Shown here: piece after piece, positions 1 to 64,000 of the stretch
Layout: each line of letters starts with the position of its first letter
Numbering within the stretch: the stretch's first letter is position 1
Source of the DNA: Gemmatimonadetes bacterium T265
Lineage (GTDB): Bacteria > Gemmatimonadota > Gemmatimonadetes > Gemmatimonadales > Gemmatimonadaceae
Direction of reading: 5' to 3'
Length of the DNA: 64,000 nucleotides
Assembly: GCA_019973575.1 (NCBI GenBank)
Contig: BPUI01000001.1
Location: 1,934,342-1,998,341 of the forward strand
The notes under the pieces: generated by a model
What the model was told of the DNA's origin: nothing
What the model saw: the letters and a program-made list of their open reading frames with translations, nothing else
Databases searched by the model: none
Position numbers and translations under genes: made by a program

Positions 1-2
1 CC

Positions 3-89
3 CTCGAACTCGCCCTCCGCCACCCCGGCACCCCGCTCTTCGAGGTCCGCGCCCCCGGGTCCCGCCAGCAGCGCGCACTCGGCGCCTAA
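3..89 (+). CDS. C-terminal end of an unidentified protein (partial)
   Basis: The reading frame entering from the left edge stays open for 28 codons and ends at TAA (87-89). The tail visible (…PLFEVRAPGSRQQRALGA) is not one I recognise. The frame keeps a high G/C third position, as expected of a real gene here. It runs convergently towards flhA. Its stop codon lies inside the GCCTAAC word that recurs through the window. The following 229 bases up to the flhA stop show no gene. Confidence 0.4.
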   Translation, partial: LELALRHPGTPLFEVRAPGSRQQRALGA

Positions 90-318
90 CAGCGCCGCCT
101 CCGTCCCGCGCCTCTCGCCCGACCAGCCGCTCTCCTCGCGTCGTGGCACTCGCCACGGTTCGACCCGGAACGCCCCACCCGTGCCGCGCCATTTCGCACG
201 TCCCGCTGCGCCCCCCGGCGTACACGCCCGCCCAATGTCCCGCCCCGCCCGTCACCACACCCGACCCTGCACCACCGGGTCTTCGATCGACCAGTCCCGC
301 CCCGACCCGCCCCGGGCT

Positions 319-2418
319 CTACGCCCCCATCTCCCACATCCCCTCGCTCTGCAACGTCACGTGCGCCGGCAGCTCCGCCAGCGACACCACCGCCAGCGCC
401 GGCAGCACCGGCTCCACCAGCCGCCGCACCCCCACCCGCAGCGACGGCGGCACGATCAGCGGCAGCGGCCGCCCGTCCACCGACCCCGCCGTCGCCTGCG
501 CGTTCAGGTCCCGCAGCATCCCCGCCAGCCCGTCCGGCGTCAGCAGCGCCATCGCCTGCTGCTGCCCCCCCGCCCGCGGGGAGAACAGCGCCGCGAGCGC
601 CTGCTCCAGCCGCGGGCCTAACGTGATCCCCCGCACCGCCCCCGCCGGGTCCGCGAACAGCCGCGCGATCACGTTCGCCAGCGCGCGCCGCGCGTGCTCC
701 GTCAGGTGCTCCGGGTCCTTCGTCGACTCGGCCGCGTCGCCGAGCGCCTCGAGGATCGTCACGAGGTCGCGGATCGGGATCCGCTCCCGCAGCAGCCGCT
801 GCAGCACCCGGTGCAGCGTGCCGAGCGAGACCTTGTTCGGCACCACCTCCTCCACGAGCGCGGGGTGCGACTTCTTGAGCGTCTCGACCATCTCCTGCAC
901 GTCCTGCCGCCCGAGCAGCTCCGCCGCGTTCCCCTTCAGCACCTCGATCAGGTGCGTCGCGATCACCGTCGTAGGCTCGACCACCACGTAGCCGTTCCCC
1001 TCCGCCTCGGCGCGGCGCGAGGCGGGGATCCACTTCGCCGACATCCCGAAGCTCGGGTCGACCGTGTCCATCCCGTCGACCGCCTGCACCACCCCGCCCG
1101 TGTCCAGCGCCATGAGGAAGCGCGGCAGCACCTCCGCCCGCGCGCACTCGCTCCCGCGCAGCTTCACGAGGTACTCGTTGCTCGGCAGGCGGATGTCGTC
1201 GCGGATACGGATCGGCGGGATCAGAATGCCTAACTCCAGCGCGCTCTGCTTGCGCAGCAAGGAAATCCGTTCCAGCAAGTCGCCCCCCTGCTTCTCGTCG
1301 ACGAGCGGGATCAGCGCGTAGCCGACCTCCAGCTCGATCGGGTCGAGCTGCAGCAGGTCCCGCATCGGGTCCGGCGCGGGCGGCGGCGCCTCGGCCGGGG
1401 CCGACTCGGCCCGCTCGACCACCGCGCGGCGCTTCTTCTGCGCCGTGTCGGCCACGCGGCCTAACATGCCCATGCCGCCCGCGAGGGCGAGGAACGGCAC
1501 CGCCGGCAGCCCCGGCGCGAGCGCGAACGCGCCGAGCACGCCGGCCGCGAGGTACATCGCCCGCGGGTGCGCGCCGAGCTGCCCGGTGATCACCGACCCA
1601 ATGCGCGCCTCCTGCCCCGCGGCCGTGACCATCAGGCCCGCCGCCGTGCTCGTGACGAGCGCCGGCACCTGCGACACGAGCCCGTCGCCGACCGTGAGGA
1701 TCGTGTACGTCGCGGCCGCCTTGCCGATCGGCATCCCGCGCTGCACCACGCCGATGAAGATCCCGCCGACGATGTTGATCCCCGTGATGAGCAGCGCGGC
1801 GACCGCGTCCCCCTTCACGAACTTCGACGACCCGTCCATCGCGCCGTGGAAGTCGGCGAGGCGCGAGATCTCCGACCGCCGCCGCCGCGCCTCCTTCTCG
1901 TCGATCAGCCCCGCGCCGAGGTCCGCGTCGATCGCCATCTGCTTGCCCGGCATCGCGTCGAGCGTGAACCGCGCCGCGACCTCCGCGACCCGCCCCGCGC
2001 CCTTGGTGATGACGACGAAGTTGATCCCGATCAGGATCAAGAAGATGACGAGCCCGACGACGTAGTTCCCGCCGATGACGAACTGCCCGAACGCCTGGAT
2101 CACCTTCCCCGCCTCGCCCTTGCTGAGGATGAGGCGCGTGCTCGAAATGTTGAGCGCGAGGCGGAACAGCGTCATCACGAGCAGCAGCGCCGGGAAAGAG
2201 CTGAACTCGAGCGGGTCCGACGTGTAGAGCGCGACGAGCAGCACGACGAGCGAGAGCCCGATCGAGAGCGCGAGCGCGAGGTCGAGCAGCACGCCGGGCA
2301 GCGGCACGACGAGCAGCGAGACGACGAGCAGGACGGCGAACGCCATCCCCGCCTCGGCACGGCGCTTCCCGGCGGCCCCGTCGGCGGCCGCGGCGGCGGG
2401 GAGGAGGGCGGTGCTCAT
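319..2418 (-). CDS. flhA: Flagellar type III export gate protein FlhA
   Basis: FlhA forms the nonameric ring of the flagellar export gate: an N-terminal membrane domain energises export and a C-terminal cytosolic domain receives substrate-chaperone complexes. The 699 residues match the usual length. Residues ~20-330 are strongly hydrophobic with several membrane segments and the conserved cytosolic loop (…DAMPGKQMAID, then DEKEARRRR). The remainder is the soluble FlhA-C domain. It is the last gene of fliQ-fliR-flhB-flhA; its ATG lies 18 bases after the flhB stop. Several Leu-Gly pairs use TTA-GGC, a rare codon pairing for this genome. Confidence 0.97.
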   Translation of the reverse strand: MSTALLPAAAAADGAAGKRRAEAGMAFAVLLVVSLLVVPLPGVLLDLALALSIGLSLVVLLVALYTSDPLEFSSFPALLLVMTLFRLALNISSTRLILSKGEAGKVIQAFGQFVIGGNYVVGLVIFLILIGINFVVITKGAGRVAEVAARFTLDAMPGKQMAIDADLGAGLIDEKEARRRRSEISRLADFHGAMDGSSKFVKGDAVAALLITGINIVGGIFIGVVQRGMPIGKAAATYTILTVGDGLVSQVPALVTSTAAGLMVTAAGQEARIGSVITGQLGAHPRAMYLAAGVLGAFALAPGLPAVPFLALAGGMGMLGRVADTAQKKRRAVVERAESAPAEAPPPAPDPMRDLLQLDPIELEVGYALIPLVDEKQGGDLLERISLLRKQSALELGILIPPIRIRDDIRLPSNEYLVKLRGSECARAEVLPRFLMALDTGGVVQAVDGMDTVDPSFGMSAKWIPASRRAEAEGNGYVVVEPTTVIATHLIEVLKGNAAELLGRQDVQEMVETLKKSHPALVEEVVPNKVSLGTLHRVLQRLLRERIPIRDLVTILEALGDAAESTKDPEHLTEHARRALANVIARLFADPAGAVRGITLGPRLEQALAALFSPRAGGQQQAMALLTPDGLAGMLRDLNAQATAGSVDGRPLPLIVPPSLRVGVRRLVEPVLPALAVVSLAELPAHVTLQSEGMWEMGA

Positions 2419-2436
2419 GCGGGATCCGTGATCGGG

Positions 2437-3528
2437 TTAGGCATCGGCGTCATCCGTCGCGGTCGCGGGCGTCGCCCCGCGGCGGCGCAGCACGAAGGCG
2501 AGCACCTCCGCGACCGCCACGTACAGCTCGGCCGGGATCACGCTCCCGAGCTGCACCCCCGCGATCAGCGCGCGGGCGAGCGGGACGTTCTCGACCACGG
2601 GCACGCCCGAGGCGAAGGCGATCTCCTTGATGCGCTCGGCGACCTTGCGGCGACCGACCGCGACGACGTACGGCGCGGGCGCGACCTCGGGGTCGTACTT
2701 CAGCGCGACCGCGATGTGGACCGGGTTCACGACGACGACGTCCGCCTTCGGCACGTCCTTCATCATCTGCCGCCGCGCGCGCGCCCGGGCGAGCGCGCGC
2801 ATGCGCTGCTTCACCATCGGGTCGCCGTCTTGCTGCCGCGACTCCTGCTTGACCTCCTCCTTGGTCATGCGGAGTGACTGCTCGTGCCGCCAGAGCTGCC
2901 AGCCGTAATCGGCCGCCGCGAGCGCGAGGTACGCGGTGCCGGCGTGGGCGAGGAGTTTGACCCCGTGCGCGCGCGCGACCTCGAGCAGCGCGCGCGGCGA
3001 CTCCTGGCCTAACGCGACCACGTCGGGCCACGCCGCCTCGAGCACCCCCCGCACCGCCCACCCGACGACGACGAGCTTGACGAGCGACTTGCCGAGCTCC
3101 ACGAACCCCTGCGCGCCGACGACGCGCTTCCCGTTCTCCGCCGGGTTGAGCCGCGAGAACTTCGGCGCGAGCGGCTCCCAGGTGAACGTCCCCCGCGCCT
3201 GCGCCGCGCCGACGACGAGCGCCGTGAGCGCGAGCGCGGCGAGGAACCCCGCGCTCCCCGCCATCGCCCGCCAGCCGAGCGCCCGCACGAGTTCGACCGC
3301 GCCCGCCGAGGTGAGCTGCCCCGCGGCGCCGAAACCTAACCCCTGCCCGACGACGTCGCGCAGCGCCCGTGCGAGCGCCGGCCCCGCCGCGCTGAAGGCG
3401 AGCGCCGAGGCGAGGAGGAGCGCCGCCGCGTTGATCTCCGGGCTCCGCGCGACGCGCCCCTCCTGCGCCGCGTCGTCGCGCCGCCGCTGGCTCGGCGCCT
3501 CGGTCTTCTCCTGCTCCGTCTCCGCCAA
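2437..3528 (-). CDS. flhB: Flagellar export switch protein FlhB
   Basis: FlhB sits in the membrane beside FlhA and switches export from rod/hook to filament substrates. The protein has 363 residues: an N-terminal membrane domain (about residues 30-210), then a cytosolic domain that normally self-cleaves between Asn and Pro of an NPTH motif. Here the motif reads NPVH (residues 268-271, in the context VVVVNPVHIAVALKYDP). Asn, Pro and His are kept and Thr is replaced by Val. The ATG start lies 12 bases after the fliR stop. The stop codon TAA is embedded in a GCCTAAC word. Confidence 0.96.
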   Translation of the reverse strand: MAETEQEKTEAPSQRRRDDAAQEGRVARSPEINAAALLLASALAFSAAGPALARALRDVVGQGLGFGAAGQLTSAGAVELVRALGWRAMAGSAGFLAALALTALVVGAAQARGTFTWEPLAPKFSRLNPAENGKRVVGAQGFVELGKSLVKLVVVGWAVRGVLEAAWPDVVALGQESPRALLEVARAHGVKLLAHAGTAYLALAAADYGWQLWRHEQSLRMTKEEVKQESRQQDGDPMVKQRMRALARARARRQMMKDVPKADVVVVNPVHIAVALKYDPEVAPAPYVVAVGRRKVAERIKEIAFASGVPVVENVPLARALIAGVQLGSVIPAELYVAVAEVLAFVLRRRGATPATATDDADA

Positions 3529-3539
3529 CGTCTAACGCC

Positions 3540-4322
3540 TCACGGGACGAGCGCCGCGAACACGCGCGCGAGCGCGCCGCCGTAATGCCCGCTCCACCCC
3601 ACCAGCCACGTCGCCGTCATCGCCAGCGCCGCGACCACCGCGGTCAGCCCGAGCGCGGCCTGGAGCGGGAACGCCACGGTCAGCACGTTGATCGCCGGCG
3701 CGACGCGCGTGAGCACGGCGAGCGCGGTGTTGCCGATCATCGCCGCCGCGATCACCGGCGCGGCGAAGCGCAGCCCGAGCACGAACAGCGCGCCCCCCGA
3801 CGCGACGAGCGCGGCCAGCCCCGCCCGCAGCTCCACCGCGCCCCCGACGGGCAGCGCGCGCACGCTCTCCGCCACCGCGTCGAGCATCACGAGGTGCCCG
3901 TCGAGCGCCAGCAGGACGGTCACCGCGAACAGCTGCGCGAACTGCGCGAGCACCGGCGACGCACCCCCGCCCAACGGGTCGAGCAGCGACGCGCCCGAAA
4001 GCCCGACCGTGGTCGACATGAGGTCGCCCGCCGTCTCGACCGCGCCGACGAGCACCGCCGCGCCGAAGCCGAGCGTGAATCCGACGACGAACTCCGCCGC
4101 GCACGTCGCGGGGTCGACCACGACCGCGGCCGCGCGCGCGCCGAGCGACCGCACGGCCACCGGCGCGAGGAGCAGCGTGAACACGAGCAGCAGCGCCGTC
4201 CGCGCCCGCACCGGCACCGTCTTCGCCGAGAACACCGGCGCGACGACGAGCAGGCCCGTCAGCCGCAGCGCGAGCAGCACGAGTGCCTGCGGGACGCCTG
4301 GGGCGAACAGGTCGACGGGCAC
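3540..4322 (-). CDS. fliR: Flagellar export gate protein FliR
   Basis: FliR is a polytopic component of the FliPQR export core. The 260-residue protein is almost entirely hydrophobic with about six membrane segments, starting MPVDLFAPGVPQALVLLALR and containing the typical PVFSAKTVP stretch near residue 32. Length and position between fliQ and flhB fit the family. The stop of fliQ and this ATG are about 20 bases apart, so the two genes are very probably co-transcribed. Confidence 0.95.
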   Translation of the reverse strand: MPVDLFAPGVPQALVLLALRLTGLLVVAPVFSAKTVPVRARTALLLVFTLLLAPVAVRSLGARAAAVVVDPATCAAEFVVGFTLGFGAAVLVGAVETAGDLMSTTVGLSGASLLDPLGGGASPVLAQFAQLFAVTVLLALDGHLVMLDAVAESVRALPVGGAVELRAGLAALVASGGALFVLGLRFAAPVIAAAMIGNTALAVLTRVAPAINVLTVAFPLQAALGLTAVVAALAMTATWLVGWSGHYGGALARVFAALVP

Positions 4323-4343
4323 GAGACCGGGGCGGCGCCGGCG

Positions 4344-4613
4344 CTACCGCACGAACGACGGCAGCGAGCGGAACAGCTCGGTCGTGTACTTCACCATCAG
4401 CTGCAGCGCCCACGGCAGCGCGAGGAGGAACGTCGCCGCGACGGCGACCAGCTTGGGCACGAAGGCGAGCGTCTGCTCCTGGATCTGCGTGACCGCCTGC
4501 ACCACGCTCACGACGAGCCCGACGCCGAGGGCGATGACGAGCATCGGGCCCGCGACCATGAGCGCGAGCAGGATGGCGTTGCGGGCGAGGTCGACGACGA
4601 GTTGGTGGGACAC
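4344..4613 (-). CDS. fliQ: Flagellar export gate protein FliQ
   Basis: This small (89-residue) export-gate subunit has two long membrane segments separated by the conserved QAVTQIQEQTLAFVPKL stretch that marks FliQ/SctS proteins. It heads a tight fliQ-fliR-flhB-flhA block. It is separated from the fliO-fliP fusion by an unrelated S41 gene and a hairpin, whereas fliP and fliQ are normally adjacent. FliQ must therefore either be reached by read-through or have its own promoter in the roughly 110 bases upstream (4614-4722). Confidence 0.96.
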   Translation of the reverse strand: MSHQLVVDLARNAILLALMVAGPMLVIALGVGLVVSVVQAVTQIQEQTLAFVPKLVAVAATFLLALPWALQLMVKYTTELFRSLPSFVR

Positions 4614-4722
4614 GATCGGGCGGGCGGCGGGAGGGAGGGGTAAGCTCAGCCGCGTAGGGCAGGGCCGGTGCCGCGCGCCGGTGCCCGCTGGATCGTCATA
4701 AGTCGTTGCGCCGCAACGCGAA

Positions 4723-4761
4723 ACGGGCCGCCCGCGGGATCGCTCCCGCGTGGCGGCCCGT
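4723..4761 (-). terminator. Hairpin terminator downstream of the S41 gene
   Basis: A stem of 17-18 bp with one bulge (left arm starting ACGGGCCGCC, right arm ending GGCGGCCCGT) has a 4-base loop. On the minus strand it is followed by TTT. It lies between the S41 stop (4861) and fliQ. A second short GC-rich inverted repeat lies immediately to its right (about 4762-4782). The arms share ACGGGCCGCC with the hairpin at 25513-25552. Confidence 0.65.
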
Positions 4762-4860
4762 GCCGGCCGGCAATTCCGGCCGTCTATACCCGGCGCGCGT
4801 TGCCGCGTGCCGTAAGTGCCGTTACCCTCGCGAAAGCGGGGGGCCCACCTCCGCCCCGGG

Positions 4861-6237
4861 TCAGTACCCCACGCGAGCGCCTAACATCCGGAGCCGCGCG
4901 CGGGGCGCTGCCGCGACGTGGTACTTCGACGCGCGGTGCTTCACGTCGCCCACAGACGCGCTCGCGCGCGGTGACGCCGCCGGAGGCGAGAGGCTGAACA
5001 GCGGCGACGGGATCTCGGCGCGCGACGCCGACACCGTCCCCCCGCACGCGGTCTGTGTCTGCAGCCACGCCGTGGCCGCCTGCACGACCGCGTCCGACGA
5101 CGCCGACGTGGCCGGTTCGACGGCGTTGCCCGAGGGCCCGGACACGGCCACCGTGGGGGGGATCGACCCGCCCCACGTCTGCCCGGTGCGGTCGACGTCG
5201 ATGGCGCCCACGATGTTCAGGTAGCTACTGTCGGACCCGGGGTCCAGGTCGACCATGTACGCCCCGTACGGCGCCGTCGTCACGCCGTAGGTGCTCGCAC
5301 CGAAGGTCCGCACCGGGAACGACACCCCGCGGAACGCGAGGACGATCTCCTCGCCCGCGCTCGCCGTGTACCCGCCCTGCAGGATCGCCACCGGCGAGCC
5401 CGGGCGCTTCAGCGTGTAGTTGCTCGACGCGCGGGTGTACACCGTGTCGTACCGCGGGTCGTTCTGGCCAGGCGTGGTGATCCCCGCCATGCCATTCTGC
5501 AGGAAGAAGTACGACTTCACGCCGTCGCGGTCGACGATGCTCAGGAAGCCCTGCTGTCCGCCGCCGTACGGCGCATTCCCGAGGATCGGGTTGATGCCGT
5601 CGAACATCGCCGCCCAGGTACCGCCGGGGTTGTAGCGCAGGTCGATGATCCACCCGCACGGCGCGCTCTGGTCGAGCGTCCGGATGACCGTCTGGATCGA
5701 GTCCGCCCGCCCGGTGTCGTTGGTCCCGTCGTACGTCGGCAGCCAGAGGTAGGCGACGTTCGGCGCGGTCGTCCCGCCCAGCGCGAAGTTGCGCCCCGAG
5801 GTCAGGTAGAGCGCATTGTTAGGCGAGTTCACCACGCCCGGCGCGTCGGTCGCCGGGAAGAAGGCGCTATGTTGGTCGCCCCCCGACGCGGGGTCCGCGT
5901 TCACGAGCCACGGGTCGATGCTCCGGTCGACCGCGCTCCACGTCTGGCTGTCGACCTGCGCCGCGCCCGCGGTCTTGAACACGTCCGCGCGTTGCGACGT
6001 CGAATCGACGTTCTTCCACCAGTAGTCGACCGCCGCCTCGAAGGTCAGCGCGGAGTCGAGGTACGCGGTCGCGACGCTCGAGATGGTCGCCGGCGGGGTG
6101 GTGGTCGTGGACGTGCCGGTCACGCGATCGCTACTGCAGGCGGCGAGCGCGACGGCCGTCGCGAGTGCGCCGAGGCCGGCAGCCGCACGCCGGCGGCGCG
6201 ACGGCGCCCGGAGGCGCCGATGCATATCGGAAGTCAT
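4861..6237 (-). CDS. S41-family (C-terminal-processing protease-like) lipoprotein
   Basis: A 458-residue exported protein. The N-terminus has many Arg, a hydrophobic stretch and a lipobox ending at Cys34 (ALAACSS), so it is probably a lipoprotein. The S41 signature DLRYNPGG (199-206) precedes the likely nucleophile Ser293 in GGYTASAGEEI. No PDZ domain is obvious between them, and this simplifies it relative to Tsp/CtpA proteases. The C-terminal 50 residues are low-complexity and basic. It interrupts the flagellar run between fliO-fliP and fliQ and is followed by its own hairpin. Nothing in the sequence ties it to motility. Start chosen at the first ATG; ATG at codon 5 is an alternative. Confidence 0.8.
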   Translation of the reverse strand: MTSDMHRRLRAPSRRRRAAAGLGALATAVALAACSSDRVTGTSTTTTPPATISSVATAYLDSALTFEAAVDYWWKNVDSTSQRADVFKTAGAAQVDSQTWSAVDRSIDPWLVNADPASGGDQHSAFFPATDAPGVVNSPNNALYLTSGRNFALGGTTAPNVAYLWLPTYDGTNDTGRADSIQTVIRTLDQSAPCGWIIDLRYNPGGTWAAMFDGINPILGNAPYGGGQQGFLSIVDRDGVKSYFFLQNGMAGITTPGQNDPRYDTVYTRASSNYTLKRPGSPVAILQGGYTASAGEEIVLAFRGVSFPVRTFGASTYGVTTAPYGAYMVDLDPGSDSSYLNIVGAIDVDRTGQTWGGSIPPTVAVSGPSGNAVEPATSASSDAVVQAATAWLQTQTACGGTVSASRAEIPSPLFSLSPPAASPRASASVGDVKHRASKYHVAAAPRARLRMLGARVGY

Positions 6238-6337
6238 GGCGGGGCGAAGTGAGACGTATGCTGACGCGCAGTGCTACACGCAAACACCCCGCACGCGATC
6301 GCACCCCCACCTCGCCATCCCGCCTTCCGCCCCGCCC

Positions 6338-7807
6338 TTAACGGAAACTTTGTACGAGCGACTGCACGACCAACGTCCACCCGTCGACGAGCACGAACAG
6401 CAGCAGCTTGAACGGCAGCGACACCATCGCGGGCGGCAGCATCATCATCCCCATGCTCGTGAGCACCGCGCTCACGACCACGTCGATGACGATGAACGGC
6501 AGGAAGAGCGCGAAGCCGAGTTGGAAGGCGGTGCGCAGTTCGCTCGTCACGAAGGCCGAGGTGAGCACGACCAGCGGCACGTCGTCGGGCGTGCGCGGCG
6601 CCGGAGCCGCCGTGTCCGCGCGCGCGCGGCTCAACTCGAGGAAGGTCTCGACGTCGCGCTCTCGGGTCTGCCGCAGCATGAACGCGCGCAGCGGCTTCGC
6701 GCCGCGGTCGAGCATCTCGACCTGCTGGATCTGCCCGCCGAGCCACGGCTGCAGCGCGGTGCGGTTGATCTCGGCCACCGTCGGCGCCATCACGAAGCCC
6801 GTGAGGAGCAGCGCGAGTCCCGCGACGAGCTGGTTGGGCGGCGCCGTCTGCGTGCCGAGCGCCTGCTTGAGAAACTGCAGGACGACGAGGATGCGCGTGA
6901 ACCCCGTCATCATCAGCACGAGCGACGGGAGCAGCGTCAGCAGCCCGAGCATCACCACGACGCCGACCGTGCCGCTCAGGCGCAGTCCCTGCGCCGCCCC
7001 CGCGCCACCGCCGACGCGCACGTCCATCGTCGGCGCGAGCTTCGCGACCATCGTGTCGACGGTAACGACGCTCGTCGGGGGCGGGGGCGCGGTGGTCGAC
7101 GGCGGACGTGCGGCGAATCCCGGCGCCGGCCCGGACAGCGTCGGCGGCGTGGGACTCGGTGCCGCCGGCACGCCCGGCGCGCCCCGCGTCGTAGCAGCCG
7201 GCGCCCCCGCGCCGACCCGCGCCGGCGCCGCGCGCGTCACCTGCTGCACCGCCGCCTGCCGCAGCGCGGCTTGGGCGAGCGCGCTCTGCACGAGCGCGTT
7301 CTGCGTCGAGGCGGGGAGCGCCGCGGGCGCAGGGGCGGCCGGCGCGGCCGGCGACACGGCGGGCGGGCGCGGGGCGGCCTGCGCCCCGCCCCCGCGCGCC
7401 GCCCCGGCGATGAGCAGCAGCCCGCCCGCCGCCCGCGTCGCCTGCGTGAGCGCCGCGCGCAGCGCCTCGCCGAATCGCGCCCCCGCGCGCCCTTCGTGCG
7501 GCGCGCCCGCCGGCGCGCCCGCCGGTGCCGGCGCGAGCACGCCCGCGAGGTCGGCCCCGTCCAACTCGGCCAACGGCTGCACGCCACCTTCCCCCGTTCC
7601 GACGACGAGCACGCGCGCGCCGACCCGCACGACCGCGACGCCCTGCTTCGGGCCGAGCGACAAGCGCTGGACCACCTCGAGCGGAAGCCGCGCGCGCCCG
7701 CCGCCGGCCGCCGGCGCGAACCGCTGCAGCACGCGCAGCGTGACGAACAACAGCGCGAGCACCACGCCGAGCGCGACGAGCACGCCGGCGACCGCGCCCG
7801 CCGTCAT
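6338..7807 (-). CDS. fliP: Fused flagellar export proteins FliO-FliP
   Basis: A single 489-residue frame combines two proteins that are usually separate. Residues ~1-85 look like FliO: one N-terminal membrane segment, then a basic stretch and a small beta domain (LEVVQRLSLGPKQGVAVVRVG). Residues ~90-265 are an Ala/Pro/Gln-rich linker. Residues ~270-489 are FliP, with the signature around TGFTRILVVLQFLKQALGTQ (301-320) and PPNQLVAGLALLLTGFVM. No start codon or ribosome site separating the two halves stands out, and the linker stays in frame. FliP builds the export pore and FliO is its assembly factor, so fusion would tether the chaperone to its client. The start lies 22 bases after the fliN stop. 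Confidence 0.9.
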   Translation of the reverse strand: MTAGAVAGVLVALGVVLALLFVTLRVLQRFAPAAGGGRARLPLEVVQRLSLGPKQGVAVVRVGARVLVVGTGEGGVQPLAELDGADLAGVLAPAPAGAPAGAPHEGRAGARFGEALRAALTQATRAAGGLLLIAGAARGGGAQAAPRPPAVSPAAPAAPAPAALPASTQNALVQSALAQAALRQAAVQQVTRAAPARVGAGAPAATTRGAPGVPAAPSPTPPTLSGPAPGFAARPPSTTAPPPPTSVVTVDTMVAKLAPTMDVRVGGGAGAAQGLRLSGTVGVVVMLGLLTLLPSLVLMMTGFTRILVVLQFLKQALGTQTAPPNQLVAGLALLLTGFVMAPTVAEINRTALQPWLGGQIQQVEMLDRGAKPLRAFMLRQTRERDVETFLELSRARADTAAPAPRTPDDVPLVVLTSAFVTSELRTAFQLGFALFLPFIVIDVVVSAVLTSMGMMMLPPAMVSLPFKLLLFVLVDGWTLVVQSLVQSFR

Positions 7808-7829
7808 CGCGCACCAACGCGGCGAGCGC

Positions 7830-8225
7830 TCACGCGGCGAGCGCCGGCGCGGCCGCGGCGGCGAAGATCCGTACGATCCGCACGCCGAAGTGCTCCCCGA
7901 GCACGACGACCTCGCCCTCGGCGAACTTGCGGTCCCCGACGTAGATGTCGAGCGGCTCGCCCGCGAGCCGGTCGAGCTGGATCACCGACCCGCGCGCGAG
8001 GCGCAGGATCTCCTGCACGGTCATCGTCGTCCGCCCGAGCTCGATCGACACGGGGAGCGACAGGTCGAACAACATGCCTAACGGGACCTCGCTGCCCGGC
8101 GCCGAGGCGGCGAAGTCGGCCGGGGGGCTCGCGGGCTCGGGCGGGGCGGCGGGCGCGACGGCCTGGCCGCCCGCCTTGGCGGCCTGCACGCTCGCGACGA
8201 GGGCGTCGATCTCTGCGGGGTTCAT
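7830..8225 (-). CDS. fliN: Flagellar motor switch protein FliN
   Basis: This 131-residue C-ring component starts at ATG 8225 (MNPAEIDALVASVQ). A Pro/Ala-rich segment is followed by the SpoA domain (about residues 50-125), with the conserved LPVSIELGRTTMTVQEIL and DIYVGDRKFAEGEVVVLG stretches. The frame is open further upstream into fliM, but the SpoA alignment and the fliM overlap favour this start. It follows fliM and precedes the fliO-fliP fusion. Confidence 0.94.
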   Translation of the reverse strand: MNPAEIDALVASVQAAKAGGQAVAPAAPPEPASPPADFAASAPGSEVPLGMLFDLSLPVSIELGRTTMTVQEILRLARGSVIQLDRLAGEPLDIYVGDRKFAEGEVVVLGEHFGVRIVRIFAAAAAPALAA

Positions 8226-8302
8226 CCGGGGGAGGCGTGGGGGGAGACTCGGTCGGGCGGGGCGCGGCCGGCCGCGGCCGCACGGTGTCGGGCCATTAAT
8301 CG

Positions 8303-9331
8303 TTAGGCGTGTGCCGGGTCCTCGTCGCCCGCCGCGCCGGCCGGGGCGACGGAGTCCTGCAGGCGCACCGCGAGCCGCCGGCCGATGCGGCCCGCCGACC
8401 CGGTGTAGCGCGCCCGCCCGCCGACGAGCACCGTCAGCTCGGCATCGCGCGGGATCCCCGTCGCGAGCACCTCGCCGGGTATGAGCGCGCCGAGCTCGCG
8501 CAGCGACAGCCGGAACGCGGGCAGCCGCGCCGACACCGCGACCGGCGTCGCCCGCAGCGCGCGCTCGGCGCGCTCGCGCGCCTCGTCCCGCTCGCGGTCG
8601 TTCCCGGCCGGGCCGCTCGCCCGCCGCGGGCCCCCGCCCTGGAAGAACTTCTCCAGCGCCGCGAACGGCAGGCAGACGAGCAGCAGCGACGCGGCCTGCC
8701 CCACGTTCACCTCGATGTTCGCGACGAGCACCGGGTCCTCCCGGTTCGCGACCTGGAGGATCTCCGGGCTGGACTCGAAGCCGGTCACGTGTAACGCGAG
8801 CGGCACGTGGTCGCGCCAGATCTCCTCGACCAGCTGGCACGTGCGCTCGGCCACCGTGCGCAGCGCGAGCCGTTCGACGGGCGACAGCGCCCGCGCGAGG
8901 AGCGCCGCCTGCCCCCCCCCGCCGAAGAGGCGGTCGACGAGGAAGAAGGCGAGCTCGCCGCCGACGTCGACCACGCCCTGCGTGCCGCCCGGCCCGCCGA
9001 CGTCGAAGATGTACGTCGCGCTCGGCGTCGGCAGCGACTGCGTGAACTCGCCGAAGGTGAACTGGTCGACGCTCTGCAGCCGCAGCTCGACGTGCCCGCG
9101 CACGCGCGAGATGAGCCAGCCTTCGAGCGCCTTCACCATCCGCTCGTACATCGCCTCCAACGTGCGCAGGCGCTCCTTGCTGATGCGGTGCGGGCGGCGG
9201 AAGTCGTACGCCTGCACCTCGGCGTCGGCGTCCGGCGCGCCGAACATGCCGCCCAACGCCGCCGCGGGCTGCGCCAGGCCGCCCGTGGCATCGAGCAGGC
9301 GGTCGATGTCGTTCTGCGAGAGCGACTGCAT
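8303..9331 (-). CDS. fliM: Flagellar motor switch protein FliM
   Basis: The 342-residue switch protein binds phospho-CheY and connects FliG to FliN. The N-terminal LSQNDIDRLL is the CheY-P docking helix. A CheC-like middle domain (about 40-225) and a C-terminal SpoA domain (about 255-330) follow. The stop TAA lies inside GCCTAAC. It sits 13 bases downstream of the fliL stop. With cheY at 43327 it completes the core signal-to-motor path in this window. Confidence 0.96.
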   Translation of the reverse strand: MQSLSQNDIDRLLDATGGLAQPAAALGGMFGAPDADAEVQAYDFRRPHRISKERLRTLEAMYERMVKALEGWLISRVRGHVELRLQSVDQFTFGEFTQSLPTPSATYIFDVGGPGGTQGVVDVGGELAFFLVDRLFGGGGQAALLARALSPVERLALRTVAERTCQLVEEIWRDHVPLALHVTGFESSPEILQVANREDPVLVANIEVNVGQAASLLLVCLPFAALEKFFQGGGPRRASGPAGNDRERDEARERAERALRATPVAVSARLPAFRLSLRELGALIPGEVLATGIPRDAELTVLVGGRARYTGSAGRIGRRLAVRLQDSVAPAGAAGDEDPAHA

Positions 9332-9344
9332 CGAGACGCCGCGA

Positions 9345-9995
9345 CTACTGGATGACGAACTGCGGGAAGTACACGCGCCGCACCCCGCGCGTGTGCAACG
9401 CCTTCGCCGTCGCGGCGCGCAACTCGGCCTTGAGCGAGTCGCGCGCGGTCATTTCCGAGAGCTGCTCGACGGTCTTGCCGCCGAGCGTGACGAGGATCGC
9501 GTCGCGCAGCTCCGCGTCGCGCGACTTGATCGACTCGAGCGCGGCCGCGTCTTTCATCTCGAACGCGATCGACAGGAGCAGGAACCGCGTCCCGCCCGAG
9601 CCCGCGGGGTTGAGCACGAGGTTGTCGATCGTGTACACCGACGCGGCCGCGCCCTCCTTGCCACCCTTCTTCTCGCCACCGTCGCCCTCGTCGTCGGCGG
9701 CCGCGTCGCCGTCCGCGTCGCCGCCGTCGGCCTCCGCGTCGGCGGACTTGGCCGCGTGATGCTTGACCTGCGCGGCGGCCACCGACGGCGTAATCCCACT
9801 CGCGAGGGCGGGACCGACGCCGAATGCGCCCGCGCCGCCGCCGAGCGCGAGCCCGGCGACGACGGCAAGAATGACCGGCAGTGGCTTCGGTCCGCCGGCC
9901 GACGGGGCGGGCTCGGCGGCGGCGGGAGGAGCAGCGTCGGCGGACACGGGCGGGGCGGCGGGGAGGGGACGGCGGGACGCGACCGGGGAAGGCAC
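9345..9995 (-). CDS. fliL: Flagellar basal body-associated protein FliL
   Basis: A 216-residue, single-pass inner-membrane protein linked to stator function. The short cytosolic N-terminus is Pro/Ala-rich. One membrane segment (about residues 38-62) is followed by an acidic low-complexity linker (Asp/Gly/Glu, about 85-115). The periplasmic FliL domain ends in VRRVYFPQFVIQ, typical of the family. It begins the fliL-fliM-fliN-fliOP block. The flgE terminator lies upstream, so this block probably has its own promoter in 9996-10080. Confidence 0.92.
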   Translation of the reverse strand: MPSPVASRRPLPAAPPVSADAAPPAAAEPAPSAGGPKPLPVILAVVAGLALGGGAGAFGVGPALASGITPSVAAAQVKHHAAKSADAEADGGDADGDAAADDEGDGGEKKGGKEGAAASVYTIDNLVLNPAGSGGTRFLLLSIAFEMKDAAALESIKSRDAELRDAILVTLGGKTVEQLSEMTARDSLKAELRAATAKALHTRGVRRVYFPQFVIQ

Positions 9996-10080
9996 GGCGG
10001 GTGCCGCCGGCGCGCGGGCGGTAACGCGTTGCGGGTCAGCACGTTAGGCGCGGTCGGCCGCCCGTGGCCCAGACGACCGA

Positions 10081-10115
10081 ACGCGCCGGGCGGCAACGTG
10101 TGCCGCCCGGCGCGT
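10081..10115 (-). terminator. Terminator hairpin after flgE
   Basis: A perfect 15-bp inverted repeat (ACGCGCCGGGCGGCA and its complement) closes a 5-base loop, 43 bases past the flgE stop. On the minus strand it is followed by a T-containing stretch without a long T-run. It probably ends the flgB-to-flgE transcript before fliL. Confidence 0.7.
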
Positions 10116-10157
10116 GGCCGATTCTTCCGGGGCAGGCGCGGCGACGCCCCGACCCTG

Positions 10158-11711
10158 TTACTGCTTGATCTGCATCAGCTCCTGCAGCATCTGGTCGCTC
10201 GTCGTGATCACCTTCCCGTTCGCCTGGAAGGCGCGCTGGGCGATGATCATGTTCGTGAACTCCTGCGCGAGGTCCACGTTCGACATCTCGAGCGCGCCGG
10301 CCGTGATCTGCGACTGGCTCCCCTCGAGCGCGTAGCCGAGCACCGCGCCGCCCGAGTTCGCCGACTCCTGGAACATGTTGTCGCCCGTCTTCAGCATCCC
10401 TGCCGGGTTGTTGAAGTCGGCGAGCACGATGCGCCCGAGCGGCTGCGTCGTACCGTTGGAGTACGAGCCGTTGATCACGCCGTAGCGGTCGATCGAGTAG
10501 TTCTGCAGCGTCCCCGCCGTGTAGCCATCCTGGTCGCGGAGCACCGCCGTCGACGACGTCGCGGACTGCGTGAGGCCGCTCGACCCGCTGCCGAGGTCGA
10601 GTTTGACGTTGACGTCGTCGGCGCCCGGGACCGAGAACTTCAGCACCGGCGCGTCCGACCGCGTCGGGTCGAGGTTGCCCTCTTGGTCGAAGGTCAGGAC
10701 GCCGCCGTTCACCCCGTGCCAGGTCGACGGGTCCGTCGCGGTCGTGCCGCTCGCCGGGGCGGGCGTGATCGAGTAGTTGATCGTCGCCAGCTCGTTCCCG
10801 TTCACGTTGATCGACGGGTCGATCTTGTAGTCGCCCGTCGCCGAATCGTAGCTGATGTACTTCGGGTCGATCTGCAGGCCGCTCGCGGTCGTCGCTCCCG
10901 CGACGGTGACGGTCGTCCCGCTCCCCGCGGTGGGGATCGAGAAGTGGTGTGCGCCCGCGGAGTCCGCGGTGCCGATCATCGCCGGCACGCTCACCGTCGG
11001 CGACGTCGGGTCGAGGCGCCACGCCCACTGGTTGGCGTTCGTCTTCCAGAGCTGGAGCTTGACGTCGTGCTGGTTGCCGAGCGAGTCGTAGGTCGTGAGC
11101 GACGTCTCGGTCCACGACCCGGGGTTGGACGCGCGGTCGGTCGCGCTCGCGATGTCGAACCCGGACGGGACCTGCGTCGCCGACGCGTTCAGGTTGCCGC
11201 CGAGCGCCATCTTGTCGGTCGCCTTCGCGGCCACCTTCTGCCCGAACGGGATCGTGATGTCCTGCACGCCGTCCTGCGCGATGCCGTTCTTGTACATCTC
11301 GCCCTGCACGACGAAGCCGTTGGTCGGCGAGACGAGCTTGCCGTCGCTGTCGACCTGAAAATTGCCCGAGCGCGTGTACGAGCTCTGCGCGCCCTTGCGC
11401 ACCACGAACATCGCGTCGCCCTGGATCGCGAGGTCCGTCGCGTTGCCGGTCGTCTCGAGGTTGCCCTGCGTGTACATCTGGTCGATCGACCCGATCTGGC
11501 TGCCGAGCCCGATCTGAATCGGGTTGGTGCCGCCCTGGTCGCCCGGCGGGCGGCTGCCGCCCTGCAGGAGCTGCGCGAAGCCCTCCTTGAACGTCACGCG
11601 GCCGGCCTTGAAGGCCGTGGTGTTAACGTTTGCGATGTTGTTGCCGATAACGTCCATGCGGGTTTGCTGGTTGCGCAAACCGGAGACGCCGTCGAAGAGG
11701 GAGCGGAGCAT
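10158..11711 (-). CDS. flgE: Flagellar hook protein FlgE
   Basis: This 517-residue hook subunit starts at ATG 11711 (MLRSLFDGVSGLRNQQTRMD); upstream open frame is not protein-like. The N-terminal rod/hook signature (IGNNIANVNTTAFKAGR) and the C-terminal signature (SNVDLAQEFTNMIIAQRAFQANGKVITTSDQML) flank a variable Ser/Thr/Gly-rich middle that forms the exposed hook domains. Length is within the normal hook range. It follows flgD, the hook cap, and fliK, the length ruler, so the three hook-assembly genes are adjacent. Confidence 0.96.
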   Translation of the reverse strand: MLRSLFDGVSGLRNQQTRMDVIGNNIANVNTTAFKAGRVTFKEGFAQLLQGGSRPPGDQGGTNPIQIGLGSQIGSIDQMYTQGNLETTGNATDLAIQGDAMFVVRKGAQSSYTRSGNFQVDSDGKLVSPTNGFVVQGEMYKNGIAQDGVQDITIPFGQKVAAKATDKMALGGNLNASATQVPSGFDIASATDRASNPGSWTETSLTTYDSLGNQHDVKLQLWKTNANQWAWRLDPTSPTVSVPAMIGTADSAGAHHFSIPTAGSGTTVTVAGATTASGLQIDPKYISYDSATGDYKIDPSINVNGNELATINYSITPAPASGTTATDPSTWHGVNGGVLTFDQEGNLDPTRSDAPVLKFSVPGADDVNVKLDLGSGSSGLTQSATSSTAVLRDQDGYTAGTLQNYSIDRYGVINGSYSNGTTQPLGRIVLADFNNPAGMLKTGDNMFQESANSGGAVLGYALEGSQSQITAGALEMSNVDLAQEFTNMIIAQRAFQANGKVITTSDQMLQELMQIKQ

Positions 11712-11802
11712 CGGGCGGGGGCTGAAGGAAGGATTAGACGGATTGCGCGACGATTCCGGGACCGCCCGCGCGGGCGCCCGGACGGGGACCGGTCGGGGCC
11801 GG

Positions 11803-12159
11803 TCAGGACCCGGTCGTCTTCGACGTCGATCCCGAGGACGTCGAGGACCCGCCGTTCGCAACGCGGAGCGCGTTCGAGATCTGCGTCAGCGTGTCGTTCG
11901 CGTTCTGCAGCTGCTCGACCGTCGAGAACTGGGCCAGTTGGGCGGCCATCTGCGTGCCGTCCATCGGGCTTTCCGGGTCCTGGTTCTTCATTTGCGCGAC
12001 GAGCAGCTGGAGAAACTGGTCCTTCCCCATCGCCCCGCCGGGGCCGGCGTTAGTCGACGTGGCGGACGTGGTGGTCGTCGTCGCTGTCGGGGCCGCGGGG
12101 GCGACGGGCGGCGTCGTCGCCGCCGCGGCGGCGGTCGACGCCCGCAGGGCGTGGAGCAT
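11803..12159 (-). CDS. flgD: Hook-capping protein FlgD, short form
   Basis: FlgD caps the growing hook. Only 118 residues are encoded. After a Thr/Ala-rich leader, the N-terminal FlgD signature (GKDQFLQLLVAQMKNQDPESPMDGTQM, about residues 45-71, then AQFSTVEQL) is clear. The protein then ends in a Ser/Thr-rich tail. The C-terminal tudor/Ig-like domains of the usual 220-residue form are missing, and no continuation in another frame is visible before flgE. Start ATG at 12159; fliK stops 61 bases upstream. Confidence 0.88.
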   Translation of the reverse strand: MLHALRASTAAAAATTPPVAPAAPTATTTTTSATSTNAGPGGAMGKDQFLQLLVAQMKNQDPESPMDGTQMAAQLAQFSTVEQLQNANDTLTQISNALRVANGGSSTSSGSTSKTTGS

Positions 12160-12220
12160 GGGATGCTGGGCAGAAGGTGAGCGATCGGCCCCCGCGGAAC
12201 CGGGGACTGGTATGACGCGA

Positions 12221-14188
12221 TCAGCGCGTCGGGCGCCCGGCGCGCGGAGTGGGCGCGTCGAGATAGGCGTCTGGCGCGGGCCGCCGATTCTGACGCCGGT
12301 CTCCCGCGCGTGCGTCGGCCGCCCCGCCGTCGCCGCGAGGGCGGTCGTCGCCCCGGGCATCGGGACGAGCGTCGGCGTCGCGCGGCGTCTGTCCGCTCGC
12401 GCCGCCGCCGCCCGGGTGCTGCGACGACGTGTCGAACCCGGCGCGAGTCGCGCCGCCGACAGAGGCGGAGAGCACCGTCGCGTCGATCGCGAGCGCGGCT
12501 GTCGTGCGCACGCGAACGTCGTCGGTCGTGAGGCCGTGCTGGGCGAGCGCGGCCCGCAACTCGGGCGTGCGCGTGGCGAGGTGGTCGGCCGCGTCAAGGT
12601 CGGCGACGTCGATCCGCGCGTCGACCGCGCGGCCGCGTACGTCGAGACGGATCCGATCCTCGCCGCCTTCGGCGCGCTCGACGCGGAGCGTGAGGTGCGA
12701 CACGGTGCGGGGCGCCGCCGCCTGCTGTGCGTCGAGCACGCGGGCGATGCGCTCGGCGGCGACGGCCCCGAGGGCCGGGGCGGCGGTCGACTCGGAGGCT
12801 GCTGGTGCGGGCGTCGCGGCCGTCGCGGCCGGGCCGGAGTCGGCCACCGTCAACAGCGGCGCGACGAACCGCGGCCCCGGTCCGGTCGTGTCGAGCCCCG
12901 TTCGAGTGTCGCGCGCGTCTGCGCGGCGGTCCGGCGTGTGGCCGCCGGATGCGGCCCCCTCGCCGTCGGGTGCGTCGTTCGTTGCGTGCGAAGACGCGCC
13001 CGCGGTCACGGCAACCGGCGTGCGTCCGGGGTCCGCCACCTTTGGGTCTCGCGCATGCGACCGCCGCGCCGGTGCGACGTCGCGCGTCGACCCGTGGTCC
13101 GCGCCACGGTCTACCTGACGGTCCGCCTCCCGCGGAGCGCGGGTGGGCTTCGGCGCGACTGCCGTCGTCGACGTCATCGACGCCGAGAGCGCCGCCGGTG
13201 CGGCCACGCTCGCCACCGTCGCGACCGGCGCCACGCCGGCAACGGCCGCGACCCGCGCGACGTGCGCCGTCGGCGCGACCGCCGCCGAGTCGATCGCGGC
13301 GTTCATCGCCGCGATGGCCGACGCGACGCTCGACGGCTGCGCGGGCGCGCCCGCGCCGGCGCCCGCGGGCTCGGTAGTCACGCCGAACGACTCCACCGTG
13401 ACGCGCGCGCCCGCGGCGTCGCCTAACGCGGCGACCTCGCCCGGCACGTCGCGCGGCAGCTCCAGGTGCCCGGGGTCGCGCGGGCCGAGCGTGCGGAGCC
13501 CCTCGACCCGCGCGACCTGCTGCAGGCGGGCGAACGCCGTCGGGTCGGTGTAGCCGCCGTCGACGGTGACGTCGACCGCCCGGCCGCGCGTGTGGGCGGA
13601 GTCGCGCGTCCAGGTCACGACGGGGCCAGAGCGCGTCCGCCCTTGCGCGTACAGGTAGTCCTGGCGCGCCTGGGTGCGCCCGGTCTCGGCGATCTGGACG
13701 TCGTGTCCGTAGTCGCGCTTCATGCGCGCGACGACGCGCCCGAGCCGCTCTTGGAGCGCCGGCGCGAGGGCGTTCGGGTCGCGCGACGCGCGCTTCACGC
13801 CGGCCGCCTTTGCGGCGCCCGTGGTCGCGGGCGTGACCGGGTCCGTCGCCGGACCGGTCGTCGCGGCCGTCGCCGGGACGGGCGCACCCGCGGCGGCGAG
13901 CGCGGCGAGCAGCGCGGGCGCGGCGGGTGCCGTGTTGCCGTCCGGGTTCGGGCCCGCGGCCCCGTCGTCCGACGCGGACGCATCGTCCTCGGCGGCGCGG
14001 GCGGCGTCACCGGGCTTGAAGCTGACGAGCCGCGTCGCGAGCATCGCCGCGAACGGCGCCTGCGCGCCGGCCGCCGGCGCGGCGCCCGCGCGGCCGCCGG
14101 CGGCACCCGCCGCGGGCGGGGCCGGGTTCGGCACGTCGGTCGCGCCGAGGAGGGAGGCGAGGGCCGCCGGCGTCCCAACCGCGCGCAT
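12221..14188 (-). CDS. fliK: FliK hook-length control protein with an embedded M15-type peptidoglycan peptidase domain
   Basis: A 655-residue protein between the MotE-like gene and flgD, the usual place of fliK. Residues ~1-135 are a low-complexity Ala/Pro export-type region. Residues ~139-245 resemble M15-family (VanY/CwlK type) peptidases: an ETGRTQARQDYLYAQGRT stretch, the zinc motif SAHTRGRAVDV (His199, Asp206) and a later GHLEL (His241) supply the three expected zinc ligands. A long Ala/Thr/Asp-rich linker follows. Residues ~480-580 look like the FliK C-terminal hook domain (RIRLDVRGRAVDARID, then LRAALAQHGL). The tail is disordered. The ATG at 14188 shares its A with the preceding TGA; a GTG three bases earlier is an alternative. 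The FliK assignment rests mainly on the C-domain pattern and position. Confidence 0.75.
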   Translation of the reverse strand: MRAVGTPAALASLLGATDVPNPAPPAAGAAGGRAGAAPAAGAQAPFAAMLATRLVSFKPGDAARAAEDDASASDDGAAGPNPDGNTAPAAPALLAALAAAGAPVPATAATTGPATDPVTPATTGAAKAAGVKRASRDPNALAPALQERLGRVVARMKRDYGHDVQIAETGRTQARQDYLYAQGRTRSGPVVTWTRDSAHTRGRAVDVTVDGGYTDPTAFARLQQVARVEGLRTLGPRDPGHLELPRDVPGEVAALGDAAGARVTVESFGVTTEPAGAGAGAPAQPSSVASAIAAMNAAIDSAAVAPTAHVARVAAVAGVAPVATVASVAAPAALSASMTSTTAVAPKPTRAPREADRQVDRGADHGSTRDVAPARRSHARDPKVADPGRTPVAVTAGASSHATNDAPDGEGAASGGHTPDRRADARDTRTGLDTTGPGPRFVAPLLTVADSGPAATAATPAPAASESTAAPALGAVAAERIARVLDAQQAAAPRTVSHLTLRVERAEGGEDRIRLDVRGRAVDARIDVADLDAADHLATRTPELRAALAQHGLTTDDVRVRTTAALAIDATVLSASVGGATRAGFDTSSQHPGGGGASGQTPRDADARPDARGDDRPRGDGGAADARAGDRRQNRRPAPDAYLDAPTPRAGRPTR

Positions 14189-14895
14189 CACCGCCCCTTC
14201 GCCGACACGCGGAGCGTCGCGCGCCCGACCGCCGCTGCGCGCTGGGCGGAGAGGTTGCCAAGGATCGCCGCGGCCTGCCGGTCGCCGACGTATCCGAGGA
14301 TCGTCTGGATGTCGTGGTCGTCCATCTGCTCGAGGATCTTGGCGGCCTCCTTCGGCGGCATCGCACCGAAGTACTTCGCGAGCCGGCGCTCCGGCGGACC
14401 CGCGGCGTCGCTCACCCGCGGCGCTTGCGGCGCGGCCGGGGCCGGCGCGGCGACCGCCGCGGCGGGCGCGTGGGCGCCGGCGTCGCGCTCCTCGTGCGCG
14501 GCGTGTCCGGCCGCCGCGCGCGCCGCGGCGGTGGTCGCGGCGACGTGCGCGGCCGACGCGCTTGCCGCGTGCCCGTCGGCGGTCCGATGCGCGGGCGGGC
14601 TAGCCGGAGCGGCGCCGGAGTCCGCGCGAGCCGACTCCGCGTGCGCGGGCTCGGCATGCACGGGCTCGGTATGCGCGGGCTCGGCGTGCGCGAGATCGGC
14701 GCGCGCCGCATTGGTGGCTGCGGGCTGGGCCTCCGCCCCGGCGGGGCGTGCCGCCGCGCCGGGCGCCACGGGCGCGGCCGCCGCGACGACGCCTAACGGA
14801 GCGACGGCGTGCTTGGCGCGCTGGACGACGACGATCGTGGCCCCGCTCAGGCCGGTGAGGAACCCGACGAGGAGGGGCATGACGAGGCGGAGCAT
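14188..14895 (-). CDS. MotE-like flagellar protein (MgtE N-terminal-type domain)
   Basis: The 235-residue protein has one N-terminal membrane segment (MLRLVMPLLVGFLTGLSGA). A long Ala/His/Glu-rich periplasmic linker follows, including a tandem repeat of AEP(A/V)H units. The C-terminal domain (about 170-230, LAKYFGAMPPKEAAKILEQM and following helices) resembles the MgtE N-terminal fold found in flagellar MotE proteins. MotE chaperones MotC in rhizobia. Position between fliJ and fliK is typical of this family in many phyla. Its TGA overlaps the fliK ATG by one base. Confidence 0.75.
   Translation of the reverse strand: MLRLVMPLLVGFLTGLSGATIVVVQRAKHAVAPLGVVAAAAPVAPGAAARPAGAEAQPAATNAARADLAHAEPAHTEPVHAEPAHAESARADSGAAPASPPAHRTADGHAASASAAHVAATTAAARAAAGHAAHEERDAGAHAPAAAVAAPAPAAPQAPRVSDAAGPPERRLAKYFGAMPPKEAAKILEQMDDHDIQTILGYVGDRQAAAILGNLSAQRAAAVGRATLRVSAKGR
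14642..14701. repeat. Four 15-bp tandem repeats inside the MotE-like gene
   Basis: Units read tgcgcgggctcggca with one to three changes each, at 14642, 14657, 14672 and 14687. They encode five-residue periodic Ala/Glu/Pro/His units in the linker, so copy number changes would lengthen the linker without shifting frame. Confidence 0.8.
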
Positions 14896-14943
14896 GCGCG
14901 GGAAGGGGAGCGCGTGGGGAAGGGACGAACGCGGAAGGCGCGG

Positions 14944-15402
14944 TCAGACGCCGCCGGCCGGCCGGACCGCGCGCTGCGTGAACCGCGTGAGGGCGATCTC
15001 GTCCATCTGCTGCCGGTCCGCCGCGACCGCGCCCGCCTGCCACGTCGTGTGGTGCCGCTCGCGCAGGCGGTCGAGCGCGCGCCGGTCGCGGTACGCCGCG
15101 TGGAGCGCGTGCTCGCGGTCGGACACGGCCGCTGCGGCGGCTTCGGCGACAGCGCCCGCGGCCTCGGCCTGCGCGTCGAGCCGGCCGACGAGGAACGCCG
15201 TCGTGCGGAGCGCGCCGACCGGCGCGCCGGCGCCGGCCGGCGCGAAGCCCGCCGCGGCGAGTTCGACGCGCGCGCTCAGGATCGCCGCCTCGGCGCGGCG
15301 TGCGGCGTCGGCCGCGTCCTGGGCCGCCGCGAGCGCTGCGGCGGCGTCGCGCTGCTGGCGCTCGCGCAGGTCGAGCACGCGTTGCAAGGGGAAGCGGAAC
15401 AC
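14944..15402 (-). CDS. fliJ: Flagellar export chaperone FliJ
   Basis: The 152-residue protein is mostly predicted helix. It begins MFRFPLQRVLDLRERQQRD, the characteristic FliJ start, and continues as an Ala/Arg-rich coiled coil. FliJ inserts into the FliI hexamer and stimulates export by touching FlhA. It lies 30 bases after fliI and before the MotE-like gene. The central stretch (about residues 50-65) breaks the helix with Gly/Pro, slightly unusual for the two-helix hairpin. Confidence 0.85.
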   Translation of the reverse strand: MFRFPLQRVLDLRERQQRDAAAALAAAQDAADAARRAEAAILSARVELAAAGFAPAGAGAPVGALRTTAFLVGRLDAQAEAAGAVAEAAAAAVSDREHALHAAYRDRRALDRLRERHHTTWQAGAVAADRQQMDEIALTRFTQRAVRPAGGV

Positions 15403-15432
15403 GTGGTCAGGACGGCCGTCGCGTGCGCGGCG

Positions 15433-16833
15433 TCACGCCGCGCGCCGCGTCGCGGCGGCGTCGATCTGTACGCTGAGGTGGCGGAGTGCGGCGCGCGTCA
15501 TCGTCAGCGGCGAACTCTCCTCCGGCCGCTGCTGGAAGAAGCCGAGCGCCTGCTCGCGGAGCGCCACGGCCGCGTCGACCATCGGGTCGCTCCCCTTCTG
15601 GTACGCGCCGACGAGGATCAGGTCCTCCTTCTCGCGGTACGCCGCTTCGGTCTTCAGCAGCAGGTTGGCGGCCGAGCGCTGGTCGGGTGGGATGATCTGG
15701 TCGCGCACGCGGCTCTTCGAGTCGAGCACGTCGATCGCGGGGAAGTGCCCGGCCGCGGCGAGCTTGCGCGTCAGCACGACGTGTCCGTCGAGGATCGAGC
15801 GCGCCGCGTCGGCCACCGGCTCGTTGAAGTCGTCGCCGTCGACGAGCACAGTGTAGATGCCGGTGATCCCGCCGCGGTCGCCGTTCCCGGCGCGCTCGAG
15901 CAGGCGCGGCAGCGCGGCGAACACGCTCGGCGGGTAGCCCTTGGTCGTCGGGGGCTCGCCCACGGCGAGGCCGATCTCGCGCCACGCCATCGCCACGCGC
16001 GTCACCGAGTCGACCATCAGCAGCACCTGCTTGCCCTGGTCGCGGAAGTACTCGGCGATCGCCGTCGCGACGAGCGCGCCGCGCGCGCGCACGAGCGCCG
16101 CCTGGTCGCCGGTGGCGACGACGAGCACCGAGCGCGCGAGCCCCTCGGGGCCTAACGAGTGCTCGATGAACTCGCGCACCTCGCGCCCGCGCTCGCCGAG
16201 CAGGGCGATCACGTTCACGTCGGCGCGCGCCTGGCGCGCGACCATGCCGAGCAGCGTGCTCTTGCCGACCCCCGAGCCCGCGAAGATCCCGACCCGCTGC
16301 CCGCGCCCGAACGTGAGGCACCCGTCGATCGCGCGCACGCCGGTCTCGAGCACCTCGCCGACCATCTCGCGGGCGAGCGGGTTCGGCGGCTCGGCCGAGA
16401 GCGGGACGCGCTCGTCGGCGTCGAGCCGGCCGAGCCCGTCGATCGGGTGGCCGAGCCCGTTGAGCACGCGGCCGAGCAGCCCCGGGCCGACGTCGACGCC
16501 GAACGAGCGGCCTAACGCGCGCACCGCGCTCCCCGGGTGCAGCCCGTCCATCTCGCCGAGCGGCATGAGCAGCACGCCGCCCTGGTGGAAGCCGACCACC
16601 TCGGCGAGCACCGAGCGGTCGCCGGTGAGCGAGGTGACGCGGCACAGCTCGCCGAGCCCGACGTCGAGCCCCGCGGCCTCGATGACGAGGCCGACCACGC
16701 GCGTGACCTTGCCGTAGCTCGCGAGCCGCGGCACGACGGCGAGCGCGCGCGTCAGCTCGGCGAAGACCGGCGCGGCGGCCCACGGCATGCCGACAACCGG
16801 CGTTGCCCGGCCGCCGATGCGGTGCCCGCTCAC
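15433..16833 (-). CDS. fliI: Flagellar export ATPase FliI
   Basis: This 466-residue F1-beta-like ATPase drives substrate unfolding at the export gate. Walker A is in GIFAGSGVGKSTLLG, followed by GERGREVREFIE and the Walker B region VLLMVDSVTRVA. I choose the GTG at 16833, which overlaps the fliH stop as GTGA and gives the normal length. The ATG at codon 16 (MPWAAAPVFAEL) is an alternative. Two Leu-Gly pairs are written TTA-GGC. Confidence 0.95.
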   Translation of the reverse strand: MSGHRIGGRATPVVGMPWAAAPVFAELTRALAVVPRLASYGKVTRVVGLVIEAAGLDVGLGELCRVTSLTGDRSVLAEVVGFHQGGVLLMPLGEMDGLHPGSAVRALGRSFGVDVGPGLLGRVLNGLGHPIDGLGRLDADERVPLSAEPPNPLAREMVGEVLETGVRAIDGCLTFGRGQRVGIFAGSGVGKSTLLGMVARQARADVNVIALLGERGREVREFIEHSLGPEGLARSVLVVATGDQAALVRARGALVATAIAEYFRDQGKQVLLMVDSVTRVAMAWREIGLAVGEPPTTKGYPPSVFAALPRLLERAGNGDRGGITGIYTVLVDGDDFNEPVADAARSILDGHVVLTRKLAAAGHFPAIDVLDSKSRVRDQIIPPDQRSAANLLLKTEAAYREKEDLILVGAYQKGSDPMVDAAVALREQALGFFQQRPEESSPLTMTRAALRHLSVQIDAAATRRAA

Positions 16834-17678
16834 GCGACGTGCCCCGCGAGCGCGCGGTATAACCGCTCGAGCGCGGTGTCGACGCGCCCGTCGACGATCC
16901 GCTCGCGTCCCTCGACGACCGCGCCGCCGCGTGCGACGCGCTCGTCCGGCGCCCAGCGCACGGCGCCCTCGCGCGCCGTAGCGTCCCACGCCGTCTTGAG
17001 CGCGTCGAGGTCGTCGGGGTGCACGCGCGCGACGAGCGCTTCCTGCACCGGGAACTCGGCCACCGCGCGCGCCGCGAGCGCGACCACGAGCGCATCGTCC
17101 GCGGCGACCTCGCGCCCGACCACGTGGTGCGCGACCGCGACGGCGAGCGCCGCGACGTGCGCGCGCAGGTCGCCCATCCACCGCTCCTCGTGCGCCCGCA
17201 GCTCGCGCGCGGCCGCGTCGAACGCGGCCGCCACGTCGGCGAGCGCGGCGCGGGCGTCGGCGTCGCCCGCCGCGCACCCGGCCGCGTGCCCGTCCGCCCA
17301 CGCGAGCCCGAGCGCCTCCGCGTGCGCGGCCTCGTGCACGGCGAGCTCCGCGGCGCGTGCCGCTTCCATGTCGAGCCGCACCTGCGCCTCGCGCTCGTCC
17401 GCCGCGTCCGCGACGAGCGCCGCCCAGGCGCTGTCGCCGGCGTGCCACGCGGCCCGCATCGCCGACGTCGCGCCGAAGTCGGGGAGCGCGTCGAAAGCGT
17501 TAGGCGTCGGCAGCCGGGCCGGCGGCGGGGCCGGCGCGGCAGCCCAGTCGCCGGCGAACGTCCCCGCGGCCGCCGAGGGTGCGGGGGCGCCGAGCGCGGG
17601 CGCGTCGTCCCACGCGGCGGGGACCCAGGCGGCGGGCGGCGCGCCCGCCGGACCGCGGTTCGACGTCGTCGGCGGCAT
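16830..17678 (-). CDS. fliH: Flagellar export ATPase regulator FliH
   Basis: FliH dimers hold FliI away from the gate and act as its stator. The 282-residue protein has a Pro/Ala-rich N-terminus (to about residue 80), a long Ala-rich helical region (about 85-175), and a C-terminal domain matching FliH/V-ATPase E-type proteins (VAVAHHVVGREV, then VARVHPDDLDALK). It sits between fliG and fliI, overlapping fliI by four bases and starting 5 bases after fliG. Confidence 0.88.
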   Translation of the reverse strand: MPPTTSNRGPAGAPPAAWVPAAWDDAPALGAPAPSAAAGTFAGDWAAAPAPPPARLPTPNAFDALPDFGATSAMRAAWHAGDSAWAALVADAADEREAQVRLDMEAARAAELAVHEAAHAEALGLAWADGHAAGCAAGDADARAALADVAAAFDAAARELRAHEERWMGDLRAHVAALAVAVAHHVVGREVAADDALVVALAARAVAEFPVQEALVARVHPDDLDALKTAWDATAREGAVRWAPDERVARGGAVVEGRERIVDGRVDTALERLYRALAGHVA

Positions 17679-17682
17679 CGCG

Positions 17683-18705
17683 TTAGACGAGCACGTCGTC
17701 GCCGCCCGCGCTGAGCACGATCTCGCCGCTCTCCTCGAGCTTGCGGACCTGCGTGACGATCGCCGTCTGCGCCGTCTCGACGTCGCGCATGCGGACCGGG
17801 CCCATGAACTCCATCTCTTCCTTGAGCGCGGCCACCGCGCGCTGCGACATGGCGCCGAGGATCTTCCCCTTGAGGTCCTCGCTCGCCGCCTTGAGGGCGA
17901 GCGCGAGCTGCTTCGCGTCGACCTCGCGCAGCAGCCGCTGCAGCGACTTGTCGTCGAGCGCCACGAGGTCCTCGAAGACGAACATGAGGTTCTTGATCTG
18001 GTCGGCGAGCGCCGCGTCGCGCGCGGCGAACCCCTCGACCAGCTCCTTCTCGAGCGACCCGGAGACGAGGTTGAGGACGCTCGCCACGGCCGCCGGCCCG
18101 CCCGCGGCCGCCATCCCGGTCGTGAACGTGAGGTCGGCGTCGCTCGACAGCGCGCGCTCGACGAGCTGCAGCATTTCGGGGGCGACCTTCTCCATCTTCG
18201 CCATCCGGTACATGACCTCGCCGCCGAACGCGGGCGCCAGTTCGCGGAGGATGGCCGCCGTGTGCGCCGGCTCGAGGTGCGCGAGGACGAGCGCGGCGGT
18301 CTGCGGGTGCTCGCCGCGCAGCGTCGTCGCGAGCTGCTGCGGGTCGAGCTTGCGCAACTTCGGCATCCCGACGGTGTCGGCGAGCTGGTGCTGGATGCGC
18401 TTGAGCATCACGTCGGCCTTCGCCTTCCCGTACGCGCGCTCCAGCACGTCGCGCGCGAACTCAAGCCCGCCGGTCGTCAGCGACGCGACGCTCAGCGTCG
18501 CCTCGAGCCACTCCGCGAGCACTCCCTCGACGACCTCCGGCGCCACGCGGTCCGTCTGCGCGATTTCGAGACTGATCTGCTCCAACTCCTCGGGCGTGAG
18601 CCCGACGCCGAGCTTCGCCGTGACCTCGGGGCCGACGGACATGAAGACGATCGCGAGCTTCTGGCGCCCGCTCATCGGGCGCTCGGCGGGGAGGGCGAGG
18701 GTCAT
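17683..18705 (-). CDS. fliG: Flagellar motor switch protein FliG
   Basis: The 340-residue rotor protein interacts with MotA. It shows the N-terminal FliF-binding domain, the middle-domain signature EHPQTAALVLAHLEP, and a C-terminal domain with the charged torque helix (LDDKSLQRLLREVDAKQLALALK). Length fits. ATG at 18705 is used; an in-frame ATG at codon 11 (MSGRQKLAIVFMSVG) would be closer to the typical start. It follows fliF by 18 bases. Confidence 0.96.
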   Translation of the reverse strand: MTLALPAERPMSGRQKLAIVFMSVGPEVTAKLGVGLTPEELEQISLEIAQTDRVAPEVVEGVLAEWLEATLSVASLTTGGLEFARDVLERAYGKAKADVMLKRIQHQLADTVGMPKLRKLDPQQLATTLRGEHPQTAALVLAHLEPAHTAAILRELAPAFGGEVMYRMAKMEKVAPEMLQLVERALSSDADLTFTTGMAAAGGPAAVASVLNLVSGSLEKELVEGFAARDAALADQIKNLMFVFEDLVALDDKSLQRLLREVDAKQLALALKAASEDLKGKILGAMSQRAVAALKEEMEFMGPVRMRDVETAQTAIVTQVRKLEESGEIVLSAGGDDVLV

Positions 18706-18723
18706 CGGCCGGGTAGGTGGCGG

Positions 18724-20346
18724 TCAGTCCTGCCGCAGCCACGCGCGGACCACGCGTGTGGCGGCTTCGGGGCGCTGCTCGATCATCGCGACCACCTGGT
18801 CGCGCACCGGGTTGCTGAGCTCGCGGAGCACGGTCGACGTGCCGTCCGGCCCCGCGACGAGCACGCCGCCTCCGGACTCGCTCACCGCGAGCTGGCCGCC
18901 CTCCCCCGACCCGAGGGCCGGCGTGCCGACGGGCGCGATCTCCTCGCCGTCGACGTCGACCGCCGCGGAGCCTGCCGTCCCGGCGCCGAGCGCCGCGACC
19001 GCCGCCTCGGCCGCGGGAGCGGCAGCCGGCTTCAGCGCGCGCATCGTCACGACCGCGACGACGAGCAGCGCCGCGAGCGCCAGCCCCGTGACGAGCGGCT
19101 TCTCCGCGCCCGAGAGCTTCTGCCACACGTCGGCCTTCGGCTCCGCCGCCGGCGTGAGGCCGCCGTCGAAGGCGACGTTCACGACGCTCAGCTTGTCGCC
19201 GCGCGCGGAGTCGAGGCCGACCGCGTTGCGCACGAGCGTGTCGAGCCGCGCGAGCTCGGCCGGGCTGCGCGGCACGGGGGCCGGCTTGGCGCCGGTCGAG
19301 AGCTTGTCGTTGACGAGTACGGCGACCGTAAGGCGCCGTACGTTGCCGATCGCCCCCGAGAACGTCTCCGTGCTCTTCGTCGTCTCGTAGCTCGTCGCGA
19401 CGTTGGTGCTCGCCGCGCCGCCCTGCGCGCCCGGCGTGATCTCCGCCTTCTGCTCCGTCGCGACCGCCTGCTTGTCGGGGTCGACGGCCTCGGTCGTGCG
19501 CTCGACCTTGTCGAAGTTGACGAGCGCGCTCACCTGCACGCGCGCGTTCTTCGGCCCGACGACCTGGGCGACGATCTCCTGCGCCTTCTTTTCGAGGTAG
19601 CCCTCGACCTCGCGTTGTACCGCGAGCTGCCGGCTCGTGAGCCCCGCCATCGAGCCCGCCTCGCCGTCCATCGTCAGCATCCGCCCGGCGTCGTCGACGA
19701 TCGTCACGTGGTCGCTCGCGAGCCCGTCGACGCTCGCCGCGACGAGGTGGGTCATCCCCTCGACCACGTCCGCGCTCGGCCGCTCGCCATTCGTCAGCTT
19801 CAGGACCACGCTCGCCTCGAGCGGGCGGTCGCCGCGCCGGAAGAGCTGCGTCTCGGGCATCGCGACGTGCACCTGCGCCTGCTCGATCCCGCGCATCTTG
19901 CCGATCGTCCGCTCCAACTCGCCCTCGAGCGCGCGGCGGTAGTTGATCCGCTGCGTGAAGTCGGTCATCCCCCACGACGGCTGGTCGAACAGCTCGAGCC
20001 CGGGGCGCCCGGCGTTGGGCAGCCCGCCGTCGCGCGCGAGCGTGACGCGCGCGCGGGCGAGGTCCTCCGTCTTCACCTGGATCTCGGTGCCGCCCTTCTC
20101 GAGGTGGTACTCGATGCCGGCCTCGCCGAGCTTGTCGGTCATCTTGCCCGACTGTTCGACCGGCACGTTGGCGAACACGGGGACGAACGTCGGCGCCGTC
20201 GCCCAGCGCGAGACGCCGAAGACGAGACCCGCGGTGAGGAGCCCGACGAGGAGGATCAGCGCGCGGCGGGGTCCGCCCAGCCGGTCGACGGCGGGCTGGA
20301 GGGGCGCGAGGGGGGCGGGGAGGGCGGCGAGCACGCGAAGCGACAA
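18724..20346 (-). CDS. fliF: Flagellar MS-ring protein FliF
   Basis: This 540-residue protein forms the membrane ring on which the motor and export gate assemble. It has a membrane segment at about residues 29-48, the periplasmic ring-building domains (GIEYHLEKGGTEIQV; RINYRRALEGELERTI), a second membrane segment near residue 440 (LALAALLVVAVVTM) and a C-terminal FliG-binding tail ending RAWLRQD. It is preceded by a hairpin that ends the HNH gene, so it may start a new transcript. Confidence 0.96.
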   Translation of the reverse strand: MSLRVLAALPAPLAPLQPAVDRLGGPRRALILLVGLLTAGLVFGVSRWATAPTFVPVFANVPVEQSGKMTDKLGEAGIEYHLEKGGTEIQVKTEDLARARVTLARDGGLPNAGRPGLELFDQPSWGMTDFTQRINYRRALEGELERTIGKMRGIEQAQVHVAMPETQLFRRGDRPLEASVVLKLTNGERPSADVVEGMTHLVAASVDGLASDHVTIVDDAGRMLTMDGEAGSMAGLTSRQLAVQREVEGYLEKKAQEIVAQVVGPKNARVQVSALVNFDKVERTTEAVDPDKQAVATEQKAEITPGAQGGAASTNVATSYETTKSTETFSGAIGNVRRLTVAVLVNDKLSTGAKPAPVPRSPAELARLDTLVRNAVGLDSARGDKLSVVNVAFDGGLTPAAEPKADVWQKLSGAEKPLVTGLALAALLVVAVVTMRALKPAAAPAAEAAVAALGAGTAGSAAVDVDGEEIAPVGTPALGSGEGGQLAVSESGGGVLVAGPDGTSTVLRELSNPVRDQVVAMIEQRPEAATRVVRAWLRQD

Positions 20347-20402
20347 GGCACCCGCCGTTCCACCCGCCCGCCCGTGCTAACGCGTTACCCGCAAATGAGT
20401 TA

Positions 20403-20425
20403 GGCCGGCCACTCGGTGGCCGGCC
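20403..20425 (-). terminator. Hairpin downstream of the HNH gene
   Basis: A perfect 10-bp stem (GGCCGGCCAC with its complement) closes a TCG loop. On the minus strand it is followed by a moderately T-rich stretch. Another GC-rich imperfect stem lies at about 20457-20492. Both are between the HNH stop (20511) and fliF. Confidence 0.6.
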
Positions 20426-20510
20426 CAGGTGTGCGATTCGCCGAGCGGCAGATTGTGCCGGCCGCGAGGCGGCGCTTGGTGCCGCCCCGGCGGTCGTTAG
20501 GCGAGGCGCG

Positions 20511-21182
20511 TCAGTCGCGGTACGGGTAGTCCGGGTCGGCGAGCCGCGTCACACGGGCCAGATCCTCGGGATCGGCCATGTTGCGCGCGAGGTCGACGAG
20601 CATCGGGCTGAGGTGCCGCCCGTAGTAGAGCAGCGACGCCGCCCGCGGACGGTGCGCCATGAGGTACGCCAGAATCGGCTTGTCGGCCTTCAGGCCGTTG
20701 CACCGCCGGCAGGCCAGCACGAGGTTGTCGCGCCGGTCGTACGCCGTGCGCCCGCGGCGGGGCGTCACGTGGTCGAGGGTGATTTCCCCTTCGGGCACCT
20801 TGCGCGCGCAGTACGCGCAGACCGGGCCGTGTTGGGCGAGGAGCCAGCGGCGGGTCTCGCCGTACGCCTCGCGGTCGGTCGGCAGCGACACCGAGCGTTC
20901 CTGCTCGGCGGCCGCGTACGGCGACCGGCGGCGGGAGCGGCGGGCGCGCTTCGGCGCCTCGTGCAGCGACGTCACGTGCGACGGCGCGTCGCGCGTCAGC
21001 GGGCCGTGGCCGTGTGGGTGGCCGTTGGCGTGCCCGTTCTGGGGATGGGCGATGTGCCCGTGGTGCGATGGGGGCGGCGCGTAAAGCGCGTCGACCGCGG
21101 GGCCCCGGGTGCTACCCTTGGGGGGCCGTTCGGCCGAGTGGGGGCGCGCGGCCTGCTGCCGGCGCGCGGGTGGTGCTGTCAT
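20511..21182 (-). CDS. HNH endonuclease with a His-rich N-terminus
   Basis: A 223-residue protein. Residues ~38-62 are rich in His and Gly (SHHGHIAHPQNGHANGHPHG), followed by a basic stretch. The HNH domain at about residues 118-170 has two CxxC pairs (CAYC, CRRC) around LDHVTPRRGRTAYDRRDNLVL, the zinc-stapled HNH core seen in many small bacterial nucleases. Target and role are unknown. It lies between fliE and fliF, normally adjacent, and has its own downstream hairpin. I see no toxin partner, recombinase or methylase beside it. Confidence 0.85.
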   Translation of the reverse strand: MTAPPARRQQAARPHSAERPPKGSTRGPAVDALYAPPPSHHGHIAHPQNGHANGHPHGHGPLTRDAPSHVTSLHEAPKRARRSRRRSPYAAAEQERSVSLPTDREAYGETRRWLLAQHGPVCAYCARKVPEGEITLDHVTPRRGRTAYDRRDNLVLACRRCNGLKADKPILAYLMAHRPRAASLLYYGRHLSPMLVDLARNMADPEDLARVTRLADPDYPYRD

Positions 21183-21318
21183 GCGGTACGGGTGAAGGAA
21201 CGCGGACGAGGGCGCCGCGTTGGCGCCCCGCCGACCAGGACTCCGTCCTGGACAGGGGATGATACACCGAACGTACGGTTTCGGACGAATCTGTCGGGAG
21301 CGGGCCCTGGAACGCCCG

Positions 21319-21675
21319 TCAGCTCTGCATCGACGTGAGCGTCCGGTAGGCGTCGAGCACCTTGTTGCGCAACTCGACCATCATTTCGAGTGAGAGGCTC
21401 GCCTCCTCGCCTGCCGCCATCACCTGGTGCAGCTCGACCGGCTCGCCGCGCAGAAAGCGGTCCTTCAACTCGCCCGCGGCGTCCTGCGCATCGGACACGC
21501 CGCTCACGAACTGCTTGAGCGTGTCGCCGAACGAGGTGCCGCTCGTGTCCTTCGCCCCGCCCATCGGGACGCGGATCGTCGTCCCGGCGTCGAGCCCGAG
21601 CCCGCCGGCGATCCCGCCGCCGATCGTCGACCCGGAGCGGATGCGGCTCGCGATCGCGGAGATGGCGTCCGACAT
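21319..21675 (-). CDS. fliE: Flagellar hook-basal body protein FliE
   Basis: The 118-residue proximal rod protein joins the MS ring to the rod. The C-terminal half carries the FliE pattern (FGDTLKQFVSGVSDAQ, then LHQVMAAGEEASLSLEMMVELRNKVLDAYR). It ends TSMQS, close to the usual family C-terminus. It follows a small unknown gene by 8 bases and belongs with flgB-flgC as the early rod set. Confidence 0.93.
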   Translation of the reverse strand: MSDAISAIASRIRSGSTIGGGIAGGLGLDAGTTIRVPMGGAKDTSGTSFGDTLKQFVSGVSDAQDAAGELKDRFLRGEPVELHQVMAAGEEASLSLEMMVELRNKVLDAYRTLTSMQS

Positions 21676-21683
21676 GGGGCGGC

Positions 21684-22088
21684 TCAGGCCCGGACGTCGA
21701 GGCGGCCGCCGCGGGCCGCGGCGCCGAACGCGTTCGCGGCGGCGGCGTTCCCCTGCAACGCCTGCACGCCGGCCGCCACGCGGCCGTAGGTCAGCGGCCC
21801 ACTCGCCGAACTCTTCGCGAAGAAGGTGCGCTCCTCGCTCGTCAGCACACTCCAGAGATCGGGGTCGGTCCCGGCGGGCGCCTCGGCCGGCAGCGACGCC
21901 TGCGCGGCGCCGAGCGGGTTCGCCGCGCGGGACGTCGAGGCCGCCGCGGGCGTGGTCGCGGGGCGCGCGACGCCCGCGCGCGTGCCCGCGGTGCCCGACG
22001 CCGCCGCGCCGCCCGCGGGCGGCGTAAGCGGGCGGCCGATCGAGCCGAGGCCGGTCGTGAGCGGGTTGTTGACGCCGGAGATGGACAT
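21684..22088 (-). CDS. Small unknown protein in the flgC-fliE interval
   Basis: 134 residues of unknown function. The N-terminal 80 residues are low-complexity Ala/Pro/Gly. The conserved-looking part is PDLWSVLTSEERTFFAK followed by GPLTYG near residues 80-105. Coding reality is supported by tight spacing (25 bases after flgC, 8 bases before fliE) and third-position GC. No signal peptide or membrane segment is seen. The low-complexity N-terminus resembles other exported flagellar proteins, so a rod- or export-related role is possible. Confidence 0.65.
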   Translation of the reverse strand: MSISGVNNPLTTGLGSIGRPLTPPAGGAAASGTAGTRAGVARPATTPAAASTSRAANPLGAAQASLPAEAPAGTDPDLWSVLTSEERTFFAKSSASGPLTYGRVAAGVQALQGNAAAANAFGAAARGGRLDVRA

Positions 22089-22113
22089 GTCGCGGGAGTT
22101 CGGCTCGAAGCGG

Positions 22114-22713
22114 TCAGATGTCGATGGCTTTCTTCAGCATCGCCTTCGCCGACTGGAAGACGGTGGCGTTGGCCTCGTACACGCGCCGCGCGTCGAGCAG
22201 GTCGATCATCTCGTCACTCGTGCGCACGTTGGGGTAGCGCACGTAGCCGTTCGCGTCCGCGTCGGGGTGCCCCGGATCGTAGACGAGCGGGCCCTCGGTC
22301 CGGTCATCCTCGATGCCGGCCACCCGGACGCCGTGCAGCCCGTCGTCGCCGAACACGCCGCCCGCCGTCGGGAGCAGCGGGACCTGCACGGTGCGCGACC
22401 GGTCGCCCGTGCTGGCCGCGGCCGTGCCGAACGCCGAGTTGCCGCGCACCGCCGCGAGCGCGGGCACCTGGAACGCGGCCGAGCCGAACGGCGGGACGGG
22501 GGTCGCCGTCGTGCCGCTCATCCCGCCCGGGGTGAGCGCGCCGAAGAGCTGCGTGTCGGCCGTCGCGGGCTGCATGACCGTCACCTTGCGGCGGTATGGC
22601 TGGCCGTCGGCGCCGCGCGTGACTTCGGCGTTCGCGAGGTTGCTCGCCACCGTCTCGATCCGCGCGCGCTGCGCCGACAACCCGCTTGCCGCGATGGCGA
22701 GCGAGCGGAACAT
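22114..22713 (-). CDS. flgC: Flagellar proximal rod protein FlgC
   Basis: Start ATG 22713 gives MFRSLAIAASGLSAQRARIETVASNLANA, the standard FlgC N-terminal rod signature; the open frame 21 codons further upstream does not look like protein. The C-terminal signature VRTSDEMIDLLDARRVYEANATVFQSAKAM is intact. At 199 residues it is longer than the usual ~135-150, with an insertion of roughly 50 residues in the middle (about 50-115, Pro/Gly/Thr-rich). Confidence 0.93.
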   Translation of the reverse strand: MFRSLAIAASGLSAQRARIETVASNLANAEVTRGADGQPYRRKVTVMQPATADTQLFGALTPGGMSGTTATPVPPFGSAAFQVPALAAVRGNSAFGTAAASTGDRSRTVQVPLLPTAGGVFGDDGLHGVRVAGIEDDRTEGPLVYDPGHPDADANGYVRYPNVRTSDEMIDLLDARRVYEANATVFQSAKAMLKKAIDI

Positions 22714-22789
22714 CGGGCGGACGGGCGACTCCGGCAGGTATGCCGGGAGCAGGCCGATGCGGGTCGGGTTTGGCACTAGCGCGCGCCCG

Positions 22790-23089
22790 TCACGACTTCA
22801 TCGCCGTGCGGAGCTTCGCGTAGGCGCCCTGCAGCAGCTTCGCCGTCGCCTCGTAGCGCAGCTGTTCGTCGCCCAGGCTGACCATCTCGCCTTCGAGGTC
22901 CGGCGGTGGACCCGGTTTCGCCCCGCTCGCGCTCTCGGCCGAGGTGGCCGGCATGGCGAACCCGTCGGCGTTGTTGAGCGACGCCTTCGCGACCCGGTCG
23001 GCGACGGCGCGCGTGCGGACGGCGCTCGCGTCCAGCCCACCGCGCAGCGAGGACGAACCGGTCACGCGGTCGATCAGGCCGAAGAGCAT
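22790..23089 (-). CDS. flgB: Flagellar proximal rod protein FlgB
   Basis: First gene of the flagellar run. Start ATG 23089 gives a 99-residue protein beginning MLFGLIDRVTGSSSL. It keeps the FlgB pattern: an N-terminal helix (LDASAVRTRAVADRVAKASLNNADG) and a C-terminal helix (LRYEATAKLLQGAYAKLRTAM). It is short compared with the usual ~130 residues because the central region is reduced. The longer upstream open frame is not FlgB-like. Confidence 0.88.
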   Translation of the reverse strand: MLFGLIDRVTGSSSLRGGLDASAVRTRAVADRVAKASLNNADGFAMPATSAESASGAKPGPPPDLEGEMVSLGDEQLRYEATAKLLQGAYAKLRTAMKS

Positions 23090-23398
23090 CGGGGGAGGGA
23101 TGAGGAGGGGGGAACCGCGCCACACGGCATGGCAAGGTCGAGACCCGGTGCGACTCGCTCCGGGCCGCACGCGGAACGTGTTGCGTGCGAGACACTTACG
23201 CCCCAGCGCGCGCCCCGTGGGTGCGCCAAGCTCGTTCGGCAGGATGGGCCAGGGCGGCACGAATTGCCGGATCCGAGCGGTGCAGATCCGGCCGTGAACA
23301 TTTGGCGCCAGGTCCACGTATCACGCCTACCCCGTCCTGCCATCGACCGAGTTGACGCCGGTCGTCGCGGGCGTTCCGCGCTTTCTCCTACTTCTTCG
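23090..23398. promoter_or_regulatory. Divergent promoter region between flgB and the first M13 peptidase
   Basis: This 309-base gap holds no gene I can support. It must contain the promoters for the flagellar run (leftward) and the peptidase (rightward). The clearest element is an inverted repeat GCCGGATC at 23266-23273 with its complement at 23285-23292, 11 bases apart, which could be an operator or a small hairpin. I do not see a convincing sigma-28 or sigma-54 promoter. Confidence 0.4.
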
Positions 23399-25492
23399 AT
23401 GCCTTCTCGCTCCGTCCGACTCGGGTCTTCGCGCTGGCTCGGCGCCGCCCTCGTCGGAGTCGTCGCCCTTGGTGGCGCGGCGGCACAGACCGCCGCCGCG
23501 CAGTCCCCGAGCGCCGCGGCCCGCGCCCAACTTCCGCGCCCGATCGACCCGTCCAACTTCGACACGACCTGCGCGGCCTGCACCAACTTCTTCCAGTTCG
23601 CCAACGGCGGCTGGCTCAAGCGCACGACCATCCCGGCGGCCTACTCGCGCTGGGGCAGCTTCAACGAGCTGTACGACCAGAACGAGGCCGTCCTCAAGCA
23701 GGTCATCGACGCCTCGGCGGCGAACACCGCCGCGCCCGTCGGCAGCAACGACCAGAAGATCGGCGCCTTCTACCGCTCGTGCATGGACTCGGTCGGGGCC
23801 GAGCGGGCGGGGCTGGAGCCGGTGCGCCCGCTGCTCCAGCGCATCGACGCGATCTCGAGCATCGACCAGATGAAGCGCGAGTTCGGCGCGCTCGAACGCG
23901 AGGCCGGGCTCGCCCCCTTCGGCGCGGGCACCGGGCAGGATCGCAAGGACAGCAAGACGGTCATCGTCAACGTCGGGCAGGGCGGCACGTCACTTCCCGA
24001 CCGCGACTACTACCTGACCGACCGCTTCAAGACGGTGCGCGACGCCTACGCGCCGCACGTCGCGCGCATGTTCGGGCTCGCGGGCGAGGGCCAGGCGGCC
24101 GCCGACTCCGACGCGGCGCGCGTGTTCGCGCTCGAGACGCGGCTCGCGCAGGCGCAGATGGCGCGCGTGCAGATGCGCGACCCGAACGCGACGTACCACA
24201 AGATGACCGTGGCCGAGCTGCAGCGGGCGACGCCTGGCTTCGACTGGGTGCGCTACTTCCAGGACGCGGGCGCGCCTAACGTCAGCGCGGCGACGACCGT
24301 GAACGTCGCGCAGCCGGCCTTCTTCGCGACGCTCGACACGCTGTACGGCACGCAGCCGCTCGCGACGTGGAAGGCGTACCTGCGCTGGCATGCGCTCTCG
24401 AACGCCGCGCCCGCCCTGTCGAGCGCGTTCGTCAACGAGCAGTTCGCGTTCACCCGCCTGCTCACCGGCGCCACCGCGCAGCAGCCGCGCTGGAAGCGCT
24501 GCGTCGCGGCGACCAACGGCGCGCTCGGCGAGCTCGTCGGGCAGGAGTACGTGAAGCGCACCTTTACGGCGAACGACAAGGCGCGCGCCCTCGCGATGGT
24601 CGAGAACCTCCAGGCGGCGCTGCGCGAGCGCATCCAGGGCCTCGACTGGATGAGCGACAGCACCAAGCAGCAGGCGCTCCTCAAGCTCAACGCGTTCACG
24701 AAGAAGATCGGCTACCCCGACGTCTGGCGCGACTACTCGAAGCTCGACGTCGCCGAGGGCTCGTTCTACGCCAACCTGCGCCGCGCGAGCCTCTTCAACC
24801 AGGCGCGCAACTGGAACAAGCTCGGCAAGCCGGTCGACCGCACCGAGTGGGGGATGACCCCGCCCACGGTCAACGCGTACTACAACCCGGCCGTCAACGA
24901 GATCGTCTTCCCGGCCGGCATCCTCCAGTTCCCGTTCTACAACCCGAAGGCCGACGACGCCGTGAACTACGGCGCGATGGGGGCCGTGATCGGGCACGAG
25001 ATGTCGCACGGCTTCGACGACCAGGGGCGCCAGTTCGACGCGCAGGGCAACCTGCGGGATTGGTGGACCGCGGCCGACGCGGCCAAGTTCAAGACGCAGG
25101 CGCAGCGCGTCGTCGACCAGTTCTCCGCCTACACGGTCGTCGACTCGTCGACGCACCTGAACGGCCAGCTCACGCAGGGCGAGAACATCGCCGACCTCGG
25201 CGGCCTCACGATCGCCTACGCCGCGATGGAGAAGGCCTACGCGGGCAAGTCGAAGGCGAAGATCGACGGCTTCACGCCGGAGCAGCGCTTCTTCCTCGGC
25301 TGGGCCCAGGTCTGGCGCGAGGTGAGCCGCCCCGAGCAGGCGCGCGTGCTCGCCGCCACCGACCCGCACTCGCCGGGGATGTACCGCGTCAACGGGCCGC
25401 TCTCCAACATGCCCGAGTTCAAGGCGGCCTGGGGCTGCAAGGACACCGACCCGATGGTCCGCTCGGCGCAGCAGCGGGCGAGCATCTGGTAA
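23399..25492 (+). CDS. Secreted M13-family metallopeptidase (neprilysin/PepO type), copy 1
   Basis: A 697-residue zinc endopeptidase with a cleavable signal peptide (ALVGVVALGGAAAQ). The zinc motif HEMSH is at residues 533-537, the third ligand lies in ENIADLGGL, and NAYYNP is conserved substrate-site sequence. The C-terminus ends in Trp, as in most M13 enzymes. Such enzymes degrade small peptides outside the cytoplasm. It is followed 142 bases later by a close paralogue, with a strong terminator between. ATG 23399 chosen because the upstream frame is not protein-like. Confidence 0.95.
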   Translation: MPSRSVRLGSSRWLGAALVGVVALGGAAAQTAAAQSPSAAARAQLPRPIDPSNFDTTCAACTNFFQFANGGWLKRTTIPAAYSRWGSFNELYDQNEAVLKQVIDASAANTAAPVGSNDQKIGAFYRSCMDSVGAERAGLEPVRPLLQRIDAISSIDQMKREFGALEREAGLAPFGAGTGQDRKDSKTVIVNVGQGGTSLPDRDYYLTDRFKTVRDAYAPHVARMFGLAGEGQAAADSDAARVFALETRLAQAQMARVQMRDPNATYHKMTVAELQRATPGFDWVRYFQDAGAPNVSAATTVNVAQPAFFATLDTLYGTQPLATWKAYLRWHALSNAAPALSSAFVNEQFAFTRLLTGATAQQPRWKRCVAATNGALGELVGQEYVKRTFTANDKARALAMVENLQAALRERIQGLDWMSDSTKQQALLKLNAFTKKIGYPDVWRDYSKLDVAEGSFYANLRRASLFNQARNWNKLGKPVDRTEWGMTPPTVNAYYNPAVNEIVFPAGILQFPFYNPKADDAVNYGAMGAVIGHEMSHGFDDQGRQFDAQGNLRDWWTAADAAKFKTQAQRVVDQFSAYTVVDSSTHLNGQLTQGENIADLGGLTIAYAAMEKAYAGKSKAKIDGFTPEQRFFLGWAQVWREVSRPEQARVLAATDPHSPGMYRVNGPLSNMPEFKAAWGCKDTDPMVRSAQQRASIW

Positions 25493-25512
25493 ACGGGCCG
25501 TAAGAAACGACC

Positions 25513-25552
25513 GAACGGGCCGCCGTGCGCACGATCGCACGGCGGCCCGTTC
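25513..25552 (+). terminator. Strong hairpin between the two M13 genes
   Basis: A perfect 17-bp inverted repeat (left arm GAACGGGCCGCCGTGCG) closes a 6-base loop, 20 bases after the first M13 stop. There is no T-run, as is common in very GC-rich genomes. It implies separate transcription of the second copy, whose promoter must lie in 25553-25634. Confidence 0.75.
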
Positions 25553-25634
25553 CGCGAGGGCAACTCGGCGCGTGACGATGGGGTAACATGTAAGTGCTGG
25601 TTCCCTCCGTCCGCACGGTTCCCGCTTTCGACCC

Positions 25635-27713
25635 ATGACGCTTCGTTCCCGGTTCGTCCGCCTCGCCACGGCCGCCGCCCTCGCCGCGCCGGCGCTCGCC
25701 CGCGCCCAGGGCCCGGCCCCCGCGCCCAACGTGCCCGCGCGGGGCCGCGGCATCGACCCCGCCAACCTCGACACGACCTGCGCGGCCTGCACCAACTTCT
25801 TCCAGTTCGCCGACGGCGGCTGGCTGAAGCGCAACACCATCCCCGCCGCGTACGCGTCGTGGGGCAGCTTCAACGAGCTCCACGACCGCAACCAGGACGT
25901 CCTGCGCCAGATCCTCGACGCCGCGGCCGCCGACCGCCCGGCCCCCGTCGGCAGCAACACGCAGAAGATCGGCGCCTACTACCGCAGCTGCCTCGACTCG
26001 GGCGCCGTCGACCGGCGCGGCCTTGCCCCGCTCGCGCCCGTGCTCGACCGCATCGCCGCGCTCCGCACGAACGACGAGGTCAAGGTCGCGCTCGGCCCGC
26101 TCGAGCGCGAGAGCGGCCTCTCGCTCGCCCCGTTCGGCGTCGGCGTCGGCACCGACGACAAGCGCTCCGACTCGACGCTCGTCGTCCTCGCCCAGGGCGG
26201 CCTCGGGCTCCCCGACCGCGACTACTACCTCAACACCGACGCGCGCACGACCGAGCTGCGCGCGAAGTACGTCGCGCACGTCGCGCGCATGCTGGAGCTT
26301 GCGGGCACGCCCGCGGCCGAAGCGACGGCGGGCGCACAGCAGCTGCTCGCGCTCGAGACGAAGATGGCCCGCGCGCAGCTCTCCCGCGTCGCGATGCGCG
26401 ACCCGAGTGCCGTCTACCACCGGATGACGCTGGCCGAGGCGCAGCGCCTCACGCCGGACTTCGTGTGGGCCGGCTACCTGAGCGCGACCGGGGCCCCGCG
26501 CGCCGTGTCCTCGGCGTCGCTCGTCAACGTCATGGAGCCCGCGTACTTCGCCGCGGCCGACACGCTCCTCTCGCGCGAGCCCGCGGCCACCTGGCGCACG
26601 TACCTCCGCTACCACGCGCTCGAGGGCGCCGCGCCCGGGCTGCCCACGCCCTTCGTCAAGGAGGTGTTCGCCTTCGAGCGCAACTTCACCGGCGCCACCG
26701 AGCAGCTCCCGCGCTGGAAGCGCTGCGCCGCGTCGATCAACAACGCGTTAGGCGAGATGGTCGGGCAGGAGTACGTGAAGCGCGCCTTCACGCCCGAGGC
26801 GAAGGCGCGCGCGCTCGCCATGGTCACCAACCTGCAGGCCGCGCTCGGCGACCGCATCCGCGCCCTGCCGTGGATGAGTGACAGCACCAAGCAGCAGGCG
26901 CTCGCCAAGCTCGGCGCGTTCACGCGCAAGATCGGCTACCCCGACCGCTGGCGCGACTACTCCGCGCTGCGCGTCGACGACGACTACCTCGGCAATCTCC
27001 GCCGCGCCGCGCTCTTCGAAGAAGACCGCAACTGGGTCAAGCTCGGCAAGCCGGTCGACAAGACCGAGTGGGGGATGACGCCGCCGACCGTGAACGCGTA
27101 CTACAACCCGACCTGGAACGAAATCGTCTTCCCCGCGGGCATCCTCCAGCCGCCCTTCTACGACCCCCAGGCCGACGACGCCGTGAACTACGGCGCGATG
27201 GGAGCCGTGATCGGGCACGAGATGACGCACGGCTTCGACGACCAGGGGCGCCAGTACGACGCGCAGGGCAACCTCCGCGACTGGTGGACCGCCGGCGACG
27301 CCAAGCGCTACAACGCCGAGGCGCAGAAGGTCATCGACCAGTTCTCCGCCTACACGGTCGTCGACTCGTCGACGCACGTGAACGGCAAGCTCACCACGGG
27401 CGAGAACATCGCCGACTTCGGCGGGCTCACGGTCGCGTACGCGGCGATGCAGAAGGCCTACGCCAACCAGCCCCGCACGAAGATCGACGGTTTCACCCCC
27501 GAGCAGCGCTTCTTCCTCGGCTGGGCGCAGGTGTGGCGCGAGCTGCAGCGCCCGGAGGCCGCGCGCTCGCAGGTCGCCGTCGACCCGCACGCGCCCGCGC
27601 TCTGGCGCGTCAACGGCCCGCTGTCGAACATGCCCGAGTTCAGGGCGGCGTGGGGCTGCAAGGACGGCGACCCGATGGTCCGCGCCGTCGCCGTGCGCCC
27701 GAGCATCTGGTGA
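25635..27713 (+). CDS. Secreted M13-family metallopeptidase, copy 2
   Basis: A 692-residue paralogue of the preceding gene, similar along nearly all of its length, with the same DTTCAACTNFFQFA start after the signal peptide. HEMTH is at residues 528-532, with ENIADFGGL and NAYYNP present and a C-terminal Trp. The signal peptide is MTLRSRFVRLATAAALAAPALARAQ. Both copies keep all catalytic residues, so neither is decaying. They presumably arose by tandem duplication and may differ in substrate range. Confidence 0.95.
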   Translation: MTLRSRFVRLATAAALAAPALARAQGPAPAPNVPARGRGIDPANLDTTCAACTNFFQFADGGWLKRNTIPAAYASWGSFNELHDRNQDVLRQILDAAAADRPAPVGSNTQKIGAYYRSCLDSGAVDRRGLAPLAPVLDRIAALRTNDEVKVALGPLERESGLSLAPFGVGVGTDDKRSDSTLVVLAQGGLGLPDRDYYLNTDARTTELRAKYVAHVARMLELAGTPAAEATAGAQQLLALETKMARAQLSRVAMRDPSAVYHRMTLAEAQRLTPDFVWAGYLSATGAPRAVSSASLVNVMEPAYFAAADTLLSREPAATWRTYLRYHALEGAAPGLPTPFVKEVFAFERNFTGATEQLPRWKRCAASINNALGEMVGQEYVKRAFTPEAKARALAMVTNLQAALGDRIRALPWMSDSTKQQALAKLGAFTRKIGYPDRWRDYSALRVDDDYLGNLRRAALFEEDRNWVKLGKPVDKTEWGMTPPTVNAYYNPTWNEIVFPAGILQPPFYDPQADDAVNYGAMGAVIGHEMTHGFDDQGRQYDAQGNLRDWWTAGDAKRYNAEAQKVIDQFSAYTVVDSSTHVNGKLTTGENIADFGGLTVAYAAMQKAYANQPRTKIDGFTPEQRFFLGWAQVWRELQRPEAARSQVAVDPHAPALWRVNGPLSNMPEFRAAWGCKDGDPMVRAVAVRPSIW

Positions 27714-27788
27714 GCCGCGCGGCATGATCACCGACCCCGGCGGGGGCGCGCCATTGCTGTCCGTCGCGACCCCGCCGAAGTTGGTGCC

Positions 27789-28538
27789 ATGCGCGCCGCA
27801 ATCCTCCTCTGCACGGTCGGCCTCACGGCCTGCAGCGTCGAATACCGCCCGGCCAAGACGGGCGAGGATTCGGCCCGCGCGGTCGCCGCGCTCGCGGCGG
27901 CGCGCGCCGAGTCCGCGGTCGCGTTGCGGCGCGCCAACACCCGCGTCGACACGGTCGTGCGCGTCGATACCATCTACGTCCGCGACACGCTCCCCGCGCT
28001 CGGCGAGCCCCCGGCCGACTCGCTGACGCTCAAACCCGCCGTCGTGTCGCCGGCGACTGCGACCGTCACGACCGCAGCCGTCACCCCCGCCGACCTCGAC
28101 GCACTCCGCGCCCGCGGCCTGCTCGTCCCCGTCCAGGGCGTGCGCGCGGCCGATGTGCCCGACACCTTCAACGAGCGCCGCGGCGGGGGCACGCGCCCGC
28201 ACGAGGCGCTCGACATCCTCGCCCCGCGCGGCACTCCGGTGCTCGCCGCCGACGACGGACGCGTCGCGAAGCTCTTCACGAGCAAGGCCGGCGGCCTCAC
28301 CGTGTACGTGCTCGCCCCCGGCGACCGGCTGATCGCCTACTACGCGCACCTCGACCGTTACCGCGACGGCCTCGCCGAGGGTGCGGCCGTTCGGCGCGGC
28401 GACGTGCTCGGTTACGTCGGCTCGACCGGCGACGCCGACGCGGCCACGCCGCACCTGCACTTCGCGGTGGCCGTCGTCAACGACCCGCGCCGTTGGTGGG
28501 CCGGGACGCCGATCGACCCCAAGCCGTTCCTCCGCTGA
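27789..28538 (+). CDS. M23-family peptidoglycan peptidase lipoprotein
   Basis: A 249-residue protein with a lipobox (LTACS, Cys at residue ~15). The C-terminal LytM/M23 domain (about 145-245) has zinc ligands in RPHEALDILAPRGTP (HxxxD) and PHLHFAV (HxH). The middle region is an Ala/Val/Thr-rich spacer. It would cut peptide cross-links in the cell wall or act as an envelope regulator. The next gene starts two bases after its stop. Confidence 0.9.
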   Translation: MRAAILLCTVGLTACSVEYRPAKTGEDSARAVAALAAARAESAVALRRANTRVDTVVRVDTIYVRDTLPALGEPPADSLTLKPAVVSPATATVTTAAVTPADLDALRARGLLVPVQGVRAADVPDTFNERRGGGTRPHEALDILAPRGTPVLAADDGRVAKLFTSKAGGLTVYVLAPGDRLIAYYAHLDRYRDGLAEGAAVRRGDVLGYVGSTGDADAATPHLHFAVAVVNDPRRWWAGTPIDPKPFLR

Positions 28539-28539
28539 C

Positions 28540-29430
28540 GTGACGGCGAACCACCGGCGCGCGATCCGCGTCGCGCAACTCGGGCTCGTCGTCAACGCGG
28601 GCCTTGCCGCCGCCAAGCTCGCGGGGGGCATCTTCGGTCACACCTACGCGCTCGTCGCCGACGCGGTCGAGAGCGGCGCCGACATCCTCGCCTCGGCCAT
28701 CGTCTGGGGCGGTCTCGCCGTCGCGGCGCGCCCGGCCGACCGCGACCATCCGTACGGCCACGGCAAGGCCGAGGCGCTCGCCGCGGCGGTCGTCTCGGCC
28801 CTGCTCGTCGTCGCGGCGTTCGGCATCGCGGTCGAGGCGATCCGTGAGATCCGCACCCCGCACCAGGTCCCCGCCCCCTGGACGCTCGGCGTGCTCGTCG
28901 TCGCGTTCGCGCTCAAGTGGTGGCTCATGCGCCGCGCCGGCGCGGTCGGGGCCGACACGGGGAGCACCGCCGTCCGCGCCGACGCGGGCCACCACCTGAG
29001 CGACGCGGTGACCTCCGCGGCCGCGTTCGTCGGCATCACCGTCGCGGTCGTCGGGAGCCGCGTCCACGGTCACCCCGCGTGGGCCTCGGCCGACGACTGG
29101 GCCGCGCTCCTCGCCTCGGGCGTGATCGCCTATAACGGCGTGCAGCTCCTGCGCCCCGCGCTGCACGACCTCATGGACCGCATGCCCGACGGCGCCGTGG
29201 TCGGCGCGGTCGAGCGTGCTGCGCGCGCGGTGCACGGCGTGCTCGACGTCGAGAAGCTCAACGTCCGCCGCGCCGGCACCGTCTACCACGTCGACATCCA
29301 CGTCCAGGCCGCGCCGAAGACGCCCCTCGACGAGGCCCACGTGTTGGGCGGCATGGTAAAAGGCGCAATCCGCCGCGAAGTTCCCGGCGTCGACGGCGTC
29401 CTCGTACACATGGAGCCGTACGAGGGCTGA
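28540..29430 (+). CDS. Cation diffusion facilitator (metal efflux) transporter
   Basis: A 296-residue inner-membrane metal/H+ antiporter. Metal-site motifs are present in helix 2 (VADAVESGADIL) and helix 5 (DAGHHLSDAVTS); HPYGHGKAE, diagnostic of the family, lies between. A cytosolic C-terminal domain follows (from about residue 210). GTG start at 28540, just past the M23 stop, gives the expected length. The metal (Zn, Fe, Mn, Co) cannot be told from sequence alone. Confidence 0.92.
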   Translation: MTANHRRAIRVAQLGLVVNAGLAAAKLAGGIFGHTYALVADAVESGADILASAIVWGGLAVAARPADRDHPYGHGKAEALAAAVVSALLVVAAFGIAVEAIREIRTPHQVPAPWTLGVLVVAFALKWWLMRRAGAVGADTGSTAVRADAGHHLSDAVTSAAAFVGITVAVVGSRVHGHPAWASADDWAALLASGVIAYNGVQLLRPALHDLMDRMPDGAVVGAVERAARAVHGVLDVEKLNVRRAGTVYHVDIHVQAAPKTPLDEAHVLGGMVKGAIRREVPGVDGVLVHMEPYEG

Positions 29431-29508
29431 GCGCGCGGCAGTCGGCGGTGCGCGGCGCGGCTGGTACGAAACGGGCACGGCGGCCCGGTCCACCTCAGCC
29501 CCGCTGCC

Positions 29509-30570
29509 ATGCGCGCCACCACCCGCCCGTCGAACGCCGTCCTCTGGCTGACCGCGGCCGGCGCGGCCCTCTGGACCGCCCGCACCCTCGCCCGCCGCGC
29601 TCGCCGCATCGACTTCCGCGGCCGGGTCGCCCTCGTCACGGGCGGCTCGCGCGGGCTCGGCCTCGAGATTGCCCGCCAGCTCGTCGGCGCCGGCGCGCGC
29701 GTCGCCATCTGCGCGCGCGACGAGGTCGCCCTGAGCCGCGCCCTCGCCGACCTCGTCCACCGCGCCGCCGACCGCGGCGGCCGCGCGGACGACGTGCTCG
29801 CCCTCCCCTGCGACGTCACGGTCGAAGAGGACGTCCGCGCGCTCGTCGCCGCCGTCGAGCAGCGGCTCGGGCCCGTCGACCTGCTCGTCAACGACGCCGG
29901 GACGATCGAGGTCGGCCCGTCCGAGCAGATGACCCGCGCGGACTTCGACGACGCGATGGCGACCAACTTCTACGGCGCCTTACACACCGTCCTCGCCGTC
30001 ACGCCGGGCATGCGCGCGCGCCGGTCGGGGCGCGTCGTCAACATCGCGTCGATCGGCGGCAAGATCTCCGTCCCGCACCTGCTCCCCTACTCGGCGAGCA
30101 AGTTCGCGCTTGTCGGCCTCTCCGAAGGCCTCCGCGCCTCGCTCCTCAAGGACGGCGTGTTCGTCACGACGGTGTGTCCGGGCGAGATCCGCACGGGGAG
30201 CGCCGCCCACGCGGTCTTCAAGGGCGAGCAGGCGGCCGAGTACCGCTGGTTCACCTCGAGCAGCTCCGCCCCGGTCGCGGGCATGGCCGCCGACGAGGCC
30301 GCGCGCCGCGTCGTCGACGCCGCCGCGCACGGCGACGCCGAGTTGATCATGCCGACGAGCGCGTGGCTCGGGGTCAAGACGCACGGCCTCCTCCCCGGCC
30401 TCACGGCCGACCTGAGCGCCCTCGCCGAGCGGGGCCTCCCCGCGCCCGCCGCCGGCGGTACCGCGCGCCGCGCCGGACACGAGGTCGACGAGCGACTCCC
30501 GGCGTGGGCGCGCGCGGTCCAGGACCGGGCCGTCGCCGCCTACAACCAGGGCGAGCGCTTCGCGCCGTGA
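29509..30570 (+). CDS. Membrane-anchored short-chain dehydrogenase/reductase
   Basis: 353 residues. A hydrophobic N-terminal segment (VLWLTAAGAALWTA) comes before the Rossmann domain with TGGSRGLG (cofactor binding), NDAG and the catalytic Ser and YSASK (Tyr/Lys). The C-terminal extension of about 90 residues carries a helical, basic region. Substrate unknown. Similar membrane SDRs act on lipids or retinoids; the rhodopsin cluster lies 950 bases further on, but there is no direct link. Confidence 0.88.
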   Translation: MRATTRPSNAVLWLTAAGAALWTARTLARRARRIDFRGRVALVTGGSRGLGLEIARQLVGAGARVAICARDEVALSRALADLVHRAADRGGRADDVLALPCDVTVEEDVRALVAAVEQRLGPVDLLVNDAGTIEVGPSEQMTRADFDDAMATNFYGALHTVLAVTPGMRARRSGRVVNIASIGGKISVPHLLPYSASKFALVGLSEGLRASLLKDGVFVTTVCPGEIRTGSAAHAVFKGEQAAEYRWFTSSSSAPVAGMAADEAARRVVDAAAHGDAELIMPTSAWLGVKTHGLLPGLTADLSALAERGLPAPAAGGTARRAGHEVDERLPAWARAVQDRAVAAYNQGERFAP

Positions 30571-30585
30571 GCGCGAGCGCGCGCC

Positions 30586-31302
30586 TTACGCGAGCACCGC
30601 CGCCATCCGGTCGCGGATCGCGCCGTAGCACTCGCACGCGGCGCGCTCCAGCCCGGCGCGGTCGGTGATCCGCACCTCGCCGCGCGTCGACGCGATCAGC
30701 CCCGCGCGCCGCAACCCGCCTAACGCGCTCGCCACCGCCGGGCGGTGCACGCCCAGCATGTAGGCGAGGAACTCCTGCGTGAGCGGGAACGCGTCGGCCT
30801 CCGCCCGGTCGTGGCTCATCAACAGCCAGCGCGCGCACCGCCGCTCCAGCGTGTGCCGCCGGTTGCACGCCGCCCCCTGCGCGACCTGGTCGATGAGCGT
30901 CTGCGTGTAGCGCCGGAGGATCTCGTGCAGCACGCCCGCGGTCCGCGCGTGTCGCCGTAGCACGGGCACCCGCATCGCCTGCGCCCGCATCGGCAGCTGC
31001 ACGATGCAGCGCGTCGGCATCGCCTCGACGCCGAGCACGGCGGGCACGCCGGCGACGCCCTCGCGCCCGACCATCCCGACCTCGACCGTCCCGCCGTCGG
31101 CGAGCACCAGGATGAGCGACAGCATCCCGTTCTGCGGGAAGTAGACGTGCGTGATGGGGGCGTGCGGCTCGTACACCACGTGCCGCACGGGCAGCATCAC
31201 CGGCTCGAGGTGCGGGATGAGGCGCGCGTACTCCGCGCGCGGCAACCGCCGCAGGAGGTGGTTGGCCTCGGCGCGGGGCTCGGAGCGGCGGGGCGTCGGC
31301 AT
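30586..31302 (-). CDS. Crp/Fnr-family transcription regulator
   Basis: Starting at ATG 31302 the protein has about 238 residues: an N-terminal cNMP-binding-type beta domain (about 20-125, including VRHVVYEPHAPITHVYFPQNG) and a C-terminal winged helix (LTQEFLAYMLGVHRPAVASALGGLRRAGLI). Canonical cAMP contacts and Fe-S cysteines are not evident. ATGs at 31329 and 31332, or a start as far up as 31464, are possible. It is divergent from the rhodopsin gene and is the obvious candidate regulator of that operon. Confidence 0.85.
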   Translation of the reverse strand: MPTPRRSEPRAEANHLLRRLPRAEYARLIPHLEPVMLPVRHVVYEPHAPITHVYFPQNGMLSLILVLADGGTVEVGMVGREGVAGVPAVLGVEAMPTRCIVQLPMRAQAMRVPVLRRHARTAGVLHEILRRYTQTLIDQVAQGAACNRRHTLERRCARWLLMSHDRAEADAFPLTQEFLAYMLGVHRPAVASALGGLRRAGLIASTRGEVRITDRAGLERAACECYGAIRDRMAAVLA

Positions 31303-31408
31303 TCGGTTGGCGATGGTGGTGTGGCACATCATAACGCGCGGCTGCCCGAGCCCACGACCGCGCCCCGCGACGCCCGCTGCCCCGCCGTCACTGCCGCACG
31401 TGGCATGT

Positions 31409-31424
31409 GTGTTGATCCGTACAC
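31409..31424. promoter_or_regulatory. Possible Crp-type operator upstream of rhodopsin
   Basis: GTGT-N8-ACAC (GTGTTGATCCGTACAC) lies about 95 bases before the rhodopsin ATG, in the gap shared with the Crp-family gene. The arms are only 4 bp and the match to a Crp site is loose. Confidence 0.25.
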
Positions 31425-31517
31425 TTTCCGCGGCCCCGCCGCGCCCGACGCCCGGGCGCCGCACGGCCGCCCGCGCGCAGGGGCGCGCGCGACACCCGGG
31501 GCGGTGGGGGACGACCG

Positions 31518-32348
31518 ATGGATCCGTACGGCAGCGAGCGGCGGTGGTACTGGGTGGGGACGGTGGTGCTCGCGCTCGGCGCGTTCGCCATGCTGCTGCG
31601 CTCGCGCGGCAAGCCGCGCGACTCGGAGCCGCACTACGTCTACCACATCCTGGTGTGCCTCGCGGCCGCCGTGTTCTACACGTTCATGGGGCTCGATCAG
31701 CTCCGCGTCGAAATCCCGGAGCAGACGCGACACGTCTACCTCGCGCGCTACGTCGACTGGTCGATCACCACGCCGCTCCTCCTCGCGGCGCTCTGCACCA
31801 CCGCGCTCGGCGAGCTCCGCCGCCGCGCGGCGCTCGTCGTCGGCATCCTCGTCGCCGACGTCGCGATCATGGGCACCGGCCTCGCCGCCGCGCTCTCGCA
31901 CGTCCAGGGTGCGAAGGTGACGTGGTACCTCGTCAGCTGCGCCTTCCAACTCGCCGTCTACGCCCTCATCTGGGGCCCGCTCCGCCGCGAGGCGACCGGT
32001 CAGCAGAGCGCGACCGTGGGCGCGGTCTTCACGCGCAACGCCACGGTGCTCTCCGTGCTCTGGGTGCTCTACCCGCTCGTCTGGCTCGGCGCGCCCGAGG
32101 GGTTCCGCCTCTTCGAAGCCCCGACCGAGGCGCTGATCTTCCTCGTCCTCGACATCATCGCCAAGGTCGGCTACGGCTTCATGACGCTCGCCGGCAGCGC
32201 GCAGCTCGAGCCGCAATCCGCCCACTATCGGCCCGTCGTCGAGCCGATCACGTCGCTCCCGCCCGACCCGTCGTCCGGCCGCGCGGGCTCCGAGCGCGAG
32301 CGCGCCCGCGAACGCCGCGAGCTCGCCGGCGCGGGCGGCGGCCGGTAG
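31518..32348 (+). CDS. Microbial (type I) rhodopsin with D-T-A motif
   Basis: A 276-residue seven-helix retinal protein. Helix G carries the retinal lysine Lys216 after Asp212 (LVLDIIAKVGYGF). Helix F has Trp182, Tyr185, Pro186 and Trp189, and Glu194 and Glu204 of the proton-release site are also present; from helix F on, the numbering coincides with bacteriorhodopsin. Helix C reads RYVDWSITTPLLLAA: the counterion Asp85 is Asp80 and Thr89 is Thr84, but the cytoplasmic donor Asp96 is Ala91. The equivalent of bacteriorhodopsin Leu93 is Leu, which suggests green absorption. It is the first gene of a rhodopsin-crtY-blh operon. A proton pump with slow reprotonation or a sensor are both possible. 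The C-terminal 40 residues are charged. Confidence 0.95.
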   Translation: MDPYGSERRWYWVGTVVLALGAFAMLLRSRGKPRDSEPHYVYHILVCLAAAVFYTFMGLDQLRVEIPEQTRHVYLARYVDWSITTPLLLAALCTTALGELRRRAALVVGILVADVAIMGTGLAAALSHVQGAKVTWYLVSCAFQLAVYALIWGPLRREATGQQSATVGAVFTRNATVLSVLWVLYPLVWLGAPEGFRLFEAPTEALIFLVLDIIAKVGYGFMTLAGSAQLEPQSAHYRPVVEPITSLPPDPSSGRAGSERERARERRELAGAGGGR

Positions 32349-32405
32349 CGCGGCCGGTAGCGCGGCCGCCGGGCAGCCGCCGCGCGTAATCGTTAGGCGA
32401 CCGCG

Positions 32406-33593
32406 GTGCGCGCGGACGTCGCGATCGTCGGCGCGGGGTGTGCGGGCCTCAGCCTCGCCGCGCGCCTCGCGGACGCGGGTCCGCGCGCCGGCCGCGTCGT
32501 CCTCCTCGACGAACGCACCACCTTCGCCCGCGACCGCACGTGGTGCTTCTGGGACGTGCACCCGCACCCGTTCGCCGCGGCCGTCACGCACCGCTGGGCG
32601 CGCTGGCGCGTGCGGGGCCCGGACTGCACCGACGTCGTCCGCACCTCGACGCGTTACGCCTACCAGCACGTCCCGGCCGACGCCTTCTACGCCGCCGCCC
32701 TCGCGCGCGTCGCGGCCGCGCCGCACGTCGAGCTCCGGCTCGGCGAACGCGCCGACGCCGTGGCCGACGCGCGCGACGCGCGCGTCGCGGTCGTCGTGCA
32801 CACGACCCACGGCGCACTCCACGCCGCGCACGTCTTCGATAGTCGGCCCGGCCCTCCGCCCGCCCGCGCCGACCAGCTGCGCGCCGGCTACCCCGACCCT
32901 CGGCCGCACGCGACGCGCCTCGTCCAGGCATTCGCCGGGGCCGTCGTGCGCACCGCCGCGCCGGTGTTCGACGCCGGCACGGCGACGCTGATGGATTTCA
33001 CCGCCGACCAGCCCGGCGACGGCTTTCCGTTCGGCTACGTGCTCCCCTACTCGGCCCACGAGGCGCTCGTCGAACTCGCCATGATCGCGGAACGTGCGCC
33101 CACAGCCGCCGTGCTCGAGGCCGCACTCGCGCGCTACGCCGCCCGCCTCACGGGCGGCGTCCACGTCACGCGCTCGCGCGAAGCCGGCGTCATTCCGATG
33201 GACGCCGCGCTGGTCGAACGCCGTCCCTCGCCGCGGGTCACCCGCATCGGCGTCGCCGGCGGCATGGCGAAGCCGTCCACGGGCTACGCCTTCCTCGCCA
33301 TCCAGCGCGACTCGGCGGCGCTCGCCCGCGCCGTCGTCACCTCCGTGTTAGGCCAGGCATCGCGCCCCCGCGGCTCCGTCGCCCGCTGGCTCGACCACGT
33401 CTTCCTGCGCCGCCTCCATGCCGCCCCCACCGCCGCGCCGGCCCTCTTCACCCGCCTGTTCGCCGTCGCGGACCCCGACGCCCTCGTCCGCTTCCTGTCC
33501 GACGTCGGCTCGCCCGGCGACGCGGCCCGCGTGATCACCGCGTTGCCGCCGCTGCCCTTCGTCGCCGAAGCGTGCCGCCTGGCGGCCGCGTGA
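32406..33593 (+). CDS. crtY: Lycopene beta-cyclase
   Basis: A 395-residue FAD/NAD-dependent cyclase that turns lycopene into beta-carotene. N-terminal dinucleotide fold DVAIVGAGCAGLSLA, the CrtY signature RTWCFWD near residue 42, and further family segments (FPFGYVLPYS; GGMAKPSTGYAF) are visible. It lies between rhodopsin and blh, overlapping the latter by four bases, and supplies the substrate for retinal. The first codon is GTG at 32406. Lycopene synthesis itself (crtE/B/I) is not in the window. Confidence 0.9.
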   Translation: MRADVAIVGAGCAGLSLAARLADAGPRAGRVVLLDERTTFARDRTWCFWDVHPHPFAAAVTHRWARWRVRGPDCTDVVRTSTRYAYQHVPADAFYAAALARVAAAPHVELRLGERADAVADARDARVAVVVHTTHGALHAAHVFDSRPGPPPARADQLRAGYPDPRPHATRLVQAFAGAVVRTAAPVFDAGTATLMDFTADQPGDGFPFGYVLPYSAHEALVELAMIAERAPTAAVLEAALARYAARLTGGVHVTRSREAGVIPMDAALVERRPSPRVTRIGVAGGMAKPSTGYAFLAIQRDSAALARAVVTSVLGQASRPRGSVARWLDHVFLRRLHAAPTAAPALFTRLFAVADPDALVRFLSDVGSPGDAARVITALPPLPFVAEACRLAAA

Positions 33594-34744
33594 CGTATCC
33601 CGCGGCGCCTGCCGGGCCGTGGCTCGCCCGCTGGCGCGCGTGGCACGCCCGCGCCGCGGGGCTGACGCTCTCGGCTATCGTCGTCACCGCACTCGTCGCC
33701 CCCGCGGGCGTGCGCCCGGGCACGGCCGTGCAGGTCGCCGCCCTCGCCGCCGCCGTCGCGGTCTTCGGCGTCCCGCACGGCGCGCTCGACCCGCTCGTCG
33801 GGCGCCGCTGGCTTTCGCCGCGCTTCGGCGTCGGCTGGTGGGCGCCCTTCCACGGCGCCTACGTCGTGTTAGGCGCCGCGGTCGTCGTCGGCTGGACGTT
33901 CGTCCCCGCCGCGACGCTCACCGCGTTTCTCGCCGCCTCCGCGCTCCATTTCGGCCTCGGCGACGGCGCGCGCGAGCGCGCGCCGCGCCGCCTCGCCTGG
34001 GCGGAGGTGCTCGTCCGCGGCGCCGCGCCGGTCGTCGTCCCCGCGCTCGCCCACCCCGACGCCGTCGCGCAGGCCTTCGCCTGGGTCGCGCCCAACGCGT
34101 CGCCTGGCGGACGCGCCGCGATCGTCACCGCGTCCGCGTGGTGCGCCCGCTGGGTCGTCGTCCCAGGCTGCGCCTTTTTCGCCCTCGCACACACCGCCGG
34201 GGCGTGGCGCGCCGCCCGACGCGCGACGAGCCGCCAGCCCCGCCCTCGTCCCCGCGCGGCACGACGTCTCGCCACCGTCCACCTGACCGACGCGCTCGAG
34301 TGCCTCGCCGTCCCGGCCGTCGCCGCGCTACTCCCGCCGTTCCTCGCCTTCCTCGTCTACTTCTGCGTCCTCCACTCCGCGCGCCACGCCCTCGCGCTGG
34401 CCGCGGCCCTCGACGCCGCGTCTCCCCGCCGCGCGTGGGCCCGCTTCACCCGGGCCGCCGTCCCCGCCACCGCGGCCACGCTCGCGTTAGGCGCCGCCGC
34501 GTGGCTCGCACTCTCGCGCGGGGCGGACGCCGCCGCCGGCGCCGCCCCGGCCGCCGTCCGCGTCCTCTTCGCCGGCCTCGCCGCCCTGACCGCCCCGCAC
34601 ACGCTCCTCACGGCCCTCGCCGGCGAGGGCCTCGGCGGCGCGCCGCCCGCCCGGCATGCCGACGCGGCGCCCGCGGCCCGGTCAGCCCGCCTCGCGCCCC
34701 GGCCCGTTCAGCTTGTTCCGCAGCGTGCGGACCGAGATGCCTAA
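33590..34744 (+). CDS. blh: Brp/Blh-type beta-carotene 15,15'-dioxygenase
   Basis: A 384-residue integral membrane enzyme that cleaves beta-carotene to two retinals. Four iron-ligand histidines are recognisable: His63 in GVPHGALDP, His120 in SALHFGLGD, His262/His266 in VLHSARH, and His337 in APHTLL. Start GTG overlaps the crtY stop as GTGA. The 3' end runs 63 bases past the stop of the convergent NtrC-type gene, so its last ~20 residues are encoded antisense to that gene. Stop TAA lies in GCCTAAC. It completes a self-contained retinal supply for the rhodopsin. Confidence 0.92.
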
Positions 34745-36127
34745 CAACTCCGACGCCCGCGTGCGGTTGCCCTTCGCCACCGCGAGCGCCCGCTCGATCA
34801 ACACCGCCTCCGCCCGCGTCACGTCGAGCGAGTGCAGTACCACGCGCATCGGGTCGTCGGCGCCGCCGTCCGGCCCGGCCGCGCCGTTCGACGCCGCGAG
34901 CGCGGCCAGCGCCGCGCCCCGCGCCCCGGGCCCGGTCGCGCCGATCCCCGCCCCCGCGAGCCCGAACCGCCCCGGCTCCAACGCGTGCGGCAGCAACGTC
35001 GCCTCGGGCGACAGGATCACCGCGCGCTCGATCACGTGCTGCAACTCGCGCACGTTCCCCGGCCATGCGTACCGCTGCAGCGCGGCCATCGTCTCCGGCG
35101 CGATCCCGTCGAACCGCTTCCCCATCTCGTCCGCCGTCCGCACCGCGAACCGCGTCGCCAGCAGCGGCACGTCCTCCGGCCGCTCCCGCAAGGGCGGGAT
35201 CGACAGCGGGATCACGCTCAGCCGGTAGTACAGGTCCTGCCGGAACGTCCCCGCCGCCGCCTCCGCGGCGAGGTCGCGGTTGGTCGTCGCGATGATCCGC
35301 ACGTCGACCTTCACGGGCTGCGTGCCGCCCACCCGCTCGAACTCCTGTTCCTGCAACACCCGCAGCAGCTTCGCCTGCAGGTCGAGCCGCATCTCGCTCA
35401 CCTCGTCCAGCAGCAGCGTCCCGCGGTGGGCGCGCTCGAACGCGCCCTCCACCCGCCGGATCGCCCCCGTGAACGCGCCCTTCTCGTGCCCGAACAGCGC
35501 GCTCTCGATCAGCCCTTCCGGCAGCGCCGCGCAGTTGAGCTGGATGAACGGCCGGTCGCGCCGCTCGCTCTGGTCGTGCACCGCCCGCGCGAACAGCTCC
35601 TTCCCCGTCCCACTCTCGCCCTGCAGTAACACGGTCGCGCGCGTCGGCGCCGCGGTCTTCACCGTCTGCAACAGCCGCCGCATCGCCGGCGAGTCGCCGA
35701 CGATCTGCCGCTCGCTCCGGATCGCGCTCACCTCACGCCGCAGCGCCTCGTTCTCGCGCTTGAGCCGCACGTACTCCAGCGCTTGGTCCACCGCCAGCTC
35801 GAGCTGCTGCGGCCGCACGGGCTTCGTGATGTAGTCGACCGCCCCGGCCTTGATCGCCGTGACCGCGTGCTCGATCGACGCGTGCCCGGTCAGCATGATG
35901 ACCGGAACGTCGTGCCCCTCGCGCTGCAACATCGTCAGGAACTCGAGCCCCGTGATCCCCGGCATCCGGTAATCCGAGATCACCAGGTCGATCGCCGACC
36001 GCTCCAGCACGTGCAGCGCCTCGGCCACGTGGCGCGCGCCCACGGGCTCGTGCCCCGCGCGCCGCAGCGTGTCGTCGAGGATCAGGCCGACGGACGCGTC
36101 GTCGTCGACCCAGAGGATGGTTGCCAT
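34682..36127 (-). CDS. Sigma-54-dependent NtrC-family response regulator, flagellar type
   Basis: 481 residues: a receiver domain with phospho-acceptor Asp52 ([10 protein letters not shown]), an AAA+ domain with Walker A GESGTGKE and the sigma-54 contact loop GAFTGA, and a C-terminal Fis-type helix-turn-helix ([18 protein letters not shown]). Such proteins (FlrC/FlgR/FlbD) activate middle and late flagellar genes. It sits beside flgL but is transcribed away from it. Start ATG 36127 fits the receiver fold. No partner kinase is adjacent; the sensor-less kinase at 44184 is a candidate. Confidence 0.92.
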
Positions 36128-36258
36128 GGGCGGAAGGTATTGCCGGGCCTGTCCGGCCGCACCCGGCCCGGGGCCGTGACCGCCCCGTCCGCTCGGACGT
36201 CCTCCCCGAGTCGTCCGCGCCCGCCGTCCGCCCGTCACGCCCCGCACCGTCCCGCCGC

Positions 36259-37212
36259 ATGCGCGTCACCACCGCCGGTCAGACTCAGGCCATCATCGCC
36301 CGCCTGCTCGACACCTCGTCCAAGCTCGCCGAGGCCCAGGACCAGGTCACGACCGGGCTCAAGGTGAGCAAGATGAGCGACGACCCGACGTCCGCGAGCC
36401 TCGTCGTCCGCGACAGCGCCGCCCTCCGCGGCATCGACCAGTACACGCGCAACGCGACGACCACCGGCACCGCGCTCGCCGCCGAAGACTCCGTGACGCA
36501 GCAGCTGTCGGACCTGCTGAACCGCGCCAAGGAGCTCGGAGTCGGCGCGAACTCGTCCACCGCGAGCGCGAGCGCACGCGCCGCGTCCGCCGCCGAGGTG
36601 CAGCAGCTCCTCGATCAGGCCGTCAGCCTCGGCAACACGAAGGTCGGGAACACCTACCTCTTCGGCGGCACCAACAACGACGGCCGCGAGCCCTTCGACG
36701 CGACGCAGAGCAATTTCGTCCCGACTGACCCGTCGACCACGCCGGGCGGCGCCCCCGTCCCGCGCTACCCCCAAGGCCAGCTCTCGGTCGACGTCGGCGC
36801 GGGCGGCCAGACGGTCACGGGCGCGCACGACGGCACCACGCTCTTCCTCGACACGACCAACGGCGCCCCCAACAGCAGCAAAGGCGTCCTCCCCGCCTTG
36901 CAACAGCTCCAGCAGGCGCTCGCGGGTTCCAACACGTCCGCGATCGCGGGCGCGCTGACCGCCATCGACACCGCGTCCGACACGCTGCAGGTGCACGTCG
37001 GCGAACTCGGCGCGCGCCAGGACCAGGTCGACGCCGTGAAGACCGGCCTCACCGCGCTGCAGACGACCCTCACGCAGCAGAAGTCCGACCTGAGCGAGGT
37101 CGACACCGCGCAGGCCTACACCGAAATGGTCGCCCGCCAGACCGCCTACCAGACCGCCATGCTGGCCTCGTCCAAGGTGATGGGACTCAGCCTTACGGAT
37201 TACCTCAAGTGA
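36259..37212 (+). CDS. flgL: Flagellar hook-filament junction protein FlgL
   Basis: 317 residues, beginning [27 protein letters not shown], with the flagellin-like N-terminal helix and [24 protein letters not shown]. The middle domain is variable, and the C-terminal helix ([34 protein letters not shown]) is typical. It directly precedes fliW, overlapping it as GTGA. FlgK is not in the window. Confidence 0.93.
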
Positions 37213-37673
37213 TCATGTCCACCCTGGCGCCGCCCGCCCCCGCCGAGATCGTCACCTCCGACCTGCTCGGCCCGATTGCGGCCGCCCCGGCGGCGTGGTT
37301 CACGTTCCCCGCCGGCCTCTACGGGTTCGAGTCCTGCCGCAGCTTCGTGCTCGTCCCGGCCGGCCGCCCCGCCCTCCACTGGCTCCAGTCGGTCGAGGAA
37401 TCGGGCCTCGTATTCCTCCTCGCGGAGCCCGGGCACTTCTTCCCGGACGACGAGTTGGACGTGCCCGCACCCGACCTCGACGCGCTCGCCGGCGCGGGCG
37501 CCGCGGCCGACGACTTCGCCGCCTTCGCGATCGTCACCCTCGGCGAGCGGCGCGGCGACGCGACCATCAACCTGCAAGCCCCGCTCGTCCTGCACGTCCC
37601 CTCGCGCGCCGGCCGACAGATCGTCCGCGACGACGGCCGCGCCCGCGTGCGCGTCCCCCTCGCGATCGGCTGA
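37209..37673 (+). CDS. fliW: Flagellar assembly factor FliW
   Basis: The 154-residue protein binds both flagellin and CsrA, coupling flagellin translation to secretion. Signature WFTFPAGLYGFESCRSF near residues 30-46 and the C-terminal beta stretch (GDATINLQAPLVLHVPSRAGRQ) are clear. The GTG at 37209 overlaps the flgL stop; ATG at 37215 is equally likely. CsrA, its usual partner and often the next gene, is absent here; flagellin follows directly. Confidence 0.93.
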   Translation: MIMSTLAPPAPAEIVTSDLLGPIAAAPAAWFTFPAGLYGFESCRSFVLVPAGRPALHWLQSVEESGLVFLLAEPGHFFPDDELDVPAPDLDALAGAGAAADDFAAFAIVTLGERRGDATINLQAPLVLHVPSRAGRQIVRDDGRARVRVPLAIG

Positions 37674-37716
37674 CGCGGCCCGACGGCCGCACGGGACGAC
37701 TCGCGGGCGCTGCTGC

Positions 37717-37743
37717 TCAAGTTCTCGCCCCGCCGGCCGACAC
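37717..37743 (+). promoter_or_regulatory. Sigma-28 promoter of fliC
   Basis: TCAAGTTC, 11 bases, then GCCGACAC, against the flagellar sigma-28 consensus TAAAGTTT-N11-GCCGATAA (6 of 8 matches in each half with exact spacing). It lies about 80 bases before the fliC ATG. The element at 42955-42981 has the same layout. Confidence 0.75.
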
Positions 37744-37823
37744 CCGTTCCTGCGAGGCCACACCGGCCGCCGCGCCACCCGGAGCACGGACGCTCCGTCC
37801 ACCACGTCAGGGAGTGACGACCG

Positions 37824-39065
37824 ATGAAGATCCAGACCAACACCTCGGCCATGTTCGCGCTCAACTACATGAGCGTGAACGAGAAGAACAGCCAGAAGTC
37901 GATCCAGCGCCTCTCGTCGGGCTTCCGGATCAACCAGGCGGGCGACGACGCCGCGGGCCTCGCGATCGCCAACAAGCTCCGCTCCGACTCGAAGGGCCTC
38001 GGCCAGGCCCAGAAGAACGTCGCCCAGGCCTCGTCGATGCTGCAGGTGATGGACGGCGCGACGCAGACGGTCTCGTCGATCCTCGACCGCATGAAGGAGC
38101 TCGCGACGCAGGCCAACTCGGCCAACATCGGCAACCAGTCGGGCCAGCTGCAGAAGGAGTTCACGCAGCTCAGCAGCGAAATCGACCGCATCGCGGCGAC
38201 GACCAACTACCAGGGCACGAAGCTGCTCGACGGCACCTTCGGCGCCGGCGTCGACATGACGTCGAGCTCGACCAGCGCCGCGTACAAGACCGGCGGCGCG
38301 CTCGCCGGCGCGCTCTCGCTTCCGGGCGGCGTCAGCAGCATGCCCGCCGGCGCGGCCGGCATCAAGATCTCCTACGCGGCCGGTACCGCGGCGGTCACGA
38401 CCGGTACCCCCGCCGCCGCCACCAACGGCACGATTACGTTCCAGTACGTCGACGCGACCGGCGCCAACCTAACCGGCACGGGCAACAGCACGACCGCGAC
38501 GGTCACCGCCGCTGCGAGCGGCAGCACGCTCGGGGCCGCCCAGACCGTCACGTCGGCCGACGGCAAGATCTCGCTCGCGCTGCCGTCGACCTTCGATTTC
38601 ACGACGACCACCGTCCTCGGCTCGAGCGGAACCCCGACGACGGTTGGCTTCCAGAAGACCGGCTCGTTCCAGGTCAGCTCCAGCGGCAGCTACGCTTTCG
38701 GCGGCAACGACCAGATCCAGGTCAACGCGGTCGACGTCAGCTCCAAGGGACTCGGCCTCTCGGGCCTCGACCTCACGACCCAGACCGGCGCCGCCGCGGC
38801 GCTCACGGCGCTCGACACGGCGGTCAACACGGTCAGCACCTCGCTCGGCAGCATCGGCGCCGCGGAGAGCCGGCTCGACTTCGCCTCGACCAACGTCGCC
38901 ACGGCGCTGCAGAACACGCAGGCGGCCGAGTCGACGATCCGCGACACGGACATGGCGGCGGAAATGACCAACTACACGAAGAACAACATCCTGCAGCAGG
39001 CCGCGCAGAGCATGCTCTCGCAGGCCAACCAGAACACGCAGGGCATCCTGAAGCTCCTGCAGTAG
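37824..39065 (+). CDS. fliC: Flagellin
   Basis: 413 residues. The conserved N-terminal D0/D1 region (MKIQTNTSAMFALNYMSVNEK; SIQRLSSGFRINQAGDDAAGLAIANKL) and C-terminal region (NTQAAESTIRDTDMAAEMTNYTKNNILQQA) frame a Thr/Ala/Gly-rich variable middle (about 150-300). A GGGAG ribosome site lies 10 bases before the ATG. A sigma-28 promoter lies upstream and a terminator follows, so it is a single-gene late transcript. FliW upstream suggests CsrA/FliW translational control. Confidence 0.96.
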   Translation: MKIQTNTSAMFALNYMSVNEKNSQKSIQRLSSGFRINQAGDDAAGLAIANKLRSDSKGLGQAQKNVAQASSMLQVMDGATQTVSSILDRMKELATQANSANIGNQSGQLQKEFTQLSSEIDRIAATTNYQGTKLLDGTFGAGVDMTSSSTSAAYKTGGALAGALSLPGGVSSMPAGAAGIKISYAAGTAAVTTGTPAAATNGTITFQYVDATGANLTGTGNSTTATVTAAASGSTLGAAQTVTSADGKISLALPSTFDFTTTTVLGSSGTPTTVGFQKTGSFQVSSSGSYAFGGNDQIQVNAVDVSSKGLGLSGLDLTTQTGAAAALTALDTAVNTVSTSLGSIGAAESRLDFASTNVATALQNTQAAESTIRDTDMAAEMTNYTKNNILQQAAQSMLSQANQNTQGILKLLQ

Positions 39066-39072
39066 TTCACGT

Positions 39073-39102
39073 GCCCGCGCCGGAATCCCCTACGGCGCGG
39101 GC
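39073..39102 (+). terminator. Terminator hairpin after fliC
   Basis: A perfect 10-bp stem (GCCCGCGCCG and its complement) closes a 10-base loop, 7 bases past the flagellin stop; flanking CAC/GTG can extend it. No clear T-run. Confidence 0.6.
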
Positions 39103-39264
39103 AGCGTGACCCCCGACGGCGAGCGATCGCCCGGCGGCTCCGAAGTCGCCTGACGCCCCGCGCTCCGGGGGTCGCGCTCCACGCGATCCTCGGCGCGCGA
39201 CGTCGTACGCGGTACCCCCCAAGACGCTGGTCCGTCCTCCCCGCGGCGCTCGCCGCTCCCACCC

Positions 39265-40749
39265 ATGACCATCTCCATTTCCGGTTCGTCGTCCGCGACG
39301 GCCGCGTCGTCCGCGACAACGACCGCGACCACGGCCGCCGCCAGCACGTTGGTGGCCGGCGGGAGCGCGGCCTCGATCACCGGCATCTCCAGCGGCATCG
39401 ACTGGCAGTCGCTCGTCAACTCCATCATCGCCGCGGACAAGGTGCCCGCGACCGCGTGGCAGAAACAGATCGACGCCAACACGGCGCGGAAGACGGCGCT
39501 CGACACGCTCGGTCAGAACCTGACCTCGCTCCAGACCGCGAGTGACGCCCTGAAGTACGGGGCGGGGTTCAACACCTACAGCGTCACAGCGACGGGCACG
39601 GCGAGCGACGGTTCTGCGCGGAACGTGCTCGCGGCGACCGCGGACAACACGGCCAGCGCGGGCACGTACGCCGTCACCGTGCAGCGGCTCGCCCAGGCGC
39701 AGAAGACGATCGGGACCATCGGACAGGCGAGTACGAGCGCGGCGCTCGGCGTCAGCGGCGGCCTGACCTTCACGTCGCCGGGCGGACAGCCGGTCACCGT
39801 CAACGTCGCCAGCACCGACTCCCTCTCGGCCCTGCGCGCCAACATCAACGCGGTGCAGGGGGAGACGGGCGTGCAGGCGTCCATCGTCAGCGGGAACGCG
39901 GACGGGAGCGACGCGCACCTCGTCCTCACGGCGGCGAAGACGGGGAGCGCCGGCGGCTTCACGGTGGCCGACGCCTCGGGCACCACGCCGTCGCTGACCG
40001 CCGCGCTCGGCCTCGGCGCACCGGCGGTCGCCGCGCAGGACGCGCAGTTCACCGTCGACGGCGTCACCGTCACGCGCGCGTCCAACACCGTCGCCGACGC
40101 GATCGGCGGCGTCACGCTCTCGCTCGCGGCGGTCGGTAGCAGCTCCGTCACCCTCAACCGGCAGCCCGACCAGGCGCAGGCCGCCGTCCAGATCTTCGTC
40201 GACAGCTACAATAAGATTCAGCAGTTCATCCAGCAGCAGAACACGATCCAGTCTGACGGCACGTTCCCGCCGCTCCACAACGACCCCACGCTCCGCGACG
40301 CGCAGTCCCAGCTCGCGAGCATGATGCTCACGAGCGGATCGGCGTCGAACGGCGTCGCGTCCGACCTCGCCACGCTCGCCTCGGTCGGCGTCTCCCTGCA
40401 AAAGGACGGCACGCTCAAACTCGACGGGACGACGTTCCAGTCGGCGCTCAGTTCACGGCTCAGCGACGTGAGCGCGCTCTTCACCGACCGGATGAGCGCG
40501 TTCTCGACCTACGCCGACAACGCGACCACGCCGTACGTCGGCACGATCAGCACGCGCGAGTCGGTGATCGACGCCCAGAGCACGAGCCTTCAATCGCGCA
40601 TCGACAACCTGAACGAGCGGGAAGACAAGAAGCGGCTCGCGCTCCTCACGCAGTATTCGAAGTTCGAGGCCTCGTTGAGTCAGCTCCAGGCGACCGGGAG
40701 CGCGCTGTCCGCCCAGTTCGCCTCGCTTACGAGCAGCAGCAATAGCTGA
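39265..40749 (+). CDS. fliD: Flagellar filament cap protein FliD
   Basis: 494 residues. After a Ser/Thr/Ala leader, the N-terminal signature SITGISSGIDWQSLVNSIIAADKVP is clear. The middle has repeated beta domains. The C-terminal coiled-coil region (VDAQ… RIDNLNEREDKKRLALLTQYSKFEASLSQLQATGSAL) is standard for FliD. It caps the growing filament and is followed by its likely chaperone region (small helical genes and fliS). No sigma-28 site is evident just upstream. Confidence 0.94.
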   Translation: MTISISGSSSATAASSATTTATTAAASTLVAGGSAASITGISSGIDWQSLVNSIIAADKVPATAWQKQIDANTARKTALDTLGQNLTSLQTASDALKYGAGFNTYSVTATGTASDGSARNVLAATADNTASAGTYAVTVQRLAQAQKTIGTIGQASTSAALGVSGGLTFTSPGGQPVTVNVASTDSLSALRANINAVQGETGVQASIVSGNADGSDAHLVLTAAKTGSAGGFTVADASGTTPSLTAALGLGAPAVAAQDAQFTVDGVTVTRASNTVADAIGGVTLSLAAVGSSSVTLNRQPDQAQAAVQIFVDSYNKIQQFIQQQNTIQSDGTFPPLHNDPTLRDAQSQLASMMLTSGSASNGVASDLATLASVGVSLQKDGTLKLDGTTFQSALSSRLSDVSALFTDRMSAFSTYADNATTPYVGTISTRESVIDAQSTSLQSRIDNLNEREDKKRLALLTQYSKFEASLSQLQATGSALSAQFASLTSSSNS

Positions 40750-40780
40750 CGTCCTCGCCGCGCGACTACACCCCCGAGTC

Positions 40781-41365
40781 ATGCTCCCTCCCGTCAAACC
40801 CGCCCTCGACCCGCTCGCCCAGCGCGCGGCGATCGACGCGCTCGAGGCGCAGCGCGCGGCGTACCAGCGGTACGCGCGCACCGTCGACGACCAGACGCGC
40901 GCCCTCGGGAGCGGCGACCCCGACGGCGCGGTCACGGCCGCGAACACGGCCGCGCGGGGCTTCGACGAGCTCGACGCCGGGGCGCAGACGCTCCGCCCGC
41001 ATCTCGACCGCGTGCGCGCCGAGGGGTCGCCCGACCAGCGTTTCGACGTGCAGCGCCGGCTCGACACGCTGACGAGCGACGCCCAGCGCGCGCAGACGGC
41101 GATCCAGAACCTCACCGCGCAGCTCGACGCCTGGCGCGTCGCGTACGGGCGCCAGCTCTCGTCGGTCGGCCTAACGCCTGGCAGCGCGGGGACGAGCGCG
41201 GGGGACGGCGGGTCGGCCGTCGGTGGTGTGTCGCGCGGTCCCGACGCCGCCGCGAACAACGGAGTCGGCGCCGACCCGCGCGCGCGCGACGGCCGGGGCT
41301 ACGGACCGCGCGGCCAGGCTGGCGCGGGGCGGCCAGCGCCCGCGCTCCTCAACCGGATCGGCTGA
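40781..41365 (+). CDS. Small helical protein, possible flagellar export chaperone (FlgN/FliT-like)
   Basis: 194 residues; the first ~125 are helical and Ala/Arg/Asp-rich, the last 65 are a disordered Gly/Ala tail. The segment LEAQRAAYQRYARTVDDQTRAL near residue 20 resembles the segment LEARLAVYARYASAVAEEAAAI of the gene at 42397. FliT/FlgN chaperones are small helical proteins encoded near fliD/fliS and are too divergent to name from sequence by eye. Starts 32 bases after fliD. Confidence 0.6.
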   Translation: MLPPVKPALDPLAQRAAIDALEAQRAAYQRYARTVDDQTRALGSGDPDGAVTAANTAARGFDELDAGAQTLRPHLDRVRAEGSPDQRFDVQRRLDTLTSDAQRAQTAIQNLTAQLDAWRVAYGRQLSSVGLTPGSAGTSAGDGGSAVGGVSRGPDAAANNGVGADPRARDGRGYGPRGQAGAGRPAPALLNRIG

Positions 41366-41473
41366 GCCCGGGCCGAGTGTAGCCGCGGCGCAACACTGCC
41401 GATACCACAGGCCAGTCGCGACGCGTCGTCGCTCCCTGCCGCCCCTGATGCCCGCTCCGCCCGGCCGTTTCTG

Positions 41474-41974
41474 ATGAGCTACCCCGCTTACGCCTACGCC
41501 CGCACCGCATCTCAGCGCCCCGCCGCGGCGCCGTCGACCGCCGCCGCCCGACCGCCGGCCGCGCGACCGCAGGCCGCACAGGCTTCGCGCTACCGCGACG
41601 CCGAACTCGCGGGCGCGACGCCCGGGCAACTCGTCGTCATGCTGTTCGACAAGTGCGTGCTTACCGTCCGGCGCGCGCAGGCCGCCCTCGCCGCGGGCGA
41701 CATCCCCGAGCGCACGGCGCAGATCTGTGCGGCCGCGGACATGATTACCGAGCTGCGCAGCTCCCTCGACTTCGAGGCGGCCGGCGACCTGAGTTGCCAA
41801 CTCGACGCGCTCTACGCCTACGCGACCCGCGAGCTGTTTGCGGCCAATCGCCTGCAGGACCCGGCGAAGCTCTCGTCGGTGCTCCACGTCGTGAGCGGGC
41901 TTCGCGACGGGTTCGCAGGGGCAGTCGCGCAGCTCGCCGCCGAAACTACGACGCCGCACCGTCGCTCCGCGTGA
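41474..41974 (+). CDS. fliS: Flagellin export chaperone FliS
   Basis: 166 residues. The FliS core (about 38-160) has the diagnostic ELAGATPGQLVVMLFDKCVLTVRRA and following helices. A Pro/Ala-rich N-terminal extension of about 35 residues is unusual, since family members start almost directly with the Tyr-rich helix; here MSYPAYAYA keeps the Tyr residues but is separated from the core. FliS binds the flagellin C-terminus until export. The next gene overlaps by four bases (GTGA). Confidence 0.9.
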   Translation: MSYPAYAYARTASQRPAAAPSTAAARPPAARPQAAQASRYRDAELAGATPGQLVVMLFDKCVLTVRRAQAALAAGDIPERTAQICAAADMITELRSSLDFEAAGDLSCQLDALYAYATRELFAANRLQDPAKLSSVLHVVSGLRDGFAGAVAQLAAETTTPHRRSA

Positions 41975-42357
41975 TCGTCGGCGTGACTGTCGGCGGTGGC
42001 GCGCCGGCGCTCGCGCGCGAGGCGGCCGCAGTCGTCATACTGCTCGAACGCTTCGGGGGCCTGCTCGCCGACGCGCTCGACGCGGCGGGGCGGGGCGCGG
42101 ACGACGAGTTCGCCGTCGCCGTCGCCGAGCGCGCGCGCGTGACGACCGCGCTCGGCAACCGGCTCGCGAGGCTGGCGATCCTGCGGCAGATCGCGCGGCG
42201 CAACGGCGCCTCGGCGGCGGAGGTCGCGATGGCGTTACGTCCCGTCGACGACGCGCTCCGGCACGCGCAGCTGCTGCACGACCGGATCGCCGACGAGGAC
42301 GAGCGCGTCTTCACGACGCCGTTCGGGGAGCGTCCGGCGCTGACGCTGGTCCGCTGA
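41971..42357 (+). CDS. Small helical protein after fliS, unknown
   Basis: 128 residues from a GTG that overlaps the fliS stop. Predicted almost all helix, Ala/Arg/Asp-rich (LLERFGGLLADALDAAGRGADDEFAVAVAERARV; AILRQIARRNGASAAEVAMAL). It looks like a compact coiled-coil bundle, similar in size to FliT/FlgN-type export chaperones or the FliS partner. I cannot assign a family. Confidence 0.6.
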   Translation: MIVGVTVGGGAPALAREAAAVVILLERFGGLLADALDAAGRGADDEFAVAVAERARVTTALGNRLARLAILRQIARRNGASAAEVAMALRPVDDALRHAQLLHDRIADEDERVFTTPFGERPALTLVR

Positions 42358-42396
42358 TCCCGTGCGGCCACCGGCCGGTGTACGCACGCGCGCCGC

Positions 42397-42951
42397 GTGA
42401 CGGGGCGTCCAGCCGCGCGTCCTCGGGTATGGTTACGCCCCCTCGCGCCCACGATCGTGCCTGACCCAGCCGCCGCGGGTACGGCCGACACCGGCGCACT
42501 GAGTGCCGTTGTCGCTGATCCGGTCGTGTCGCCGGCCGCGGCGTGCTGGCAGGTAGGAGACCTCACGCCTCCCAGCCTGCCCGACCCGGCCGCAGCCCGC
42601 GCGGCTCGGCTGGAGGCGCGGCTCGCCGTCTACGCGCGGTATGCGTCGGCTGTGGCCGAGGAGGCCGCCGCGATCGCCGTCGGCGACGAGGCGCGGCGTG
42701 CCGCGCTCACCTCCGTGCGCGGCACGACCGCCGAACACTACGCCGAGCTGCGTGAGGCTGGCCAGGAGATGGGCGGCGACTTCGCCGACGTTCTGACCGA
42801 CGCGCTACACGAACTCCGGCACCAGGACGCGGTCGACGACGCGCTCGGACGGCGTCTCCGGGCGTTACGCGACGCGACCTCGGTGCGGGACCGGGTCCCG
42901 GCGCTCACCGCAGGAGCCGCACGGGTTCCGCAGCTCGACCTGCGGTTCTGA
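42397..42951 (+). CDS. Small helical protein, possible export chaperone related to the gene at 40781
   Basis: 184 residues from GTG 42397, or about 164 from GTG 42457. The N-terminal 60 residues are Pro/Ala-rich; the rest is helical with RLEARLAVYARYASAVAEEA and HYAELREAGQEMGGDFADVLTDALHELR. It shares a helix pattern with the gene at 40781. It lies just before the flgM sigma-28 promoter, whose -35 half begins four bases after this gene's stop. Confidence 0.55.
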   Translation: MTGRPAARPRVWLRPLAPTIVPDPAAAGTADTGALSAVVADPVVSPAAACWQVGDLTPPSLPDPAAARAARLEARLAVYARYASAVAEEAAAIAVGDEARRAALTSVRGTTAEHYAELREAGQEMGGDFADVLTDALHELRHQDAVDDALGRRLRALRDATSVRDRVPALTAGAARVPQLDLRF

Positions 42952-42954
42952 TCC

Positions 42955-42981
42955 TCAACTTCGGGCCGTCTTCGCCGATAT
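42955..42981 (+). promoter_or_regulatory. Sigma-28 promoter of flgM-cheY operon
   Basis: TCAACTTC, 11 bases, then GCCGATAT: the second half matches the sigma-28 -10 consensus in 7 of 8 bases and the spacing is exact. It lies 22 bases before the flgM ATG, which has a strong AGGAGG ribosome site at 42992-42997. This would let flagellar sigma-28 drive its own anti-sigma factor. Confidence 0.75.
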
Positions 42982-43003
42982 TGGCACGTACAGGAGGAAT
43001 CTC

Positions 43004-43312
43004 ATGTCTATTCGCTCGATCTCGAACCCGTACGGCCCTCAGCGCGTAGCCGCACCCGCCGCCGCGACGCCGGCACCGAAGGACGGGTCGGCCTCCGGGC
43101 CTGCCGCCGGCACCGCGCCGCGGCAGGACTCCGTGTCGATCTCCGCGGCCGGCCGCGCCCTCTCGGGTGGCTCCGCGGCGGCGACGTCGGGAAGCTCGCT
43201 CACGCCGGAACGCGTCGCCGACCTGCGTAAAAAAGTGCTGGAGGGCGCGTATAACTCCACCCACGTCGTGAACGCGGTCGCATCGCGGCTGTTATCGACG
43301 GGCGACGTCTGA
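43004..43312 (+). CDS. flgM: Anti-sigma-28 factor FlgM
   Basis: 102 residues. The disordered N-terminal half includes QDSVSISAAGRAL, a typical FlgM segment; the C-terminal sigma-binding helices are LTPERVADLRKKVLEGAYNSTHVVNAVASRLL. Exported on hook completion to release sigma-28. It heads flgM-cheY and the following chemotaxis genes behind a sigma-28 promoter. The sigma-28 gene itself (fliA) is not in the window. Confidence 0.92.
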   Translation: MSIRSISNPYGPQRVAAPAAATPAPKDGSASGPAAGTAPRQDSVSISAAGRALSGGSAAATSGSSLTPERVADLRKKVLEGAYNSTHVVNAVASRLLSTGDV

Positions 43313-43326
43313 CCCGCAGGCGCGCC

Positions 43327-43701
43327 ATGAAGTTTCTGATCGTGGACGACTCGTCGACGATGCGGCGCATTGTCGTCAACTCCCTCCAGCGCATTGGCTA
43401 CACCGACACGGTCGAGGCGGCCGACGGGCGCGAGGCGCTGGACCGCTTCGACGCGTCGGTGGGTTTCGTGATTACCGACTGGAACATGCCCACGATGACC
43501 GGGACCGAGCTGGCCAAGGCGCTCCGCGACCGCGGCGAGCAGGTGCCGATTCTCATGGTGACCGCGCGCTCCGTGCGCGAGGACATTATCGAGGCGATGG
43601 AGGCCGGGGTGAACAACTACATCGTAAAGCCGTTCACGCCGCAGATCCTGAAGGAGAAAATCGACGCGCTCGTGTCGGTCGCCGCGGGCGCCGGCGCGTG
43701 A
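43327..43701 (+). CDS. cheY: Chemotaxis response regulator CheY
   Basis: A 124-residue single receiver domain: acidic pair DD (7-8), phospho-acceptor Asp51 (FVITDWNMP), Thr in MVTARS, Lys in YIVKPF. The close match to flagellar CheY (NMPTMTGTELAK, AMEAGVNNYIVKPFTP) indicates a motor-binding CheY. The next gene overlaps by four bases. Confidence 0.95.
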   Translation: MKFLIVDDSSTMRRIVVNSLQRIGYTDTVEAADGREALDRFDASVGFVITDWNMPTMTGTELAKALRDRGEQVPILMVTARSVREDIIEAMEAGVNNYIVKPFTPQILKEKIDALVSVAAGAGA

Positions 43702-44156
43702 CGGCCGTGGGCGCCCGGCACGAGCTGCTCTACGACACCGAGACCGCGCTGCGCCTCGTCGACGGCGAGGTGCGCGCGATGACCGGTGACGCGCGGGCCG
43801 TCGACGGCGCCGCCGCGTTCGTGCCCGGCGCCGGCCTCGCGGCCGTGGCGCCCGTTCTCGATCGCGCCAACGCCGAGATCCAGACGGTCCTCGACAGCCT
43901 GCGCGAGAGCCGGGCCGCCCTCGAGGCGCTCGCCTCGGCGACGTTCGAGAAGCCGCAGCACACGAGCGAGAAGCTGCCGGACGCGCTCCAGGTCCGGGAC
44001 ACGACGCGGCGGCAGCTCGCGTACGCGGCGGGCGTGCTCACGGAGATGCAGGAGCACCTGGCCGTCGTCGCCGGGCTGTTCGACCCGGGCGCGTCGACGC
44101 CCGACGCCGACCGGCCGCGGGCCGTCGCGGACTGGTCCTTCCCGGGTACGCGTTAG
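43698..44156 (+). CDS. Helical protein overlapping cheY, possible CheZ-like phosphatase
   Basis: 152 residues, start GTG overlapping the cheY stop. Long amphipathic helices (AEIQTVLDSLRESRAALEAL; LPDALQVRDTTRRQLAYAAGVLTEMQEHL) could form a CheZ-type four-helix hairpin. The Asp-x4-Gln in RDTTRRQ is near, but not identical to, the CheZ DxxxQ catalytic pair, so the assignment rests mainly on position. Stop codon TAG lies in a GTTAGGC word. Confidence 0.45.
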   Translation: MTAVGARHELLYDTETALRLVDGEVRAMTGDARAVDGAAAFVPGAGLAAVAPVLDRANAEIQTVLDSLRESRAALEALASATFEKPQHTSEKLPDALQVRDTTRRQLAYAAGVLTEMQEHLAVVAGLFDPGASTPDADRPRAVADWSFPGTR

Positions 44157-44183
44157 GCGGCCGGCGGGTTCGCGTCGCGACCC

Positions 44184-44846
44184 GTGACCGCCGTCCCACC
44201 GCTGGCCGCCGTCGCGCACGAGCTGCGCACGCCGCTCGGCGGGATCCTCGGGTGCGCGGACCTGCTCGCGGCGACCGCGCTCGACGCCGAGCAGCGCGCG
44301 CACCTCGACGCGCTCCGCGAAGCCGCAGCGGCCCTCGCGGCGTTCGCCGACGACGCGCTGGAGCTCGCGCGCCTCGGCGACCCGGCGGCGCACGCGGCGG
44401 TGCGGGTCGGCCGGTGCGACGTGCGCGCGACGGTCGCCGGCGTGGTCCGCACGCTCGCGCCGCGCGCGGCGCGGCGCGGCCTCGCGCTGGACGTGGCGGT
44501 CGCCGACGACGTTCCGTGCCACGTGTGTGCGGACGCGGGCGCGCTGCGGCGCGTCCTGGTCAACCTCGGCGCGAACGCGGTCCGTGCCACCCGCCGCGGC
44601 GGGGTGCGCTTCACGGCCGCCGTGCACGGCGGCGCGCTGGTGTGCGCCGTGACGGACACCGGCGTGGGCATGACGCCCGCGCAGCGGGATCGGCTCTTTC
44701 GCGCGTGGGCGACCGGCGGGGCGGAGGACGGCGTTGGGCTGGGACTGGTGCTGGTCGCGGAGCTGGCGGCGCGGATGCGCGGCGAGATCGCGGTCGAGAG
44801 CGCGCCGGGGAGCGGCAGCACGTTCGCGCTCCGTCTGCCGGTCTGA
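44184..44846 (+). CDS. Minimal histidine kinase without sensor domain
   Basis: 220 residues from GTG. A HisKA dimerisation helix with phospho-acceptor His12 (AVAHELRTPLGGILG) is followed directly by an HATPase domain with N box (LVNLGANAVRATRRGG), G1 (DTGVGMT) and G2 (GVGLGLVLV). No sensor, HAMP or membrane segment is present, so it must take input from a partner. The neighbours cheY and cheW and the NtrC-type regulator at 34682 suggest a flagellar or chemotaxis role. Confidence 0.85.
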   Translation: MTAVPPLAAVAHELRTPLGGILGCADLLAATALDAEQRAHLDALREAAAALAAFADDALELARLGDPAAHAAVRVGRCDVRATVAGVVRTLAPRAARRGLALDVAVADDVPCHVCADAGALRRVLVNLGANAVRATRRGGVRFTAAVHGGALVCAVTDTGVGMTPAQRDRLFRAWATGGAEDGVGLGLVLVAELAARMRGEIAVESAPGSGSTFALRLPV

Positions 44847-44860
44847 GAGGCGGCGGATCT

Positions 44861-44886
44861 CGTTAGACGGCGCCGGCTGCCTAACG
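44861..44886. repeat. Inverted pair of the GTTAG/CTAAC word before cheW
   Basis: CGTTAG and CTAACG, 14 bases apart, form a short inverted repeat in the gap between the kinase and cheW. The right half is one of the many GCCTAAC copies in the window; the left half is a one-base variant. Confidence 0.5.
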
Positions 44887-44987
44887 TGGCGGGACCGCGG
44901 CGGCCGGCGTGACGTCCGCCGGCGTGGCTCGTTCCGTGGCGGTCGAACCGTCCGTCCCTCGCATGCCTTCCATTCCCGCCGTTCCCG

Positions 44988-45557
44988 ATGTGCACCGCAA
45001 CGACACTCCGCGCGCGCGACGCCGCCCGCGGCGGCAAGTACCTGACCTTCTTCGTCGGCGACGAGGAGTACGGGGTCGCGGTACCCCGGGTGCGGGAGAT
45101 CATCGGATTGCGGGCGATCATGCGCGTGCCGCAGACGCCGGTGTTCGTGCGCGGCGCCGTCGACCTCCGCGGCACGGTGGTCCCGCTGATCGACCTGCGC
45201 GAGCGGTTCGGGATGCTGCCGGCCGACACGGCGTCGGGCGCGGACCCGCGGCAGACGGCGCGCGCCGAGGCCCTGCGCTGCGTCGTCGTGGTCGAGGTCG
45301 CGTCCGACGACGCCGGGGCGCGCACGGCAGGCCCGGTTCCGATGGGAATCGTCGTGGACCGCGTGAGCGAGGTCGCGACGCTCAACGGGGACGACGTCGA
45401 GGCACCGCCGGCGCTCGGCGTGCCAGTACGCAGTGACTTCCTGCTCGGCCGCGCGACCGACGGCACGCGGGTGCAACTCCTGCTCGACATCGACCGCGTC
45501 CTCGCGCCGGACGAGGTGAACGCGTCGACGCGCGCGACGGCCGTCTACCGGGCGTGA
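44988..45557 (+). CDS. cheW: Chemotaxis coupling protein CheW
   Basis: A 189-residue adaptor between chemoreceptors and CheA. Family segments are YLTFFVGDEEYGVAVPRVREIIGL, VRGAVDLRGTVVPLIDLRERFG and GIVVDRVSEVATL. A moderately long loop (about 100-115) is inserted before the third. The ATG at 44988 leaves about 17 residues before the fold. CheA and receptors are not in the window. Confidence 0.92.
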   Translation: MCTATTLRARDAARGGKYLTFFVGDEEYGVAVPRVREIIGLRAIMRVPQTPVFVRGAVDLRGTVVPLIDLRERFGMLPADTASGADPRQTARAEALRCVVVVEVASDDAGARTAGPVPMGIVVDRVSEVATLNGDDVEAPPALGVPVRSDFLLGRATDGTRVQLLLDIDRVLAPDEVNASTRATAVYRA

Positions 45558-45650
45558 GCGTGTCGGGGCCGGATCGGCGGCCGCCCGACTCGCGCCCGGC
45601 ACAGGCGTTGCCCACCCGACGCGTTCCCCGATTCACAGGAGATAGGCAAA

Positions 45651-46109
45651 ATGGGCAAGCCCAAGCACAGCAACGATACGCGCGGCGAGCAGCAGGGCGC
45701 GCAGACGCAGGCTCAGGGTGACCACGGCGCGAAGACCCACTCGGCGATCAAGGCCGAGATCAACAACGACGGCCGGCAGATCGAGACGCGCTCGCAGCGC
45801 GAGGCGAACGATCCCAACCGCGGCGGGAAGGGGAGCGGCCACGACGCGGAATTGCACAACCGTATGATCGCGAACCCGAGTTTCGAGAACGACGGGAACC
45901 ACCGACTGTTCGAGAATCGGACGCAGCACGACGAGGCCGAAAAGGACTCGGAGCAGAACCGCCGCAACCAGGACGTGGAGCGGCATGACCACGACCGCGC
46001 GGCCATTCAGGGCCACGACGCGTCGGAGCGGTCGGGCCACGGCGCGACGGTGAAGAACACCGGCGAAGGTGGTGGCAACCGCGCGAAGGCCGACCACGGG
46101 CACGCGTAA
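45651..46109 (+). CDS. Hydrophilin-like disordered protein
   Basis: 152 residues, extremely hydrophilic: rich in His, Asp, Asn, Gln, Gly and Lys, with almost no large hydrophobic residues and no predicted fold. It has a good ribosome site (AGGAGA, 8 bases upstream). Composition resembles stress or desiccation proteins (hydrophilins), but no named repeat such as the LEA motif is obvious. The high Asn/Gln/Lys content differs from the Ala/Arg-rich neighbours. Confidence 0.7.
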   Translation: MGKPKHSNDTRGEQQGAQTQAQGDHGAKTHSAIKAEINNDGRQIETRSQREANDPNRGGKGSGHDAELHNRMIANPSFENDGNHRLFENRTQHDEAEKDSEQNRRNQDVERHDHDRAAIQGHDASERSGHGATVKNTGEGGGNRAKADHGHA

Positions 46110-46141
46110 GGGGCGTCGGTCGTCGGCGCGGGTTCGGCGGG

Positions 46142-46771
46142 GTGATCGATTACCGGCGGGGCGTCGCGTACCTGAAGCGGGCGGACCCGCACCTCGCGGC
46201 CGTGATCGCCGCGGTCGGCCCGTGCCGGTTCGTGCCGCGCGCCGACGGGACGCACTTCCAGGCCGTCGCGCGGGCGATCGTCTACCAGCAACTCTCGGGA
46301 AAGGCGGCGGGGACGATCCACGGCCGGTTCCACGCGTTGTACGGCGGGCGCGCCCCCGAGCCGGAAGAGCTGCTCGGCACCACGGACAATGTGCTGCGCG
46401 GGGCGGGGCTGTCGCGGCAGAAAATCGGGTACCTGCGTGACCTCGCGGCGCGCGTCACGTCGGGCGACGTGCCACTAGACGCGATCGAGTCGCTCGACGA
46501 TGCGGCCGCGATCGAGGCGCTCACGCGGGTGAAGGGTGTGGGGCGGTGGACCGCGCAGATCTTTCTCATGTTCCGGCTCGGCCGGCCGGACGTGCTTCCG
46601 GAGCTCGACCTCGGCGTCCAGAAAGGGATCCAGCTCGCGTACGGACATCGCACGCTGCCCAGGCCGGCCGACGTGGCGCGCATGGGCGAGCAGTGGGCGC
46701 CGTGGCGGACGGTCGCCGCGTGGTACCTCTGGCGGTCGCTCGACAACGGCGGGGGTCAGTTAGGCGAGTAA
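46142..46771 (+). CDS. DNA-3-methyladenine glycosylase II (AlkA-type, HhH-GPD)
   Basis: 209 residues. Removes alkylated bases from DNA. The helix-hairpin-helix is LTRVKGVGRWTAQIFLMF and the catalytic Asp lies in LPELDLGVQKG. Family segment HFQAVARAIVYQQLSGKAA is clear. It lacks the AlkA N-terminal domain, as is common for the short form. The stop codon TAA (46769-46771) is the left copy of the 3-base target duplication of the adjacent IS remnant. The start is GTG (46142). Confidence 0.92.
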   Translation: MIDYRRGVAYLKRADPHLAAVIAAVGPCRFVPRADGTHFQAVARAIVYQQLSGKAAGTIHGRFHALYGGRAPEPEELLGTTDNVLRGAGLSRQKIGYLRDLAARVTSGDVPLDAIESLDDAAAIEALTRVKGVGRWTAQIFLMFRLGRPDVLPELDLGVQKGIQLAYGHRTLPRPADVARMGEQWAPWRTVAAWYLWRSLDNGGGQLGE

Positions 46772-47368
46772 GAGTGCGGTTGCACAACCTAGGTAGCCGT
46801 TCGGGGTGGTCACCGTGCATGAAGCCGCTGGTGACAGACGAGGTGTGGGAGGCGGTCGCGCCGCGGCGGCCTCGGCGCCGGCTGCACCAGGCCGCGCTGG
46901 AGCGGCTGGCGGCCGCGGAGGGGATCGACGGGACGCGGGCGAGCCTGGACAGCCGGAGCTTGGCCGCGAACGGGGGGGGCGCGACACCGGCCCGAACCCG
47001 ACCGACAAGGGCAAGGCCGGGAGCAAGCACCACCTCCTCGTCGACCGCAACGGCGTCCCGCTCGCCGCGGCGGTGACAGCCGCCAACGTCCACGACAGCC
47101 GCGTGCTGGAGGCGCTGCTCGACGCGGTGGTGCCGGCGCGTCTGCGGCGCGCGCGGCATCAGCCCCGGAATCGCGCGGGGTGGCGTCGAGCCGAAGGACT
47201 GGCCCGGCCGGCACCGCCGGACGGCGGAGCGCACGTTCGCCTGGCTCGCCAAATACCGCCGGCTCGCCGTGCGCGACGACCGACTCGTCGCCGTCCACCG
47301 CGCGTGGCTCCGCCTCGCGTGCGCCCTCGTGTGCTTCACGTACCTGCGCCGGTTGTGAAACCCGTCTC
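46772..47368 (+). mobile_element. Decayed IS5-family (IS427-type) insertion sequence
   Basis: About 597 bp. Imperfect 18-bp terminal inverted repeats lie at 46772-46789 and 47351-47368 (14 of 18 positions match, with CACAACC conserved at the inner end). They are flanked by TAA at 46769-46771 and 47369-47371, a 3-bp TNA-type duplication typical of this group. The left TAA is the stop codon of the glycosylase gene. A complete element would be roughly 0.85 kb, so about a third is lost. Confidence 0.8.
46819..47358 (+). pseudogene. Broken DDE transposase of the IS5 family
   Basis: Starts MKPLVTDEVWEAVAP, then a deletion joins it to the catalytic-core pieces. The frame changes near a run of eight G at about 46973-46980 and again near 47150. 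Recognisable fragments include TRASLDSRSL (first Asp), NPTDKGKAGSKHHLLVDRNG with AAAVTAANVHDSRVL (second Asp), and AERTFAWLAKYRRLAVR (Glu), ending CFTYLRRL. With at least two frameshifts and internal loss it cannot make an active transposase. Confidence 0.85.
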
Positions 47369-47400
47369 TAAGTCGTTGGGCGGGTAAGTCGTTGGCCGGT
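47369..47400. repeat. Two 16-bp tandem repeats at the right IS junction
   Basis: TAAGTCGTTGGGCGGG and TAAGTCGTTGGCCGGT follow one another immediately. The first begins with the right target duplication TAA. The 140 bases beyond, up to the next gene, hold nothing I recognise. Confidence 0.6.
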
Positions 47401-47539
47401 CGAACAGGGTGCGCGGCGGACGTGTTGCGGCGCGCCCGCGACTTCGCGCGCCGGCGCGAGGGCGAGTTCGTCACGCTCACGACGGCACGTAACGCCGGGC
47501 TGTGGCGTTCGCTACAGCGAGCTGTTTCACCGCCCTCCC

Positions 47540-48946
47540 GTGGTGCATTACTCGCGTTCCCTCACCGTTCCCGTTTCGGCCGCCGAGCTGTTCGCCTGGC
47601 ACGAGCGCCCGGGCGCCTTCGAGCGACTCTCGCCGCCGTGGCAGCGCGTCGAGGTCGTGCGGAGCGACGGGCGGATCACCGCCGGCGCGCGGGTGGAGCT
47701 GCGCACGTGGCTGCCGCCGGGCCCGGTCGGCGTGCCGGTGCGCTGGCACCTCGAGCACCGCGACTACGTGGCCGGGCACCAGTTCCGCGACGTGCAACTC
47801 GTCGGTCCGTTCGCGCGGTGGTCGCACCTGCATCGGGTCGACTCGGGCCCAGGGGCGGGCGCGAGTACGCTGACCGACGCGGTCGATTACGCGCTGCCGT
47901 TGGGCACCCTTGGCGCGCTCGGGGGTGGGGCGGTGGCGCGTGCGGAGTTGGACCGACTCTTCCGCTACCGCCACGCCGTGACCCTCGCCGACCTCGAACG
48001 CCACGCCGCGGCCGCGCTGCCGCCGATGACCGTCGCCGTGACCGGGGCGTCGGGGCTGATCGGACGCGCGCTCACGCACTTCCTGACTACCGGCGGCCAT
48101 ACCGTGGTGCGCGTCGGGCGCGCATCTGCCCGGGGCGAGACGTCGCCGCCGTCGCCGCAGGTGCGCGACGTGACGTGGGATCCGGCGGCGGGACGCCTGG
48201 ACCCACGCGCGCTCGACGAGGTCGACGCGGTCGTGCACCTCGCGGGGGCGAACGTCGGCGACCGATGGACGCCGGCGCACCGCCGGGCGATCATGGACAG
48301 CCGGGTGCAGGGGACGCGGCTGGTGGCCCGGACGATCGCGGCGATGGCGCGGCCGCCGCGGGTCCTCGTCTCCGCGAGCGCGGTCGGCTACTACGGCGAC
48401 CGCGGGGACGAGGTGCTCGACGAGGGCGCGCCGCGGGGGCGCGGGTTCCTGGCCGACGTGGCCGCGGCGTGGGAGGACGCGGCCGACCCGGCGCGCGCGG
48501 CGGGCATCCGCGTAGTGCACCCGCGCTTCGGCGTGGTGCTCACGCCGGCCGGCGGCGCGCTCCCGCAGCTGCTCCTCCCGTTCCGCGTCGGGGCCGGCGG
48601 CTCGTTAGGCGATGGGCGGCAGTGGACCAGCGTCATCGCCCTCGACGACGTGCTCGGCGCGCTGCACGCGATGCTCGCGCGCGACGCGTTGGCCGGCGCC
48701 GTGAACGTCGTGCTGCCGCACCCGGTGCGCAACGCGGACTTCGCGCGCGTCCTCGGTCGCGTGCTGCACCGGCCGGCGCTCGTGCCCGCGCCCGCGTTCG
48801 CCCTTCGTCTCCTGCTCGGGCGCGAACAGGCCGACGAGATGCTGCTGGCGAGTCAGCGCGTGGTGCCGTCGCGGCTGCTGGCGGCGGGGTTCGTGTTCCG
48901 GCACCCGACGCTCGAGGACGCGCTCCGCTTCGAACTCGGGCGCTGA
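47540..48946 (+). CDS. SRPBCC domain fused to a TIGR01777-type NAD-dependent epimerase (YfcH/SDR39U1)
   Basis: 468 residues. Residues 1-155 form an SRPBCC ligand-binding fold (SRSLTVPVSAAELFAWHERPGAF at the start). From residue 163 an SDR domain begins with TGASGLIG (168-175), followed by LAGANVGDRWTPAHRRAIMDSRVQGT and SASAVGYYGD, typical of the YfcH group, ending FVFRHPTLEDAL. The fusion suggests the SRPBCC part delivers a hydrophobic substrate to the SDR part. The start is GTG. An intrinsic terminator follows. Confidence 0.9.
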   Translation: MVHYSRSLTVPVSAAELFAWHERPGAFERLSPPWQRVEVVRSDGRITAGARVELRTWLPPGPVGVPVRWHLEHRDYVAGHQFRDVQLVGPFARWSHLHRVDSGPGAGASTLTDAVDYALPLGTLGALGGGAVARAELDRLFRYRHAVTLADLERHAAAALPPMTVAVTGASGLIGRALTHFLTTGGHTVVRVGRASARGETSPPSPQVRDVTWDPAAGRLDPRALDEVDAVVHLAGANVGDRWTPAHRRAIMDSRVQGTRLVARTIAAMARPPRVLVSASAVGYYGDRGDEVLDEGAPRGRGFLADVAAAWEDAADPARAAGIRVVHPRFGVVLTPAGGALPQLLLPFRVGAGGSLGDGRQWTSVIALDDVLGALHAMLARDALAGAVNVVLPHPVRNADFARVLGRVLHRPALVPAPAFALRLLLGREQADEMLLASQRVVPSRLLAAGFVFRHPTLEDALRFELGR

Positions 48947-48951
48947 ACGGG

Positions 48952-48978
48952 GCCGCCGACGGGCCCGGCGGCGTTTTT
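48952..48978 (+). terminator. Intrinsic terminator with T-run after the epimerase fusion
   Basis: A 7-bp stem GCCGCCG/CGGCGGC (48952-48958, 48966-48972) is followed by G and five T (48974-48978). It is the most classical rho-independent terminator in the window. Confidence 0.8.
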
Positions 48979-48992
48979 ACGCGGCCGTCAGA

Positions 48993-50285
48993 TTGGTCGT
49001 CTCCGAGACGCAGCCCTCCCTTTCCGTGACCGTCGCACCGCGCCGCCGGGCACTGCTCGCGCGGTCCCGCCCAGCGGCCGCCTCCTCGTCGCCCGCACAC
49101 GACGTCGTGCTCCCTTTCCCCTCTTTCGCGGCCCGGACGCGCGCGCGCGTGGCCGCGCGTTCCGCGGTTGGCACGTGCGCCGCCGCGTGGGCGACGACGG
49201 GCTGTTCGGGTTCCCACGTCGCCCCACGGACGGTGGTCGCGATCGGCGTCGCGCCGAGCATCGCCGCGCTCACGGGGCTCACGGGCGAGGACCCGATCGC
49301 GCGCGGGGTCGCGCTCGCCGTCCGCGACCTGAACGCCGAGGCGAGGCGCGCGGGCGGGCCGGCGTTCGTCGTCCGCATGCCGGCGGCGAAGGTGCGGACG
49401 GCGGTGTCCACCGCGACCGACCTCCGGAACGATCCGGCCGTGGTCGGAGTGGTCGGGCCGACCGACAGCCAGAGCGCGCTCGACGCCGCGGCGGTGTACG
49501 GCGACGTGGAGCACGACGGCGCGCGGGGGGTCGTGGCAATCTCGCCGACCGCGACGAGCCCGGCGCTGAGCGGGCGGAGCCCGTGGGTGTTCCGCGTCTG
49601 CCCGGACGACGCTGAGGCGAGCCGGGCGGCGGCGCGCTTCGCCGTCGACTCGCTCGGCGTGCGTCGGGCGGCGATCGTGTACCGGACCGATGTGTTCGGG
49701 AAGGGGTGGTCGCGCGCGTTCGCCGCCGCGTTCGCGGCGTACGGGGGCACGGTCGTCTTGCGCGCGCCCGAGTCGACCCAGGTGACGGAGTGGGCGGCGC
49801 CGTACGCCGCGTACGCCAAGCGCGGGCAGTCCGACCTGCTCGTCGTCGCCGGGAGCGCGGCGGATGCGCTGCCGCTCGTCCGGGCGGCGCGCGCGGCGGG
49901 GGTGCGCGTGCCGGTACTCGGCTCTGACGCGCTGTCCGATGTGCGCGACCCCGCCGCTCGGGCGGAGTTCGGCGGGGTGCGCTACACCGCATTCTTCATC
50001 GCGCGGCGTCCGCCGACGGCGGTAGGCAGCCGGTTCGTGGCCGAGTATGCGGCGCTCTACGGGCGGCTCCCCGGGCATCAGGCCGCGCTCGCGTACGACG
50101 CGGCGCTCCTCATCGGCCGCGCGGCGCGCGCCGTCGGTGCGGACCGCCGGGCCGTCCGCGACTACCTCGCGGGCGTGGGCTCGGCGCGCCCGGCGTTCGT
50201 CGGCGCGACGGGGACGATCGCCTTCGACGCGCGGAACGACGTCGTGAACAAGCCCGTCACGCTCGCCCGGGTGGTCGACGAGTGA
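48993..50285 (+). CDS. Periplasmic ligand-binding (Leu/Ile/Val-type) lipoprotein
   Basis: Up to 430 residues. The N-terminal ~50 residues look non-native; a lipoprotein signal ends at Cys71 (WATTGCSGS), so starts at GTG 49107 or 49149 are more likely. The rest is the two-lobed receptor fold of type I periplasmic binding proteins (TVVAIGVAPSIAALTG; VGVVGPTDSQSALDAAAVY; AIVYRTDVFGKGWSRAF). No permease or ATPase genes follow. Instead the GGDEF-EAL gene overlaps its stop, so it may sense a ligand for cyclic-di-GMP signalling. Confidence 0.8.
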   Translation: MVVSETQPSLSVTVAPRRRALLARSRPAAASSSPAHDVVLPFPSFAARTRARVAARSAVGTCAAAWATTGCSGSHVAPRTVVAIGVAPSIAALTGLTGEDPIARGVALAVRDLNAEARRAGGPAFVVRMPAAKVRTAVSTATDLRNDPAVVGVVGPTDSQSALDAAAVYGDVEHDGARGVVAISPTATSPALSGRSPWVFRVCPDDAEASRAAARFAVDSLGVRRAAIVYRTDVFGKGWSRAFAAAFAAYGGTVVLRAPESTQVTEWAAPYAAYAKRGQSDLLVVAGSAADALPLVRAARAAGVRVPVLGSDALSDVRDPAARAEFGGVRYTAFFIARRPPTAVGSRFVAEYAALYGRLPGHQAALAYDAALLIGRAARAVGADRRAVRDYLAGVGSARPAFVGATGTIAFDARNDVVNKPVTLARVVDE

Positions 50286-52645
50286 CCGGCGCCGTGGCGA
50301 CCGGCGTCGTCGGCGCGCTGCCGGCGGCGGGGGCACCGCGCGCGCGGCGGCGTGGCGACGCGCGCGCGCCGGGGATCCGAAGCGTGCTGCGCGTCCCGGG
50401 GATCCGCAGCATCCGCGCGCGGCTGACGGTCGGCTTCGGCGTCGTCGTATTCGTGTTCGGGCTTGTGACGGTCCACGCGCTGCTCGCGCTGCGCGACGCC
50501 GACCGCGAGGGGCGTGCGGTGCTCGCGCTCTCGCGGGCGGAGTACGATCAGGCACAGCGCGTGGTGAGTGCGATGACGGGCGAACTCGCAGCCGGCATGC
50601 AGTACGCGAACGGGGGCTCCGAGGCCGCGCGGCTGCGCTACGAGGCGCGAGGTGCGGAGTTCGACAGCCTGCGCGTAGGTGCCATGCGGTTCGCGCGGCT
50701 CTCGCCGGCGCAGCGGGCCGCGCTCGAAGCGATCGGGCGACTGCAGGGCACGCTCGAGGTCCGCATTGGAATGGCGCGCGTCCAGCAGGCGCTCGGGCGC
50801 CGGCGCGACGCACTGGAGGTGTTGGACGCCGCGGCGGCGGACCTGATCGGGTTGGACCGTGCACTCGCCGAATTCCGCGCCGGGACGGCCGAGCGCGTGG
50901 CTGGCGCACAGGCCGCGGTGAGCGCGGCGACGACGCGCAGCACGGCGAGCGTGGCCGCGTTCGGCGCGCTCGCGCTCACGCTCGCCGTGGTGTTCGGGCT
51001 CGGGACGGGGCGCGCGATGGCGGGGCCGCTGGACGCGCTGCTCGCCCACGCGCGGGCGTTGCGCGGCGGCGACTTCGGCGTGCGCACGGCCGCCGCGCGC
51101 ATGCCGGGCGAGTTCGCGCTCCTCGGTGCGACGATGAATGAGGCGGCGGCGTCGCTCGCGACGCTGCGCGCCGAGCTCACGCACCAGGCGTACCACGACG
51201 CGCTGACGGGGCTCGCGAACCGCGCGCAGTTCCGAGCGCGCGCCGCGCGGGCGCTCGACGCGGCGGCGGCCGAGGGGTGCCCGCAGCGGATCGCCGTGCT
51301 CGTACTCGACCTGGACGGCTTCAAGAACGTCAACGACTCGCTCGGGCACGCGGCGGGCGACCGCCTGCTGGTCGAGGTGGCGGGCCGCTTGTTAGGCGCG
51401 ACGCGCGGGAGCGACACGGTCGCGCGCCTCGGGGGCGACGAGTTCGCGGTGTTGCTCGAACACGTGCGCGACGACGCCGACGCGGTCGTCGTGGCCGAGC
51501 GGATCGTCGCCGTGCTGGGCGCGCCGGTGCCGCTCGCCGGCGCCGCGACGGGGCACGCGTTCGTCGGCGCGAGCGTCGGCATCGCACGCGTGGGGCAGGG
51601 CGCGGGTCCGACGTCGGACGTGGACGCGCTGCTGCGCGACGCCGACGCGGCGATGTACCGGGCGAAGGGGCGCGGCAAGGGGCAGCACGCCGTGTTCGAG
51701 CCGTCGATGCACGCGGCCGCGGTCGCGCGGCTGGCGCTCGAGAGCGAGCTGCGCCACGCCCTGCAGGAGGGGCCGCAGGGGGGCGGGCCGGCCGCGCCCG
51801 GCGGCGGGACCGGCCTGTGCCTCGTCTACCAGCCGGTGGTCGACGTCGAGAGCGGGCGCGCGACCGGGGTAGAGGCGCTCGTGCGGTGGCGGCACCCGCG
51901 GCACGGGCTGCTCGCGCCGGCGGAGTTCCTGGACGTGGCCGAGGAGACCGGGCTCGTCATCCCGTTAGGCCGCTGGGTACTCGGCGAGGCGTGCCGGCGG
52001 GGGACGCGCTGGCAGGCGGCGCAGCGCGCGGCGGGCGTGCCGGCCGGCGGGCTGCTCGGCGTGGCGGTGAACGTGTCGAGCCGACAGCTACACGACCCGG
52101 GGTTCGTCGCGGACGTGGAGGCCGCGCTGCGTGACGCGCCGCTCGAACCGGGGACGCTGACGTTGGAGCTGACGGAGCACACGGTCGTGCGCCACCCGGA
52201 GGCGGTCCGCGAGCGGCTGCACGAGCTGCGCGCGCTCGGGGCGCGGATCGCCGTGGACGACTTCGGGACCGGCTACAGCGCGCTCGGTTACCTGCGGCAG
52301 TTTCCCGTCGACGTGCTCAAGATCGACAAGAGCTTCGTGGACGGGATCGCGCGCGGGGGGAGCGAAGCCGCGCTCGCGCGCACGATCGTCGCCCTCGGCG
52401 ACGCGCTGGAGCTGCGCTGCGTGGCCGAAGGGGTGGAGACGGCGGAGCAGCGGGCGGCGCTGCGCGCGCTCGGCTGCCCGCTCGCGCAGGGGTACCACTT
52501 CGCGCGCCCGCTCGCGCCGGAGGCCGTCGACGCGCTGGTCGGCGTGCCCCCGGACGCGACGGACGAAGCGGTCGAGGACTCGGACGGCGACGCGAACGTC
52601 GAGGTGAATGACGCCGCGCGAGCGCTCAGTGCTGTCGGGCGATGA
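50282..52645 (+). CDS. Membrane GGDEF-EAL cyclic-di-GMP protein
   Basis: 787 residues: a membrane segment (about 48-70), a helical periplasmic sensor region, a second membrane segment (about 223-243), a HAMP-like region, a GGDEF domain with intact RLGGDEF (382-388) and an EAL domain with intact EAL (531-533) and DDFGTGYS. It could both make and degrade cyclic-di-GMP. The GTG start overlaps the preceding ligand-binding lipoprotein gene, suggesting a sensor-signalling pair. The last 20 bases overlap the convergent ComEA-like gene. Confidence 0.93.
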   Translation: MTGAVATGVVGALPAAGAPRARRRGDARAPGIRSVLRVPGIRSIRARLTVGFGVVVFVFGLVTVHALLALRDADREGRAVLALSRAEYDQAQRVVSAMTGELAAGMQYANGGSEAARLRYEARGAEFDSLRVGAMRFARLSPAQRAALEAIGRLQGTLEVRIGMARVQQALGRRRDALEVLDAAAADLIGLDRALAEFRAGTAERVAGAQAAVSAATTRSTASVAAFGALALTLAVVFGLGTGRAMAGPLDALLAHARALRGGDFGVRTAAARMPGEFALLGATMNEAAASLATLRAELTHQAYHDALTGLANRAQFRARAARALDAAAAEGCPQRIAVLVLDLDGFKNVNDSLGHAAGDRLLVEVAGRLLGATRGSDTVARLGGDEFAVLLEHVRDDADAVVVAERIVAVLGAPVPLAGAATGHAFVGASVGIARVGQGAGPTSDVDALLRDADAAMYRAKGRGKGQHAVFEPSMHAAAVARLALESELRHALQEGPQGGGPAAPGGGTGLCLVYQPVVDVESGRATGVEALVRWRHPRHGLLAPAEFLDVAEETGLVIPLGRWVLGEACRRGTRWQAAQRAAGVPAGGLLGVAVNVSSRQLHDPGFVADVEAALRDAPLEPGTLTLELTEHTVVRHPEAVRERLHELRALGARIAVDDFGTGYSALGYLRQFPVDVLKIDKSFVDGIARGGSEAALARTIVALGDALELRCVAEGVETAEQRAALRALGCPLAQGYHFARPLAPEAVDALVGVPPDATDEAVEDSDGDANVEVNDAARALSAVGR

Positions 52646-52979
52646 TGCGGTCCTTGACCTTCGCGTAGACGCCGGCGGGCAGGATCTTCTTGCGGGTGAG
52701 CTCGTCCTTGGAGTGGTACGGACGGCCGGCGATGATCTTCGCGGCGTACGCGTCGCCGATGCCCGGGACGGCCTTGAGGTCGGCGCTCGTGGCCGTGTTG
52801 ATGTCGACCGGCTCGGCCTTGGTCGCGCCCGCGGCGGGCTTGGCGGCGGTCGCGGGCTTGGCCGGCGCCGGCTGCCCCGCGGCGGCTGGGCGTGCGGCGG
52901 CGGCGGTCTGCGCGGACGCGGGAGCGCCCGTGGCGGCGAGACTGACGGCGAGCGCGAGGAGGGTCGGGTGGAGGCGCAT
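52626..52979 (-). CDS. ComEA-like helix-hairpin-helix protein, exported
   Basis: 117 residues with a signal peptide (LLALAVSLAATGAPASAQ), an Ala/Pro/Lys-rich linker and a C-terminal HhH domain (PVDINTATSADLKAVPGIGDAYAAKIIAGRPYHSKDEL). ComEA proteins bind incoming DNA in the periplasm during natural transformation; many short relatives have unknown roles. No other competence gene is in the window. Confidence 0.85.
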   Translation of the reverse strand: MRLHPTLLALAVSLAATGAPASAQTAAAARPAAAGQPAPAKPATAAKPAAGATKAEPVDINTATSADLKAVPGIGDAYAAKIIAGRPYHSKDELTRKKILPAGVYAKVKDRIIARQH

Positions 52980-53084
52980 GGGGTAGGGCTGGTGGGGGAG
53001 CGACGGCGTGGGCCGTTACGATGTTGCCGGACCCGCGCGGACGCAACCCGGCGTCCGAAGCTCTTTGTGGCGCGGCGGGTCGCG

Positions 53085-54932
53085 TTAGGCGAATGCCGGT
53101 GGCCGCCGGGTGTGGAAGTCGGTCGCGCCCTGGTACGCGGCGGCGACGCGCAGCGCGTCGGCCTCGCCGAAGAGGCGGCCGAGAAAGGTGATCGAGACCG
53201 GCGTGCCGTCGTCCCGGAAGCCGGAGGGGACGACGACGGCGGGGTGGCCGGTGAGGTTGGTCGCGACGAGCTGGGTGAAGCCCGCGGCGAAGGTGGGCGT
53301 GACGATCACGTCGACCGCGCCCTCGCCGGAGAACAGCGCTTCCCAGCGCCGCACGGCGAGCGTGCGGTGGCGGTTGGCGTTGATGTAGTCGACGGCGGGG
53401 ATGAAGCGGGCCGTGCGGAAGGTGTTGGGCCAGTCGAACGGGCCCTGCTGCACGAGCTGCCGGTCGCGCCGCGTGCGCGTCAGCTCGTCGAACGCGGCCG
53501 CGGCTTCGGCGGTGAGGATGAGGCGCATCGCGTCGTAGGGCGCGTCGGGCAGCTCGACCGGGACGAGGCGGACGCCCAAGCGGTCCCGGAGGACGGCGAG
53601 CGCGGCGTCGTCGAACGGCTTGGTCGGATGGAGGACGCGCTTCGGATCTTTCGGATCGGACGCGGGCGCGTCGAAGGCGGCCCGCACGTAGCCGACGCGG
53701 AGTTCGCCGAGCGGGCGGTCGGGGCGCCACGCGTAGGGCATGACGACGCAGGTCGCGTCGCGCCCGTCGGGGCCGCGAACGGCGTCGAGGACGAGGGCGC
53801 AGTCGGCGGCCGAGCGGGCGATGGGGCCGAGCTTGTCCATGCTCCACGAGAGGGCCATCGCGCCGGTGCGGGGGACGCGGCCGAAGGTGGGGCGGAGTCC
53901 GGTGGTGCCGCAGCGCGTGCTCGGCGAGGAGATGCTGCCTAGCGTTTCGCTGCCGATCGCGAAGGCGACAAGGCCTGCGGCGGTCGCGCTCGCGGGGCCG
54001 GCGCTCGAGCCGCTCGAGCCCTGGTCGGGCTTCCACGGGTTGCGGGTGCGCTGGCCGGAGCGGGTCCTCGCCTCCTCGCCGGTCGCGTCGGTCGGCCCGC
54101 GGCCGAACCAGACGTCGCCCTGGGCGAGCTCGCCCAACGTGAGCTTGGCGACGAGCACCGCGCCCGCGGCGTCGAGGCGGCGGACGACCTCGGCGTCCTC
54201 GTCGATGACCTGGTCGCGGTACGGGCCCGCGCCCCAGGTGGTCGGGTAGCCCTTCGCCGCGAGCAGGTCCTTGGCGCCCCACGGGATGCCGTGCAGCGGT
54301 CCGCGGTAGCGGCCGCGGGCGATCTCGTCGTCGGCCGCGGCGGCGTGCTGGAGCGCGCGGGCTTCGGTCACGGTGATGACGCACTTGAGCATCGGGTCGT
54401 AGCGCCGGATTCGGTCGAGGGCGAGGCGGGTGAGCTGTGTCGAGGTGACCTGGCGCGTGCGGAGCAGCTCGCCGAGTGCGGTGACCGGCTGGAAAGCGAG
54501 GTCAGCGTCGCCGGGGACGGCGGTGACGTGCGGGGTGCGAGCCGGCGCGGGTGCGGTTGCGTGCTCGGGACCGCCGAGGCGGGTGGTGAGCGCGGCGCGG
54601 GCGTCGGGGGGGAGGGCGCCGAGCGGGTCGAAGTGGATCGCGGGGGCGACGGCGTTGTCGAGCGGGAGCGCGTGGAGGGCGTCGAGCTGCTGCGCCTGGT
54701 GCTTCAGGCCGTCGAGGAGCATCTGGCGCTCGGCGGGCTCGAAGTGCAAGCCGGCGACTTCCTCCGCGGCGGCAACCGTGGCCGGGGTCAGGTCCGCGCC
54801 GCCGGCAACTTTGGCCCAGAGAACGCCCGGGAAGAGGGTCGCGCCGAGCCCGGTACCGGCGAAATATCGCATGAAGGTGCGGCGGTCGGGCGTGCGCGCG
54901 GTACGTTCCGTGGTGTCGAGCGTCGTGGGCAT
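53085..54932 (-). CDS. Amidase-signature enzyme, Tat-type signal
   Basis: 615 residues. The N-terminus has twin arginines before a hydrophobic segment (PDRRTFMRYFAGTGLGATLF), suggesting Tat export. The amidase-signature core has Lys in PWGAKDLL and the Ser-cisSer region QGSSGSSAGPASATAAGLVAFAIGSETLGSI. An N-terminal extra domain of about 130 residues precedes the core. Substrate unknown (amide or ester). Divergent from the MarR gene. Stop TAA lies in GCCTAAC. Confidence 0.9.
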   Translation of the reverse strand: MPTTLDTTERTARTPDRRTFMRYFAGTGLGATLFPGVLWAKVAGGADLTPATVAAAEEVAGLHFEPAERQMLLDGLKHQAQQLDALHALPLDNAVAPAIHFDPLGALPPDARAALTTRLGGPEHATAPAPARTPHVTAVPGDADLAFQPVTALGELLRTRQVTSTQLTRLALDRIRRYDPMLKCVITVTEARALQHAAAADDEIARGRYRGPLHGIPWGAKDLLAAKGYPTTWGAGPYRDQVIDEDAEVVRRLDAAGAVLVAKLTLGELAQGDVWFGRGPTDATGEEARTRSGQRTRNPWKPDQGSSGSSAGPASATAAGLVAFAIGSETLGSISSPSTRCGTTGLRPTFGRVPRTGAMALSWSMDKLGPIARSAADCALVLDAVRGPDGRDATCVVMPYAWRPDRPLGELRVGYVRAAFDAPASDPKDPKRVLHPTKPFDDAALAVLRDRLGVRLVPVELPDAPYDAMRLILTAEAAAAFDELTRTRRDRQLVQQGPFDWPNTFRTARFIPAVDYINANRHRTLAVRRWEALFSGEGAVDVIVTPTFAAGFTQLVATNLTGHPAVVVPSGFRDDGTPVSITFLGRLFGEADALRVAAAYQGATDFHTRRPPAFA

Positions 54933-55017
54933 GGCGGGCCGGGAGGGGGGCGGTGGTTGGAGAGAGCTACGCCGGGCCCGGCCGCAGCGCTGCGCGACGG
55001 GGTCGTGGTCGCGCGGC

Positions 55018-55032
55018 TATCTTGGTACCAGA
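55018..55032. promoter_or_regulatory. Possible operator in front of marR
   Basis: TATCTTGGTACCAGA contains the perfect 8-bp palindrome TGGTACCA and lies 17 bases before the MarR ATG, in the amidase-marR gap. Its TATCTT half resembles the arm of the palindrome before wrbA (62748-62767). Confidence 0.4.
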
Positions 55033-55048
55033 CCGATCTATACGCCGT

Positions 55049-55639
55049 ATGACGACATTCTCCGCCCCTCGCGTTACGCCGCTACGCGCCGACGTACCAC
55101 CGTGCGCCGAGCCGCCGGCGTCCCGGAAACCGGTCCCGCCGGACGTGCCACCCGCCGAGCGGGACGCGCTCAAACTGTGGGTCGTGCTGTCGCGCGCGCA
55201 CGCGGCGATCGAGGCGCGGGCGGCGGCCGACATCGCGCGGCACGGGCTCACGCTTGCCGAGTTCGGGGTGCTCGAGGCGCTGTACCACAAGGGGCGCATG
55301 CTGCTCGGCGAGGTCCAGCGGTCGCTGCTCGTCTCGAGTGGTGGGGTGACGTACCTGGTCGACCGTTTGGAGAAGCGCGGGTGGGTGCGCCGCGAGGCGT
55401 GTCCCGACGACCGGCGGGCGCGGTACGCGGCGCTGACCGCGGCTGGGGAGGCGTTCGTGCGCGCGGCGTTTCCGGTGCACGCGGCGGCGGTGGCGGAGGC
55501 GATGCAGGGGCTCACGCGCGACGAGCAGCTCGCGGCGACCGCGCTCGTACGGCGGCTCGGGCGGGGGGCGGCGCGGCCGGGGGTCGATCCGGGGGTGGGG
55601 GAGGATGAGCCGGTGCAGGAGCCGGAGTATCACCTGTAG
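55049..55639 (+). CDS. MarR-family transcription regulator
   Basis: 196 residues from ATG 55049. A Pro-rich N-terminal extension (about 40 residues) precedes the winged helix: LTLAEFGVLEALYHKGRMLLGEVQRSLLVSSGGVTYLVDRLEKRGWVRR, with the wing at CPDDRRARYAALT. No redox cysteine of OhrR type is in the usual N-terminal place, although Cys residues occur at the N-terminus and in the wing. It may control the divergent amidase, itself, and possibly wrbA. Confidence 0.9.
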   Translation: MTTFSAPRVTPLRADVPPCAEPPASRKPVPPDVPPAERDALKLWVVLSRAHAAIEARAAADIARHGLTLAEFGVLEALYHKGRMLLGEVQRSLLVSSGGVTYLVDRLEKRGWVRREACPDDRRARYAALTAAGEAFVRAAFPVHAAAVAEAMQGLTRDEQLAATALVRRLGRGAARPGVDPGVGEDEPVQEPEYHL

Positions 55640-55656
55640 GCGACCGCGGGGGACGA

Positions 55657-55794
55657 CGCTGTTGGTCGGGCGCTGTTGATACCGCGCTGTTGATCCGGCG
55701 CTGTTGGTGAAACGCTGTTGGCGCGGCGGGCAACGCTGGCAGGGGAGGCCGCCTCACTAACAGCGTTTCACCAACAGCGCCGGATCAACAGCGC
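55657..55794. repeat. 36-bp perfect inverted repeat built from 14-bp tandem units
   Basis: Five direct 14-bp units starting CGCTGTTG lie at 55657, 55671, 55685, 55699 and 55713, with a variable last four bases. The stretch 55684-55719 is a perfect 36-bp inverted repeat of 55759-55794, separated by 39 bases. It sits between the convergent marR and permease genes, so it may act as a bidirectional terminator, but the internal periodicity is unlike other hairpins here. Confidence 0.9.
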
Positions 55795-55839
55795 CGTCTC
55801 CATCGCCTCATCGGTCGTCGCGCGCCCCCCAGTCCTCCT

Positions 55840-57186
55840 CTACGCCGGCGAGCGGTGGGCAGGCGTCCGGTCGCGGAGGGCGGCCCAAATCGGGATGCCG
55901 ACGAGCACGGTCGCGAGGCCGAAGAGCGACTCGCGGGGGCGCTCGGCGAGGACGAAGCCGAGGGTCCAGAGCGAGAGGGCGATGTAGACGAGCGGGGTGA
56001 TCGGGTAGCCCCAGGCGCGGTAGGGGCGCGGGAGGGCGGGTTCGCGCCGGCGCAGCACGAAGAGGCCGACGACGGCGAGGAGCGACATGAGGTTGAGCGT
56101 GAAACCCGTGTACGCGATCACGCGCTCGAACGAGTTGGTGAGCAGCAGGGCGACGACGAGGGCGGCCTGGGCGAGCACCGCGTTGCGCGGGACGCCGGCC
56201 GCGGTGCGCGCGGAGAGCGCGCCGGCGCGGGCCATCCCGGCCGCGACCGCCTCGGTCACGCGCGAGCCGGCGAGGACTAACGCGCTGACGGTGGCGGTGA
56301 GGAGGAGGGCGATCGTCACGCCCGTGATCGCGCCGCCGACGCGGCCGAAGGCGCGCGTCGCGGCGAGGGCGCCGACCTCGACGACGCCGGCGAGGTCGGG
56401 CAGGGGAACGAGGCGGAGGAAGGTGTAGTTGAGGAGGGCGTAGACCAGCGTTACGAGTCCGACCCCGACGGCGAGGGCGCGCGGGACGGTGCGGCGCGGG
56501 TCGCGGATCTCGCCGGCGACGTAGCCGGCCGCGTTCCAGCCGGAGTAGGCGTAGCCGACGTAGATGAGCGAGACCGCGAAGGCCGGGCTCGCGACCTCGC
56601 GCCACGCCGCGGGGCCGGGCACGACGGGGACGGGCTGCGTGCCGCGCGCGAGGCCGGCGGCGACGAAGCCGACGATGAGCGCGACGTTGGCCGCGGTGAG
56701 CACGACCTGCACGCGCCGGCCTAACGTGAGGTGGCTCGCGTGGAGGAGCGCGGCCGCGGCGACGAGGGCGAGGGAGGCGGGGAGCGGCGAGACGGGGAGC
56801 ACCGCGGCGACGTAGCGCCCGAAGGCGATGCCGGCGAGGGCGATCGGCGCCGCGAAGCCGGCGGTCATCGACACCCAGCCGCCGAGAAAGCCGGCGAGCG
56901 GGTGGTAGGCGCGGCCGAGGTAGACGTACTCGCCGCCGGAGCGCGGGAGGGCGGCGCCCAACTCCGCGTAGGCGAGTGCGCCGCAGAGCGCGGCCACGCC
57001 GCCGACGACCCAGAGGAGGAGGAGCGCCGGGGTGGTGCGGAGGTCGCGCGCTTGGAAGCCGAGCGAGGTGAACACGCCCGTGCCGACCATGTTGCTCACG
57101 AGGACGGCGGTGAGCGTGACGGGCCCGATCGCGCGGACCGGGTCGGGGGCCACCGGGTCGGGGGACGGGGAGCGTTGGTCGGCCAA
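55840..57186 (-). CDS. APC-superfamily amino acid permease
   Basis: 448 residues with about twelve membrane segments. The first carries VSNMVGTGVFTSLGFQ, the substrate-binding helix break of the APC fold, and SGGEYVYLGRAYHPLAGFLGGW and YSGWNAAGYVAGEIRDPRRTVPRAL are typical of LAT-like transporters. Substrate not predictable. It lies 3 bases after the TonB receptor stop, so they are likely co-transcribed. Confidence 0.92.
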   Translation of the reverse strand: MADQRSPSPDPVAPDPVRAIGPVTLTAVLVSNMVGTGVFTSLGFQARDLRTTPALLLLWVVGGVAALCGALAYAELGAALPRSGGEYVYLGRAYHPLAGFLGGWVSMTAGFAAPIALAGIAFGRYVAAVLPVSPLPASLALVAAAALLHASHLTLGRRVQVVLTAANVALIVGFVAAGLARGTQPVPVVPGPAAWREVASPAFAVSLIYVGYAYSGWNAAGYVAGEIRDPRRTVPRALAVGVGLVTLVYALLNYTFLRLVPLPDLAGVVEVGALAATRAFGRVGGAITGVTIALLLTATVSALVLAGSRVTEAVAAGMARAGALSARTAAGVPRNAVLAQAALVVALLLTNSFERVIAYTGFTLNLMSLLAVVGLFVLRRREPALPRPYRAWGYPITPLVYIALSLWTLGFVLAERPRESLFGLATVLVGIPIWAALRDRTPAHRSPA

Positions 57187-57189
57187 GGG

Positions 57190-59757
57190 CTACAGCCGCG
57201 CGGCGAAGTTGACGTAGACGAAGCGGCCGCGGATGCCGTACGGCGCGACCTTCGAGTAGTTGAAGATCCCGAAGTAGCTGTTGTCGTAGTTCTGGAGCGG
57301 GGGCAGCTTGTCGAACAGGTTGTCGGCGCCGGCGGAGAGCTCGTAGCGGCCGAAGCGGCGGCCGACGTTCACGTCGGCGATGACGGCCGCGGGGACGGCC
57401 TCGTCGGGGCCGAAGAGGTTGATGGAGGTGACGCGGCCGAAGCGCGTGGCGCGGGCGAGGGCGGTGAAGCCGCCGTAGGTCTGCCAGCGGGCGGTGGCGA
57501 CGTACTTGCTCGCGGGGTAGGCGTCCTCGATGTACGAGAGCTCCTGCCGGTTGAAGAGCGGGACGCCGCCGATGCCGGTTGGCGTGCGGACGGGGCCGCG
57601 GATGCGCGTCGTGCCGTAGTTGGCGCCGAGCGAGAGGGCGAGGACGTTGGTCCCGAAGATGACCGGGTAAGCGGCCGAGGCGTCGACGCCGCGCGTGCGC
57701 GTGTCGACGGCGTTGGTCATGAACTGCACCGCCTGGACGTCGGGGTACGCGGCGAGCGCGCGGGCGATGGCGGTCGTGTCGTCGCCGCGCTCGAGCACGC
57801 CCGAGGCGAGGATGCGGTCGTGGACGAGCACCTGGTAGCCGTCGACCTGGAGCACGAGGCGGCGCACGGGTTCGAGGACGAGGCCGGCGCTCGCGTTGCG
57901 GCTCGTCTCGGGGCGGAGCGGGGCGACGCCTAACGCGCGCGTGACGGGGTCGTCGTTGGCGAAGAAGCCCGAGTTGACCGGCCGGTTGTCGACGAAGATG
58001 GTCGACACCTTGCTCGTGTAGAGCTGCTGGACGGACGGGGCGCGGAATCCGGTGTTGTACGCGGCGCGGAGCGCGGCGCGGCCGCCCGGGAGCCGGTACA
58101 GCCCGGCGATCTTGCCGATCCCCTTGCCGCCGAAGTCGCTGTACCGCTCGGCGCGCAGGGCGCCGTCGAGGGTGAGGCGTTCGGTCGCGGCGAGTTCGAG
58201 GTCGGCGTAGGCGCCGACGTTGTTGCGCCAGCGGCTCGTCGCGTCGCGGGGCTCGAAGCCGGGGAATCCCTCCGCGCCGCCGCCGAGCGGGGTGCCGTCG
58301 GCGGCGGCGGCGCCGTAGTCGCGCCACGACGCCTCGTCGCCCGCGCGGATGCGGTAGTTCTCGACGCGCCACTCGGCGCCGAGGTTCAGGTTGGCGCGCG
58401 GGTCGCCGTTAGGCAGTGCCCCGAAGAGCGCGCGGCCGAGGTCGAGGCGCGTGGTGTTGGCGGCGTACTGGAGGCGGCCCGCGTCGAACGAGGTCGGGCT
58501 CGCGTCGCCGAGCGACGGGTTGAGGGAGTGCGTGACGAGGAAGCCGAACGAGTTGAGGCCCGCGTCGGCGCTGAGGTCGTAGCGCCAGGCGCCGCGCGTG
58601 CCGCGCAGGCCGCCGGCGAGCGAGCCGTCCCAGATGCGCGCGTCGATGAACGGCAGGTAGCCGTCCGGGTAGACGGCGGTGTCGCTCACCGCGGGGTCGG
58701 CGGGGAAGCGGTAGAACGCCGTCGCCTGCCCCTGCCGGCGGGTGAGCCCGCCGAACGCGTACGCCTCGGCGCTGTCGCCGAGGAGGCGCGAGGCGCCTAA
58801 CGGGAGGGCGGAGTTGAGGAAGAGCGTGCCGTTGGCGAGGCGCGAGTCCCCGATCCGCTGGACGCGGTAGAGGTTGAAGTTGCGCGCGCGCTGGCGGGCG
58901 ACGTCGGCCGCGGAGTCGGCGACGGAGTTGTACTCGCCGTTGCGGCCGATGCTGCCGAAGTTGAAGAGGTTGCCGGTGTAGACGTTCCCCTGCCAGACGC
59001 CGACGCGGTTGGTGGGCTCGCGGTAGCGCACCTCGCCGGTGAGGGCGACGAAGCCGGTTCGGCCGTCACTCGTGGTGCGGAGCGGGCGGCCGGCGTAGAC
59101 GTCGGCGCGCACGCTCTGGCCGTCGCCGTGCGTGGTCTGGCCGGCCTGGACGGAGAGGCGCGGCGCGTCGGTGCTGCTCTTGAGGACGAAGTTCATCACG
59201 CCCGCGATCGCGTCGGAGCCGTACTGCGCGGCGGCGCCGTCGCGGAGGACCTCGACGCGCTCGACCGCCGCGGCCGGGAGGCTGTTGAGGTCGACGCCCG
59301 AGGTGCCCTGGCCGACGTTGTCGCCCAGGTGCAGCAGGGCGCTCGTGTGGCGCCGCTTGCCGTCGACGAGGACGAGGGTCTGGTCGGCGCCTAACGCGCG
59401 GAGCGACGCGAAGTCGACGTGGTCGGCGCCGTCGGCCTGCGTCTGCGTCACGGAGTAGAACGACGGGACGGCGTAGTTGAGCGACTGGGTGATTTCCTGC
59501 TGGCCGACGTTGGCGACGGCGGCGATCGGGACGCGGTCGACGGGCACGGGGCCGGCGTTGCGGAGCGAGACGCCGGTGCGCACGCCGGCGACGCGCACGG
59601 CGCCGAGGCGGGCGGTGGTGCGGGCGCTGTCGCGGCGGAGCGAGTCGGGGCGCGCGGGCGGCGTCTGGGCGCGGGCCGTCGCGGCGAGGCCGAGGGCGGC
59701 TGTCCCGAGGGCAAACGACCCGAGGGCTGCGGCGGCGCGGGGGCGAGGGTGGGGCAT
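57190..59757 (-). CDS. TonB-dependent outer-membrane receptor
   Basis: 855 residues from ATG 59757: signal peptide (FALGTAALGLAATARAQ), a plug domain with VEVLRDGAAAQYGSDAIAGVMNFVL (near residue 165) and a large beta-barrel ending in an aromatic-rich strand (GIRGRFVYVNFAARL). No carboxypeptidase-like N-terminal domain. Coupled to the amino acid permease downstream, it may import a peptide or amino-acid derivative. The frame is open 20 codons further upstream, but the signal peptide favours this start. Confidence 0.93.
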   Translation of the reverse strand: MPHPRPRAAAALGSFALGTAALGLAATARAQTPPARPDSLRRDSARTTARLGAVRVAGVRTGVSLRNAGPVPVDRVPIAAVANVGQQEITQSLNYAVPSFYSVTQTQADGADHVDFASLRALGADQTLVLVDGKRRHTSALLHLGDNVGQGTSGVDLNSLPAAAVERVEVLRDGAAAQYGSDAIAGVMNFVLKSSTDAPRLSVQAGQTTHGDGQSVRADVYAGRPLRTTSDGRTGFVALTGEVRYREPTNRVGVWQGNVYTGNLFNFGSIGRNGEYNSVADSAADVARQRARNFNLYRVQRIGDSRLANGTLFLNSALPLGASRLLGDSAEAYAFGGLTRRQGQATAFYRFPADPAVSDTAVYPDGYLPFIDARIWDGSLAGGLRGTRGAWRYDLSADAGLNSFGFLVTHSLNPSLGDASPTSFDAGRLQYAANTTRLDLGRALFGALPNGDPRANLNLGAEWRVENYRIRAGDEASWRDYGAAAADGTPLGGGAEGFPGFEPRDATSRWRNNVGAYADLELAATERLTLDGALRAERYSDFGGKGIGKIAGLYRLPGGRAALRAAYNTGFRAPSVQQLYTSKVSTIFVDNRPVNSGFFANDDPVTRALGVAPLRPETSRNASAGLVLEPVRRLVLQVDGYQVLVHDRILASGVLERGDDTTAIARALAAYPDVQAVQFMTNAVDTRTRGVDASAAYPVIFGTNVLALSLGANYGTTRIRGPVRTPTGIGGVPLFNRQELSYIEDAYPASKYVATARWQTYGGFTALARATRFGRVTSINLFGPDEAVPAAVIADVNVGRRFGRYELSAGADNLFDKLPPLQNYDNSYFGIFNYSKVAPYGIRGRFVYVNFAARL

Positions 59758-59817
59758 GGCGCGATCGGAGGAGGAAGGCGGCCGCGGGCACGCGGGCTCA
59801 CGTCGGCCCAAACGCAA

Positions 59818-59848
59818 ACCGCCCGGCAGGATGTTGCTGCCGGGCGGT
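59818..59848 (-). terminator. Terminator hairpin after the aminotransferase
   Basis: A perfect 12-bp stem (ACCGCCCGGCAG and complement) closes a 7-base loop, about 140 bases past the aminotransferase stop and just before the TonB receptor gene. On the minus strand the stem is followed by TTTGCGTTT. Confidence 0.7.
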
Positions 59849-59990
59849 GCGAACGCGCTTTAGCTCGTTGTTTAACGTGGCGGCAATCGGCGGCAAATCA
59901 CCACGGTGGTCGGTTGTGCGGGATGATAGCGGGGCCGGCCATTTGCGCAAGTCGCTCAGTGCTGAATCACCCGGCGGTCGGCCCGTGCGG

Positions 59991-61226
59991 TCAGGCCGCG
60001 CCGAGCTCCGCGGCGAACTGGTCGAGGGCCCAGTCGCACTGGTCGTCGGTGAGGACGAGCGGGGGCGCGACGCGGATCGTGTGCTCGTGCGTCTCCTTGC
60101 AGAGCAGGCCGCGGGCGCGGAGTGCCTCGCAGAACGGGCGGGCGCCGCCGGCCGCGGCGTGGAGTTCGACGCCGATGAGCAGGCCGCGGCCGCGCACCTC
60201 CTTCACCCGCGAGCTGCCTAACGACTGCAGGCCGCACCGCAGCCGCGCCCCGACCCGGTCGGCGTTCTCGATCATTCCCTCCTCGACGAGCACGCGGAGC
60301 GCCGCGCGCGCGACGGCGCAGGCGAGGGGGTTGCCCCCGAAGGTGCTGCCGTGCTCGCCCGGGCGGAGGACGTCCATCGCCTCCGCGTTCGAGAGCACGG
60401 CGCTGACGGGGTAGAAGCCGCCCGAGAGCGCCTTGCCGACGAGCGTGAGGTCGGCCTCGACGCCCTCGTGCTCCTCGGCGAGGAGGCGGCCGGTACGGCC
60501 GAGCCCCGTCTGAATCTCGTCGAGGATGAAGAGGGCGCGGTGGCGGGTGCAGAGGTCGCGCGCCGCGCGCAGGTAGCCCGCGGGCGGCACGATGATGCCC
60601 GCCTCGCCCTGGATCGGCTCGAGGAGGACGGCGACGGTGTCGGGGGTGATCGCGGCTTCGAGCGCGGCGGCGTCGCCGTAAGGGACGACGGTGAAGCCCG
60701 GGGCGAAGGGGCCGAAGTTGCGTCGCGAGCCCTCGTCGGTGCTGAAGCCGACGATGGCGAGCGTGCGGCCGTGGAAGTTGCCGTCGGCGACGACGATCTG
60801 CGCACGGTCGGGGGCGACGCCCTTGACCTCGTAGCCCCACTTGCGCGCGACCTTGAGCGCGCTCTCGACGGCCTCGGCGCCCGAGTTCATCGGCAGGGCG
60901 CGGTGCGAGCCGGTGAGGGCGCAGAGCTCCTCGTAGAAGGGGCCTAACTGGTCGTTGCGGAAGGCGCGCGAGGTGAGCGTGAGGCGCGACGCCTGCGCGA
61001 CCATCGCCTCGAGGATGCGCGGGTGGCAGTGGCCCTGGTTGACCGCGGAGTACGCGGAGAGGCAGTCGAGGTAGCGGCGGCCGTCGACGTCCCAGACCCA
61101 GACGCCCTCGCCGCGGGTGAGGACGACGTCGAGCGGCTTGTAGTTGCGGGCGCCGTACGCGGACTCGAGGGCGAGGAGGTCGGCGGGGGCGTGCCGGCGC
61201 GCGGGGGCGGGGCGGATCGCGGTCAT
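59991..61226 (-). CDS. rocD: Ornithine aminotransferase
   Basis: A 411-residue PLP enzyme of the class-III aminotransferase family; converts ornithine to glutamate semialdehyde. PLP lysine in [16 protein letters not shown], with [11 protein letters not shown] and [17 protein letters not shown] as family motifs and an N-terminal segment ([26 protein letters not shown]) specific to ornithine aminotransferases. It follows the amidinohydrolase gene by 18 bases, forming an arginine/ornithine breakdown pair divergent from an Lrp regulator. Confidence 0.93.
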
Positions 61227-61244
61227 CGGGTGCTCCTGCGGGCC

Positions 61245-62099
61245 TCAGGCCCGGCGCTGGTCGAGGCGGAGGGTCATGCAGAAGGCGGCGCCGCCGGAAA
61301 GGATGAACGGCGCGAGGTCGACGGCCGCGACGCGGTAGCCGCGCTCCTCGAGCACGGCGCGCAGGCGGGCGGGCGGGGTGGCCATGACGATCGTGCGGCC
61401 GAGGTTGACGGCGTTGACGCAGAACGCGTCCGCGTCCGCGGCCGTGGCCTCGATGAGTTGGTCCGCGGGGACCGTGTCGCGGAGGGCGGCGAGGGCTCGC
61501 GGCGAGAAGGCGGGCGGGTAGTAGAGCACCTCGCCGCCGCTCAGGGGGCAAAGGCAGACATCGAGGTGATACGAACGATCGGAAACTAATTCCAGCGGGG
61601 TCACGGGCGCGCCGAAGAACTCCGAGATCGCGCCGGCCGCCTCGGGCTTCGAGCGCGGGCCGAAGCCGGCCCAGAAGCGTCCGCGGCTCGCGTCCCAGAC
61701 GCAGTCGCCGGCGCCCTCCTGGTAGCAGCCCTCGGGGAGCGCGGCGACCTCGTCGAGGAGGCCGCGCTCGCGCAGGTCCTCGAACGCGGCGGCGAAGCGG
61801 GGCTCCTCACCGCGACGTTCGGGGTGGCGGAAGCGCGCGAGCAGGGCGCGGCCGTCGAGCACGACGGCGGCGTTGGCGGGGAAGACCATGTCGGGGAGCC
61901 CCGGCGCGCCCGGCGCGGTCACGACCTCCGCGCCCGCGGCGCCGAGTGCGCCTTCGAGGGTGCGCCAGGCGCAGACGGCGGCGCGGCGGTGCGCGTCGGC
62001 GTCGCGCGCCCAGGTGCCGGGCGCCATCCACGGGTTGATCGCGTACGACACGTCGTAGTGTGCGGGATCGACCATGAGGAGGGTGGGGGCGGACGGCAT
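61245..62099 (-). CDS. Amidinohydrolase family (dimethylargininase/arginine-deiminase-like)
   Basis: 284 residues from ATG 62099. It has the amidinotransferase-superfamily pattern: DMVFPANAAVVLDG, the catalytic His in SYHLDVCLCPL and a catalytic Cys near the C-terminus in GGAAFCMTL. Enzymes of this group cleave arginine or methylarginines to citrulline, or arginine to ornithine and urea-derived products. Pairing with ornithine aminotransferase suggests an arginine-to-ornithine route, although this cannot be settled from sequence alone. Confidence 0.85.
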   Translation of the reverse strand: MPSAPTLLMVDPAHYDVSYAINPWMAPGTWARDADAHRRAAVCAWRTLEGALGAAGAEVVTAPGAPGLPDMVFPANAAVVLDGRALLARFRHPERRGEEPRFAAAFEDLRERGLLDEVAALPEGCYQEGAGDCVWDASRGRFWAGFGPRSKPEAAGAISEFFGAPVTPLELVSDRSYHLDVCLCPLSGGEVLYYPPAFSPRALAALRDTVPADQLIEATAADADAFCVNAVNLGRTIVMATPPARLRAVLEERGYRVAAVDLAPFILSGGAAFCMTLRLDQRRA

Positions 62100-62169
62100 G
62101 GGAGCGGGCGGATGGAGGGACGGGGCCGGCGCGCGGGTCCGGGACGCCCGCGGCGGTACCTCGGGAGGA

Positions 62170-62220
62170 TCGTGCACGAGCCCGTCAACGGACAGAGGGC
62201 AAAGTGAACGGATTCGTGCA
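62170..62220. promoter_or_regulatory. Possible Lrp operator elements
   Basis: The palindrome TCGTGCACGA (62170-62179) and a second TCGTGCA (62214-62220), 44 bases apart, lie in the divergent gap between the amidinohydrolase and the Lrp gene. Repeated, phased half-sites suit an Lrp-type regulator. Confidence 0.35.
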
Positions 62221-62280
62221 TCTTTCTCGCGATCCGCGCACTCGGGTTGACGAACTGTCACATACCGCCGCCACACGCTC

Positions 62281-62703
62281 GTGGACGAGATCGACCGCCG
62301 CCTCGTGACGCTCCTGCGCGACGACGCGCGACGCAGCGCCGCGACGCTCGCGCGCACGCTCGGCGTGTCGCGGGCGACGGTGCAGAACCGGATCGCGCGA
62401 CTGCAGCGTGAGGGCACGATCCTCGGCTTCACGTTGCGCGTGGGGCCCGAAGCCGACGCGCGGCGCGTGCGGGCGGTGATGATGGTCGCGGTCGAGGGGA
62501 AGAGCTCCGCGCCGATCGTGCGCGCCCTGCGTGCGTTTCCGGAGGTGGTCGCGATCCACACGACGAACGGGCGGTGGGACCTCGTCGTCGAGCTCCGCAC
62601 CGACGGGCTGGAAGCGTTCGACCACGCGCTCGGCCGCATCCGCCTGATCGAGGGGATCGCGGGGACGGAAACGAGCCTCCTCCTATCCTCGCCGCTGCTG
62701 TAA
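62281..62703 (+). CDS. Lrp/AsnC-family regulator
   Basis: 140 residues from GTG: helix-turn-helix (AATLARTLGVSRATVQNRIARLQREGTI) and a RAM ligand-binding domain (about 60-135, with GRWDLVVELRTDGLEAF). Divergent from the arginine/ornithine genes, so it probably responds to one of those amino acids and controls them. Confidence 0.92.
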   Translation: MDEIDRRLVTLLRDDARRSAATLARTLGVSRATVQNRIARLQREGTILGFTLRVGPEADARRVRAVMMVAVEGKSSAPIVRALRAFPEVVAIHTTNGRWDLVVELRTDGLEAFDHALGRIRLIEGIAGTETSLLLSSPLL

Positions 62704-62747
62704 GGGCCGTGACTTGCAGTGCCCGTGGCGTTTTCGAAGGTGACGAT

Positions 62748-62767
62748 TTATCTTACCACTAAGATAA
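62748..62767. promoter_or_regulatory. Perfect palindromic operator upstream of wrbA
   Basis: TTATCTTA-CCAC-TAAGATAA has two perfect 8-bp arms with a 4-base spacer. It is strikingly AT-rich for this genome and lies about 60 bases before the wrbA ATG. Shape and size fit a MarR- or TetR-type dimer site. Confidence 0.75.
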
Positions 62768-62825
62768 CCTTGTGCCGGCACCTGCGCCGGCCGGGCTCCA
62801 TCCGCACACCAACCGAGGATCACGC

Positions 62826-63485
62826 ATGGCCGTCAAAGTCGCCGTCATCTACTACAGCGCCACGGGTACCACCTATGCGCTCGCGAAGGCGATTGCCGAA
62901 GGGGCCGAATCGGCGGGCGCGGAGGTGCGTCTGCGCAAGGTTCGCGAACTCGCGCCGGAGGAGGCGATCGCAAGCAACCAGGGGTGGGCCGCGCACCGGC
63001 TCGAAACGCAGGACGTGCCCGAGGCGACGCTGGCCGACGTCGAGGAGAGCGACGCCGTGATCTTCGGCTCGCCGACGCGCTACGGGCTGCCGGCCGCGCA
63101 GCTCAAGCAGTTCCTCGACACCACGGGGCCGCTCTGGGGCGCGGGGAAGCTCGTCAACAAGATCACGTCGGGGTTCACGAGCGCGGCCACGCTGCACGGC
63201 GGGCAGGAGTCGACGATCCTCGCGCTGTACAACACGTTCTACCACTGGAGCAGCATCACCGTGGCGCCGGGCTACGCGGACCCGATCCAGTTTGCCGCGG
63301 GGAACCCGTACGGCACGTCGTTCGTGAGCCAGAACGGGGCCGTGAAGCCGGACGACACGGCGCTCGCCGCCGCGCGGTTCCAGGGCAAGCGGGTGGCCGA
63401 GGTAGCGGCACAGTTCCTGGCCGGTAAGTCGGCGGCGGGCGTTGGGCAGGGCGCGACGCCCGAGGCCGTGGGCGCGAACCGGTAA
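62826..63485 (+). CDS. wrbA: NAD(P)H:quinone oxidoreductase WrbA
   Basis: 219 residues. A flavodoxin-like quinone reductase protecting against quinone redox cycling. FMN phosphate loop YYSATGTTYALAKAI at the start, GSPTRYGLPAAQLKQFLD, the WrbA loop SGFTSAATLHGGQESTIL, and HWSSITVAPGYADP. Length typical, with a short Gly/Ala tail. The palindrome upstream implies control by a repressor, plausibly quinone-responsive. Confidence 0.94.
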   Translation: MAVKVAVIYYSATGTTYALAKAIAEGAESAGAEVRLRKVRELAPEEAIASNQGWAAHRLETQDVPEATLADVEESDAVIFGSPTRYGLPAAQLKQFLDTTGPLWGAGKLVNKITSGFTSAATLHGGQESTILALYNTFYHWSSITVAPGYADPIQFAAGNPYGTSFVSQNGAVKPDDTALAAARFQGKRVAEVAAQFLAGKSAAGVGQGATPEAVGANR

Positions 63486-63660
63486 CGGGGGCGCCGATGA
63501 ACGGTGGACCCTCGCTTCGGCGGGGGTGACGGCGGCTCACAAAGCAGCTCGCAACTCCTCGGCGGTCCGCCCCGTATTGTGGGGCACGATGGTCACACAC
63601 ATGATGGGGGTGTCTGGTTCGCCGCGGAATCGCGGCGGCGCTGGGCACCCCCGTCGCTTT

Positions 63661-63679
63661 CGGACCCCCGCGGGGTCCG
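63661..63679. promoter_or_regulatory. Small hairpin in the leader of the last gene
   Basis: CGGACCCC-CGC-GGGGTCCG, an 8-bp stem with a 3-base loop, lies 19 bases before the following ATG. It could be a leader hairpin or the end of the wrbA transcript. The rest of the 212-base gap after wrbA shows no gene. Confidence 0.4.
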
Positions 63680-63697
63680 CGACTCCGAGGAATTCAC

Positions 63698-64000
63698 ATG
63701 TCGACGTCCGATAACGGTCGTCCGCTCGATGACCTGTCGCCCGCCATCTCTGCCCCGACCGAGGAGGCCGCGGCGTTCGCGCCGCGCGCCAGACGCCGGG
63801 CCGCCGTCGGCAGTCCGGGAACGAGCGCGTTCGGCGACGCGCTGAACGGACTGCGGTCGAGTGGCGGCGCGTTGGGTGAGACGCCGCCCCGTCGTCCGCG
63901 CGAGGAGGTCGGGCGGATGGTGCGGCGCGCGCTCGGCGCGGTAGGAGTGCTGGTGTTGCTGCTCGTGCTGATGCCGACGATGGTCACGTACATCAACCCC
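63698..64000 (+). CDS. Start of a membrane protein, possibly SPFH/prohibitin-like (partial)
   Basis: 101 residues are visible before the window ends. The cytosolic N-terminus is disordered and Ala/Arg/Pro-rich (about 75 residues); a membrane segment (LGAVGVLVLLLVLMPTMVTY) follows, then INP. A membrane anchor running straight into such a sequence is common in prohibitin-type proteins, but the SPFH domain itself lies beyond the edge. GAGG ribosome site 8 bases before ATG 63698. Confidence 0.5.
   Translation, partial: MSTSDNGRPLDDLSPAISAPTEEAAAFAPRARRRAAVGSPGTSAFGDALNGLRSSGGALGETPPRRPREEVGRMVRRALGAVGVLVLLLVLMPTMVTYINP

Follow-up and report, generated by a model that had tools for sequence, protein, structure and literature searches.

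Can the protein that measures the flagellar hook also open the cell wall? The question is raised by one gene in a 64,000-nucleotide stretch of the Gemmatimonadetes bacterium T265 genome (the window; coordinates are window positions unless a genome, contig or locus is named). A preliminary description, made from sequence alone, placed an M15-type peptidase segment ahead of a FliK-like C-terminal domain in this gene. Otherwise, the wall is opened for the flagellum by a dual-domain FlgJ or by a separate enzyme (PMC8517470). Here, we show the architecture of the FliK-M15 fusion and evaluate what the peptidase may do.

The fused gene lies in a flagellar cluster

The gene, its domains and its neighbours are listed in Table 1. 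The cluster runs flhA, flhB, fliR, fliQ, fliP, flgE, flgD, fliK, motE-like, fliJ, fliI, fliH, fliG, fliF, fliE, with several names assigned by reading. This position, beside fliJ and flgD/flgE, is the one expected of a fliK gene. Base 14188 is common to the start of fliK and the stop of the overlapping motE-like gene. Read on the plus strand, the fliK interval is meaningless and a stop interrupts the frame. The protein comprises a low-complexity N-terminus of ~130 residues, the M15 domain, a disordered linker, the FliK C-terminal domain (FliK-C) and a basic tail.

The flagellar cluster also contains an HNH endonuclease gene between fliF and fliE (20511-21182, minus) and an S41-type peptidase gene with a lipoprotein-like start between fliQ and fliP (4861-6237, minus). 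Elsewhere in the window, a SAM_alpha (SAM-II) riboswitch, of a family named for alphaproteobacteria, was found at 59843-59914 (minus). It is upstream of a large gene encoding an outer-membrane receptor-like protein (57190-59817, minus). The same genome carries a nine-base tandem repeat, GTTGCTCGG, in ~16 copies (G000:C4:47518-47666).

Table 1. Coordinates of fliK, its neighbours and the features of its product
Feature	Position	Strand	Details
flgE (hook)	10158..11711	minus	ORF list; homologues adjoin M15-FliK loci elsewhere
flgD (hook cap)	11803..12180	minus	Pfam match at the N-terminus; next gene downstream of fliK
fliK CDS	12221..14188	minus	655 aa + stop; ATG at 14188, GTG one codon upstream
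FliK C-terminal (Flg_hook) domain	12500..12727	minus	residues 488-563; Pfam and fold
(Val-Ala-x)7 tripeptide repeat	13199..13261	minus	residues 310-330; linker between M15 and FliK-C
M15C/LAS zinc-peptidase domain	13442..13792	minus	residues 133-249; profile and fold matches
His241, predicted zinc ligand	13466..13468	minus	motif DPGHLEL
Asp238, predicted catalytic acid/base (DxxH)	13475..13477	minus	equivalent to ChiX Asp120, Ply500 Asp130
Asp206, predicted zinc ligand	13571..13573	minus	motif and conservation
His199, predicted zinc ligand	13592..13594	minus	motif SAHTRGRAVD; aligns with ChiX His68 by motif
motE-like protein with MgtE_N domain	14188..14895	minus	directly upstream of fliK; Pfam
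fliJ	14944..15402	minus	Pfam

FliK has a peptidase domain and a FliK C-terminus

The C-terminal region matched PF02120 (Flg_hook) with 31.1 bits against a curated cut-off of 29.8; 16 of 17 homologues also matched this family. A sequence profile of FliK-C searched against the PDB gave only chance-level matches and missed the FliK structure 2rrl; the fold search recovered it. Briefly, AlphaFold was used to produce a 447-residue model, from 57 homologues, spanning M15, linker and FliK-C. The M15 and FliK-C ends were confident (pLDDT ~93 in the FliK-C part) and the linker was not. Foldseek placed four M15C peptidases first. These were followed by 2rrl, the C-terminal domain of FliK (rank 5, E 0.02, prob 0.96), and 5cuk, the specificity-switch domain of PscP (prob 0.94). 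Hence, by profile, fold, disordered low-complexity linker and position beside fliJ/fliI and flgD/flgE, the protein resembles FliK. Unlike FliK, it has a folded, apparently catalytic zinc peptidase in its N-terminal half and a (Val-Ala-x)n repeat.

The peptidase domain is divergent. With a single sequence, all Pfam M15 models scored below their curated cut-offs (best M15_3, 13.8 versus 23.2 bits). The domain did match the phage endolysin family phrog_6523 (E 3.9e-16), and its 17-sequence profile found the solved L-Ala-D-Glu peptidases 2vo9 (E 3e-11) and 6akv (E 5e-11). Foldseek comparison of an AlphaFold model of the domain (pLDDT 86) returned Ply500, LysECD7, LysB4 and ChiX (E 4e-7 to 8e-5). 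VIA aligned the model with the same M15C structures at Z 12.2-13.1 (rmsd 1.9-2.9 Å, 102-109 residues), including 8q2g (Z 13.1, 2.2 Å over 103 residues) and ChiX (Z 12.7, 1.9 Å over 102 residues).

The domain has three hallmarks of M15C/LAS peptidases: the predicted zinc ligands, an Asp placed three residues ahead of the final His as predicted catalytic acid, and the LAS fold. It shares with the L-Ala-D-Glu endopeptidases Ply500, LysB4, LysECD7 and Serratia ChiX the HxxGxAxD and DxxH motifs, conserved Arg and Glu residues and a core of ~115 residues. Those enzymes are stand-alone lysins, are joined to wall-binding domains, or are secretion helpers. In contrast, the domain in the window is built into a type III secretion ruler, with no wall-binding domain recognised. 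Asp206, Asp238 and His241 are invariant in all 70 fully covered Gemmatimonadota loci, and Asp238 is also present in 17/17 family homologues. His199 is replaced once, by Gln in locus L101. This is the sole zinc-site change, leaving the site intact in 69 of the 70 loci. ChiX, with the same fold, is a peptidoglycan-cleaving enzyme that needs its Asp120 both to cleave in vitro and to function in vivo (PMC5778951). We consider it very likely that the M15 domain is an active peptidase, although catalysis is inferred and there are no activity data.

These results bear out the preliminary description, and the architecture itself is beyond doubt. The description had assigned the interval as the gene in the fliK position, which held, with the frame on the minus strand. 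Its FliK-like C-terminal domain held by Pfam profile and by fold (2rrl), and its M15 segment by fold (VIA Z 12-13) and by conserved zinc ligands. It would have been refuted by the lack of a structural match to M15 peptidases, or of a profile match to FliK-C; neither outcome occurred. The residue numbers given for the ligands (H199, D206, H241) were exact, and D238 of DxxH is present as well.

A tripeptide repeat in the linker accompanies the peptidase

The repeat is seen in FliK linkers of loci L069-L139. Of 63 linkers, 50 have at least four consecutive Val-Ala-x units, against none in 200 rounds of shuffled linkers. Each carrier of the fusion checked singly in lineages f1, f4, f5 and f6 has at least three units; no FliK of f2, f11 or genome G026 does. 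Codons of the repeat vary in the T265 genome. Hence, the protein sequence, rather than DNA slippage, seems to be kept. The AlphaFold model offers no confident structure for the repeat.

The fusion is linked to flagella in Gemmatimonadota

We searched 395 genomes of the phylum with a profile of the domain, using FlhA as the flagellar marker (107 positive, 288 negative). The profile matched 85 genomes at E ~1e-39 or better, always in long frames, and other M15 matches were far weaker. The fusion was present in 85/107 FlhA-positive and 0/288 FlhA-negative genomes (p 4e-66 by a Fisher test that takes no account of relatedness). The 22 FlhA-positive genomes that lack it comprise all ten of f2, all six of the outgroup f11, three of 74 in f1 and three of 17 in f4-f9. 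Among the f1 and f4-f9 exceptions, fliK of G186 is cut by the contig start, G357, G203, G217 and G358 have no FliK match, and G026 represents real decay.

The preliminary description had suggested a search for the same architecture in related genomes, and it was found widely. Sixteen further genera of the family have it, with domain identity of 48-62% and all four catalytic-site residues invariant. In a scan of 85,000 GTDB species, 71 of the best 80 relatives were M15-FliK flagellar loci, 70 of them covering the whole domain. Beyond these 71, matches drop to stand-alone Firmicutes M15C enzymes. Wherever the contig reaches, fliI, fliJ, flgD or flgE adjoins the fusion in the named GTDB loci. Flagella are described for Gemmatimonas phototrophica and G. 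groenlandica (PMC10581226, PMC9862903). In our analysis, the link between the fusion and these cultured strains rests on one record labelled G. phototrophica (L082).

Occurrence outside the phylum was rejected on the best 80 relatives of the GTDB scan. Two fusion records, L076 and L137, are labelled Planctomycetota. In the flagellar tree, both fall within Gemmatimonadota and hence look mis-binned.

The fusion is ancient and the peptidase is its most constrained part

A flagellar tree was built from FlgE, FlgD, FliI and FliG of the same loci. On this tree, the M15-bearing FliK requires one change, with f2 as sister and f11 as outgroup; the T265 genome groups with Gemmatimonas records. Distances between M15 domains track those of FliI, FlgE and FliG (Mantel r 0.65-0.75). 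We conclude that the fusion is ancient, with a single origin on the flagellar-gene tree.

On average, pairs of proteins are 57% identical in M15, 33% in FliK-C and 26% in the linker. Median dN/dS in 13 independent close pairs is 0.089, 0.207 and 0.33, respectively. By both measures, constraint is strongest on the peptidase. Cysteine is absent from the start of M15 to the end of FliK-C in 63 proteins (24,164 residues), as would suit a protein that is exported and folds in the periplasm.

Could the fusion be an artefact of assembly or frame, or the C-terminus not be FliK? The genome is GC-rich, with many long spurious frames. However, the same continuous frame recurs across 17 genera and most of the 71 named records, which rules out an assembly artefact. 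Furthermore, dN/dS is well below 1, and both domains are matched by profile and fold. This explanation is all but excluded.

Phage relatives of the domain (18 phage records) share less than 60% identity. Viral relatives from IMG/VR are not closer either, reaching 46% at most over the full domain. Its closest outside relatives are phage endolysins and Firmicutes M15C proteins that stand alone. Hence, we infer that the domain was likely recruited from a lysin-type gene.

FlgJ lacks a hydrolase domain in the fusion carriers examined

FlgJ of the T265 genome is a 127-residue Rod-binding protein encoded by a separate gene outside the window (G000:C1:1892902-1893285). It has no hydrolase domain. Conversely, a Pfam scan found no Rod-binding domain (PF10135) in FliK, which is thus not a dual-domain FlgJ. 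FlgJ is single-domain (Rod-binding only) in every M15 carrier read or scanned. In the outgroup f11, FliK lacks M15, and each FlgJ read to its full length has an SLT transglycosylase domain at the C-terminus (confirmed by Pfam on two, E ~1e-30). Hence, the putative cutter is on the rod cap in f11 and on the ruler in fusion carriers; the cutting role is inferred in both.

Two further observations concern flgJ. The f11 loci L154, L152, L157, L159, L160 and L167, which belong to another class of the phylum, have SLT in place of the glucosaminidase of enteric FlgJ. Near the T265 flgJ cluster are type VI secretion-like genes (TssK-, TssB-, TssC- and Hcp-like; L059 ~4800-19000, equal to G000:C1:1907800-1922000), identified by reading only.

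The f2 lineage is the main gap in a wall-opening argument. Its ten FlhA-positive genomes have FliK without M15 (loci of the family: L060-L063 and L194-L197), and no hydrolase was apparent in the two flagellar clusters read. FlgJ is single-domain here too, in the genomes examined. Since f2 has neither enzyme, a hydrolase encoded elsewhere can suffice. In G026 (L209 4833-6554, minus), the FliK frame and FliK-C are kept, M15 has decayed and the zinc ligands are lost. This FliK also lacks the Val-Ala-x repeat and contains cysteines. In G113, of the same genus, M15 is intact. Because f2 and G026 are flagellated without an intact domain, M15 is dispensable in places and not universally required.

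These cases bear on a second alternative: that M15 is a non-catalytic module of the ruler, a folded stop or a peptidoglycan sensor, with the active site kept for binding. In its favour, the LAS fold also includes proteins whose role is binding (hedgehog domains appear in the VIA fold matches), and L101 lacks one zinc ligand. However, the metal ligands and catalytic Asp are kept across the class, and dN/dS is lowest in M15. In G026, moreover, the rest of the domain decays along with the zinc site, as expected if catalysis is the purpose of M15. A non-catalytic module is very unlikely.

A proposed model for wall opening by FliK

The zinc site is conserved, the domain is under purifying selection, the linkage to flagella is strict and FlgJ is single-domain in the carriers examined; together, these findings support an active enzyme serving the flagellum. 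The interpretation that we favour, with moderate confidence, is that FliK is a ruler with a built-in active M15C endopeptidase that opens the wall for the rod. That FliK is exported and catalytic, which bond it cuts, and where and when it does so are all inferred. In this model, FliK would pass unfolded out of the cell by way of the flagellar type III channel, as other FliKs do. Molecules exported while the rod is still periplasmic would fold there and take up zinc. They would then cut peptidoglycan stem peptides at the rod tip, most likely at the L-Ala-D-Glu bond. This would open the sacculus, which FlgJ, lacking a hydrolase here, cannot do. Once the rod and rings have passed the outer membrane, later FliK would go outside and serve only as ruler, and FliK-C would flip the export switch.

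Work in Salmonella provides a precedent for delivery. There, FliK is exported while the rod is growing and also while the hook is growing (PMC13344023). FliK-beta-lactamase is active in the periplasm before outer-membrane penetration, most of all in mutants with a rod short of the outer membrane (PMC13344023). Hence, a FliK-borne enzyme is exportable and would act where and when it is needed, although timing in the T265 bacterium is inferred. FliK made after penetration is released outside, where FliK-Bla misfolds (PMC13344023); by the same result, delivery of a FliK enzyme to the periplasm would cease when the tip has passed to the outside. The number of FliK molecules exported per flagellum is small, so only limited cutting would be possible. 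Our evidence on wall opening covers FlgJ and the flagellar clusters; other hydrolases of the genome are outside its scope.

A third alternative is that the endopeptidase is active without being the wall opener of the rod. It might trim or loosen the wall after insertion, for example at the P-ring, or act outside on released fragments or neighbouring bacteria. The release of late FliK to the outside is compatible with this, as are the flagellar gene sets without intact M15 in f2 and G026. However, strict flagellar linkage and the lack of a FlgJ hydrolase suggest that the domain works in assembly. The few FliK molecules made per flagellum are a poor basis for an extracellular weapon. The misfolding of FliK-Bla secreted outside also counts against this alternative. 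We regard this alternative as unlikely.

The wall-opening model can be taken further. In a bolder reading, the ruler is an export-timed wall opener, cutting stem peptides only while the tip is periplasmic and then acting as pure ruler. Opening, measuring and switching would thus reside in one polypeptide. We see as much reason to doubt this reading as to accept it. As part of it, the Val-Ala-x repeat is a possible helper element of the enzyme.

Discussion

The preliminary description inferred that hook-length control and wall remodelling may be combined. This is supported; peptidoglycan cutting at the rod is still an inference. It also knew of no described FliK of this type. Consistent with this, we found no description of a FliK with a peptidase or hydrolase domain in the open-access literature searched, which excludes most subscription journals.

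As with dual-domain FlgJ (rod cap joined to glucosaminidase or SLT), the proposal is that peptidoglycan is opened by a wall enzyme fused to an exported flagellar protein. The separate flagellar lytic enzymes SltF and LTaseBb share the proposed role of opening peptidoglycan for the rod. Unlike in dual-domain FlgJ, the partner here is the ruler and not the rod cap, and FlgJ is single-domain. Furthermore, FliK-M15 is expected to cut the stem peptide, whereas FlgJ, SltF and LTaseBb act on the glycan.

The fusion marks most flagellated Gemmatimonadota and is testable in flagellated cultures. If the wall-opening model is true, these bacteria would have a second, independent answer to crossing the wall, with the cutter on the ruler rather than the rod cap and a peptidase in place of a glycan-cleaving enzyme. 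Export of FliK would also be tied to periplasmic activity, making the fusion a natural test of FliK export during rod growth.
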